Source: Pseudonocardiales bacterium (GTDB taxonomy: Bacteria; Actinomycetota; Actinomycetes; Mycobacteriales; Jatrophihabitantaceae). Taken from it: a DNA stretch of 36,694 bases. Positions within the stretch are counted from its first letter, which is position 1, and each line of letters starts with the position of its first letter. The stretch lies in the NCBI GenBank assembly GCA_025966155.1, contig JAOPVO010000135.1, forward strand, positions 1 through 36,694, in the 5' to 3' direction. A model generated the notes under the pieces. That model ran no database searches. It was not told the origin of the DNA and was given only the letters and a program-made list of their open reading frames with translations. A program made the translations under genes and the position numbers. Shown here in pieces: positions 1 through 36,694 of the stretch.

Positions 1-406
1 GGAGGTAGAGGCCCTTGACCGGGCAGATCGCGCCGAGCTCCACGAGCACGGGCTTGAGCAGCAGCTCGGGGGCGAGCATGTGGCCGGGGCCGCCGCCGAG
101 CATCAGCGGGAACCCCACGATGCCGGCCAGCCCGTCGGCGGGGATCTGGTCCAGGAACAGCTTCAGCAGCCCGGTGTAGGTGGCCTTGTAGGTCGGCGAC
201 GCGAACACGACCGCGTCGGAGCCCTGCACAGCGGCCAGCGCCTCGGCCACGGCCGGATCGCCCCACCCCAGGAGACCGGCGCCGAGGTCGATCACGTCGA
301 TGACCACCGTCGGCGCCGTGCCGCCCAGCTCCGTGGCCACGTGCACCGCAGCCTCGAGCGTGCGCGACTGACGCTTCGGATTGCCGACGACGACTGCGAT
401 TCCCAC
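1..406 (-). CDS. NAD(P)H-dependent FMN reductase (3' end outside window)
   Basis: Not in the ORF track because it runs off the left edge and starts with GTG. Reading the minus strand from 406 gives an N-terminus of the NADPH-dependent FMN reductase flavodoxin fold (SsuE/MsuE type): VVVGNPKRQSRT is the phosphate-binding loop, followed by DAVVFASPTYKATYTGLLK and FLDQIP, the conserved flavin-contact segment of the family. About 135 residues are visible and the C-terminal quarter to third is missing. The start was chosen because AGGGAG lies about seven bases upstream of the GTG. Enzymes of this family supply free reduced FMN to two-component monooxygenases. The gene is divergent from the monooxygenase at 730 and shares a roughly 320-bp control region with it, so it is the likely source of FMNH2 for the luciferase-fold enzymes in the window. 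The family call is firm; the partner assignment is inference. Confidence 0.87.
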   Translation of the reverse strand, partial: MGIAVVVGNPKRQSRTLEAAVHVATELGGTAPTVVIDVIDLGAGLLGWGDPAVAEALAAVQGSDAVVFASPTYKATYTGLLKLFLDQIPADGLAGIVGFPLMLGGGPGHMLAPELLLKPVLVELGAICPVKGLYL

Positions 407-496
407 CGATGAACTCCCTGCTATCCCTGGTCTTGCCGGTCGCCCGAACGCTACGCCGCCGCCGCCGGGCCGCGGCGTCGGCAGGTGGCCGCCTAT

Positions 497-519
497 TTGT
501 CTTGTAGCTCTACAGGCAT
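497..519. promoter_or_regulatory. Candidate operator, unit 1 (imperfect 23-bp inverted repeat)
   Basis: TTGTCTTG-N7-ACAGGCAT aligns in length and half-site with palindromes found upstream of the two other SAM-IV units (15383-15405 and 16980-17002). The right half is the most diverged of the three. It lies between the divergent FMN reductase and monooxygenase genes. A second overlapping dyad, AGCTCTA-N6-TAGAGCT (506-525), is perfect. The regulator is not identified. Confidence 0.45.
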
Positions 520-532
520 AGAGCTGCCGAAA

Positions 533-561
533 TTGCGTGTCGCGGACCGACGGGTTACCGT
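533..561 (+). promoter_or_regulatory. Predicted promoter of riboswitch-monooxygenase unit 1
   Basis: TTGCGT (533-538) and TACCGT (556-561) are separated by 17 bp, a reasonable primary-sigma promoter. The expected transcription start, about 7 bp downstream, falls at the first bases of the SAM-IV aptamer at 570, which supports the assignment. Confidence 0.45.
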
Positions 562-569
562 TGGCACCA

Positions 570-677
570 GGTTATGAGCGTCAGCAACAAGCCCTGGCTG
601 GCTGACCGGCAACCCTCGTCCGCGGTGGGGTGCCCCAGGTGACGACCGGGCCCGGCATATCTGCCGGGCAAGCGCGG
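570..677 (+). ncRNA. SAM-IV class riboswitch, unit 1
   Basis: The segment follows the actinobacterial SAM-IV consensus: a GTTATGAGCGTCAG 5' strand, a central GACCGGCAACCCTC core, CCGCGGTGGGGTGCCCC, GGTGACGACC, an apical CCCGGCA-TATC-TGCCGGG hairpin and a terminal GGCAAGCGCGG. It is diverged from the other two copies in the window (ccctggctggctgaccgg against ccccggcttgctggccgg) but keeps the conserved unpaired bases. It directs the monooxygenase at 730, so that gene should be turned down when SAM, and hence sulfur, is abundant. The identification rests on sequence pattern only; no covariance score was run. Confidence 0.85.
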
Positions 678-711
678 CTATCGAGCCCAAGCCCCGGCTC
701 CGGCGATAGCC
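676..711 (+). promoter_or_regulatory. Possible expression-platform hairpin of riboswitch 1
   Basis: GGCTATCG (676-683) pairs perfectly with CGATAGCC (704-711), and GAGCC/GGCTC can pair inside the loop. The hairpin begins inside the last bases of the aptamer and ends eight bases before the GAGAGG ribosome-binding site. There is no U-tract, so translational control is more likely than termination. Confidence 0.45.
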
Positions 712-729
712 CTGATCCGAGAGGCTCCG

Positions 730-2073
730 ATGACCAAGCCGTTGAAGCAGATCCACCTGGCTGCGCACTTCCCGGGCGTCAACAACACCACGGTGTGGAG
801 CGACCCGGCCGGCGGCAGCCACATCGAGTTCAGCTCGTTCCAGCACATGGCCCAGACCGCCGAGCGCGGCAAGTTCGACCTCTTCTTCCTGGCTGAGGGC
901 CTCCGGCTGCGCGAGCAGAGCGGCAAGATCTACGACCTCGATGTCGTGGGCCGCCCGGATACCTTCACCGTGCTGGCGGCGCTCGCGGCCGTCACCGACC
1001 GCCTGGGCCTCGCCGGCACCATCAACTCGACCTTCAACGAGCCCTATGAGGTCGCGCGGCAGTTCGCGTCGCTGGATCACCTCTCGGCCGGCCGCGCGGC
1101 CTGGAATGTCGTCACCTCGTGGGATGCCTTCACGGGCGAGAACTTCCGCCGCGGCGGGTTCCTGGAGCAGGACCAGCGCTACGACCGGGCCAAGCAGTTC
1201 ATGCACACCACCTGGGAGCTGTTCGACTCCTGGCACGGCGACGAGATCATCGCCGATAAGGAGACCGGCGTCTTCCTGAGCCGCGCCGACGCAGGGTCGT
1301 TCGAGCACCACGATGCCCACTTCGACATCAAGGGCCAGTTCTCGGTGCCGCGCAGCCCGCAGGGCCGTCCGGTCATCCTCCAGGCGGGGGACTCCGAGGA
1401 GGGCCGCGAGTTCGCCGCGGCCACCGCCGACGCGATCTTCACCCGGCACGGCACCATCGATGCCGGCCAGGCCTTCTTCGCCGACGTCAAGGGCCGCCTG
1501 GCCAAGTACGGGCGCACCTACAACCAGCTGGTGATCCTGCCGGCCGCCACCTTCATCCTCGGCGACACCGATGCCGACGCGCAGGAGGAGGCGCACGTCG
1601 TGCGCCTCCAGCAGGTCAGCGGCCAGACGGCGATCAAGTTCCTCGAGCAGCTATGGAACCGCGACCTGAGCTCCTACGACCCCGATGGCCCGCTGCCGGA
1701 CATCGACCCGGTCATCGGCGAGAGCCTGATCTCGAAGGGCCGGGCCAGCGTGCGGATGTACAAGGACCCGCTGGCCACCGCCAAGCAGTGGCGGGAGCTG
1801 TCGGAGGCCAAGAGCCTGTCGATCCGCGAGCTCATCGTCGAGGTCACCGGCCGCCAGTCGTTCGTCGGCTCGGCGTCGACGATCGCCGACGCGCTGAACG
1901 ACTTCGTCCAGGCCGATGCCAGCGACGGCTTCGTCCTGGCCCCGCACATCACGCCCGGAGGGCTGGACCGCTTCGTCGACGAGGTGGTCCCGATCCTGCA
2001 GGAGAAGGGCGTCTTCCGCACGGAGTACGAGGGAACGACCCTCCGGGATCACCTCGGCCTCGCGCCGCTCTAA
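730..2073 (+). CDS. FMNH2-dependent monooxygenase, NtaA/SnaA/DszA family
   Basis: A 447-residue luciferase-fold (TIM barrel) enzyme with the length and landmarks of the NtaA/SnaA/DszA/SoxA group: AERGKFDLFFLAEG near residue 55, the LDHLSAGRAAWNVVTS block around 110-130, SPQGRPVILQAGDSEEGREFAA, and a C-terminal VFRTEYEGTTLRDHLGL nearly identical in form to the end of dibenzothiophene-sulfone monooxygenase DszA. Members take reduced FMN from a separate reductase and use O2 to cleave C-S or C-N bonds. The start ATG follows GAGAGG at five bases' spacing. It is the only gene on its transcript, directly under SAM-IV riboswitch 1 and divergent from the FMN reductase. The substrate is not predictable; the riboswitch implies an organosulfur compound, possibly a sulfone. 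Family confidence is high, substrate confidence low. Confidence 0.9.
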   Translation: MTKPLKQIHLAAHFPGVNNTTVWSDPAGGSHIEFSSFQHMAQTAERGKFDLFFLAEGLRLREQSGKIYDLDVVGRPDTFTVLAALAAVTDRLGLAGTINSTFNEPYEVARQFASLDHLSAGRAAWNVVTSWDAFTGENFRRGGFLEQDQRYDRAKQFMHTTWELFDSWHGDEIIADKETGVFLSRADAGSFEHHDAHFDIKGQFSVPRSPQGRPVILQAGDSEEGREFAAATADAIFTRHGTIDAGQAFFADVKGRLAKYGRTYNQLVILPAATFILGDTDADAQEEAHVVRLQQVSGQTAIKFLEQLWNRDLSSYDPDGPLPDIDPVIGESLISKGRASVRMYKDPLATAKQWRELSEAKSLSIRELIVEVTGRQSFVGSASTIADALNDFVQADASDGFVLAPHITPGGLDRFVDEVVPILQEKGVFRTEYEGTTLRDHLGLAPL

Positions 2074-2085
2074 CCGCGTGACGTG

Positions 2086-2122
2086 TGCAACGCCAGCATC
2101 GATAGTCGACGCTGGCGTTGCA
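2086..2122. terminator. Bidirectional terminator-like hairpin
   Basis: TGCAACGCCAGC pairs perfectly over 12 bp with GCTGGCGTTGCA around a 13-nt loop, in the 57-bp gap between convergent genes (monooxygenase ending at 2073 and GNAT gene ending at 2131). Neither side has a clear T-run, so it may rely on stem stability. Confidence 0.65.
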
Positions 2123-2130
2123 TAAGTCGC

Positions 2131-2820
2131 TCAGACCGGCGTGCGGAACGACGTGAACGTCACGGTGCGCCGCAATGCGAAGCCCATGGACAGGTACAGC
2201 CGGATCGCGTTCTCGTTCGTCGCCGAGGCGTGCATGAAGGGCGTCTCGCCTCGATCGCGGATGACGTGGGCGACATCGCGCACGAGGGCGGCCGCCAGGC
2301 CCTGGCGCTGGTACGCAGGATCGGTGCACACCGCGCTGATCTCGGTGAACCCCGGCGGCTGCGTGCGCTCGCCCGCCATGGCGATGAGCGCGCCATCGCG
2401 CCGGATGCCTATATAGCGCCCCAGGTGGTTGGTCCGTCGCAGGAATGGCCCTGGTCGGGTTCGGCCCACAAGGTCCAGCATCTCGTCGACGTCATCATCT
2501 CCGAGCACAAGCGCCTCGGGCAGCGGCTCCGTCCTAAACCCATCGGTAGCTATGAGCTGCACTCCCGGGATGTTGCCGACCTCCGTCCACCCGTCCGGCG
2601 GATTGCTGGCGCCGACGAGGGTCACGACGCGACCCGCGCCGACGAGAGCGGCCAGCTGCGCCCAGGACCCCGCATCGGCGTCCGGCTCGAGCGCTGCGAA
2701 CGGCGAGACATCCGTCTGGTAGCGCCGGGCCTTATCGCCGCCCTCTGCGAAGATGGCATGGCGGCCGGCGAGCGAGGCCCAGGCCACCTGGTCGAGGATG
2801 TCGGAATTGCTCACTGGCAC
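2131..2820 (-). CDS. GNAT-family N-acetyltransferase
   Basis: A 229-residue protein whose C-terminal half is a GNAT fold: FTEISAVCTDPAYQRQGLAAALV contains the acetyl-CoA-binding motif A (QRQGLA, residues 171-176), followed by FMHASATNENAIRLYLSMGF, the usual beta6-beta7 end. The N-terminal 100 residues are variable, as in FR47-like acetyltransferases. The start is GTG with GAGG five to six bases upstream. It is the last gene of the long minus-strand operon, 7 nt after the monooxygenase, and ends at a strong convergent hairpin. In Bacillus S-alkyl-cysteine salvage operons a GNAT enzyme works with luciferase-fold monooxygenases and an ABC importer; a similar role acetylating an amino-thiol substrate is an inference here. 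No N-deacetylase partner is present in the window. Confidence 0.85.
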   Translation of the reverse strand: MPVSNSDILDQVAWASLAGRHAIFAEGGDKARRYQTDVSPFAALEPDADAGSWAQLAALVGAGRVVTLVGASNPPDGWTEVGNIPGVQLIATDGFRTEPLPEALVLGDDDVDEMLDLVGRTRPGPFLRRTNHLGRYIGIRRDGALIAMAGERTQPPGFTEISAVCTDPAYQRQGLAAALVRDVAHVIRDRGETPFMHASATNENAIRLYLSMGFALRRTVTFTSFRTPV

Positions 2821-2827
2821 AGTTTCC

Positions 2828-4228
2828 TCAGCGGTTCAACGGAGTTAGCGCCAAATGCTCGCGCAGCGTGGTGCCCTCATAGGCCGTCCGGTAGACGCCG
2901 CGGTCCTGCAGGGCGGGCACCAGCGTGTCGACGATGTCGCTCAGCGAGGAGGGGACGAGGTGCGGGCTGATGTTGAACCCGTCGGCGGCGCCGGTGCGCA
3001 CGTAGCGGGCCCATTGGTCGGCGATCTGGGCGGGGGTGCCCACGAAGGCCGACTGGCGGGCGGTCGCCTCGCGGAACAGCTGCAGCATCGACAGCCCATC
3101 CTCGTCCGAGCGGCGTCGCCACTCCCGGATCCGGTCCATCTTGCCGGTGCGGTCGGCGATGGAGATCGTCCCGCGTGACGGATCCAGCTCGCCCTGGACC
3201 GGCTCGATAGCCGGCAATGGTCCGTCGGGGTCGTAGGCGGACAGATCGCTGCCCCAGTACTGCTCGAAGAACGCGATCGCGCGGGGGCCGGACAGCTGGA
3301 GGTCGCGGACCCACTCCGCCTTGTCCTTCGCGTCTTGCTCCGTGTCGCCCAGGATGACCGAGGCGCCGGGCAGGATGCGAACCGAGTTCGGGCCGCGCCC
3401 ATGCGCGGCCAGGCGCTGCCGGAGGTCGCGCGCGTAGACGACGGCCTTCTCGAAGGGGCCGTTGGCCGAGAACACGACATCGGCGTGCTGCGCGGCGAGT
3501 TCCCGCCCGCCGGCCGAATCGCCGGACTGGAACAGCACCGGTCGGCCCTGCCGGCTCGGCGGCAATGTGCCGGGGGCGCGCAGCGACACCAGATCCGTGC
3601 TGCGCTCGACGGTCTCGATGGACCCGGGGCGGGCCCAGCTCTTGGCCGCGGGGGAGTCCGCCGCGGCGTTGTCGTCCCAGGAGGCCCAGAGCGCCTTGGC
3701 TGCCTGGACCATCTGCGTCGCCCGCTCATAGCGGCGCTCGTGGTCCAGCCAGCCGCCGTGCCGGAAGTTCTCGCCCGTCCAGGCGTTGTCGGTGGTGACG
3801 ACATTCCAGCCCGCGCGGCCATCGGAGAGGATGTCCAGGCTGGCGAGGCGACGGGCGAGGTCGGCCGGGAAGTTGTAGGTGGCGTTCTGCGTCGCGACCA
3901 GCCCGATCCGCTGCGTCGCGCCGGCCAGCATGCTCAGCTGGGTGATCGCATCCGGGCGGCCCGCGACATCGAGGTCGAACGCGCGGCCCTTGCTCTCCCG
4001 GACCCGAAGGCCCTCGCCGAGGAAGAACGCGTCGAACAGCCCGCGCTCGAGCAGCTGCGCCACATTGATGAACGTCTCGCGCGGCATCTGCGGGGCGGCG
4101 GACGGATCCGTCCAGATGACCTGCGGACCGACGCCGCTGTAGAACACGCCCAGGTGGACGTGCGCGTCGTGGTCGTACGGCGCGCCGGTGTCGATGCCGC
4201 TGTCCTCGCTGCCACTGGATGCGGTCAT
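2828..4228 (-). CDS. FMNH2-dependent monooxygenase, NtaA/SnaA/DszA family
   Basis: A 466-residue luciferase-fold enzyme related to the protein at 730: LLERGLFDAFFLGEGLRVRESKGRAFDLDVAGRPD near the N-terminus, LASLDILSDGRAGWNVVTTDNAWTGENFRHGG in the middle, SRQGRPVLFQSGDSAGGRELAA, and a terminal GVYRTAYEGTTLREHLAL. The start ATG overlaps the previous gene's stop as ATGA and has GGAGG six bases upstream. Compared with relatives it has an insert around residues 190-215 (ADSPAAKSWARPGS), near the substrate-side loops. As a two-component enzyme it needs FMNH2 from a reductase, presumably the one at the left edge. It belongs to the riboswitch-2 operon. Organosulfur oxidation is likely from context; the exact substrate is unknown. 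Confidence 0.88.
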   Translation of the reverse strand: MTASSGSEDSGIDTGAPYDHDAHVHLGVFYSGVGPQVIWTDPSAAPQMPRETFINVAQLLERGLFDAFFLGEGLRVRESKGRAFDLDVAGRPDAITQLSMLAGATQRIGLVATQNATYNFPADLARRLASLDILSDGRAGWNVVTTDNAWTGENFRHGGWLDHERRYERATQMVQAAKALWASWDDNAAADSPAAKSWARPGSIETVERSTDLVSLRAPGTLPPSRQGRPVLFQSGDSAGGRELAAQHADVVFSANGPFEKAVVYARDLRQRLAAHGRGPNSVRILPGASVILGDTEQDAKDKAEWVRDLQLSGPRAIAFFEQYWGSDLSAYDPDGPLPAIEPVQGELDPSRGTISIADRTGKMDRIREWRRRSDEDGLSMLQLFREATARQSAFVGTPAQIADQWARYVRTGAADGFNISPHLVPSSLSDIVDTLVPALQDRGVYRTAYEGTTLREHLALTPLNR

Positions 4229-5328
4229 CGCGGGCCTCCTGTGGATGTCAGTGCGGCGAACCGGCTGATCGGGCGGGAAAGTCCGAGGGTCTGGCGCAGG
4301 GTGTCGCCGGCCTGGGGGGCCCGATGCACGCCCGCGGCCGTGAGAGCCGGTAGGACCTGCTCGGCCAGGATCGGCAGATCGATAGCGTGCACAGCCAGGT
4401 GCAGGCGGACGCCATCGACAATGCCCGAGAGCGACGTCAGCAGGTCGACGAGTCCGGTCGCCGATCCGATGTAGCGCAGCTTGGCGTCATCGCGCCACGT
4501 CGTCGACTCGTCCAGCTCCGCCAGCCGCGCGGCTGCCGAGTGGCCGGCGTCCAGCACGACTTGGAGCTCGGCGAAGGCCAGCGCCGCCCCGGCGGCCTTG
4601 GCCTCTTGGGCCCGGTCGGCGATCGATGCGGTGTCCGGCGCGCTGATGAGCACGATGTCGGCGCGGTCGGCCAGGCCCAGGGCGTCGGCGGCGAGCACGA
4701 CCAGCTGGCCCTGCGGCGGGCGCGGGGTGATCAACGGGCCGGTGATGGTGAAGTCCGCGCCGGTGAAGGAGACGGGGTGCACCTTCTGCGGATCGAGGTA
4801 GCGGCCGGTGGCCCCATCCTTGATGACGGCGTCGTCCTCCCAGGAATCCCAGAGCGCCCGCGCGACATCGACCACATCCGATAGCTCCCGATGCAGTGCG
4901 TCCGCGCTCAACGGCTTCTCGCCGATCGTCGCGCGGCCGTCGGCGTCATTTGCTGCGCCCACAACCCAGGCACCGCGCCCGTTCGTGGCCCAGTCGAGGC
5001 TGGCGAGCTGCGTGGCGAGGTGGAAGGGCTCGGTCACCGTCGCGTGCAGGGTCGGCGCCAGGCCGATGCGGTCGGTGAGGGTCGATACATAGGCTGCGCG
5101 CGATCCCGCCTCGATGCGGCCGGCGGCGTCGAGGGAGTCACTCGGCGGGGTCGGCGCGTCGTCGAAGGTCACGAGCGCGACGCCGGCGGCCTCGGCCGAA
5201 GCCACGATCGCGGCCGTCGCCCGGGCGGTCAGGACGTCGCCGGGCGCACGGCCGGATTGGCGCCAGGCGGCGGGGTGCGCGCCATCGCCATCGACCTCGA
5301 GGGCGATCAGGAGCTCACTCACCGGCAT
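4225..5328 (-). CDS. Luciferase-like (LLM) flavin-dependent monooxygenase, diverged
   Basis: A 367-residue protein of the bacterial luciferase-like superfamily. It is a diverged paralogue of the 400-residue protein at 13803-15005: both begin with an HPAAWR motif after a short beta strand and share WDSWEDDA, the DPQKVH/DRDKLH turn and ITPRPPQGQ. This copy is about 30 residues shorter and has lost conservation after ITPRPPQGQ, where the flavin-site AG(D/G) segment of the family reads LVVLAADALG. It may have altered cofactor or substrate binding. An alternative GTG start at 5322 would shorten it by two residues. It overlaps genes on both sides, so it is embedded in the operon and presumably translationally coupled. 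The function is probably oxidation of an organosulfur substrate; whether it is catalytically active is uncertain. Confidence 0.78.
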   Translation of the reverse strand: MPVSELLIALEVDGDGAHPAAWRQSGRAPGDVLTARATAAIVASAEAAGVALVTFDDAPTPPSDSLDAAGRIEAGSRAAYVSTLTDRIGLAPTLHATVTEPFHLATQLASLDWATNGRGAWVVGAANDADGRATIGEKPLSADALHRELSDVVDVARALWDSWEDDAVIKDGATGRYLDPQKVHPVSFTGADFTITGPLITPRPPQGQLVVLAADALGLADRADIVLISAPDTASIADRAQEAKAAGAALAFAELQVVLDAGHSAAARLAELDESTTWRDDAKLRYIGSATGLVDLLTSLSGIVDGVRLHLAVHAIDLPILAEQVLPALTAAGVHRAPQAGDTLRQTLGLSRPISRFAALTSTGGPR

Positions 5329-6238
5329 TGCCGCGCCCGTGCGGGGCGTCCCAGTCAGGGCGCGTCGCGCCCGTGCTGGTGAAGGCCTCGAATCGGGTCG
5401 TCACCTGGAACGCCGGGTGGCTATAGAGGTCGCGCGCATAGGCCCAGAGATTCGGGTACGCATCGAGGCCCGACACGATGGTCCGGGCGGCATTGGCCTG
5501 GACATCGAAGCGGACCAGCGTGACCCAGAGCCGAACATCGGCCTCGGTAATCGCGTCGCCCAGCAGGTAGCGCGATGCCGTCAGCTGCGTGTCGAGCTCC
5601 TCGAAGGTCCCGAGCAGCTCGCGGCGGGCGGCCTCGGCCGGCTCGCCGCTGCCGGCGGCCGCGTTGACGCCCCAGTTCACGACCGGGCCCAGCCAGCGAT
5701 CGAGATCGTCGATGCGGGCCCGGAGCGCCAGCGGGTAGGTGTCGATGGCGCCGGGCCCGGCGAACTCGCCGAACTTGGTCGCCAGGTCGATCCCGATAAG
5801 CCGGTAGTTGTTGCTTACCACCACGTTGTCGGCGCGACTCCACAGAGTGGGCACCGAGACGTGGCCATCGAAGCCCGGCTCGGTCGCCTCGTAGGCGTCC
5901 CGCAGAAGCGCGAAGCCGTTGACCGGGTCGGGGCCATTGGTCTCGCGGAAGGCCCAGCCCCGGGCGTCGCGGGCGCCATCGACGTAGGAGACGCTCACGA
6001 CGTCCTGCAGCGCCGCCAGCTCGCGCACGATCGTCGTTCGCTGGGCCCACGGGCAGAACCAGCCGGCGTAGATGTGGAAGACGCCCGGGCGCGCGGGGAA
6101 CACCTCGGAGTCGTCGACACCGATGCGGTTCACGAAGCGGTAGGTCGGGCGCGTGTCGCCGACGGGCCGGTTGATCCGATAGGAGCCGAATGCCGCGACG
6201 TCGACGGGGCTGGCGAATGTGGTGTCGACCGCGGTCAC
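5315..6238 (-). CDS. Glutathione S-transferase family, glutathionyl-hydroquinone reductase-like
   Basis: A protein of about 307 residues with the omega-type/ECM4-YqjG layout: an N-terminal thioredoxin-like half with the catalytic-cysteine motif GWFCPWAQR (Cys62 with this start), then a helical C-terminal domain ending with [16 protein letters not shown]. Family members use a low-molecular-weight thiol to reduce glutathionyl-quinones or remove thiol adducts reductively. The GTG at 6238 was preferred because GGAG lies six bases upstream and GTGA overlaps the stop of the preceding gene; the ORF-track ATG at 6250 has AAGGA directly abutting it, too close to act. Actinobacteria usually use mycothiol, so the physiological thiol is uncertain. 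The operon position suggests removal of a thiol adduct from a sulfur compound or detoxification of a quinone by-product. Confidence 0.82.
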
Positions 6239-7413
6239 TGGGTGCTCCATTCCTTCGCGAGCAGCTCATAGGAGCGCACGCGGTCGTGGTGATCGTGGGT
6301 GATCGTCGTGATCAGAAGCTCGTGCGCGCCGGTGGCATTCCGCAGCGCGGCGAGCTTCTCCACGACAGTGGCGGGGGAGCCGACGATCTGGGTGTCGATC
6401 CGGTCCTTGACCAGGGCGCGATCCTCCGGGGTCCACTCGTACGCGTGGGCCTGCTCGGGGGTGGGGTAAGGGATCGCGCCCTCGGCCCGGCGGATGCTGC
6501 GGACCCACATCCCATATGGGGACGCCAGTTCCCGTGCCTCGTCGTCGGACCCGGCCACCACGACGTCGGCCGACACGATGATCTGCGGCTCGCTCAGGTA
6601 CTGCGAGGGCTGGAAGGCGGCTCGGTAGCCCTCGACCGCATCGAACACACCGGATGGGCTCACGTGGTAATTGGCGGCGAACGGCAGGCCGAGGCGCCCG
6701 GCCAGCTCGGCGGTCTCGCCGCCGGTGCTGCCCAGCAGCCAGGTCTCGACGCCCTTGGCGCCGCCGGGGATGATCTGGGCGACCACGCCCTCGGGCGACA
6801 CGTAGTCATCGCGCAGGAACGCCAGGATCTCCTCGACGAGGTCGCCGTAGTTCGCGGCCTCTGCGTTGGCCTGCTGGAGCAGGCGCATCTGCAGGATGAA
6901 GCGCGGCGAGCCGAACAGGCCGGCCGGCCGATATGGCGGAGGCAGGATCACCCCGTCCCGCACCGTGGTCGGCGGCGTGGGCGCGGGCGGCGGCGCGACC
7001 TCGCCGGCCGCCCGGGCCGCCTCCTGCTTGGCGGCGATCTGCGCGGCGAGCGCGGCCATTGCCTTCCGGTTGCCCGAGCGGCCCAGGCCCAGGTCGATCC
7101 GATCCGGGTGCAGGGCCGACAGCAGCCCGAACTCCTCGGCGATCGACAGCGAGGTCCGGTGGCCGCTCTGCACGGCGCCGGACCCGACCCGGATCGTGGA
7201 CGTGGCCGAGGCCACCGCCCCGATCAGCACCGCCGGGGCCGTGCCGACGACACCAGGATTCAGGTGGTGCTCGGCCAGCCAGTAGCGGCGATACCCGGCC
7301 TGCTCGGCGTGCTGCGCGAGGTCGATCGTGTTGCGCACGGCGTCGCTCAGCGATGACCCGGACGGCACCGGCGTCAGGTCGAGCACGGACAGGGCTGCAG
7401 GCGCAGCAGACAT
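6235..7413 (-). CDS. LLM class flavin-dependent oxidoreductase (single-component luciferase-like type)
   Basis: A 392-residue luciferase-fold protein of the short-chain LuxA-like group (YhbW/MsnO8 type): it begins with [18 protein letters not shown], has the diagnostic [17 protein letters not shown] around residue 45 and [25 protein letters not shown]. An alanine- and proline-rich insert near residues 150-180 ([15 protein letters not shown]) is unusual. The start ATG follows GAGGAG at six bases. It comes 10 nt after the ABC ATPase gene and overlaps the GST gene downstream. This subfamily is distinct from the NtaA/DszA enzymes of the window, so the operon carries at least three luciferase-fold subfamilies. 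The substrate is unknown. Confidence 0.87.
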
Positions 7414-7423
7414 CGTCGTCTCC

Positions 7424-9151
7424 TCAGTTGGGTCGGGTCGTGCGGGCGGCCCGGGTTGGCACCGCGTTCAGCAGTTCCTGCGTGTACTCGTGCTGCGGTG
7501 CCGCGTAGATCTGCTGCGTGGGTCCCGCCTCGACGATCTGGCCGTTGCGCATGACCGCGACGTCATCGGCGATCTGCCGAACCACTGCGAGGTCGTGCGA
7601 GATAAAAAGGTAGCTCAGGTTGCGCTCGGCCTGCAGGTCGACCAGCAACGCGAGGATCTGCGATTGGACGGTGACATCGAGGGCGGAGACCGGCTCGTCG
7701 CACACCACCAGCGACGGCGACAGGGCGAGCGCGCGGGCAATCGCGACGCGCTGGCGCTGCCCGCCCGAGAGCTCGGCCGCCCTCCGGCTGAGCACCGATG
7801 CCGGGAGCGCGACCTGGTCGATCAGGTCGGCGGCCGCGGCCCGCCGCTCGGCCTTGCTGCCGACCCGGAAGATCCGCAGCGGCTCCTCGACGATCTGCGA
7901 GACCGTCAGCCGCGGGCTGAGGGACGTGTACGGGTTCTGATACACGATCTGCATGGACTGCCGCGCCCGGCGGATCTCCCCGGAGCGGGCCTTCACCAGG
8001 TCCAGCCCATCGAAGACTATGGAGCCGCTGGTTGGGGCGGTCAAGGCGATGCTGAGCCGCGCGGTGGTCGACTTGCCCGAGCCGGACTCCCCAACCAGAG
8101 CCAGGGTGCGGCCGCGCTCGATGGAGAAGCTGACGTCATCGACGGCCTTGAGCACCCGCTCGCCGCCGCCGCGCCGGGGAAGCGGGAAGTGCTTGACGAC
8201 GTGGGACACCTGGAGCAGCGGCACCGGCGTCGCGGCCCCCGCATCGTCGGCCGAGCCGCCGCGCTCCCTGGCTGTGGCTGTGTCTGTGGCTGTAGCGGTG
8301 CGGCGGCCGGCGATCAGCGAGCCCGACGCCATGCTCGGCGCGTCGGACAGCAGCTTTCGGGTGTACTCGTGCTGCGGGTTGTCCAGGATGTCCGCGGTCC
8401 GGCCCGCCTCGACGACGCGACCGCGCGACATCACGATGAGCTGGTCGGCGCGGCCCGCCGCGACGCCGAGATCGTGGGTGATCAACAGGATCGACGTGCC
8501 CCGGGACTGCACCAGCATGCCGAGGTGATCGAGGATGCGCTTCTGCACGGTGACGTCCAGCGCGCTTGTCGGCTCGTCGGCGATCACCAGGCGCGGGTTG
8601 GCGGCGAAGGCGATGGCGATGAGCACCCGCTGGCGCATGCCGCCGGACAGCTCATGCGGGAACTGCTGGGCCCGGGTGGCGGGATCGGGCAGCCCGGCGT
8701 CGGCGAGGGCCTGCACCGCCTCGACGTGCGCATTCCGGGAGTTGGCCAGGCCGTGGACGATGAGGACCTCGGCCACCTGAGCGCCGATCCGGGTCGTCGG
8801 GTTCAGCGACACACTCGGGTCCTGGGGAATGAGGCCAATGTCGCGCCCCCGCAGGGCCCGGAGCTTCCGCTCGCTCAGTCGGGCGAGGTCCTGCTCGCCG
8901 TCGCGCCCGGCGAAGGAGATGCGCCCGGCGTCGATGCGGCCGCCGGCCGGCAATAGCCCGATGACGGCATGGGCCAGCGTGCTCTTGCCCGAGCCGGACT
9001 CCCCGACCACGGCAACGACCTGGCCGGCCCCGACGGCGAGGTCGACGCCGTCGACCGCGCGGACCTCGCCGCGGCGCCCGCGATAGGCGACGCGCAGGCC
9101 ATCAATCGTGAGCAGATGCTGCGGTGTCCTTGCGTCAATCGTGTCGGTCAT
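7424..9151 (-). CDS. ABC transporter ATPase, fused double nucleotide-binding domains (oligopeptide/nickel type)
   Basis: A 575-residue cytoplasmic protein with two complete ABC domains. Domain 1 (about 12-275) has Walker [10 protein letters not shown], signature LSGGMRQRV and Walker [13 protein letters not shown]. Domain 2 (about 312-565) has [18 protein letters not shown] and [12 protein letters not shown]. Both carry the oligopeptide-type tail HEYT(R/Q)(K/E)LL, so this is a DppD-DppF or GsiA-like fusion. The linker is a low-complexity [10 protein letters not shown] segment encoded by a CAGCCACAGACA-type simple repeat. The ORF track starts too early; ATG 9151 has GGAGG eight bases upstream and overlaps the permease stop as ATGA. 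It powers the importer made by the three preceding genes. It is the only ATPase in the window, so it may also serve the second permease pair at 24156-26095. Confidence 0.93.
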
Positions 9152-10059
9152 GACCGGCTCCTCCCGCCGTCGACGGCGCGCGAGATCCGGTTGGTGGCCA
9201 GCACTGCGGCCATGACGACGACGCCGGGCAGGACAGTCAGCCACCAGGCGGAGGTGATGTACGTGCGTCCGCCGGCTACCAGCGACCCCCATTCCGGGGC
9301 CGGTGCATTGGCTCCGTACCCGAGGAAGCTCAGTGCGGACACCGCGAGGATCGCGATACCGAAGTCCAGTGCGGCCAGCACAGTGGCCGGGCCGAGCGCG
9401 CTGGGCAGGACATGCCGGAAGAGGATCTCGTACCAGCGGGCGCCGGCGGCCTTGGCGGCCTCGACGAACACCGCGCCGCGGACGCGCAGGACTTCCGAGC
9501 GCATCACCCGCGCGAATCGGGCCACACTGGCGAGGCCGACGGCAATAGCGACGTTGACCGTCCCGAAGCCCAGGGCGGTGATGATCGCCAGCGACAGCAG
9601 CAGGGACGGGATCGCCAGGACAACCTCCACTACCCGCATGAGCGCGAAGTCCAGCCAGCCGCCGAAGAACCCGGAAATCAGGCCGATCAGCGACCCGAGG
9701 ACGAGGCCCAGGGACACGGCGATCACGGTGGCCTTCATCGACAATGCGGCTCCGTGGACGACACGGCTGAAGAGGTCGCGGCCGAGCTGATCGGTGCCGA
9801 ACAGATGCTCCAGGCTCGGTCCCTGGAGCTTGTCCTTCGGCACGGCCTCGAGCGGGTCCCGGCCGGTGAAGACCGAGGGGAAGAATGCGGCGAGCAGGAC
9901 GAGGACAGCGACGATGACCGCGAGCACCAGGCCGGGCTGGGCCAGGAGGCGCAGCAGATCGCGGCCCCGGGACGGCCCGCGGAGCGCTGCGTCGGTCGGC
10001 GGCGTCGGCTCGTCGCGGTCGAGGCCGAGGCCGACCTGGGTGAGGGACAGGTCGGTCAT
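9148..10059 (-). CDS. ABC transporter permease, DppC type
   Basis: A 303-residue inner-membrane permease. It has a cytoplasmic N-terminus, a first membrane segment (LVLAVIVAVLVLLAAFFPSV), the DppC/OppC marker LEHLFGTDQLGRDLFSRVVHGA, then five more hydrophobic segments. The EAA-type loop EAAKAAGARWYEILFRHVLPSALGP contacts the ATPase. The ORF track extends too far upstream; ATG 10059 overlaps the previous stop as ATGA. It partners with the DppB-type gene immediately before it and the double ATPase after it. The transported ligand is probably a peptide-sized or otherwise charged organosulfur compound, judged only from the operon. Confidence 0.93.
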   Translation of the reverse strand: MTDLSLTQVGLGLDRDEPTPPTDAALRGPSRGRDLLRLLAQPGLVLAVIVAVLVLLAAFFPSVFTGRDPLEAVPKDKLQGPSLEHLFGTDQLGRDLFSRVVHGAALSMKATVIAVSLGLVLGSLIGLISGFFGGWLDFALMRVVEVVLAIPSLLLSLAIITALGFGTVNVAIAVGLASVARFARVMRSEVLRVRGAVFVEAAKAAGARWYEILFRHVLPSALGPATVLAALDFGIAILAVSALSFLGYGANAPAPEWGSLVAGGRTYITSAWWLTVLPGVVVMAAVLATNRISRAVDGGRSRS

Positions 10060-11000
10060 GCGCGGGCCCCGTTCTGGGCGATCCGCGGATCGAGCAGCGG
10101 ATACACGAGATCGATCAGCAGGTTGACCACGACGAAGATCGCGGCGCTGAACACGACTACCCCCAGCACGACCGGGATGTCCTGGCGCTCGACCGCCGCG
10201 GCCGTGACGCGCCCGATGCCGGCCCGGGAGAACACCGTCTCGACCACCACAGTGCCGGCGAGAAGCTCGCCGGTGAGCACGCCCACGAGGGTGAGCGTGG
10301 GGATAGCGGCATTGCGCGCGACGTGGCGCAGGTGAATGCGGGTGCGGGAGACGCCCTTGGCGTGCGCAATCTCGACGTAGGGCGAGCCCAGCTCGGTCAG
10401 CAGGCTCTTGGCGAGGACCTGCGCGACCACGGCCGACACCGGGATCGCCAGCGTGACCACCGGCATCACCAGCGACTTCCACCCCTCGTTGCCGATGGCC
10501 GGCAGCAGCCGCCACTGGAACGACAGGAGCTGGACGAGGATCAGCCCGACCCAGAAGGTGGGCGCCGAGACCGCGAGGCTCGGCAGCGACAGCAGCAGCT
10601 GGCGCAGGCCGGCCCCGCGGGGATAGGTGGCTATGAGCGCCAGCAGCGCGCCGCCGATAATCGCTGCCGCCAGCGCGCCGAACGTCAGCAGCAGCGTCGA
10701 CGGCGCGGCGTCCTTGATGACGTCGGTCACCGGGCGGCCACTGGTCACCGATACCCCGAAGTTGCCGTGCAGCGCGGCCCAGAGCTTGTCCCAGTACTGC
10801 TCGGCGATCGGGCGGTCCAAGCCGTACTCGGCCCGCAGCTTCTCCAGCGCCGCGGGATCGGGATCGGTGTTCTCCCCGCCGGCCGCGAGAATCTCGGCCG
10901 GGTCGCCCGGGAGGAGGTAGAGGATCGCGAAAGCGAGGGTGTACGCCGCCCAGAGGACGCCGACCGCCGCCGCGAGGCGCCGGGCGAGGTAGCGGCCCAT
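10056..11000 (-). CDS. ABC transporter permease, DppB type
   Basis: A 314-residue membrane protein starting MGRYLARRLAAAVGVLWAAYTLAFAI, the typical first segment of DppB/OppB permeases, followed by the LPGDPAE motif, the periplasmic LRAEYGLDRPIAEQYW segment, GNFGVSVTSGRPV and the EAA loop EIAHAKGVSRTRIHLRHVARNA. Six membrane segments are predicted by eye. The start ATG has AAGGAG eight bases upstream. It follows the binding-protein gene after 51 nt containing a small hairpin and overlaps the DppC-type gene by 4 nt. It forms the heterodimeric channel with that protein. Confidence 0.93.
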   Translation of the reverse strand: MGRYLARRLAAAVGVLWAAYTLAFAILYLLPGDPAEILAAGGENTDPDPAALEKLRAEYGLDRPIAEQYWDKLWAALHGNFGVSVTSGRPVTDVIKDAAPSTLLLTFGALAAAIIGGALLALIATYPRGAGLRQLLLSLPSLAVSAPTFWVGLILVQLLSFQWRLLPAIGNEGWKSLVMPVVTLAIPVSAVVAQVLAKSLLTELGSPYVEIAHAKGVSRTRIHLRHVARNAAIPTLTLVGVLTGELLAGTVVVETVFSRAGIGRVTAAAVERQDIPVVLGVVVFSAAIFVVVNLLIDLVYPLLDPRIAQNGARA

Positions 11001-11019
11001 CAGGTCCGCTCCTTATCCG

Positions 11020-11033
11020 GCGCCACGCGGCGC
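11020..11033 (-). promoter_or_regulatory. Small hairpin between binding-protein and permease genes
   Basis: GCGCC and GGCGC pair around a 4-nt loop in the 51-nt gap just after the lipoprotein stop codon. Such hairpins often protect the 3' end of the binding-protein message so that it is made in excess over the permeases. The stem is short and the evidence modest. Confidence 0.3.
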
Positions 11034-11051
11034 GTCGTTGGGAGGGTCATG

Positions 11052-12695
11052 TCAGCTGGTCTTCCAGGTGTCGTGCAGCTGGAGGCGGGAGGAGGCCTCG
11101 AAGCGCACGTCGTGGACGTCCGGCGACAGGCCGAGGACGGTGGTGAGCTCGAACACCGGGACGATGTACCCGTTGTCGATGATCAGTTTCTGTGCTTTCT
11201 CCACGAGGGCCTTGCGCTCCGCGAGGTCTCCGGCGGCGGCCTGGGCGATGAGCGCGGTCTGCAGGTCGCTGGTGGCGGGGAGCTTGCCGCGGTTGGCGCC
11301 GGTCGAGCTGTAGAGGGTGCGCAGGATGTCGGGGTCGGCCCGGGTCAGGTTCGCCCAGAAGTAGTCCCAGTCGCCGGCGGCGATGCGGGCGGCGCTGTCG
11401 GCGACGGCGACCTGCTCCAGGTTGAGCGTGATCCCGGCCTTGCGGGCCTGCTGCTGGAGCAGCTCGAGGGCGTCCTTGCTCGGTCCGTAGATGGGGGAGT
11501 AGATGACCGTGAGGGCGAGCTTGGTGCCGTCCTTGGATCGGGTTCCGTCGGAGCCGGCCTTCCAGCCGGCGTCGTCGAGGGTCTTCTTGGCCTTGGCGAG
11601 GTCGAACGTGAAGGAGGAGCTGAGGTCGACGTAGTCGGGGGTGGTGGTCGATAGCACGCTGGTGGCGGGGGCGAACTTGTCCGACAGGACGGTGTCGACG
11701 ATCTCCTGGCCGTTGATCGCGCGCTGCAATGCGGTGCGCACGGCCGGGTCGGAGGGGACCGGTCGGCTGGTGTTGGCCTGGAGGTTGAACACGACACCGG
11801 GGTTGCGCTTGGCCTGCAGGGTGAACCCGGCGGACTCGAGGCCGGCCTCGTCCGACGGGGGGACGCCGCCGATGCCGTCGATCTGGCCCGATTGCAGACT
11901 GCCGGTGCGGACCGCGGCCTCGGGGACGATCTGGAAGGTGACCGTGTCGAGGTTGGCCTCGCCCTTGGTGGTGAACAGCTGGGAGCCCCAGTTGTAGCCG
12001 GCGCGCTTGGACAGCACGACGGCCTGGTTGGTGGTGTAGCTCTTCAGGGTGAACGGGCCGGACCCGACGAGCGCCTGGGTGCAGCGGTCGGCCGGGGCCA
12101 GTGCGAGGCTGGAATCGGCCAGCAGCCCGAGGCTGAAGGTCGAGGTGGCCTGCAGGAACTGGGCGCTCGGGGCGCCGAACACGACCTTCGCGGTCAGGTT
12201 GTCCACGACCTCGGTCGAGACGTAGCCGCCCAGGTACGGGCCGGCCAGGGTGGCCTTCGCGCCGTCCTTGAGGATGCTGTCGAAGTTGGCCTTGACCGAC
12301 GCCGCGGTCACCGCGGTGCCGTCGCTGAACGTCGCGCCGGCGTGGAGCTTGAAGGTGAACTCCTTGGCGTCGGCGCTGACCTGCCAGGACTCGGCCAGCC
12401 ACGGCACGATCTCGCCGGTGGTGGGGTCCTGGTCGGTCAGGGAGTCCACCAGCTGGCGGGCGACGTAGATCGAGTCGTTCGTGGCGGCCTGGTGCGGGTC
12501 GACGCAGACCGGGTCCGAGGCCAGGGCGAAGGTGAGGTTGCCGCCCTTGACTGGGGTCCCGGCGCCGTCGGTGGAGGATGCCTCGCCGCCGCCCGATGAG
12601 CTGGAGCAGGCGGACAGCAGGACGGCAGCTGATGCGGCGGCGGCGAGAAGGACAGTGCCCCGAGGTCTGCGACGACGGGAACGGGCGGTGAACAC
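11052..12695 (-). CDS. ABC transporter substrate-binding lipoprotein (SBP family 5)
   Basis: A 547-residue secreted lipoprotein. The N-terminus has basic residues (RSRRRRPR), a hydrophobic stretch and the lipobox LSAC with lipidated Cys30, then a Ser/Gly-rich tether. The mature part has family-5 landmarks: GGNLTFAL, LAESWQVSADAKEFTFKLHAGATFSDGTAVTA, VGSGPFTLKSYTTNQAVVLSKR, and VRTALQRAINGQEIVDTVL. The ORF track starts 53 codons too early; GTG 12695 has AAGGAG six bases upstream and gives a correct signal peptide. It sits between an LLM oxidoreductase gene (10 nt gap) and its permeases. It captures the ligand at the outer membrane face and delivers it to the channel. The ligand is not evident from sequence; the riboswitch operon suggests an organosulfur compound. 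Confidence 0.93.
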   Translation of the reverse strand: MFTARSRRRRPRGTVLLAAAASAAVLLSACSSSSGGGEASSTDGAGTPVKGGNLTFALASDPVCVDPHQAATNDSIYVARQLVDSLTDQDPTTGEIVPWLAESWQVSADAKEFTFKLHAGATFSDGTAVTAASVKANFDSILKDGAKATLAGPYLGGYVSTEVVDNLTAKVVFGAPSAQFLQATSTFSLGLLADSSLALAPADRCTQALVGSGPFTLKSYTTNQAVVLSKRAGYNWGSQLFTTKGEANLDTVTFQIVPEAAVRTGSLQSGQIDGIGGVPPSDEAGLESAGFTLQAKRNPGVVFNLQANTSRPVPSDPAVRTALQRAINGQEIVDTVLSDKFAPATSVLSTTTPDYVDLSSSFTFDLAKAKKTLDDAGWKAGSDGTRSKDGTKLALTVIYSPIYGPSKDALELLQQQARKAGITLNLEQVAVADSAARIAAGDWDYFWANLTRADPDILRTLYSSTGANRGKLPATSDLQTALIAQAAAGDLAERKALVEKAQKLIIDNGYIVPVFELTTVLGLSPDVHDVRFEASSRLQLHDTWKTS

Positions 12696-12705
12696 AGAAT
12701 GCTCC

Positions 12706-13788
12706 TTAGCTGGCTGATGAAACGAGCTGGGACGCTGTGGGGATGGGCTCCGGCCACGGCGGATCAGGTATGGCGCGCCGCAGGACCGGCGCGATGTCGG
12801 ACTGGAAGAGCTCGAGGGACGCGCGGTGCTGAGCCGGGGACAGGCCGGATGCATCGGCGTTCAGGTGCAGGACGGTGTGGCCGAACTGCTCGTGATAGCG
12901 ATGCACCTTCTCGATGATCTGGGCGGGGCTGCCGATCAGCGCGCTGCTGCGCTCGACATAGTCCTCGAAGGTATGGAAGACCGGCTCGAGGCCGAGCCCC
13001 GCGAAGGCGGCCTTCTGGCCCTCGAACTTCGGCCGGTACGCATCGAGGGCGGCCTGCGACGTCGGGGCGCTGAAGTAGCCGGCGGTCCCGGCGCCGACGA
13101 TCGCGTCGGCCGGATCGCGGCCGTGGGCGGCCCAGCGCTCGCGGTAGAAGCGGATCAGCTCGGCGTAGGGCTCGATCGGGTTGGTGACGTTGGCCGAGAA
13201 CAGCGGCTCGCCCCACTTGGCCGCGAGCTCGACCGAGGCCTCGCTGGTGGCGCTGCCGTGCCAGATGCGGATGGGGTTCTGCAGGGGCCGCGGCCACACC
13301 TCGGCGTCGACCAGGCCGGGGCGGAACTTGCCCGACCAGGTGACCTTGCCGCCGGCCCAGAGCCGCCGGAACAATTCATAGCTCTCGATGTTCCGGTCCC
13401 ACTGGTCCTCGGTGGTCACGTTGAACAGCTGCCGCTGCGCCGAGCCGTTCCCCTTGCCGATGATCAGCTCGAGCCGGCCGCCGGACAGGTTGTCCAGCGT
13501 CGCGTAGTCCTCGTAGGCGCGAACGGGGTCCAGCAGGCTGAGCGTCGTCACCGCGGTGAAGAGCCGGATCCGCGAGGTAAGCGCTGCGATGTGCGACAGC
13601 ACGACCGTCGGGGACGAGGAGATGAACGGGCGCTCGTGGCGCTCGCCGACGCCGAAGCCGTCGTACCCGAGGTCCTCGGCCAGGACGGCCGAATCGAGCA
13701 CATCGGCGAAGCGCTCGCGGGTGGATCGCTGCGCACCCGTCACGGGGTCGGGCCCGTGCACGATCAGATCAATGAGGAGGAACTTCAC
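12706..13788 (-). CDS. LLM class flavin-dependent oxidoreductase (LuxA/LuxB-like type)
   Basis: A 360-residue luciferase-fold protein with no close paralogue in the window. Its N-terminal strand MKFLLIDLIVHGPDP is followed by LGYDGFGVGERHERPFISSSPTVVLSHIAALTSRIRLFTAV, a hallmark of the LuxA/LuxB-like subgroup, then LDNLSGGRLELIIGKGNG and PIRIWHGSATSEASVELAAKWGEPLF in place of the phosphate-binding AG(D/G) loop. The start GTG has GGGGAAG a few bases upstream. It lies between another LLM gene and the transporter lipoprotein with gaps of 14 and 10 nt. It probably oxidises an imported sulfur compound or its intermediate. Confidence 0.88.
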   Translation of the reverse strand: MKFLLIDLIVHGPDPVTGAQRSTRERFADVLDSAVLAEDLGYDGFGVGERHERPFISSSPTVVLSHIAALTSRIRLFTAVTTLSLLDPVRAYEDYATLDNLSGGRLELIIGKGNGSAQRQLFNVTTEDQWDRNIESYELFRRLWAGGKVTWSGKFRPGLVDAEVWPRPLQNPIRIWHGSATSEASVELAAKWGEPLFSANVTNPIEPYAELIRFYRERWAAHGRDPADAIVGAGTAGYFSAPTSQAALDAYRPKFEGQKAAFAGLGLEPVFHTFEDYVERSSALIGSPAQIIEKVHRYHEQFGHTVLHLNADASGLSPAQHRASLELFQSDIAPVLRRAIPDPPWPEPIPTASQLVSSAS

Positions 13789-13802
13789 GGCGCTTCCCCG
13801 GA

Positions 13803-15005
13803 TCAGGCCGCGACATAGCGCGACGCGGGCCGGGCGAGGCCGAGGTGGCCGCGCAGCGTGGAGGACTCGTAGGCCGTGCGGAAGGCGCCGCGGCGCTGCA
13901 GCTCGGGCACGAGCCCGCGGGTGATGGCCTGCACGTCGGTCGGTGCGACGGCCGGGCGCAGGCGGAAACCCTCGAGGCCCGCTGCCGTCCAGGACTCGAG
14001 CAGATCGGCGAGCTCGACGGGCGTGCCGGCGAAGATGGCGGCGTCGGAGGAGTAGACCGAGCCGGAGCGCTCGTCGAGGCGGTCCTTGCGGTCCCGCGCC
14101 GCCTGGGCCGAGTCGTCGAGGAAGACCACGAGGTCGCCCCAGACCCGCAGCGGCTCCCCGGTGCGCCCGGCGGTGGCCTCGGCCGCGCGCGCCTCGGCCA
14201 GGATGCTCGCGGCCTGGTGCTCGTCCTTCGGCGTGATGTACATCAGATCGGCTCCGCCGGCCGCCAGTGCATACGGCATCGCCTGGTGGCCGAGCAGCGT
14301 CACCAGCGGCTGCCCCTGCGGCGGGCGCGGGGTGATCGAGGGGCCCTTGACGCTGAACTGGGCGCCCTCGAAGTCGATGTAGTGCAGCTTGTCGCGATCC
14401 ACGAAGCGCCCCGTGGCGGCGTCGCGGATCTCGGCGTCGTCCTCCCAGCTGTCCCAGAGGCGGCGGACGGCCTCGATGTGGTCGGCGGCCTCATCGAAGA
14501 GGCTCTGGATGAAAGCGGCGATCTCGGGCTTCGCGCGGTCGGCCAGGGTGAACTGCGGGAACTCGCGGCGGCCGAAGTGCTCGGCCTCGCTCGGGCGGGT
14601 CGAGACCTGAACGCGCCAGCCGGCCCGTCCGGTGCTGACGTAGTCCAGCGTGGCCAGGCTCTTGGACACGTGGAACGGCTCGGTGTGCGTGGTCGTCACG
14701 GTCGGGACCAGCCCGATACCGCTGGTGACCGGGGCGATTCGGGCGGCGATGAGCAGGGCGTCAAGGCGGCCGCGGACCTGATCGGTGCGGGCCTCTGGCG
14801 GGCCATAGCCGGTCGTCTGAAGGGCGAGGGAGTCCTCGATGGTGACGAAATCGACGAGCCCGCGCTGGGCCTCCTGGGCCAGCTCGGCCCAGTAGGAGGC
14901 CTCGAAGAGGCGCTTCGGCTCGGCTGCGGGCTCGCGCCAGGCGGCCGGGTGCCAGCCGGCGCCGTCGAGGGCGATGGCGAGGTGGGTCTGGGCAGATGCA
15001 GGCAT
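13803..15005 (-). CDS. LLM class flavin-dependent oxidoreductase, first gene of riboswitch-2 operon
   Basis: A 400-residue luciferase-fold enzyme: AGWHPAAWREP near the N-terminus, VDFVTIEDSLALQ, IGLVPTVTTTHTEPFHVSKSLATLDYVSTGRAGWRVQVS, WDSWEDDAEIRDAATGRFVDRDKLHYIDFEG and SITPRPPQGQP, ending AFRTAYESSTLRGHLGL like the DszA/NtaA enzymes. Its closest relative in the window is the shorter protein at 4225-5328. The ATG at 15005 has GGGG eight bases upstream and lies 102 nt after the leader-peptide stop codon. As first structural gene it should respond most directly to the SAM-IV riboswitch and the leader peptide. The substrate is unknown; sulfur oxidation is inferred from regulation. Confidence 0.88.
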   Translation of the reverse strand: MPASAQTHLAIALDGAGWHPAAWREPAAEPKRLFEASYWAELAQEAQRGLVDFVTIEDSLALQTTGYGPPEARTDQVRGRLDALLIAARIAPVTSGIGLVPTVTTTHTEPFHVSKSLATLDYVSTGRAGWRVQVSTRPSEAEHFGRREFPQFTLADRAKPEIAAFIQSLFDEAADHIEAVRRLWDSWEDDAEIRDAATGRFVDRDKLHYIDFEGAQFSVKGPSITPRPPQGQPLVTLLGHQAMPYALAAGGADLMYITPKDEHQAASILAEARAAEATAGRTGEPLRVWGDLVVFLDDSAQAARDRKDRLDERSGSVYSSDAAIFAGTPVELADLLESWTAAGLEGFRLRPAVAPTDVQAITRGLVPELQRRGAFRTAYESSTLRGHLGLARPASRYVAA

Positions 15006-15107
15006 GGCTATGGCCCCAATTCGAGAGCGGGTGGGTGCGGGATGAGGAGCGGCGCCGACGATTGCATCGCCGTTCGGGCCGGGTGGTGCGGGCGTGCGGT
15101 CAGGCGC

Positions 15108-15188
15108 TCAACGACAGAGCGCGCTGGCCGATCGGCACAGGTCGATGGCCTGGCGGACCACCAGGTACGGCGGCTCTGCGTGCGTCAT
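15108..15188 (-). CDS. Cysteine-type leader peptide (26 aa)
   Basis: The minus-strand ATG at 15188, preceded by GAGAGAG, encodes 26 residues with the tail IDLCRSASALCR and a TGA stop. The core LVVRQAIDLCRSASALCR matches the pattern of short actinobacterial leader peptides found upstream of sulfur-assimilation genes (Streptomyces versions look like LVSRRHVDLGRMSSAIC). Cys codons lie at positions 18 and 25, next to the stop, so ribosome stalling when charged tRNA-Cys is scarce could open the downstream message. The ORF track includes it only as the tail of a longer 82-aa ORF whose first half is the riboswitch, so the start must be the internal ATG. It sits between SAM-IV riboswitch 2 and the first monooxygenase gene. 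Assignment is by recalled pattern; no alignment was run. Confidence 0.72.
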   Translation of the reverse strand: MTHAEPPYLVVRQAIDLCRSASALCR

Positions 15189-15201
15189 CTCGGTAGCTCT
15201 C

Positions 15202-15227
15202 TCACCCGGGGCCCGCGGGGTGCGGGC
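15202..15227 (-). promoter_or_regulatory. Expression-platform hairpin of riboswitch 2 with aptamer-mimicking repeat
   Basis: On the minus strand GCCCGC-ACCCC-GCGGGC forms a 6-bp hairpin (15211-15227) at the end of the aptamer. It runs into GCCCCGGGTGA (15202-15212), an exact 11-nt copy of an aptamer strand at 15262-15272. The copy lies immediately before the GAGAGAG ribosome-binding site of the leader peptide, so an aptamer strand exchange could control access to that site. Confidence 0.45.
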
Positions 15228-15335
15228 GCGCTTGCCGCATAACGTGCCTGCGGCCGTGTCTTCACCCGGGGCACCCCGCCGCGGTGGGAGGGTTGCCGGC
15301 CAGCAAGCCGGGGCTGAGCACTGGCACTCGTGACG
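15227..15335 (-). ncRNA. SAM-IV class riboswitch, unit 2
   Basis: Minus-strand reading gives GTCACGAGTGCCAGTG, then CCCCGGCTTGCTGGCCGG, CAACCCTCCC, ACCGCGGCGGGGTGCCCCGGGTGAAGAC, a CCGCA/TGCGG hairpin and a closing GCGGCAAGCGCG, which is the SAM-IV consensus with little deviation. It starts the transcript of the 12-gene monooxygenase/ABC operon and is followed directly by the leader peptide. The two elements are expected to sense SAM and cysteine respectively. Confidence 0.9.
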
Positions 15336-15359
15336 TTGTGGTTCAGTCGTACGCACTCG

Positions 15360-15389
15360 AAGGTACGTCGGCCCAGCCGGTTTTGTCTA
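15360..15389 (-). promoter_or_regulatory. Predicted promoter of the riboswitch-2 operon
   Basis: TAGACA (15384-15389) and TACCTT (15360-15365) on the minus strand are 18 bp apart. The expected start site near 15353 lies some 18 nt before the aptamer. The -35 element is part of the inverted repeat at 15383-15405, so a bound protein would directly block or contact polymerase. Confidence 0.42.
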
Positions 15390-15405
15390 GTTGAGGGCTA
15401 GACAA
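15383..15405. promoter_or_regulatory. Candidate operator, unit 2 (perfect 8-N7-8 palindrome)
   Basis: TTGTCTAG-N7-CTAGACAA is a perfect inverted repeat. The CTA at 15398-15400 is the stop codon (TAG) of the aminotransferase gene read on the minus strand, so the operator overlaps the upstream coding end. It overlaps the predicted -35 box of the riboswitch-2 operon and matches the palindromes at 497-519 and 16980-17002. A dimeric sulfur regulator is likely but unidentified. Confidence 0.6.
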
Positions 15406-16795
15406 CCGTGGGATCGTCGTCACATTCCCCGGCCGCGGCGCGCAGCGTGGCCCCGCCCAGGAACTGCGGGAGGGTCCGGGTCTCCGGGCTCGGCGCGACC
15501 TGGCCGTCGATGCGGCTGTAGGTCCAGCGCGGTCCATCGGAGACCAGGGCGGCAAGGGCGGACAGCAGCCGGTCCACATCGGCCTCGGAGCTGTCGAGGC
15601 CGAGGCTGGCGCGGACAGCCGTCGCCGACGACGTCAGGCGCGCCAGCAGCGGATGGGCGCAGAACCGGCCGTCGCGCACGCCGATCCCATGCTCGGCGGA
15701 CAGGAAGGCGGCAACCTGCTCGGCGTCGTATCCGGGGACGGCGAAGGTGACGATGCCGACGACGTCGATGCGGCTCGTGCCATCGGCGGTCGCGTCCGCG
15801 GCCTCGGGCCAGATGCGCAGCGGCTCGATGCCCAGAGCATGCAGGCCGCTGCTGAGCCGGCGCAGCAGGTGCTCCTCGCGCTCGGGCGCCTCGCCATCGG
15901 GCCGGGCGGCCAGCGCGCGGCAGGCCTGCGCCAGGGCCGCCGCGCCGAGGACATTCGGGGTGCCCGCCTCGTGTCGCGCGGGGACATCGGCCCACGTGGT
16001 GCCATCGAGCCCGACGTGGCGGACCGCCCCGCCGCCGGCGAGGTACGGCGGCGCGGCGTCCAGCCAATCCCGGGCCCCGATGAGGACCCCGGCGCCGTAG
16101 GGGGCGTAGAGCTTGTGGCCGGAGAAGGCCAGGTAATCCACGCCCGATCGGGAGATGTCGATCCGCCGGTGGGGGACCAGCTGCGCGCCGTCGACGGCGA
16201 GGCGGGCGCCGTGGCGATGGGCGATCGCGGCGACGAGGTCCAGCGGCAGGCACTCCCCGGTCACATTGGAGGCGCCCGTGACCGCGACCAGGGCCGCGGG
16301 CGCACGCCGGAGCTCGGCCTCGAGTGCCGCCAGAGTGCCCTCGATCGTGGGTTCGGCCACGACGGCCCGCCCGCCGCGCAGTTGCCACGGCAGCAGGTTC
16401 GCGTGGTGCTCGATATCGAGGTGGACGACGTCGCCGGGCACAGCCGAGGCGAGCAGATTCAGCGCATCGGTCGTGTTCCGGGTGAAGATGACGACGTCAT
16501 CGGGCCGGGCGCCGACGAATCGTGCGACCTCGACGCGGGCGGCCTCGTACACCTCGGTCGACACCTGCGAGGCGTAGCCGGCGCCGCGATGGACGCTGGA
16601 GTACAGCGGCAGCAGTGCCGCGACGTGGTCCGCGACCTCGCGCAGGGCGGGGGCGCTGGCGGCGTAGTCGAGGTTGACGTAGTCGATGTCGCCGCCCTGG
16701 ACCAGCGGAACGCGCACGCCGGTCCCGACGAGGCGCGACTGCGCGATTACGGGGGACTGCGAGTTCAGAGGGGACTGCGAGAGAAGGGCGGTCAT
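15398..16795 (-). CDS. Class V aminotransferase, cysteine desulfurase (SufS/CsdA)-like
   Basis: A 465-residue PLP enzyme. Landmarks: NLDYAASAPAL and VHRGAGYAS at the N-terminal side, VIFTRNTTDALNLLA, LDIEHHANLLPWQ (substrate-side His), VDGAQLVPHRRIDI with the cofactor Asp, the Schiff-base lysine in FSGHKLYAPYGAGVLIG (Lys228), and DGRFCAHPLL, where Cys379 matches the persulfide cysteine of SufS-type desulfurases (CAxP). It would remove sulfur from cysteine or a related S-substituted amino acid. The N-terminus carries a serine/glutamine-rich extension with SQSP twice and the C-terminus extends beyond a typical SufS (about 405-410 aa). No suf genes are adjacent. It has its own promoter and SAM-IV riboswitch, so it is likely for sulfur-source use rather than housekeeping Fe-S assembly. 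AGGAG precedes the ATG by six bases. Confidence 0.85.
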   Translation of the reverse strand: MTALLSQSPLNSQSPVIAQSRLVGTGVRVPLVQGGDIDYVNLDYAASAPALREVADHVAALLPLYSSVHRGAGYASQVSTEVYEAARVEVARFVGARPDDVVIFTRNTTDALNLLASAVPGDVVHLDIEHHANLLPWQLRGGRAVVAEPTIEGTLAALEAELRRAPAALVAVTGASNVTGECLPLDLVAAIAHRHGARLAVDGAQLVPHRRIDISRSGVDYLAFSGHKLYAPYGAGVLIGARDWLDAAPPYLAGGGAVRHVGLDGTTWADVPARHEAGTPNVLGAAALAQACRALAARPDGEAPEREEHLLRRLSSGLHALGIEPLRIWPEAADATADGTSRIDVVGIVTFAVPGYDAEQVAAFLSAEHGIGVRDGRFCAHPLLARLTSSATAVRASLGLDSSEADVDRLLSALAALVSDGPRWTYSRIDGQVAPSPETRTLPQFLGGATLRAAAGECDDDPTVV

Positions 16796-16816
16796 GCCAG
16801 GCTCCTGCCACCAGGG

Positions 16817-16847
16817 GGCCCGGCAGTGACGTGGATGCTGCCGGGCC
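16817..16847 (-). promoter_or_regulatory. Expression-platform hairpin of riboswitch 3
   Basis: A perfect 10-bp stem (GGCCCGGCAG with CTGCCGGGCC) around an 11-nt loop begins two bases after the aptamer end and stops about 10 nt before the AGGAG ribosome-binding site of the aminotransferase gene. No U-run follows, so it may act as an anti-sequestor or a weak terminator. Confidence 0.5.
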
Positions 16848-16848
16848 A

Positions 16849-16960
16849 GCGCTTGCCGCTGCCGGAATAGACGGCGGCCATGTCCTCACCCGGGGCACCC
16901 CGCCGCGGTGGGAGGGTTGCCGGCCAGCAAGCCGGGGCTACGCGCTGACGCTCGTGACGG
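16849..16960 (-). ncRNA. SAM-IV class riboswitch, unit 3
   Basis: The minus strand reads GTCACGAGCGTCAGCGCG, then CCCCGGCTTGCTGGCCGG, CAACCCTCCC, ACCGCGGCGGGGTGCCCCGGGTGAGGAC, a variable arm, and GGCAGCGGCAAGCGCTGG. The core from CCCCGGCTT to CGGGTGA is identical over about 45 nt to riboswitch 2, suggesting recent duplication or strong constraint. It controls the cysteine-desulfurase-like gene. Confidence 0.9.
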
Positions 16961-16965
16961 ACAAG

Positions 16966-16994
16966 ACTGTAGCAGGACGATGTCTAGCTGACAG
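16966..16994 (-). promoter_or_regulatory. Predicted promoter of the riboswitch-3 unit
   Basis: CTGTCA (16989-16994) and TACAGT (16966-16971) on the minus strand have 17-bp spacing. The predicted start near 16959 coincides with the first base of the aptamer. The -35 box lies inside the inverted repeat at 16980-17002. Confidence 0.45.
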
Positions 16995-17002
16995 CAAGAC
17001 AA
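16980..17002. promoter_or_regulatory. Candidate operator, unit 3
   Basis: ATGTCTAG-N7-CAAGACAA (minus strand TTGTCTTG-N7-CTAGACAT) is an 8-N7-8 inverted repeat with two mismatched positions, matching the perfect copy at 15383-15405 in length and half-site. It overlaps the predicted -35 element. Confidence 0.55.
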
Positions 17003-17024
17003 GCAACCCCGGGTCCCCCCGACG

Positions 17025-18326
17025 TCAGAACTCCATCAGGTTCTCGCGGAAGAGCGCCGAGGAGTAGCCCGACCGCATGAGGCCGCGGCGTCGCAGGGCC
17101 GGAGCCAGGCCGTCGGCGACCTCGGTGATGTTCTTGCGCGTCACCTCGCTGCCGATCAGGAACCCATCCCCGCCGACGTACTCCATGATCTCGCCCATCT
17201 GCACCGCGACGCTGTCCGGGGAGCCGACGATCTGGATGGACCCGATGCCCGATGCCTTGTCCGTCAGCGTCTGGCGCAGGGTCTTGGCCCCGGCGACGCG
17301 CTGGAGATCCGCGACCATGCTCTGATGCCCGTTGGACTTGCCGGTGAGATCGGGCAGCGGCGCATCGAGATCGAAGGTCGAGAAGTCCATGCCGCTCGTG
17401 TAGGACAGCCCGGCCAGCGCAGGCTCGAAGTTGGCCACCTGGGCCGCCTTCTGCCGCTCGAGCTTCACCTTGGCGTCCTCGTCGGTGTCGGCCAGGACCG
17501 GGGACACCAGGAACAGCACCTTCGCGTCGGAGGGCTTCCGCCCGTGGGCGATCAGCCGGGCCGACATGTCGTCGCGGTACTCCTTCATCGCCTCGATGCC
17601 GGAGACGAGGGCCACGACGGTGTCGGCGTGCTTGGCCGCGACATCGCGCCCCGCGGGGGATCCGCCGGCCTGGCAGATGACGGGGCGGCGCTGCGGGCCC
17701 GGGACGGTGTTCAACGGGCCGCGGGACTTGTAGAAGCGGCCCTCGAAATTGATCGGGTGGATCTTGGTGTGGTCGGCGAAGACGTGGTTGTCCTCATCCA
17801 GCACCAAGGCGCCGGGCTCCCAGGATTCCCATAGGGCGGTAACGAGGTCCATCCACTCATCGGCCATCTCATAGCGCAGGTCGTGCTCGAAGTGCTTCTC
17901 GTACCCGTAGTTCTGGGCGGCCGCGTGAGGGCTGGCCGTCACTAGGTTCAGCCCGACCCGGCCATCGGTCAGATGGTCCAGCGTGGTGAACAGCCGCGCG
18001 GCGAGGAATGGCGGGTAGAACGTCGTGGCCGCGGTGGCGATGATGCCGATCCGCGATGTGACGCCCGCCAGAAGGGGCACCAGCGCCATCGGGTCATGGC
18101 GCACGACCCCATTGCGGAGCGAGAACTCCAGCGAGCCCTGATAGACATCCGGGACCACCGAGGAGTCCTCGATCATCATGTAGTCGAAGCCCGCGCGCTC
18201 GAGTGAGGTTGCCATGTCCTTGAAGAGGCCCGGCTGCCCGACATCGGCCGCGACATTGCCCGACCACTGCTGATTCCAGCCGTAGACGCCGAACCCGTAG
18301 TGCAGGAACCAGCCCATGTGGAACAT
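17025..18326 (-). CDS. FMN-dependent monooxygenase, tandem paralogue 4 (NtaA/DmoA-type)
   Basis: A 433-residue luciferase-fold enzyme beginning MFHMGWFLHYGFGVYGWNQQWSGN, the signature shared by the four tandem copies. Family blocks are intact: SLERAGFDYMMIEDSSV, FYPPFLAARLFTTLDHLTDGRVGLNLVTASPHAAAQNYG, RYEMADEWMDLV, RGPLNTVPGPQRRPVICQAGGSPAGRDVAAKHADTVVA (flavin phosphate region), and a C-terminal FRENLMEF. The ORF track continues 295 codons upstream through the next gene; the ATG at 18326 matches the start of all sisters. It is the last gene of the seven-gene operon. Relatives include dimethylsulfide and nitrilotriacetate monooxygenases that use external FMNH2. The substrate is unknown. Confidence 0.88.
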   Translation of the reverse strand: MFHMGWFLHYGFGVYGWNQQWSGNVAADVGQPGLFKDMATSLERAGFDYMMIEDSSVVPDVYQGSLEFSLRNGVVRHDPMALVPLLAGVTSRIGIIATAATTFYPPFLAARLFTTLDHLTDGRVGLNLVTASPHAAAQNYGYEKHFEHDLRYEMADEWMDLVTALWESWEPGALVLDEDNHVFADHTKIHPINFEGRFYKSRGPLNTVPGPQRRPVICQAGGSPAGRDVAAKHADTVVALVSGIEAMKEYRDDMSARLIAHGRKPSDAKVLFLVSPVLADTDEDAKVKLERQKAAQVANFEPALAGLSYTSGMDFSTFDLDAPLPDLTGKSNGHQSMVADLQRVAGAKTLRQTLTDKASGIGSIQIVGSPDSVAVQMGEIMEYVGGDGFLIGSEVTRKNITEVADGLAPALRRRGLMRSGYSSALFRENLMEF

Positions 18327-18382
18327 GCGATCAACCCCAGATGTGTCGTGTGATGCAGGTGTCGGCGCCGCGCAGGTGCGGC

Positions 18383-19681
18383 TCAGTACTCGAGCAGGTT
18401 GTCCCGGAAGTGCTCGTATGTGTAGGACGAGCGGATCAGCCCGCGCCGCCGGAGCGCCGGGGCCAGGCCGTCGGCGATCTCGGTGATATTCCGCCGAGTG
18501 ACTGGCTTGGCGATCAGGAAGCCGTCGCCTCCGGCATATTCCATAGCCTCTTTCATCTGGACGGCGACTGTGTCCGGTGTGCCGACCAGTTCGATGGACT
18601 CCACGACCGAGCGGGTCGATGCGACTTCGCGCAGCGTCTTGCCCTCCCCCGCCTTGGCATAGTCGGCATAGGTGCTCTGGTGCCCGTTGACCTTGCCGGT
18701 CAGGTCGGGGAACGGCCCATCGAGGTCGAACTTCGAGAAGTCGTGCCCGCTGGTGTACGACATGCCGGCGAGGGCGCCCTCGAGGTCGGCGGCGGCGGCC
18801 GCGCGCTGACGGTCGAGGCGATCGTGGGCCTCCTGATCGGTGTCCCCGAAGGTCGGGACGACCAGGAAGAGGATCTTCGCATCGCTGGGCTTGCGGCCGT
18901 GGGCGATCATCCGGCGGCTGATGTCGTCGCGGTACTCCTTCATCGCCTCGACGCCGACGACCGCGGCGATGATCGTGTCGGCGTGCTTCGCGGCCACCTC
19001 CCGCCCGGCCGGGGACCCGCCGGCCTGGCAGATCACCGGCTTGCGCTGAGGGCTGGGCACGGTGTTCAGCGGGCCGCGGGACTTGTAGAACCGGCCCTCG
19101 AAGTCGACCCGCCGAACCTTGGTGTGATCGGCGAACACGCCGGCCGCCTCGTCCATGACGACCGCGTCGGCATCCCAGGACTCCCATAGCGCGGTAACGA
19201 GATCCATCCACTCGTCGGCCATCTCGTAGCGCAAGTCGTGCTCGATGTGCTTCTCCAGGCCGTAGTTCTGCGCCGCGGCATGCGGGCTGGCTGTCACGAT
19301 GTTGATTCCGACCCGGCCGTTGCTCAGGTGGTCCAGGGTGTTGAACAGCCGGGCCGCGAGGAACGGCGGGTAGAACGTCGTGGCCGCGGTGGCGATGATG
19401 CCGATCCGCGAGGTTGCCGCCGCCAGCAGCGGCACCAGCGGCATGGGATCGTGGCGAACAGTGCCCTTCCGGGTCGCGAACTCCAGGTTCCCGCCATAAA
19501 TGTCCGGGATCACCGAGGAATCCTCGAGCATCATGTAGTCGAAGCCGGCCCGCTCGAGCGAGGTGGCCATATCCACGAATAGCCCCGGCTGCGCCACGTC
19601 AGCGGCGACATTGCCCGACCACTGCTGATTCCAGCCGTAGACACCGAATCCATTGCTGAGAAACCATCCCATGTGGAACAT
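18383..19681 (-). CDS. FMN-dependent monooxygenase, tandem paralogue 3 (NtaA/DmoA-type)
   Basis: A 432-residue sister of its neighbours: MFHMGWFLSNGFGVYGWNQQWSGN, SLERAGFDYMMLEDSSVIPDIYGGNLEFATRKGTVRHDPMPLVPLLAAAT, RVGINIVTASPHAAAQNYGLEKHIEHDLRYEMADEW, and KPVICQAGGSPAGREVAAKHADT. ATG 19681 (AAGGAG five bases upstream) is preferred over the track's GTG at 19687. It is most similar to paralogue 1 in the central block, so the array seems to have arisen by repeated duplication. It is separated from paralogue 4 by 56 nt and from paralogue 2 by 41 nt. A two-component flavin monooxygenase role is expected. Confidence 0.88.
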   Translation of the reverse strand: MFHMGWFLSNGFGVYGWNQQWSGNVAADVAQPGLFVDMATSLERAGFDYMMLEDSSVIPDIYGGNLEFATRKGTVRHDPMPLVPLLAAATSRIGIIATAATTFYPPFLAARLFNTLDHLSNGRVGINIVTASPHAAAQNYGLEKHIEHDLRYEMADEWMDLVTALWESWDADAVVMDEAAGVFADHTKVRRVDFEGRFYKSRGPLNTVPSPQRKPVICQAGGSPAGREVAAKHADTIIAAVVGVEAMKEYRDDISRRMIAHGRKPSDAKILFLVVPTFGDTDQEAHDRLDRQRAAAAADLEGALAGMSYTSGHDFSKFDLDGPFPDLTGKVNGHQSTYADYAKAGEGKTLREVASTRSVVESIELVGTPDTVAVQMKEAMEYAGGDGFLIAKPVTRRNITEIADGLAPALRRRGLIRSSYTYEHFRDNLLEY

Positions 19682-19722
19682 GCGCACTCCTTAGCTGATG
19701 TGGGCGCGGACTGTTGGAGCGC

Positions 19723-21009
19723 TCAGAACTCGCGCAGGGTGTCGCGCAGGTTCGTGTAGCTGTAGCCATCGCGGGTCAGCCCGCGCTTGCGCAGCTGCGG
19801 GGCCAAGCCGTCGGCAACCTCGGCCACTGTGCGGCGATTGACGGGCAGGCTGATCAAGTAGCCGTCGCCGCCGGCCTCCTCCATGGCCTCGCCCATCAGT
19901 GCGGCCACGGTTGCCGGCGAGCCAACGAGATCAACCGACGTGGGCATCGGGGCGGTGGCGACCTCGCGCAGCGTCTTGGCGCCTTGGCCCTCGGTGTAGA
20001 GCGCGGTGGTGCTCTTGGCGTTGTTCGTCACGATCTGGGGCATCGGCCCGTCGAGATCGAACTGCGAGAAGTCGACGCCGCTGGAGAAGGACATCGTCGA
20101 GAGCGCGCCTTCGACATTGCGCTGGCGGGCCGCGTCGATGCGGCGCCGCTTCTCCTGGGCGTCCTCATCGGTATCAGCCAGGATCGGGGAGATCATGTAC
20201 AGGACCTTGCAATCCCCGGGATCGCGCCCGGCAAGAACCATGAGCCGCGAGATCTCCTCGCGGAACGCCTTCATGGCTGCGACGCTGCCGACTTGAGCCA
20301 CGATCGTGTCGGCGTGCCGGGCGGCGAAGGCCTGGCCCGCCGGGGACCCGCCGGCCTGGCAGATGACCGGACGGCCCTGGGGGCCGGGCACGGTGTTGAG
20401 CGGGCCGCGCGACCGGAAGTACTTGCCCTCGAAGTTGATGTGCCGGACCTTGGTGTGGTCGGCGAACACCCCTGTGCTCTCGTCCAGCACCAGTGCGTCG
20501 GAATCCCACGAATCCCATAGGGCCTGCACGACCTGCACCCACTCGTCGGCCATGTCGTAGCGCAGGTCGTGCTCGTAGTGCTCATCGAGCCCGTAGTTCT
20601 GCGCCGTGCGCTGGTTGTGGGCCGTGACCAGATTGGCCCCGACCCGGCCGTTGGTCAGGTGATCCAGGGTGACCAGCGCGCGCGCCGCCAGGAAGGGGGG
20701 ATAGAAGCTGGTGGTGATCGTGCAGATCAGCCCGATGTTCGACGTGGCCTGCCCGATGGTCGAGACCAGCGCCATGGGGTCGTGCTTGGGCACCAGACCG
20801 GATCGAAGGCTGTGCTCAGTCGTTCCCTTGTATACGTCAGGGATGAACGAGCCGTCCTCGAGCATCATGTAATCGAAGCCGGCGCGCTCGAGCGAGCGCG
20901 CCATCTCGACATAGCGCTCGGCCTGCATCCACTCGGTGCCGCTGTTCCCTGACCACGTGTCGTTCCACGAGGACACGTTGAAGCTGAGGAACCAGCCCAT
21001 ATGGAACAT
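19723..21009 (-). CDS. FMN-dependent monooxygenase, tandem paralogue 2, diverged (NtaA/DmoA-type)
   Basis: A 428-residue member of the array and its most diverged copy. It starts MFHMGWFLSFNVSSWNDTWSGNSGTEW instead of the GFGVYGWNQ(Q/P)WSGN of the other three, and has NLVTAHNQRTAQNYGLDEHYEHD where the sisters have NLVTASPHAAAQNYG. These changes lie in loops that shape the active site in this fold, so a different substrate is likely. The flavin block RPVICQAGGSPAGQAFAARHADT is kept. The start ATG is 2 nt after the stop of paralogue 1 and uses GGAG within that gene's last codons. The track's 702-aa ORF is a run-through in the same frame. Confidence 0.88.
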   Translation of the reverse strand: MFHMGWFLSFNVSSWNDTWSGNSGTEWMQAERYVEMARSLERAGFDYMMLEDGSFIPDVYKGTTEHSLRSGLVPKHDPMALVSTIGQATSNIGLICTITTSFYPPFLAARALVTLDHLTNGRVGANLVTAHNQRTAQNYGLDEHYEHDLRYDMADEWVQVVQALWDSWDSDALVLDESTGVFADHTKVRHINFEGKYFRSRGPLNTVPGPQGRPVICQAGGSPAGQAFAARHADTIVAQVGSVAAMKAFREEISRLMVLAGRDPGDCKVLYMISPILADTDEDAQEKRRRIDAARQRNVEGALSTMSFSSGVDFSQFDLDGPMPQIVTNNAKSTTALYTEGQGAKTLREVATAPMPTSVDLVGSPATVAALMGEAMEEAGGDGYLISLPVNRRTVAEVADGLAPQLRKRGLTRDGYSYTNLRDTLREF

Positions 21010-21011
21010 GA

Positions 21012-22301
21012 TCAGAACTCCAGGAGATTGTCGCGGAAGTGGTCGTAGGAGTAGGACGACCGGATGAGCCCGCGCCGACGCAGGGCCGGGGCCAGGCCAT
21101 CGCAGACCTCGGTGATGCTCTTGCGCGTGACGGGGCTGCCGATGAGGAAGCCATCGCCGCCGGCGTACTCCATAGCCTCGCCCATCTGGACGGACACGGA
21201 CTCGGGCGTGCCGACGAGGGGGATGGACTCCACCGTGCGGTGCTTCGAGGCGATCTCGCGCAGCGTCGGGCCCGACTTGGCGTAGTCGTTCATCGTGCTC
21301 TGGTGCCCGTTGTTCTTGCTTAGGTCCGGCATCGGCGCATCGAGGTCGAACTTCGAGAAGTCCATGCTCGTGAAGTAGGACATCGCCGCCAGGTTCCCCT
21401 CGAGGTTGGCGGCCTGGGCTGCGGCCATTCGATCCGCCTTGGCCTGCGCCTCGCCCTCGGTGTCGCCCATGATCGGGGAGATCAGGAACAGCACCTTGAC
21501 GTCGGTTGGCTTGCGGCCGAAGGAGATCATCCGCTCCGAGATGTCGTCGCGGTACGCCTTCATCTCCTCGACCCCGACCACGGCGGCGATGATCGTGTCG
21601 GCGTGCTTGGCGCCGAAGTTGCGCCCGGCGGCGGACCCGCCGGCCTGGCAGATGATCGGCCGGCCCTGCGGGCTGGGGACCGTGTTGAGCGGGCCGCGCG
21701 ACTTGTAGAACTGCCCTTCGAAGTCGACGCGGTGGACCTTGTTGTGATCGGCGAAGATCCCGCGCTCCTCGTCCATGATCAGGGCATCGGGCTCCCATGA
21801 GTCCCAGAGCGCCTTGACGACCTGCACCCACTCATCGGCCATCTCGTAGCGCAGGTCGTGCTCGACGTGCTTGTCGAGGCCGTAGTTCTGCGCGGCGGCG
21901 TGCGGGCTCGCGGTCACCAGGTTCACCCCGACCCGCCCCTTGGTGATGTGGTCGAGGGTGTTCATCAGGCGCGCGGCCAGGAAGGGCGGGTAGAACGTGG
22001 TGGCGGCGGTCGCGACGATGCCGAGCTTCGACGTTGCCGCGGCGAGCAGCGGCACCAGCGGCATCGGGTCGTGCCGAACCACGCCGACCTTCAGGGAGTG
22101 CTCCAGGGAGCCCCCGTAGATATCCGGGATGACCGAGGAGTCCTCGAGCATCATGTAGTCGAAGCCGGCGCGCTCCAATGAGGTCGCCATGTCCACGAAG
22201 AGCTGCGGGTTGGCGATATCGGACGCCACGTTTCCCGACCACGGCTGGTTCCAGCCGTAGACGCCGAACCCCATTCCGAGGAACCATCCCATGTGAAACA
22301 C
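21012..22301 (-). CDS. FMN-dependent monooxygenase, tandem paralogue 1 (NtaA/DmoA-type)
   Basis: A 429-residue protein, first of the tandem array: (M)FHMGWFLGMGFGVYGWNQPWSGN, SLERAGFDYMMLEDSSVIPDIYGGSLEHSLKVGVVRHDP, ITKGRVGVNLVTASPHAAAQNYGLDKHVEHDLRYEMADEW, and RPIICQAGGSAAGRNFGAKHADT. The GTG at 22301 has GGAGG six bases upstream and gives the same N-terminus as the sisters; the track's ATG at 22340 adds 13 unrelated residues. It follows the second transporter lipoprotein after a gap that carries a strong hairpin. Expected activity is FMNH2- and O2-dependent cleavage of a C-S bond; the sulfur role is inferred from neighbours. Confidence 0.88.
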   Translation of the reverse strand: MFHMGWFLGMGFGVYGWNQPWSGNVASDIANPQLFVDMATSLERAGFDYMMLEDSSVIPDIYGGSLEHSLKVGVVRHDPMPLVPLLAAATSKLGIVATAATTFYPPFLAARLMNTLDHITKGRVGVNLVTASPHAAAQNYGLDKHVEHDLRYEMADEWVQVVKALWDSWEPDALIMDEERGIFADHNKVHRVDFEGQFYKSRGPLNTVPSPQGRPIICQAGGSAAGRNFGAKHADTIIAAVVGVEEMKAYRDDISERMISFGRKPTDVKVLFLISPIMGDTEGEAQAKADRMAAAQAANLEGNLAAMSYFTSMDFSKFDLDAPMPDLSKNNGHQSTMNDYAKSGPTLREIASKHRTVESIPLVGTPESVSVQMGEAMEYAGGDGFLIGSPVTRKSITEVCDGLAPALRRRGLIRSSYSYDHFRDNLLEF

Positions 22302-22349
22302 GTCGTGCCTCCAGTGATTAGCAGTAAATGGACATGCCACGGCCGACCT

Positions 22350-22377
22350 GTGCGGCCCGCGACGATGCGGGCCGCAC
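22350..22377 (-). terminator. Intra-operon hairpin (attenuator or 3'-end stabiliser)
   Basis: GTGCGGCCCGC and GCGGGCCGCAC form a perfect 11-bp GC stem around a 6-nt loop. It lies 49 nt after the lipoprotein stop and 48 nt before the first tandem monooxygenase start. There is no U-tract. It probably sets a high lipoprotein to low monooxygenase ratio rather than ending the transcript completely. Confidence 0.6.
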
Positions 22378-22426
22378 GAGGTCCGTGCCGGTGGTGGCGC
22401 TGGTGAGGTGCTGAGCTAGCTTTTGA

Positions 22427-24091
22427 TCAGCTGAACGACATCATGCTGAAGTCCAGAACGTTGTCGGTGCGGTGGACGAACCCGGTGATGCCCTTCTTGA
22501 ACACCATGAGGGGCTCGACCTTGGCGACCTGGATCTGCGGGCGGTAGTCCTGCCAGATCAGCTGCGCCTTGTTCCACTGCTTTCCGGCGGCGTCGGAGAG
22601 CGAGTCCCCGGCCGCGACGCCGGCATCGACCGCTGCGTAGTAGCTCGGCTCGTTGAAGCCCGCGGTGTTGCGGATGGGGTTGTCCTTCGGGAAGGCCAGC
22701 AGCAGGCTGTATGGCGGCGACTCGTAGGAGACCGACATGTCGCGGTAGATCCGCACATCCCATTGGCCGCTGGAGTTGCGCTCGACGAAGGTGGCAGGGG
22801 GCACCACCGCGATTGTCACGTCGAAGCCGGCGTCCTTGGCGTAGCTCTGGATCTGGACGGCCATCTCCTCCATGTCCGGCACTGCGCTGCTGGCGAGGAT
22901 CTCGTACTTGACCGGCCCGGTGACGCCGGCCTTGGCCAGCAGCTCCTTGGACTTGGCCGGGTCGTACTTCTGTGTGAGCAGCCCGCTGCCGTCGTAGCCG
23001 GGCGAGCCCGGGTCGAGGAGGCCGATAGCCGGCTTAGCCCGGCCCTTGTAGACCTGGTCGATGATGTCCTGGTACGGCACCGCATAGAACAGGGCCTGGC
23101 GGACCAGCTTGTTGTCGAACGGCGCCTTGTTGGAGTTGATGAAGATCCAGGAGAAGTTGTTCGTGTCCGGCTGGAACGTGGTGACCGAGTCGGCCTTCTC
23201 CATGTCGGCGACATCGGCGGGCCGCAGCTGCACCGCAACGTCGACATCGCCGTTCTTGACGAGCGTGGCGCGGTTGCCGGCATCCGGGACGACGCGCTGA
23301 ATCACGTGCTTCACGGCCGGCTCGCCGAGGGGGTAGTTCGGGTTGGCGTCGAACGTCAGCTGCTCGTTCTGCTTGTACGACGTCATGATGTACGGCCCGT
23401 ATCCGAAGTTGCCGTTCTCGTTGGACCAGCTGACGGCGTACGGGTCGGCGGTGGTTGCCTTCGACTTCAGCAGCGTGCTGTCGTAGATCTCGCCGGAGAT
23501 CTTGGAGATGACCGACAGCAGCGGGAAGCCGTGGCCGGCCTGGGCGACGGTGAAGGTAACGGTGTAGTCGTCGACCTTGACCAGCTGCTTCTTCGGGTCG
23601 GTGATCGCCGGGAGGCTGATCGACTTGGCGATGCTGGTCGAGTTCCACTTGCGCTCGTACGACCACAGCACGTCATCGGCGGTGAACGGGTTGCCGGCCT
23701 GGCTCTTCACGCCCTTGCGCAGGTGGAAGGTGAACACCGTCCCGTCGGCGCTCACGTCGTAGCTCTCCGCGAGTACGCCCTCGAACTTGTAGAGGTCCTG
23801 GGTGAGGGCGTTCTTGTCGTCCTTGGACTCGACGTAGGGGTTGCGGATCAGCGTCGCCCCGGTGAGCAGCGTGTACTCGAAGGCCTCATAGCCACCGGGC
23901 TTCGCGTCGAAGGCGAGGCCGCCGGGAACAGTGGCCACTGCCTCGACGAGGGTGTCCGAGGTGTTCCCGCTGGCGCCGCCGCCACCCCCGGAGGGGCCGC
24001 CGCTGCCGCATGCTCCGAGGACGAGGGTCGAGATGGCCGCGGCGGCAAGTGCCGCGAGCCGCGTGGATCTGAATGGCCGAGCTGGGGACAC
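22427..24091 (-). CDS. ABC transporter substrate-binding lipoprotein (SBP family 5), second system
   Basis: A 554-residue lipoprotein: the short N-terminus has a hydrophobic stretch and lipobox LGAC (Cys28), then a Gly/Ser tether. The mature domain shows LAESYDVSADGTVFTFHLRKGVKSQAGNPFTADDVLWSYERKW, YGPYIMTSYKQNEQLTFDANPNYPLGEPAVKHV and LVRQALFYAVPYQDIIDQVYKG, all typical of oligopeptide/nickel-type binding proteins. It is only distantly similar to the lipoprotein at 11052, so the ligand differs. The start is GTG with GAAGGAG five bases upstream. It follows its two permeases, the reverse of the order in the first operon. No ATPase gene accompanies this system in the window. Confidence 0.92.
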   Translation of the reverse strand: MSPARPFRSTRLAALAAAAISTLVLGACGSGGPSGGGGGASGNTSDTLVEAVATVPGGLAFDAKPGGYEAFEYTLLTGATLIRNPYVESKDDKNALTQDLYKFEGVLAESYDVSADGTVFTFHLRKGVKSQAGNPFTADDVLWSYERKWNSTSIAKSISLPAITDPKKQLVKVDDYTVTFTVAQAGHGFPLLSVISKISGEIYDSTLLKSKATTADPYAVSWSNENGNFGYGPYIMTSYKQNEQLTFDANPNYPLGEPAVKHVIQRVVPDAGNRATLVKNGDVDVAVQLRPADVADMEKADSVTTFQPDTNNFSWIFINSNKAPFDNKLVRQALFYAVPYQDIIDQVYKGRAKPAIGLLDPGSPGYDGSGLLTQKYDPAKSKELLAKAGVTGPVKYEILASSAVPDMEEMAVQIQSYAKDAGFDVTIAVVPPATFVERNSSGQWDVRIYRDMSVSYESPPYSLLLAFPKDNPIRNTAGFNEPSYYAAVDAGVAAGDSLSDAAGKQWNKAQLIWQDYRPQIQVAKVEPLMVFKKGITGFVHRTDNVLDFSMMSFS

Positions 24092-24155
24092 CGGGACTCC
24101 TTCGGAAGTGGTGCTGAGGGAAGCGGGCGGGGTTGGTGCGGTGCGGCCGGCGGCG

Positions 24156-25052
24156 TCAGTGCACGCGGCGGTGGAACAGCAGGCGCGTCAGGCCGGCGAA
24201 TGAGGCGACCGTGATCGCGAGGGCGAGGGTCGGGAAGGCTGCGGACCACCAGCGGCCGACGATGGCGTCGGTCGCCCCGCGCGACAGCATCGCGCCCCAC
24301 TCCGGTGTGGGTGGCGGCAATCCGACGCCGATGAATCCGAGGGCCGCAGTGAGGATGACGCTGACGGCGAAGATGACCGACGTGTTCTCAAGGGCCGCCC
24401 AGCTGCTGTTGGGGAGCACATGGCGCACGGTGAGGCGGCGCTCGGACAGCCCGGCCATCCGCGCGGCGTCGACGTAGGCCTCGCCGCGGACCCGGAGCAC
24501 CTCGGTGCGCACCAGGCGAAGCTGGATCGGCGCGAGGATGACGGACAGCGCCAGCGTCAAGCTGGTTGTCGATGCCCCGTAGAAGGCGACGACGACCAAG
24601 CCGACGAGCACGGCGGGCACAGCCTGGATGAGGTCGATGACCCGGGCCAGGCCCCGCGCCGTCCAGCCCACCGGGCCGCGCCGCGACTCGTTCATACCGA
24701 TGCCCAGACCCAGGATGATGCCGCCAGAGGTAGCTAGCAGGCTCACGATCAGGGCGATTGTCAGGTTGATGCGCGTGGCGACGATGACGCGGGAGAACAC
24801 ATCGAGCCCCGAGGAGTCGGTGCCGAACCAGTACTGGCCGTTGGGCGCGGTCGACGAGGGGCCGGCGACCCGCTCCGGGTCCCATGGGACCAGGTACTTG
24901 CCCACGACCGCCAGGATCACCAGCAGGAGCGGCGGAATCACCATCCACCAGCCCTTGGGCAGGGGGTTGCGCCGGCGCGGGGCCTCGGCCTCGGCGCGCG
25001 GTCCCCCAGTCGGAAGGGTGCTGGACGTGGACTCGATTGCGGTGGCAGTCAT
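24156..25052 (-). CDS. ABC transporter permease, DppC type, second system
   Basis: A 298-residue membrane protein: N-terminal cytoplasmic tail, first membrane segment GWWMVIPPLLLVILAVVGKYLV, the DppC motif QYWFGTDSSGLDVFSRVIVATRI, and the EAA loop DAARMAGLSERRLTVRHVLPNSS. It ends with LGFIGVGLPPPTPEWGAMLSRGATDAI, where the PEWG motif is conserved across the subfamily. Its ATG overlaps the upstream permease stop as TGATG, so the two are translationally coupled. It works with the DppB-type protein upstream and the lipoprotein downstream (64-nt gap). The ATPase must come from elsewhere, possibly the double-ATPase protein at 7424. Confidence 0.92.
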   Translation of the reverse strand: MTATAIESTSSTLPTGGPRAEAEAPRRRNPLPKGWWMVIPPLLLVILAVVGKYLVPWDPERVAGPSSTAPNGQYWFGTDSSGLDVFSRVIVATRINLTIALIVSLLATSGGIILGLGIGMNESRRGPVGWTARGLARVIDLIQAVPAVLVGLVVVAFYGASTTSLTLALSVILAPIQLRLVRTEVLRVRGEAYVDAARMAGLSERRLTVRHVLPNSSWAALENTSVIFAVSVILTAALGFIGVGLPPPTPEWGAMLSRGATDAIVGRWWSAAFPTLALAITVASFAGLTRLLFHRRVH

Positions 25053-26095
25053 CAGGTTCCCTCCGCCCGGACGCCGGGCCGGCGGCGCGGATCGACGACC
25101 ATGTTGATGAGATCGACGAAGAGGTAGACCAGCAGCGACAAGGTGGCCACGACCAGCAGGAAGCCCTGCATCGAGACGAAGTCGCCGGAGCTGATCGCGT
25201 CCACTGCGTACTGGCCCATGCCGGAGAAGCCGAACAGCGTCTCAAGGATCACGGCGCCGCCAAGTAGATAGCCGAATAAGGTGCCGGACATCGTGATGGC
25301 CGACGGCGCGGCCCGGCGGTAGACGCTGGCCATCACCGTGATGCGCCCTGCGCCGGACGCGATCCGGAAGCGGGTGGGCGGCGCGTCCAGCGCCTCCTCC
25401 AGGCCGGAGATGAGGATCTTGATCATGATCGCCGACTGCGAGATCACCAGCGTGATGATCGGCAGGGCCAGGTGCGAGGCCATGGACCAGGTCGCATCCC
25501 AGTAGCGCTGGAGAATGGTGTCGAGGAAGGGCATCCCCGTGACCTTGTCCGGGCTGATCATCGTGGTGTCGAGCCGGCCGACGGGCGGTGGCGCCCAATG
25601 CAGCGTCGTGTAGAACAGGAAGAGCGCGACGATGGCCAGCACGTACTCCGGGATCGCGCCGGCCGACTGCGCGTACACCTTGAGGCCGCGGGAGATCGGG
25701 TTCCGCGGGTGCATCACGATGATGTACGAGGCGAACACGCTGAAGATCAGCGTTCCGATGAGGCCCATCAAGGCGAGCTCCGCGGTTGCGGGCACGAGAT
25801 CGCTCAGTTCCGTCAGCACGGACCGGCCCGTGATCAGGGAATCCCCGAGATCGAAATGAGCAACGTTAGCTAGGTAACGAAGCAGCTGGTCCAGCAGCGA
25901 TCCGTTGAGGCCAAGCTCCTTCTGCATCTCGTCGTACGCCTCGGGCGACGCATTCTGGCCCAGGAGCACAAGCACCGGGTCGCCGGGGACCGAGCGCAGC
26001 AGGAAGAACGTCAAGATGGTGAAAATCAACAGGTGCAGGGGCAGTGCGGCAATCCGCACGAGCCACCACCGCTGTTGCCTGATAGTCGCTAGCAC
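25052..26095 (-). CDS. ABC transporter permease, DppB type, second system
   Basis: A 347-residue permease with LPLHLLIFTILTFFLLRSVPGDPVLVLLGQNASPEAYDEMQKELGLNGSL at the N-terminus (membrane segment, PGDP motif and the conserved GLN turn), FDLGDSLITGRSVLTELSDLVPATAELALMG, the EAA-type loop and a terminal FVDLINMVVDPRRRP. The track's ATG at 26143 was rejected: GTG 26095 has CGGAGG eight bases upstream and gives a normal N-terminus. It is the first gene of the operon that ends with the four tandem monooxygenases. Its upstream region (26096-26348) has repeats but no SAM-IV aptamer, so this operon is controlled differently from the other sulfur units. Confidence 0.9.
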   Translation of the reverse strand: MLATIRQQRWWLVRIAALPLHLLIFTILTFFLLRSVPGDPVLVLLGQNASPEAYDEMQKELGLNGSLLDQLLRYLANVAHFDLGDSLITGRSVLTELSDLVPATAELALMGLIGTLIFSVFASYIIVMHPRNPISRGLKVYAQSAGAIPEYVLAIVALFLFYTTLHWAPPPVGRLDTTMISPDKVTGMPFLDTILQRYWDATWSMASHLALPIITLVISQSAIMIKILISGLEEALDAPPTRFRIASGAGRITVMASVYRRAAPSAITMSGTLFGYLLGGAVILETLFGFSGMGQYAVDAISSGDFVSMQGFLLVVATLSLLVYLFVDLINMVVDPRRRPGVRAEGT

Positions 26096-26113
26096 CAGTT
26101 GAACCTCCGTTAG

Positions 26114-26125
26114 ATCGCGTATCGG
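26114..26125. repeat. 12-nt repeat copy A, ATCGCGTATCGG (candidate regulator site)
   Basis: Exactly repeated at 26297-26308. This copy lies 19 bp upstream of the GTG of the first permease gene of the second operon. The repeat is partly dyad-symmetric around CGCG. It could be a binding site for the GntR-type regulator at 27063. Confidence 0.35.
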
Positions 26126-26229
26126 GCACACCGCATCGCCCACCCGAGCGTCACTGCGCCGGCGGTTCGCCGCGTCCTGTTCGACGCGTTGGGGAAGTTC
26201 TGCTCTGTTCCTGGGTCAATGCTTGGGAT

Positions 26230-26242
26230 CAGGTGTTACCTG
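26230..26242. promoter_or_regulatory. Perfect short palindrome CAGGT-GTT-ACCTG
   Basis: A 5-N3-5 inverted repeat in the middle of the 253-bp gap between the second sulfur operon and the UTRA protein gene. Both flanking genes are on the minus strand, so it probably lies upstream of the operon start. It is a candidate operator; no regulator can be assigned. Confidence 0.3.
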
Positions 26243-26296
26243 AACCCGCGTCCGCCGGTAACTGCTGCGTTGCGCCGGTATCGCCAGTGTTTCCGA

Positions 26297-26308
26297 ATCG
26301 CGTATCGG
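26297..26308. repeat. 12-nt repeat copy B, ATCGCGTATCGG
   Basis: Second exact copy, inside the longer dyad CCGA-ATCGCGTA-TCGG (26293-26308), 172 bp from the operon start codon and 41 bp downstream of the end of the UTRA gene. Confidence 0.35.
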
Positions 26309-26348
26309 TGACCTGCGCCTCAGGCCGAGGCGTGTGAGGCCGGTGGGA

Positions 26349-26897
26349 TCATGCGTACGTGCTGAGCGCGACCCGGTCGCTGCGGTAGTGCGTATAGCTC
26401 AGGGACCAGGGCTGGCCGTCGACGTCGCGCACGATCATCTGGCGCAGCAGGATGCTGTCGCCCTCCTGAATGTCCAGCAACTGCGCGGCATGCGCCTCGC
26501 ACTTGACCGCCTCGAGCACAGTCTCGCTCGATCCGTAGCCCACGCCGAAGGCCGCCCGGAAGGTCTGCTCGACCGATCGATCGCGGAAGCCGTTGGAGCG
26601 CTCGATGCGCGCCATCAGCGCCTCGGGGTCGTCCGAGGTGGGGTAGTAGCCGACGCGCAGATACAGCGGCTGGCCGTCGAGGCGGGCCAATTGCTCGACC
26701 ATCACGACGGTGTGGTCCTCGCGCTGCAGCAGCGACCTGATCACTGGAGTCGATCGGATCACCGCGTGCTCGAGCTCCTCGACGACGATGCGCGAGGGCG
26801 CCGCCCCACTGAGCTCGCCTTGGGTCACCAGTTGATCCATGGAGATGCTCACGACATCGCGGTCCGGCACATCGGGATCGGGCAGCACGGACTTCAT
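26349..26897 (-). CDS. UTRA-domain protein without a DNA-binding domain
   Basis: A 182-residue protein that aligns over most of its length with the effector-binding half of the regulator at 27063: LDGQPLYLRVGYYPTSDDPEALMARIERSN against LSGEPAYVRIGYIPRTRDSEDLVDRIEELD, then FRAAFGV, LLDIQEGDSILLRQMIVRDVDGQPWSLSYTHYRSDRVALS. The UTRA fold looks complete, but there is no winged-helix domain: only 165 bp separate its ATG from the divergent regulator, and none of the minus-strand frames there resembles a GntR helix-turn-helix. It may be a decoy partner that dimerises with the full regulator, a free ligand sensor, or a decayed paralogue. The start is uncertain because the ATG has no clear ribosome-binding site. 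Confidence 0.72.
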   Translation of the reverse strand: MKSVLPDPDVPDRDVVSISMDQLVTQGELSGAAPSRIVVEELEHAVIRSTPVIRSLLQREDHTVVMVEQLARLDGQPLYLRVGYYPTSDDPEALMARIERSNGFRDRSVEQTFRAAFGVGYGSSETVLEAVKCEAHAAQLLDIQEGDSILLRQMIVRDVDGQPWSLSYTHYRSDRVALSTYA

Positions 26898-27062
26898 CGG
26901 GGCCAGTGGACCACGCCCAGGATTCAGTCAGGCGACGGCGCTGTTTCCAGGTCATTGCGCAGATTCCCAGTGCGGAAAAGGGATCTGATGTCACACCCGC
27001 GGTCATAGTCGGGGCCCCATCGCCTCGCTACTCTCAGTGGCATTGGACGGAAGGCTGGTGCT

Positions 27063-27893
27063 GTGCCTGAACACCGAGATGGCGAGACTGCTCGCGCGCG
27101 GCAGATGCGGCTCAAGCGCGAGAAGGGCAAGGGGGCGCACTCCTCGCCCCGACGGGCGTATGAGCAGCTCCGGGCCGGCATTCGGGTGGGCGCCCTCGAT
27201 CCACGGCAGCGTCTGGTCGACGATGGCCTGGCCGACGTATTGGGGGCGAGTCGCAACTCGGTGCGCCGCGCCCTGCAGATGCTGGCCGAGGATGGCTTGA
27301 TCACCCGTGAGCGCGGTACGGGAACGACCCTGTGCCGGCCGATCTTCGAGGTGCCGGCCGGTGAGATGCTCCCGCGCAACGCCGGGAGCACGGCCGAGTC
27401 CGCTGGGCCGGACGGGCCCGTCGCGTTCGTCGAGGAGCTGCGCAACGAGGTCGCGGCCTGCCCGGCCGACGTGCGCGAGCGACTGGGCGTCGAGGCGCGC
27501 ACGATCTTCATCTACGAGCAGTTGGTGTTGCTGAGCGGTGAGCCGGCCTACGTCCGGATCGGATACATCCCGCGCACCCGCGACAGCGAGGATCTTGTCG
27601 ATCGCATCGAGGAGCTCGACAAGGACCTGCAGTCCTTCGACGCGAACTTCGCGCGCGTTTTCGGCGTGCCCTTCGGGGGAAGCCGCACAACCGTCGAGGC
27701 GCTGCCGTGCTCGCGCCGGATCGCGCACTTGCTCGGTATCGAGGAAGGGAGTCCGGTCCTGCTGCGGGAGCTGACGCTGCTCGATGCGTTCGGGCAGATC
27801 CGCGAGATCAGCTACACCCACTTCCGCGGGGACCGGATCGCGTTGTCAGCCGACGGGCGAGCCTCGATCGGGCGCAGGGCTCAGGCGTCCTGA
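27063..27893 (+). CDS. GntR-family transcriptional regulator (HutC/UTRA type)
   Basis: A 276-residue regulator with an N-terminal winged helix (about residues 29-85: RRAYEQLRAGIRVGALDPRQRLVDDGLADVLGASRNSVRRALQMLAEDGLITRERGTGT, a textbook GntR pattern) and a C-terminal UTRA ligand domain (about 115-265: FIYEQLVLLSGEPAYVRIGYIP, ISYTHFRGDRIAL). The start is GTG with GGAAGG eight bases upstream, beside the divergent UTRA-only protein. Its 3' end overlaps the convergent MFS gene by 48 bp. It is the best local candidate to control the second ABC/monooxygenase operon or the MFS exporter, sensing a small molecule. The target is inferred from position only. Confidence 0.9.
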   Translation: MPEHRDGETARARQMRLKREKGKGAHSSPRRAYEQLRAGIRVGALDPRQRLVDDGLADVLGASRNSVRRALQMLAEDGLITRERGTGTTLCRPIFEVPAGEMLPRNAGSTAESAGPDGPVAFVEELRNEVAACPADVRERLGVEARTIFIYEQLVLLSGEPAYVRIGYIPRTRDSEDLVDRIEELDKDLQSFDANFARVFGVPFGGSRTTVEALPCSRRIAHLLGIEEGSPVLLRELTLLDAFGQIREISYTHFRGDRIALSADGRASIGRRAQAS

Positions 27894-29051
27894 GGCAGAG
27901 GGGTAGTGCAGGGCAAGGCGCAGGCTAAGCGCGGCCAGGCCCATCGTGGCCATGATGATCCCCATCGGCACCCCGGTGTTCGAGCCGCCCAGCCCGACCA
28001 GAGGCGCGACGGAGGCCCCGATGGAGAACTGGAGCAGGCCCAGCAGCGCCGACGCGCTCCCGGCCGATTCGGGGAAATCGTTCATGGCCAGCGCCATTGC
28101 ATTGGGGGCAATGAATCCATTCGATGACATCACGATGAGCATCGCCGCGATGAGGCCGCCGATCCCGAACAGCCCGGTCGAGACGACGATCAGCACGCAC
28201 ACCCCGCCGGATGCGAGGCCGATCAGCCCCGCCGTCATCAACCGGGTCGAGCCGAGCCGACCCACGAGCCGGCCATTGATCTGGCTGGCGGTCACCAGGC
28301 CGACGGCGTTCACGGCGAACACGACGCCGTAGGCCTGGGCGCTGAGGCCATAGACGTTCTGCACGACGAAGGACGATCCGGCCACGTAGGCGAAGATCGA
28401 GCCGAACCCCAGCCCGCACACCACCGCATTGGCCACGAAGGTGCGATGCGTGGCGACAGCCCGCATGGTCGAGAGTGTGACCCGCAGCCCGCCGGCATTG
28501 CGGTTGGACGCGTCGAGGGTCTCGGGCAGGCGCAGCGCGGCGATGAGCAGCAGGACGGAGCCGGCAACAGAGAGGGCGAGGAAGATCCCGCGCCAGGGCG
28601 CGAAGCTCAGGACCAGGGCGCCGACCTGGGGGGCGAGGATCGGCCCGGCTCCGGTCACCAGCATGAGCAGGGAGAAGAAGCGCGCGGCGGTTGCCCCGGA
28701 GTAGAGATCGCGCACCACCGCCCGGGAGATCACGATCCCGGCCGCGCCGCCCAGCCCCTGGAGCAGACGCAGAGCGATCAGCACGGCGATCGATGGCGCG
28801 AAGGCGCAGGCGCAGGACGCGACCACGAACAGCGCGAGGCCCAGGCACAGCGGGCGGCGCCGGCCGAGGCGGTCGCTGAGCGGCCCGATGAGCAACTGCC
28901 CGGCGCCGAGCCCGATCAGGCATGCGGTCAGCGACAGCTGGACCGACGAGGCACTCGCAGCGAGGTCGTCGCTGATGTCCGGCAGGGCCGGCAGGTACAT
29001 GTCGATGCAGAGCGGGCCGAAGGCGGCCATGGCTCCAACCAGCAGGATCAT
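27846..29051 (-). CDS. Bcr/CflA-like MFS drug exporter
   Basis: A 401-residue major facilitator with 12 predicted membrane segments. GPLCIDMYLPALPDISDDLAAS in the first loop is the Bcr/CflA signature, GPLSDRLGRRRPL is MFS motif A after segment 2, and LQGLGGAAGIVISRAVVRDLY follows in segments 4-5. Family members export chloramphenicol, bicyclomycin and similar compounds, and some export cysteine pathway metabolites. The start ATG lacks a strong ribosome-binding site; no better upstream ATG or GTG was seen. It is convergent with, and overlaps, the GntR regulator gene, and follows the STAS gene after 59 nt, so the two could share a transcript. The substrate is unknown. Confidence 0.88.
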   Translation of the reverse strand: MILLVGAMAAFGPLCIDMYLPALPDISDDLAASASSVQLSLTACLIGLGAGQLLIGPLSDRLGRRRPLCLGLALFVVASCACAFAPSIAVLIALRLLQGLGGAAGIVISRAVVRDLYSGATAARFFSLLMLVTGAGPILAPQVGALVLSFAPWRGIFLALSVAGSVLLLIAALRLPETLDASNRNAGGLRVTLSTMRAVATHRTFVANAVVCGLGFGSIFAYVAGSSFVVQNVYGLSAQAYGVVFAVNAVGLVTASQINGRLVGRLGSTRLMTAGLIGLASGGVCVLIVVSTGLFGIGGLIAAMLIVMSSNGFIAPNAMALAMNDFPESAGSASALLGLLQFSIGASVAPLVGLGGSNTGVPMGIIMATMGLAALSLRLALHYPSASGRLSPAPDRGSPVG

Positions 29052-29110
29052 CCGCGCCGGGATCCGACCCTTCGCGGTGATGGCGAGGGCGGGGGCGCGG
29101 GTCAGGCGGC

Positions 29111-29410
29111 TCAGTCCGTCACGGGGAAGAGCGAGGCCGTGGCGGTGAGGTCGAGGATGCGCCGAACCTGCGGCGAGGGGGCCCGCAGGGACAGCGCAAC
29201 CTCCTTGCTGCCGCAGGCCGTTCGCGCCGCGATCAGCGCGCCGAGGCCGGTGGAGTCGAAGAAGGTGACAGCGCCGAGATCCACGACGATGTCCTTGGCC
29301 CCGGCGTCGAGCGCCTGCTCGACCTGCGAGCTGATCGTCACCGCATTCGATGCGTCGATCTCACCGGTGAGGACGATGGTCACCGGTGCGGTGGGGGCCT
29401 GAGAAGTCAC
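29111..29410 (-). CDS. STAS-domain anti-sigma factor antagonist (RsbV/SpoIIAA-like)
   Basis: A 99-residue single-domain protein: VTIVLTGEIDASNAV, then IVVDLGAVTFFDSTGLGALIAARTACG, where Ser53 in DSTGLGAL is the residue phosphorylated by anti-sigma kinases. In its dephosphorylated form such a protein binds an RsbW-like anti-sigma factor and frees the sigma factor. The start is GTG with no ribosome-binding site; a promoter ends six bases before it, so the message looks leaderless. It is divergent from an RsbW-like ATPase gene at 29539, a likely functional partner. The sigma factor is not in the window. Confidence 0.9.
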   Translation of the reverse strand: MTSQAPTAPVTIVLTGEIDASNAVTISSQVEQALDAGAKDIVVDLGAVTFFDSTGLGALIAARTACGSKEVALSLRAPSPQVRRILDLTATASLFPVTD

Positions 29411-29416
29411 GCACAG

Positions 29417-29445
29417 ACGTTACAACGGGTCTCCGGGCCGATCAA
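29417..29445 (-). promoter_or_regulatory. Predicted promoter giving a leaderless STAS transcript
   Basis: TTGATC (29440-29445) and TAACGT (29417-29422), 17-bp spacing, on the minus strand. The GTG start codon begins six bases after the -10 box, about where transcription should start. Confidence 0.5.
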
Positions 29446-29457
29446 CTGCCCGGGCTC

Positions 29458-29483
29458 GTGTAGAGCACAGGCGCCTCGGGTAC
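29458..29483 (+). promoter_or_regulatory. Weak stress-sigma-type promoter candidate before the ATPase gene
   Basis: GTGT-N16-GGGTAC resembles the GTTT-N15-17-GGGTAT pattern of actinobacterial SigB/SigF promoters, with one change in each box. It is 55 bp upstream of the ATG. Suggestive only. Confidence 0.25.
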
Positions 29484-29538
29484 CGTCACGCTGGCCTGAT
29501 TCCGGGTTGTCCTTGACGTCTCACGAGAGCCTTCGCCC

Positions 29539-29916
29539 ATGAGTGCGTTATTGCTGTTCAGCGGTCCCTGTACCTCGCGCACAGCAGCCGAGGTCCGTCG
29601 CCGCATCGCGTCGGCTCCAGTGGCTGCGCTGGTGTCCGCCCCGGTGCGCGAGGACCTCACATTGGCCGCCACTGAGCTCCTTACCAACGCCGTTCGGGCC
29701 GGGGCCAGCGCGGTCGATGTCGCACTTCACGTCAGTCACCGCCACATCGAGCTTGATGTCACCGACGATGCCCCGGGTCGGCCCGAGCGGCAGCAGCCGG
29801 GCCCGGATGACGTGCACGGTCGCGGGTTGCAGATCCTCGACGCAGTGGCCGCCCAGTGGGGCCACCGGCCGACCGCGCCGGGCAAGACGGTGTGGGCCCG
29901 CTTCGCGATGTCCTAG
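29539..29916 (+). CDS. RsbW-like anti-sigma regulatory ATPase (HATPase_c)
   Basis: A 125-residue protein with a GHKL ATP-binding domain: N box ELLTNAVRAGA (Asn50), G1 box DVTDDAPGRP (Asp76/77) and G2 box GRGLQILDAVAAQWG (94-108), closing with GKTVWARFAMS. This is the compact form common in actinobacteria, acting as a serine kinase on a STAS protein and as an inhibitor of a stress sigma factor. The divergent STAS gene is the likely partner. It is convergent with the olefin operon, with only 6 bp between stop codons; CTAGC-gctg-GCTAG spans both stops. Confidence 0.88.
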   Translation: MSALLLFSGPCTSRTAAEVRRRIASAPVAALVSAPVREDLTLAATELLTNAVRAGASAVDVALHVSHRHIELDVTDDAPGRPERQQPGPDDVHGRGLQILDAVAAQWGHRPTAPGKTVWARFAMS

Positions 29917-29922
29917 CGCTGG

Positions 29923-30894
29923 CTAGTCAGACGTGGTGTATGACGCGCGCAGTTGCTCGAAGCCTTGATCGAGGCTCGTGCGCGGTGTCCAGCTCAGAAG
30001 CTCCCGGGTTCGGCGCTGATCGAACCAGTGAGCCGTGGCCAGTTGCTGAGCCAGGAACCGGGTGATGGGCGGTGTCGTACGGCGCTTCGCTATCCACCAG
30101 GCGGCATCTATGACCGTGCCGGCCGCATACGCCGCGCTATAAGGGACGTGACGCCTCGGCGGGCCTACGCCGGCTGCCCGGCAGAGGCGCTCGAGGATCT
30201 CGGCGATCGGCCGCGGCTCGCCGTTGGACACCACGAGCGCCTCGCCGTGGACGGGGCCGCATACCCGCGCCGCCGCCAGCAGCGCGTCGACGGCGTTGTC
30301 GATGTACGTGGTGTCGATCAGGGCCGCGCCGGCGCCGATGACCGCCAACCGCCCGCGCCGGGCCCGCTCGACGATGCGGCCCACGAGCTGCGGATCGCCG
30401 GGCCCCCAGACCAGATGTGGGCGCAGTGCCAGCACGGCCAGGCGGTCGCCGTCGGCGCGCAGCGCGATGCGCTCGGCGATCGCCTTGGACCGCGCATAGT
30501 GGCCGCGGGTCCCGCGCACGTCGGCGGGCTCCGCGCCCACCCCCATCAGCGCATGCCCGGCGTGCGCCACTGATGGCGTGGAGATGTGCACCAGAGCAGG
30601 AACATCGCCGGCTAAGCATGCGGCGATAATCGAGCGGGTGCCGTCGATGTTCGCTCGGGCGAACTCCTTCCAGGGCCCCACGACATCCACTTTGGCAGCG
30701 GTGTGGATGACCACGTCCTGGCCCGCCGCCGCGGCCGCCGTGGCGCCGCCATCGGCGACATCGCCCAGGACCTCCCGGCAGTCGAGGCCGCTGGGCCGGC
30801 GCTGCAGCACGGTCAGGTCGTGGCCCTCGCGCAGCAGGGCCTCTGCGGTCGAGCGGCCGAGGGCGCCAGTGGCCCCGGTCAGCAGGACCCTCAT
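29923..30894 (-). CDS. oleD: OleD, NAD(P)-dependent 2-alkyl-3-ketoalkanoate reductase
   Basis: A 323-residue short-chain dehydrogenase/epimerase-fold protein: Rossmann motif GATGALG (7-13), VVIHTAAKVDVVGPW, NIDGTRSIIAAC, ISTPSVA, and the catalytic HYARSKAIAE (Tyr133, Lys137), followed by LRPHLVWGPGD. OleD reduces the beta-keto acid made by OleA to a 2-alkyl-3-hydroxyalkanoic acid. The track's ATG at 30924 was replaced with ATG 30894, which overlaps the OleBC stop as ATGA and places the Rossmann loop at the N-terminus. It is the last gene of the oleA-oleBC-oleD operon, the gene order seen in Micrococcus-type clusters. Confidence 0.9.
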   Translation of the reverse strand: MRVLLTGATGALGRSTAEALLREGHDLTVLQRRPSGLDCREVLGDVADGGATAAAAAGQDVVIHTAAKVDVVGPWKEFARANIDGTRSIIAACLAGDVPALVHISTPSVAHAGHALMGVGAEPADVRGTRGHYARSKAIAERIALRADGDRLAVLALRPHLVWGPGDPQLVGRIVERARRGRLAVIGAGAALIDTTYIDNAVDALLAAARVCGPVHGEALVVSNGEPRPIAEILERLCRAAGVGPPRRHVPYSAAYAAGTVIDAAWWIAKRRTTPPITRFLAQQLATAHWFDQRRTRELLSWTPRTSLDQGFEQLRASYTTSD

Positions 30895-33416
30895 GCCCGG
30901 CCAGCGAGGGCACGGGTCGCCCACTCGGCCACCGCGCGGCGGTCGATTTTGGACTGGTGCCTGATGTCGACCGGCAGTGCGCGCATCTGCAGCACCGCGG
31001 CGATGGGCGCACCGGCTGCGGCGTGGACCGACTCGGCCAGCGCCAGCGGGGCGACGGGATGGCGGCGCGAGGGACGAGCACCGTCCGGAACTACGACAAT
31101 CACGATCTGCTGCGCCCCGACCGGCCCAACGCCGACGGCGGCAGCCGACCGCACCCCAGCCAGGGCCTCGACCCGCTGCTCGATGCCCACCGGCGTCACC
31201 ACGCCGTCGGCGGAGGTGATGATGTGCTGAAGGCGGCCCATGACCCAGAGCCGGCCCTGCTCATCGAGCGCCCCTACATCGCCGGTGCGGTGGAACCCGG
31301 GCTCGGAGGACGCAGCGCGCTCCGTCGCCCAGAGGGAGTCGTAGCGGTCCTTGCCGTGCGCGGCCGCGACGCAGATCTCGCCGACCGCGCCAGGCGTGCT
31401 CGTGAGCTGACTATGTAGATTGCCCGTGGCGTCGAGGGGGTCGATGCGCACGTCCGCACCGGGGAGCGGCCGGCCCACGCACACGCCGTTGCCTTCGCCG
31501 GCTGCGTCGATATCGGCTGCGTCGATGCCGGCCAACGTGATGTCGGTGACGGGCAGGACCTCGGTCATGCCGTAGGGAGTGTGGGCCTGGGCGCTCGGCA
31601 GCAGCGTCGACAGGCGGGCGAGCAGATCGCGCGGAACGGGCGCGCCGGCCGACATCAGGAGCCGGACCGCGCGCAGGGACGCCCGTTGCCCGTGCGTCAG
31701 CCCGGTGGCGGTGGCATCGACATTGCGCAGCGCGGCCGGCGACGCGAACACGACTGTCGCATCGATGGCCGCCACGGCATCGGCGAGCGCGGCGGCGGTG
31801 AGGGATCCCGGCGCGGTGACATCGGTGTCCGGCACCGCCGATGCGATCCCCAGCGCCGGGCCGTAGAGCGCGAAGGGCGCGAACGCAGCGACGATCCGGT
31901 CCCGCGCAGTCAGGCCGTAGGCGGCGCGCACCACATCAAGCTGGGCGCGGACCTGCCGATGCAGGTACACGACGCCCTTTGCCGGCCCGGTCGCGCCGGA
32001 GGTGAAGACAACCGCGGCCTCCGCATCGGGGGAAGGCTGGAGGGTCGGATGGATGCATCCCGCGGGCAGCGCCCCGGCTCGGAGCCGCTGCCCGGGGATC
32101 CGCATCGCCCGAGCTGCGGCCAGGCCGGTCGCGATCCCGATGATGTGGTCGGGCTCGGCGCTGCGCAGCGCCCGGCCCATCGCCCGCACGCCCAGCCCCT
32201 TGTCGGCCACCACGATCGACGCGCCGGCCTGCCAGATCGCGTAGACGCACACTGTCAGCTCGATCGAGGGTGGCACCAGCAGCGCGACCCGGTGCCCCTG
32301 CTGGACCCCGGCGCCGACGAGGCCGGCCGCCGCCGTCGCCACACGGTCGCGAAGCTGCGCCCAGGTGAGGCGCGCCCCGCCGACCTCGGCCACCGCGACC
32401 TCGTCCGGGGAACTGGCCGCCCGATCCAGCAGCGCCTGCCACAGCGGCGGGCCGGCCGCGGATCCGGTCACCGCCGGGCGCGCTGGTGTCGGTGCTGGCG
32501 CTACCCGAGTCTGGAGGTCCGCTATCCAGTGCGCGATGTCCGCGGCGTAGGCCGGTGCGTCCTCGGGCAGCAGATGCGACGCGGCCTCGTAGCGATGCAG
32601 ATCCGCATGGGGGAGCCGATCGCGCAGGTCGCGCAGGTACTGCTCGCCGAACACTGGATCGCGCGGGCCCCAGAGCAGCAGCGCCGGTACGTCCAGGGTG
32701 CGGATGCCGGCGCTGATACCCCCCAGCGTCGCGTGCTCGGGGTGGGCCGGGTCGAACGGGATGCCGGCGACGAAGTCCCCGACGCTCCGCCGGCTCGCCG
32801 CATCCGGGTACGGCGCCGCGAACGCCGCGCGCACCGCGCGCGGCAGGGCCGGCCGCGACAGCGCGGTGGCCGCGCGCACGAACAGCGGCGTGCGGACGCA
32901 GACGGCCTCGCGCAGCGCACGGGCGTGGGCGAGGCGGATCAGCACCGGCACCGGGGCGTCGGCGGGCTGATGCACCGCGGTGTTGGTCAGCACCACGCCG
33001 CGCAGCTGCGCGCGATGGGCCAGCGCCCAGCCCAGGGAGATACTGCCGCCCCAGTCGTGGGCCACCGTGATCACCGGGCCCGTGAGGCGAAGCGCGGCGG
33101 TCAGATCACCGAGGTCCTGCACGCGCTGGGTCAGGCCGCGCGGGTGGTCGAGGCGCTCGGAGTAGCCCATCCCGAGCTGATCGGGGGCGACGACCCGCCA
33201 CCCGGCCGGCGGATTCGCCACCAGGCGCCGCCAGAGGTAGGACCACGTCGGATTGCCGTGCACGCACAGCAGCGTCGGGACGTCCGGCCCGGCCAGCGGA
33301 TCGGAGTCGAGCACATGCCAGGTGCGGGTCCGGCCGTCGCCATCGGTCACGGGGACGCTGCGCGACCACGACGGGTCGATCCCGGGCAGTCCCGGCAATC
33401 CGCCTAGTGGCGTCAC
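30891..33416 (-). CDS. oleBC: OleBC fusion: beta-lactone decarboxylase plus beta-lactone synthetase
   Basis: An 841-residue two-domain protein. Residues about 1-305 are an alpha/beta hydrolase (OleB): HGNPTW (53-58), nucleophile Asp121 in AHDWGGS, WGPRDPVF and catalytic His281 in ASHLLPED, all as in haloalkane-dehalogenase-like OleB, which decarboxylates a beta-lactone to a cis-olefin. A proline-rich linker (APAPTPARP) leads to an AMP-dependent ligase (OleC, about 320-841): FTSGATGPAKG (471-481), PYGMTEVLPVTDI, HRTGDVGALDEQGRLWVMGR and Lys823 in HQSKIDRR. OleC activates the hydroxy acid to the beta-lactone. Fusion of these domains is typical of actinobacteria. GTG 33416 overlaps the OleA stop as GTGA; the track's 1122-aa ORF reads through oleA in another frame. 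Confidence 0.93.
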   Translation of the reverse strand: MTPLGGLPGLPGIDPSWSRSVPVTDGDGRTRTWHVLDSDPLAGPDVPTLLCVHGNPTWSYLWRRLVANPPAGWRVVAPDQLGMGYSERLDHPRGLTQRVQDLGDLTAALRLTGPVITVAHDWGGSISLGWALAHRAQLRGVVLTNTAVHQPADAPVPVLIRLAHARALREAVCVRTPLFVRAATALSRPALPRAVRAAFAAPYPDAASRRSVGDFVAGIPFDPAHPEHATLGGISAGIRTLDVPALLLWGPRDPVFGEQYLRDLRDRLPHADLHRYEAASHLLPEDAPAYAADIAHWIADLQTRVAPAPTPARPAVTGSAAGPPLWQALLDRAASSPDEVAVAEVGGARLTWAQLRDRVATAAAGLVGAGVQQGHRVALLVPPSIELTVCVYAIWQAGASIVVADKGLGVRAMGRALRSAEPDHIIGIATGLAAARAMRIPGQRLRAGALPAGCIHPTLQPSPDAEAAVVFTSGATGPAKGVVYLHRQVRAQLDVVRAAYGLTARDRIVAAFAPFALYGPALGIASAVPDTDVTAPGSLTAAALADAVAAIDATVVFASPAALRNVDATATGLTHGQRASLRAVRLLMSAGAPVPRDLLARLSTLLPSAQAHTPYGMTEVLPVTDITLAGIDAADIDAAGEGNGVCVGRPLPGADVRIDPLDATGNLHSQLTSTPGAVGEICVAAAHGKDRYDSLWATERAASSEPGFHRTGDVGALDEQGRLWVMGRLQHIITSADGVVTPVGIEQRVEALAGVRSAAAVGVGPVGAQQIVIVVVPDGARPSRRHPVAPLALAESVHAAAGAPIAAVLQMRALPVDIRHQSKIDRRAVAEWATRALAGRA

Positions 33417-34438
33417 CACCGCAGTTCGAGGCAGGAGGCGTTGAGCCCCGAGCCGATGCCCATCAGGATCACCTTGTCGCCGGGGGAGAGGTCGTCGGCG
33501 ACGCTGGCCAGGGTGTACGGCACCGACGCCGGGCCGATATTGCCCCGCGTCGGGAAGGTCCGCGGCACCCGCGCGGGATCGATGCCCAGCTCGCGGCAGA
33601 TCGCGTCGGTATGCACCTGCGACACCTGGTGGATGACGTACACATCCGCCCCCGCCGCCCAGTCGAACTCCTGCGCGGCATCGCGCCAGAGCCCGGCGCT
33701 CAGCTCCAGGCCGTACTTCAGCAGGCCGCTGCTGTCGGTGCGCATCATCTCGACGTCGCCCACGCAGAGCCCGTGATGCTCGGTGGCTGCGCGGTTGACC
33801 CCGCCGATCAGGCGATGCCCGTCGGGGTGCTGATCGGCCCGGCCCATCACCATCGCCGCGGCGCCGGAGCCGAGGGTCAGCGTCGCGAATTCGGCGAATA
33901 CGTCCTTGGACGTCGACGTCGCCGACGCGAGGCGGGCGATCGCCGCCTCGTGCGCGGGGCGGGCGTCCTCGCCGTTGACGATCAGTGCGTAGTCGACCTG
34001 CCCGGCGTCGATCATCGAGGCCGCCAGCTGCATTCCGTTCACGAAGCCGAGGCACGCGTTGGTGACATCGAAGTTCTGGCAGGAGCTGGGCAGGCCGATC
34101 AAGTCGTGGACGGCCACGGCGGTCGCGGGCTCCAGGTGGGCCCGGCTGACCGAGGTGTTGATCATCAGCCCGACCCGGGAGGAGTCGATGCCGGATTCGG
34201 CCAGCGCCTTGCCCCCGGCCAGCGCCGCGCCCTCGACGAACGAGGAGCCCTCGCTCCACCAGCGGCGCTCGCGGATGCCGGCCATGCCCTCGATGAGGCC
34301 TGGACGCAGCCCCACCCGCGCGTAGGCGTCGGCCAGTCGCTCGTCGATCTGCGCGGAGGTGACGATGATCGGGGCGTCGATGGCCGAGACGGCGAGGATG
34401 GTCGCGTTGCTCGAACGGAACGTCGCATTGCCCGACAT
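33413..34438 (-). CDS. oleA: OleA, acyl-CoA condensing enzyme (thiolase-fold, KAS III-like)
   Basis: A 341-residue thiolase-superfamily enzyme. It contains the active-site cysteine in FDVTNACLGFVNGMQLA (Cys129), the His in VYVIHQVSQVHTDAI and the Asn in TRGNIGPASVPYTLA, and ends with MGIGSGLNASCLELRW. OleA performs a head-to-head Claisen condensation of two fatty acyl-CoAs to a 2-alkyl-3-keto acid, the committed step to long-chain olefins. ATG 34438 was chosen over the track's 34462 because the extra residues (PHREGRG) are not protein-like and GAAGG lies upstream. First gene of the ole operon and divergent from the Old Yellow Enzyme homologue. Confidence 0.92.
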   Translation of the reverse strand: MSGNATFRSSNATILAVSAIDAPIIVTSAQIDERLADAYARVGLRPGLIEGMAGIRERRWWSEGSSFVEGAALAGGKALAESGIDSSRVGLMINTSVSRAHLEPATAVAVHDLIGLPSSCQNFDVTNACLGFVNGMQLAASMIDAGQVDYALIVNGEDARPAHEAAIARLASATSTSKDVFAEFATLTLGSGAAAMVMGRADQHPDGHRLIGGVNRAATEHHGLCVGDVEMMRTDSSGLLKYGLELSAGLWRDAAQEFDWAAGADVYVIHQVSQVHTDAICRELGIDPARVPRTFPTRGNIGPASVPYTLASVADDLSPGDKVILMGIGSGLNASCLELRW

Positions 34439-34509
34439 GCCTCTGCCTTCCCGGTGAGGCACATCAGCCTCGCTCGCACGGTCATCCTGTTATGTGTCGA
34501 CTTGCCTGC

Positions 34510-34534
34510 ATACCCGTGGCGGCGCCGTGGAACC
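34510..34534 (-). promoter_or_regulatory. Candidate SigB/SigF-type promoter of the ole operon
   Basis: On the minus strand GGTTC (34530-34534) and GGGTAT (34510-34515) are 14 bp apart, close to the GGTTT-N15-17-GGGTAT pattern of actinobacterial general-stress sigma factors. It is 72 bp upstream of the oleA ATG. A CATAAC at 34492-34497 could be an alternative -10 for the primary sigma factor. Confidence 0.35.
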
Positions 34535-34694
34535 AGTGTGCCACCGACGCCGCACGCGTCGGCACGCCGCGAGAGTGAAGTGGGCGAATCTGGATGCAGC
34601 TGGAACGGCTGCGCATGGGGTTCGGTTCCGGGCGGGTTGCTGGGCGGCCGGCATCGACGGAACAATTCGCGCTGGGTGCGGGGTTGGCCCAGTC

Positions 34695-35807
34695 ATGACC
34701 AGCGCACCGACCCGCCTGGGCGGCCTCCTCGAGCCCGCCCAACTCTCGTCCATGTCCCTGCGCAATCGCTTCGCAATGGCGCCGATGACCCGCGGCAAGT
34801 CCCCGGGCGGGGTGCCCAACGCCGAGAACGCCGAGTACTACCGTGCCCGGGCGGCCGGCGGAGTGGGCCTCATCATCACCGAGGGCACCTACGTCGATGA
34901 CCCGGCCGCGGGCAAGAGCGAGTCCGTTCCCCGCTTCCACGGCGAGGACAGCGCCGCCGGCTGGCGCACGGTCGTCGAGGGCGTCCACGCCGAGGGCGCG
35001 GCGATCATCCCGCAGCTCTGGCATGTCGGGGCCGAGCGCGGGGACGACGCGACGCTGAACGAGGGCCTGCCCGCCCGCTCCCCGTCGGGGCTGGCGCTGT
35101 CCGGCTCGGCGATGGGCGAGGCCATGACCACCGCCCAGATCGACCACGTCATCGGCGCGTTCGCCGACGCCGCGGCACTGGCGAAGTCGATTGGCTTCGA
35201 CGGCATCGAGCTGCACGGGGCGCACGGCTACCTGCTCGATGAGTTCCTCTGGGAGCGCACGAACCGCCGTGACGACGGCTACGGCGGCTCGCGCGCGGAC
35301 CGCACGGCGATGCCGGCCGAGCTGGTGCGCGCGGTGCGCGCCGCGGTCGGCCCCGACTTCCCGATCGTCTACCGGTACTCGCAGTGGAAGTCCGGCAACT
35401 TCTCCGCCACGCTGGCCGACAACCCAGGCGAGCTCGAGCACGTTCTGACGCCGCTGGTCGATGCCGGGGTCGATGTGTTCCATGTCTCGACCCGCCGGCA
35501 CTGGCTGCCCGGCTTCCCCGACGCCGCCGATGGCCACCCCGTCAAGGGCCTGGCCGGCTGGACGAAGGAGCTCACCGGCCGCCCGGTGATCACCGTGGGC
35601 GCGGTCGGCGTCGAGACCGTGTTCGTATCGAAGGGCCCGGCGCCCGAGGTGCCGATCGATGAGCGCCTGGACATCCTGCGCGAGCAGTACGAGCGCGGCG
35701 AGTTCGATGTGGTGGCACTGGGCCGCGCGCTGCTGGCCGACGCCGAGTGGGTCGCCAAGATGGCGTCGGGCCGCGCGGACAGCATCACGGTGTTCGGCAC
35801 CCGCTGA
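34695..35807 (+). CDS. NADH:flavin oxidoreductase, Old Yellow Enzyme family
   Basis: A 370-residue FMN-binding TIM-barrel protein. LRNRFAMAPMTRGKSPGGVPNAENAEYYRARAAGGVGLIITEGTYVDDP covers the first strands, AAIIPQLWHVGAERG has the flavin-contacting region, and FDGIELHGAHGYLLDEFLWERTNRRDDGYGGS contains the HGAH substrate pair and the family signature. It probably reduces activated C=C bonds or xenobiotics with NAD(P)H. The track start at 34494 adds 67 residues that do not look like protein; ATG 34695 was chosen, although its ribosome-binding site is weak. It is monocistronic, divergent from oleA, and ends at a strong bidirectional hairpin. No specific link to olefin synthesis is visible. Confidence 0.88.
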   Translation: MTSAPTRLGGLLEPAQLSSMSLRNRFAMAPMTRGKSPGGVPNAENAEYYRARAAGGVGLIITEGTYVDDPAAGKSESVPRFHGEDSAAGWRTVVEGVHAEGAAIIPQLWHVGAERGDDATLNEGLPARSPSGLALSGSAMGEAMTTAQIDHVIGAFADAAALAKSIGFDGIELHGAHGYLLDEFLWERTNRRDDGYGGSRADRTAMPAELVRAVRAAVGPDFPIVYRYSQWKSGNFSATLADNPGELEHVLTPLVDAGVDVFHVSTRRHWLPGFPDAADGHPVKGLAGWTKELTGRPVITVGAVGVETVFVSKGPAPEVPIDERLDILREQYERGEFDVVALGRALLADAEWVAKMASGRADSITVFGTR

Positions 35808-35815
35808 TCGCCGAA

Positions 35816-35860
35816 CGTTTGGCCCGTTGACGTGAGCAGGTCCCGTCAACGTGCCAAGCG
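35816..35860. terminator. Bidirectional terminator hairpin
   Basis: A 17-bp-long stem (CGTTTGGC-c-CGTTGACG against CGTCAACG-t-GCCAAGCG, one mismatch and one G-T pair) around an 11-nt loop fills the gap between the convergent Old Yellow Enzyme (ends 35807) and aldo/keto reductase (ends 35868) genes. A T-run is absent on both sides. Confidence 0.75.
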
Positions 35861-35867
35861 CTGGGTT

Positions 35868-36694
35868 CTACTTGTGGACGGTCGCCATGCCCCGGGGCGC
35901 GTAGCGCTCGCCGATCGCCACGCCGGCCGGGGCGATCGCGTCGATCGCGGCGAGGTCGTCGTCGCTCAGGGACAGGGAGAGCGCGCCGATATTCTCCTCG
36001 AGGTAGGAGATCCGGCGCGTCCCGGGGATCGGCACTATGTCCTCGCCCTGGGCCAGGACCCAGGCCAGCGCGAGCTGCGACGCGGTGGCGCCCTTGGCCT
36101 CGGCGAGCCCGGCCACGAGGTCGACCACGGCCAGGTTCTTGGCGAAGTTGCCGCCCTCGAACCGCGGGGAGCTCCGGCGGAAGTCGTCGGCGTCGAAGTC
36201 GTCGATCGAGCGGATCCGCCCGGACAGGAAGCCCCGGCCCAGCGGGGAGTACGGCACGAAGCCGATGCCGAGCTCCCGGACCGTGGCCAGCACGCCGTTG
36301 TCCTCGACATCGCGGGTGAACAGCGAGTACTCGGTCTGCAGCGCGGTGATCGGCTGGACGGCATGGGCCCGGCGGATCGTCTCCGGCGCGGCCTCGCTCA
36401 TCCCGACGTACCGGATCTTCCCGGCCGCGACGAGCTCGGCCAGCGTCCCGGAGGTGTCCTCGACGGGGACGTCCGGGTCGACGCGATGCTGGTAGTAGAG
36501 GTCGATCGTGTCGATGCCGAGGCGGGCCAGCGTGGCATCGACGGCTCCGCGCACGTACTCGGGCCGGCTGTTCACCCGCCCGGTCCGCTCGCCGTCCGGG
36601 CCGATCTCGTTGCCGAACTTCGTGGCGACGACAACCTCGTCGCGCCGCCCGGCAATGGCCTGGCCGACCAGTACCTCATTGGTCCACGGGCCGT
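35868..36694 (-). CDS. Aldo/keto reductase (5' end outside window)
   Basis: The frame stays open to the window edge, adding [27 protein letters not shown] to the track ORF, so the internal GTG used by the track is not the start. It is an NADPH-dependent (beta/alpha)8 reductase of the AKR11/AKR13 type: VVVATKFG (catalytic-Lys strand), [55 protein letters not shown] (catalytic His), [37 protein letters not shown], and [17 protein letters not shown] (phosphate binding). Roughly the first 55-60 residues, including the catalytic Asp and Tyr, are missing from the window. It reduces an aldehyde or ketone; the substrate is unknown. Confidence 0.92.

Follow-up and report, generated by a model that had tools for sequence, protein, structure and literature searches.

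In a 36,694-nucleotide stretch of DNA from a Pseudonocardiales bacterium (here called the window), we found a gene whose product, P0001, has a complete UTRA effector domain and lacks the helix-turn-helix (HTH) of the GntR family. It stands beside the gene for a full-length GntR/HutC-type regulator, P0002, and is linked to a cluster of dpp-type transporter and flavin monooxygenase genes. P0001 is predicted to fold as a whole UTRA domain. The same HTH-less form is conserved in the same type of cluster in a second genus, Nakamurella, with selection evident at the protein level, and the sensor domain of the full-length regulator in that cluster is eroded. Rather than being a broken copy, P0001 probably functions together with the regulator and tunes it. 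We tentatively propose, giving it a little short of an even chance, that P0001 senses the ligand and acts as a subunit of mixed dimers with P0002.

A UTRA protein without a DNA-binding domain

One entire contig (C152) makes up the window; the draft genome to which it belongs totals 3.3 Mb in 361 contigs and is approximately 85% complete. In a Pfam scan, UTRA was the sole domain of P0001 (E = 2.4e-15, profile positions 11 to 140 of 141), with a PF07702 score of 57 bits against a curated cutoff of 23.8, and no HTH family matched even at an E value of 0.1. The N-terminal winged HTH that defines the GntR family (PF00392) is present in P0002 (GntR, 9.2e-13; UTRA, 1e-13) but not in P0001. The two proteins are 42% identical over 143 amino acids, in agreement with an earlier note on this DNA, which described a 182-residue protein with a full UTRA domain homologous to that of its neighbor. 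The invariant UTRA residues are present. In alignments, the P0001 N terminus falls directly after the HTH wing of full-length kin, and a stretch loosely aligned with their interdomain linker is retained.

The same note had stated that P0001 has no HTH and that the 165 bp upstream leave no room for one. Both statements held: an HMM of the HTH of the P0001/P0002 subfamily reached at best 0.5 bits in the six frames of this gap, with P0002 scoring 90 bits as the positive control. A frameshifted or miscalled HTH was ruled out, given that no remnant was seen in six frames and the same form occurs in an independent genome. Searches for sigma-70 promoters and terminators returned none above chance. 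The GC content of the P0001 open reading frame by codon position (0.69/0.42/0.89) is like that of neighboring genes, which indicates a real coding sequence, and the frame is closed by a stop 10 codons 5' of the ATG. Because no obvious Shine-Dalgarno sequence precedes this ATG, the exact start is uncertain.

On the same strand, the P0001 gene is followed by DppB-, DppC-, and DppA-like genes and then by four NtaA/DmoA-type FMN monooxygenase genes (Table 1); the monooxygenase open reading frame at 21012-22340 matches TIGR03860 at 399 bits (cutoff, 279.7). An MFS transporter gene comes after P0002. The cluster from 17025 to 26143 is without ATPase genes, unlike the clusters of Nakamurella and Frankiaceae described below. 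Elsewhere in the same genome, three more regulators of the P0002 subfamily (L021 on C71, L022 on C65, and L023 on C291) all carry an HTH; each adjoins NtaA-type monooxygenase genes, and C71 carries a dpp-type operon as well.

Table 1. Features of the window in and around the P0001/P0002 gene pair
Feature	Position	Strand	Remarks
Four NtaA/DmoA-type FMN monooxygenase genes	17025..22340	-	17028-18326, 18386-19681, 19726-21009, 21015-22301
DppA-like solute-binding lipoprotein	22427..24091	-	69% identical to Nakamurella protein
DppC-like ABC permease	24156..25052	-	64% identical to Nakamurella protein
DppB-like ABC permease	25052..26143	-	58% identical to Nakamurella cluster protein; true start probably slightly inside the open reading frame
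Palindrome GGGATCAGGTgttACCTGAACCC	26225..26247		Candidate operator, GntR-family form GT-N3-AC; between P0001 gene and dppB
P0001, HTH-less UTRA protein	26349..26897	-	182 aa, ATG start; UTRA domain 26370-26774; predicted linker strand, residues 16-19
Divergent intergenic region	26898..27062		165 bp; all frames free of HTH remnants; no match to sigma-70-like promoter
P0002, full-length GntR/HutC-type regulator	27063..27893	+	276 aa; winged HTH, residues 31-89; UTRA, residues 127-259
Bcr/CflA-type MFS transporter	27846..29051	-	Present too in Nakamurella and Frankiaceae clusters

Occurrence in relatives and the Nakamurella pair

Among 57 UTRA matches from 24 genomes of its family, P0001 was the sole certain HTH-less case; a second short UTRA frame (G018, contig C42; 153 aa) was set aside because its contig, of 3,441 bases, ends there. 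No comparable HTH-less protein was detected in samples of 60 relatives and of 397 phylum, 395 class, and 399 order genomes, with the sole exception of Nakamurella leprariae, nor was one detected among 397 genomes of the order of Nocardioides bruguierae or among 35 Frankiaceae genomes. Single-sequence scanning of genome contigs yielded no close P0001 orthologues, and an alignment-based scan of the contigs gave matches in Nakamurella, Frankia, and Nocardioides. Viral contigs gave no match, and plasmids gave distant full-length types only. Five dpp/NtaA-type clusters of Frankiaceae (L117 to L121) are of the same kind as that of P0001 and P0002 (MFS, dppDFBC, solute-binding protein, and monooxygenases), but each has a single full-length regulator and no HTH-less partner. 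Given its absence from most relatives, P0001 is an accessory rather than a conserved core part, and it is a rare variant within a known family. In the open-access papers searched, we found no literature on HTH-less UTRA proteins.

Two other regulator arrangements were seen in these searches. In Nocardioides bruguierae (G808, contig C4; L095:4742-6397, minus strand), one 551-residue frame (532 residues from the likely start) holds two complete HTH-UTRA units in tandem, the first HTH scoring 65 bits and the second 20 with the HTH model of the P0002 subfamily. This protein is a fusion of two regulator units in which one DNA-binding head is weakened, and it may be a natural parallel to an asymmetric dimer. 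In a relative from the same family (G006, contig C463), two full-length GntR/UTRA regulators (L024:176-967 and 1091-1837, minus strand) lie in tandem beside a peptidase-like gene.

In N. leprariae YIM 132084, an intact gene encodes an HTH-less UTRA protein, P0003, that is 43% identical to P0001 and cut at the same place. The gene order, all on one strand, is dppD-dppF-dppB-dppC-solute-binding protein-P0003-MFS-four monooxygenases-P0004, the last being a full-length GntR regulator. GGAG precedes the likely GTG start of P0003, and its stop overlaps the MFS start (TGATG), which places P0003 within a coupled gene row. An apparent internal stop in P0004 proved to be a TGA at the normal gene end. 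The window cluster is a near relation of the Nakamurella cluster, with the protein identities given in Table 1; those between Nakamurella and Frankiaceae are 50 to 52% for the solute-binding protein, 58 to 62% for DppC, and 53 to 55% for DppB. P0003 thus combines the features proposed to mark a conserved partner, namely an intact frame in a second lineage, the same cluster, and a full-length companion. A P0003-like gene is absent from 16 other Nakamurellaceae genomes. The earlier note had named absence or frame disruption in close relatives as the sign of a decaying pseudogene: the gene is indeed absent from most relatives, but the Nakamurella homologue is intact and without decay.

Fourfold-degenerate sites of P0001 and P0003 agree at 55%, against 44% expected from composition, and are therefore near saturation; the dppB genes give a similar picture (52%, with 43% expected). 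At the protein level, 40% of residues are identical, against a shuffled mean of 7%. It follows that both genes have long been held by purifying selection, which was the check suggested in the earlier note for the HTH-less form. In the UTRA tree, P0001, P0002, and P0003 grouped together (91/87) inside the starred group that also contains the Frankiaceae cluster regulators, their sister group. With long branches left out, P0001 and P0003 were sisters in the best tree (71/70, weak support), and alternative topologies with P0002 were not rejected (AU test, P = 0.24 and 0.27), so two independent truncations are possible. Judged from these sequences, the HTH-less form is likely to have arisen once, and the duplication probably predates the split of the window and Nakamurella clusters.

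The full-length Nakamurella partner is unevenly conserved. The HTH of P0004 groups (86/83) with those of P0002 and the best Frankiaceae matches, to which it is 56 to 60% identical, whereas its UTRA domain is merely 23 to 31% identical to theirs. Branch lengths in changes per column are 2.28 for UTRA versus 0.41 for HTH in P0004, and 0.78 versus 0.53 in P0002. Pfam scored the P0004 HTH at 51.6 bits and its UTRA at 28.1 bits, over the second half of the profile only (positions 80 to 140). In the P0004 structural model, part of which is of low confidence, the first UTRA helix is shrunk to 3 residues. The position of DasR Glu196 is Glu in P0001, P0003, P0002, and nearly all kin and is Ser in P0004. 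According to a supplementary figure legend, Glu196 is contributed by the neighboring chain to the set of contacts by which the DNA-binding domain is held (PMC4918961, S3 Fig). Its loss in P0004 is as expected if P0004 pairs with P0003, a suggestive sign from a single genome. Erosion of the P0004 sensor domain favors a cooperating pair over a remnant. The earlier note had suggested that P0001 could modulate the regulator through mixed dimers or ligand titration, a reading that these comparisons support in part.

Predicted fold and possible modes of action

An AlphaFold2 model of P0001 built from a 15-row alignment has the whole UTRA fold (mean pLDDT, 82; pTM, 0.78), with a short strand at the beta* place in the linker whose local pLDDT is merely ~53 to 67. 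In GntR/HutC proteins this linker strand forms upon effector binding (PMC4918961). The best PDB matches in a fold search were full-length DasR (4zs8) and its effector domain bound to glucosamine-6-phosphate (4zsi), at E values of 3e-11 to 5e-11; the DUF98 protein AF1396 was listed too. With DasR, NagR (YvoA), and the isolated effector domains (4zsi and 4zsb), P0001 has in common the predicted UTRA fold, the Glu196 equivalent, and a Y-R-x-D-R signature near the C terminus; its low-confidence strand at the place of the interdomain linker strand may be a further likeness. It differs in being a natural gene product without a DNA-binding domain and in having Gln/Ala in place of Arg142 and Arg144, the Arg-x-Arg phosphate motif of strand E2. 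This motif is widely shared but not universal in GntR/HutC, and nearly the whole subgroup of P0001 has Gln and a non-Arg residue there. Arg occupies the position of DasR Glu154 in every subgroup member but one and that of Leu219 in every member. With the Arg pair replaced, a sugar-phosphate effector bound as in DasR seems unlikely. As a guess, the ligand could be some anionic compound on which the linked monooxygenases act.

GntR/HutC regulators are usually viewed as symmetric homodimers. UTRA is the dimerization domain throughout the family, and isolated effector domains dimerize (PMC4918961). In the model that we favor, P0001 would derive from a duplicate of the GntR/HutC regulator of the cluster, keeping the linker and folding as a complete effector domain, and would pair through the UTRA dimer interface with P0002, the product of the adjacent gene. 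Such a mixed dimer would have a single DNA-binding head and so would bind a palindromic operator poorly or in one ligand state only. Production of P0001 would then presumably relieve or retune repression of the dpp-transporter and monooxygenase genes, depending on the P0001 level and the ligand. Against this model, only two HTH-less members (P0001 and P0003) were found; moreover, the UTRA domain of P0002 looks intact, so that P0002 needs no P0001 for sensing.

The operator bound by P0002 may be the palindrome at least 82 bp upstream of dppB (Table 1). GT-Nx-AC is the operator form of the GntR family (PMC4494728). The palindrome was spotted post hoc, and 45 of 3,000 shuffles of the two gaps matched its quality; the genome contains a single copy of its core, CAGGTNNNACCTG. 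Neither CAGGT-N3-ACCTG nor GT-Nx-AC was present in the Nakamurella and Frankiaceae regions scanned. Should the palindrome be the operator, a separate promoter may serve dppB, and P0001 would not have to be part of the dppB transcript.

TrlR of Agrobacterium is a TraR-like antiactivator without the DNA-binding domain of TraR; it forms inactive TrlR:TraR dimers and probably came from a duplication (PMC3907764). P0001, too, is a regulator paralogue without a DNA-binding domain, and by analogy it might, with not quite even probability, work on P0002 as TrlR does on TraR. However, TrlR belongs to the LuxR family, has an unrelated fold, and targets an activator, and dimerization of P0001 is a prediction. 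If the mixed-dimer model is true, an HTH-less subunit that is under selection and encoded beside the very cluster it targets would mean that bacteria build asymmetric or dominant-negative forms of a very common switch, as with TrlR for TraR. P0001/P0002 and P0003/P0004 are two natural pairs for direct tests of regulation by heterodimers.

As the main alternative, P0001 could bind the ligand as a homodimer and, with no contact to P0002 at any time, buffer or titrate the effector in the manner of a metabolite sink. Its complete effector domain with linker would suit this role, the P0001 and P0003 genes both adjoin uptake and catabolic genes that would import or make the ligand, and isolated DasR effector domains are ligand-binding homodimers (PMC4918961). 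Nevertheless, when a catabolic substrate is titrated at protein-like concentrations, the effect is usually weak, and buffering leaves the UTRA erosion of the Nakamurella partner unexplained; we consider it unlikely.

That erosion would be accounted for if labor is obligately divided, with the full-length protein chiefly binding DNA and the HTH-less one sensing, the two together making a two-component GntR regulator. The low and partial UTRA score of P0004 beside its strong HTH fits, as do the shortening of its first helix and the loss of the Glu196 equivalent, while P0003 retains these features. This explanation fits Nakamurella better than the window, where the good UTRA domain of P0002 puts the pair at most halfway; the signs come from one genome and a partly low-confidence model, and we regard obligate division as fairly unlikely here. 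The broader notion of a two-subunit GntR/HutC regulator, in which a DNA-binding chain and an HTH-less sensor chain come from separate genes and the DNA-binding chain's own sensor decays once the work is divided (as in Nakamurella), we rate as somewhat unlikely.

We give little credence to P0001 as a remnant of a duplicated GntR gene heading for loss. Its absence from most relatives, including the other Nakamurellaceae and the Frankiaceae genomes, and the lack of a clear Shine-Dalgarno sequence point that way, but the frame is intact with normal codon-position composition and invariant UTRA residues kept, purifying selection is evident against a second intact HTH-less gene, and the gene occupies the same neighborhood in two families. 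That P0001 is a nonregulatory enzyme or carrier is very improbable: the UTRA fold resembles that of chorismate lyase UbiC (PMC4918961), and AF1396 is among the fold matches, but the sequence and fold of P0001 are closest to GntR/HutC effector domains, it keeps the regulator linker, and its nearest kin are themselves regulators.

Other features of the gene clusters

The part of the window from 493 to 16795 contains more LLM monooxygenases (730-2073, 2828-4228, 6235-7413, and others) and a second dpp-type transporter (7424-12854). Within the latter, a 622-residue open reading frame (7424-9292, minus strand) matches DppD-type ATPases twice (7436-8245 and 8324-9058) and is apparently a fused two-ATPase protein of this second cluster. 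A cysteine-desulfurase-like gene at 15398-16795 scores below the SufS cutoff. The region is an island rich in flavin monooxygenases, which perhaps act on organosulfur compounds. Strong hairpins lie directly 3' of the solute-binding protein genes in the window (22350-22377, GTGCGGCCCGC...) and in Nakamurella (L093:15398-15515, GGCCGGTCGTCCCCGC...), with similar ones in the Frankiaceae clusters; these hairpins may damp expression of the downstream genes.
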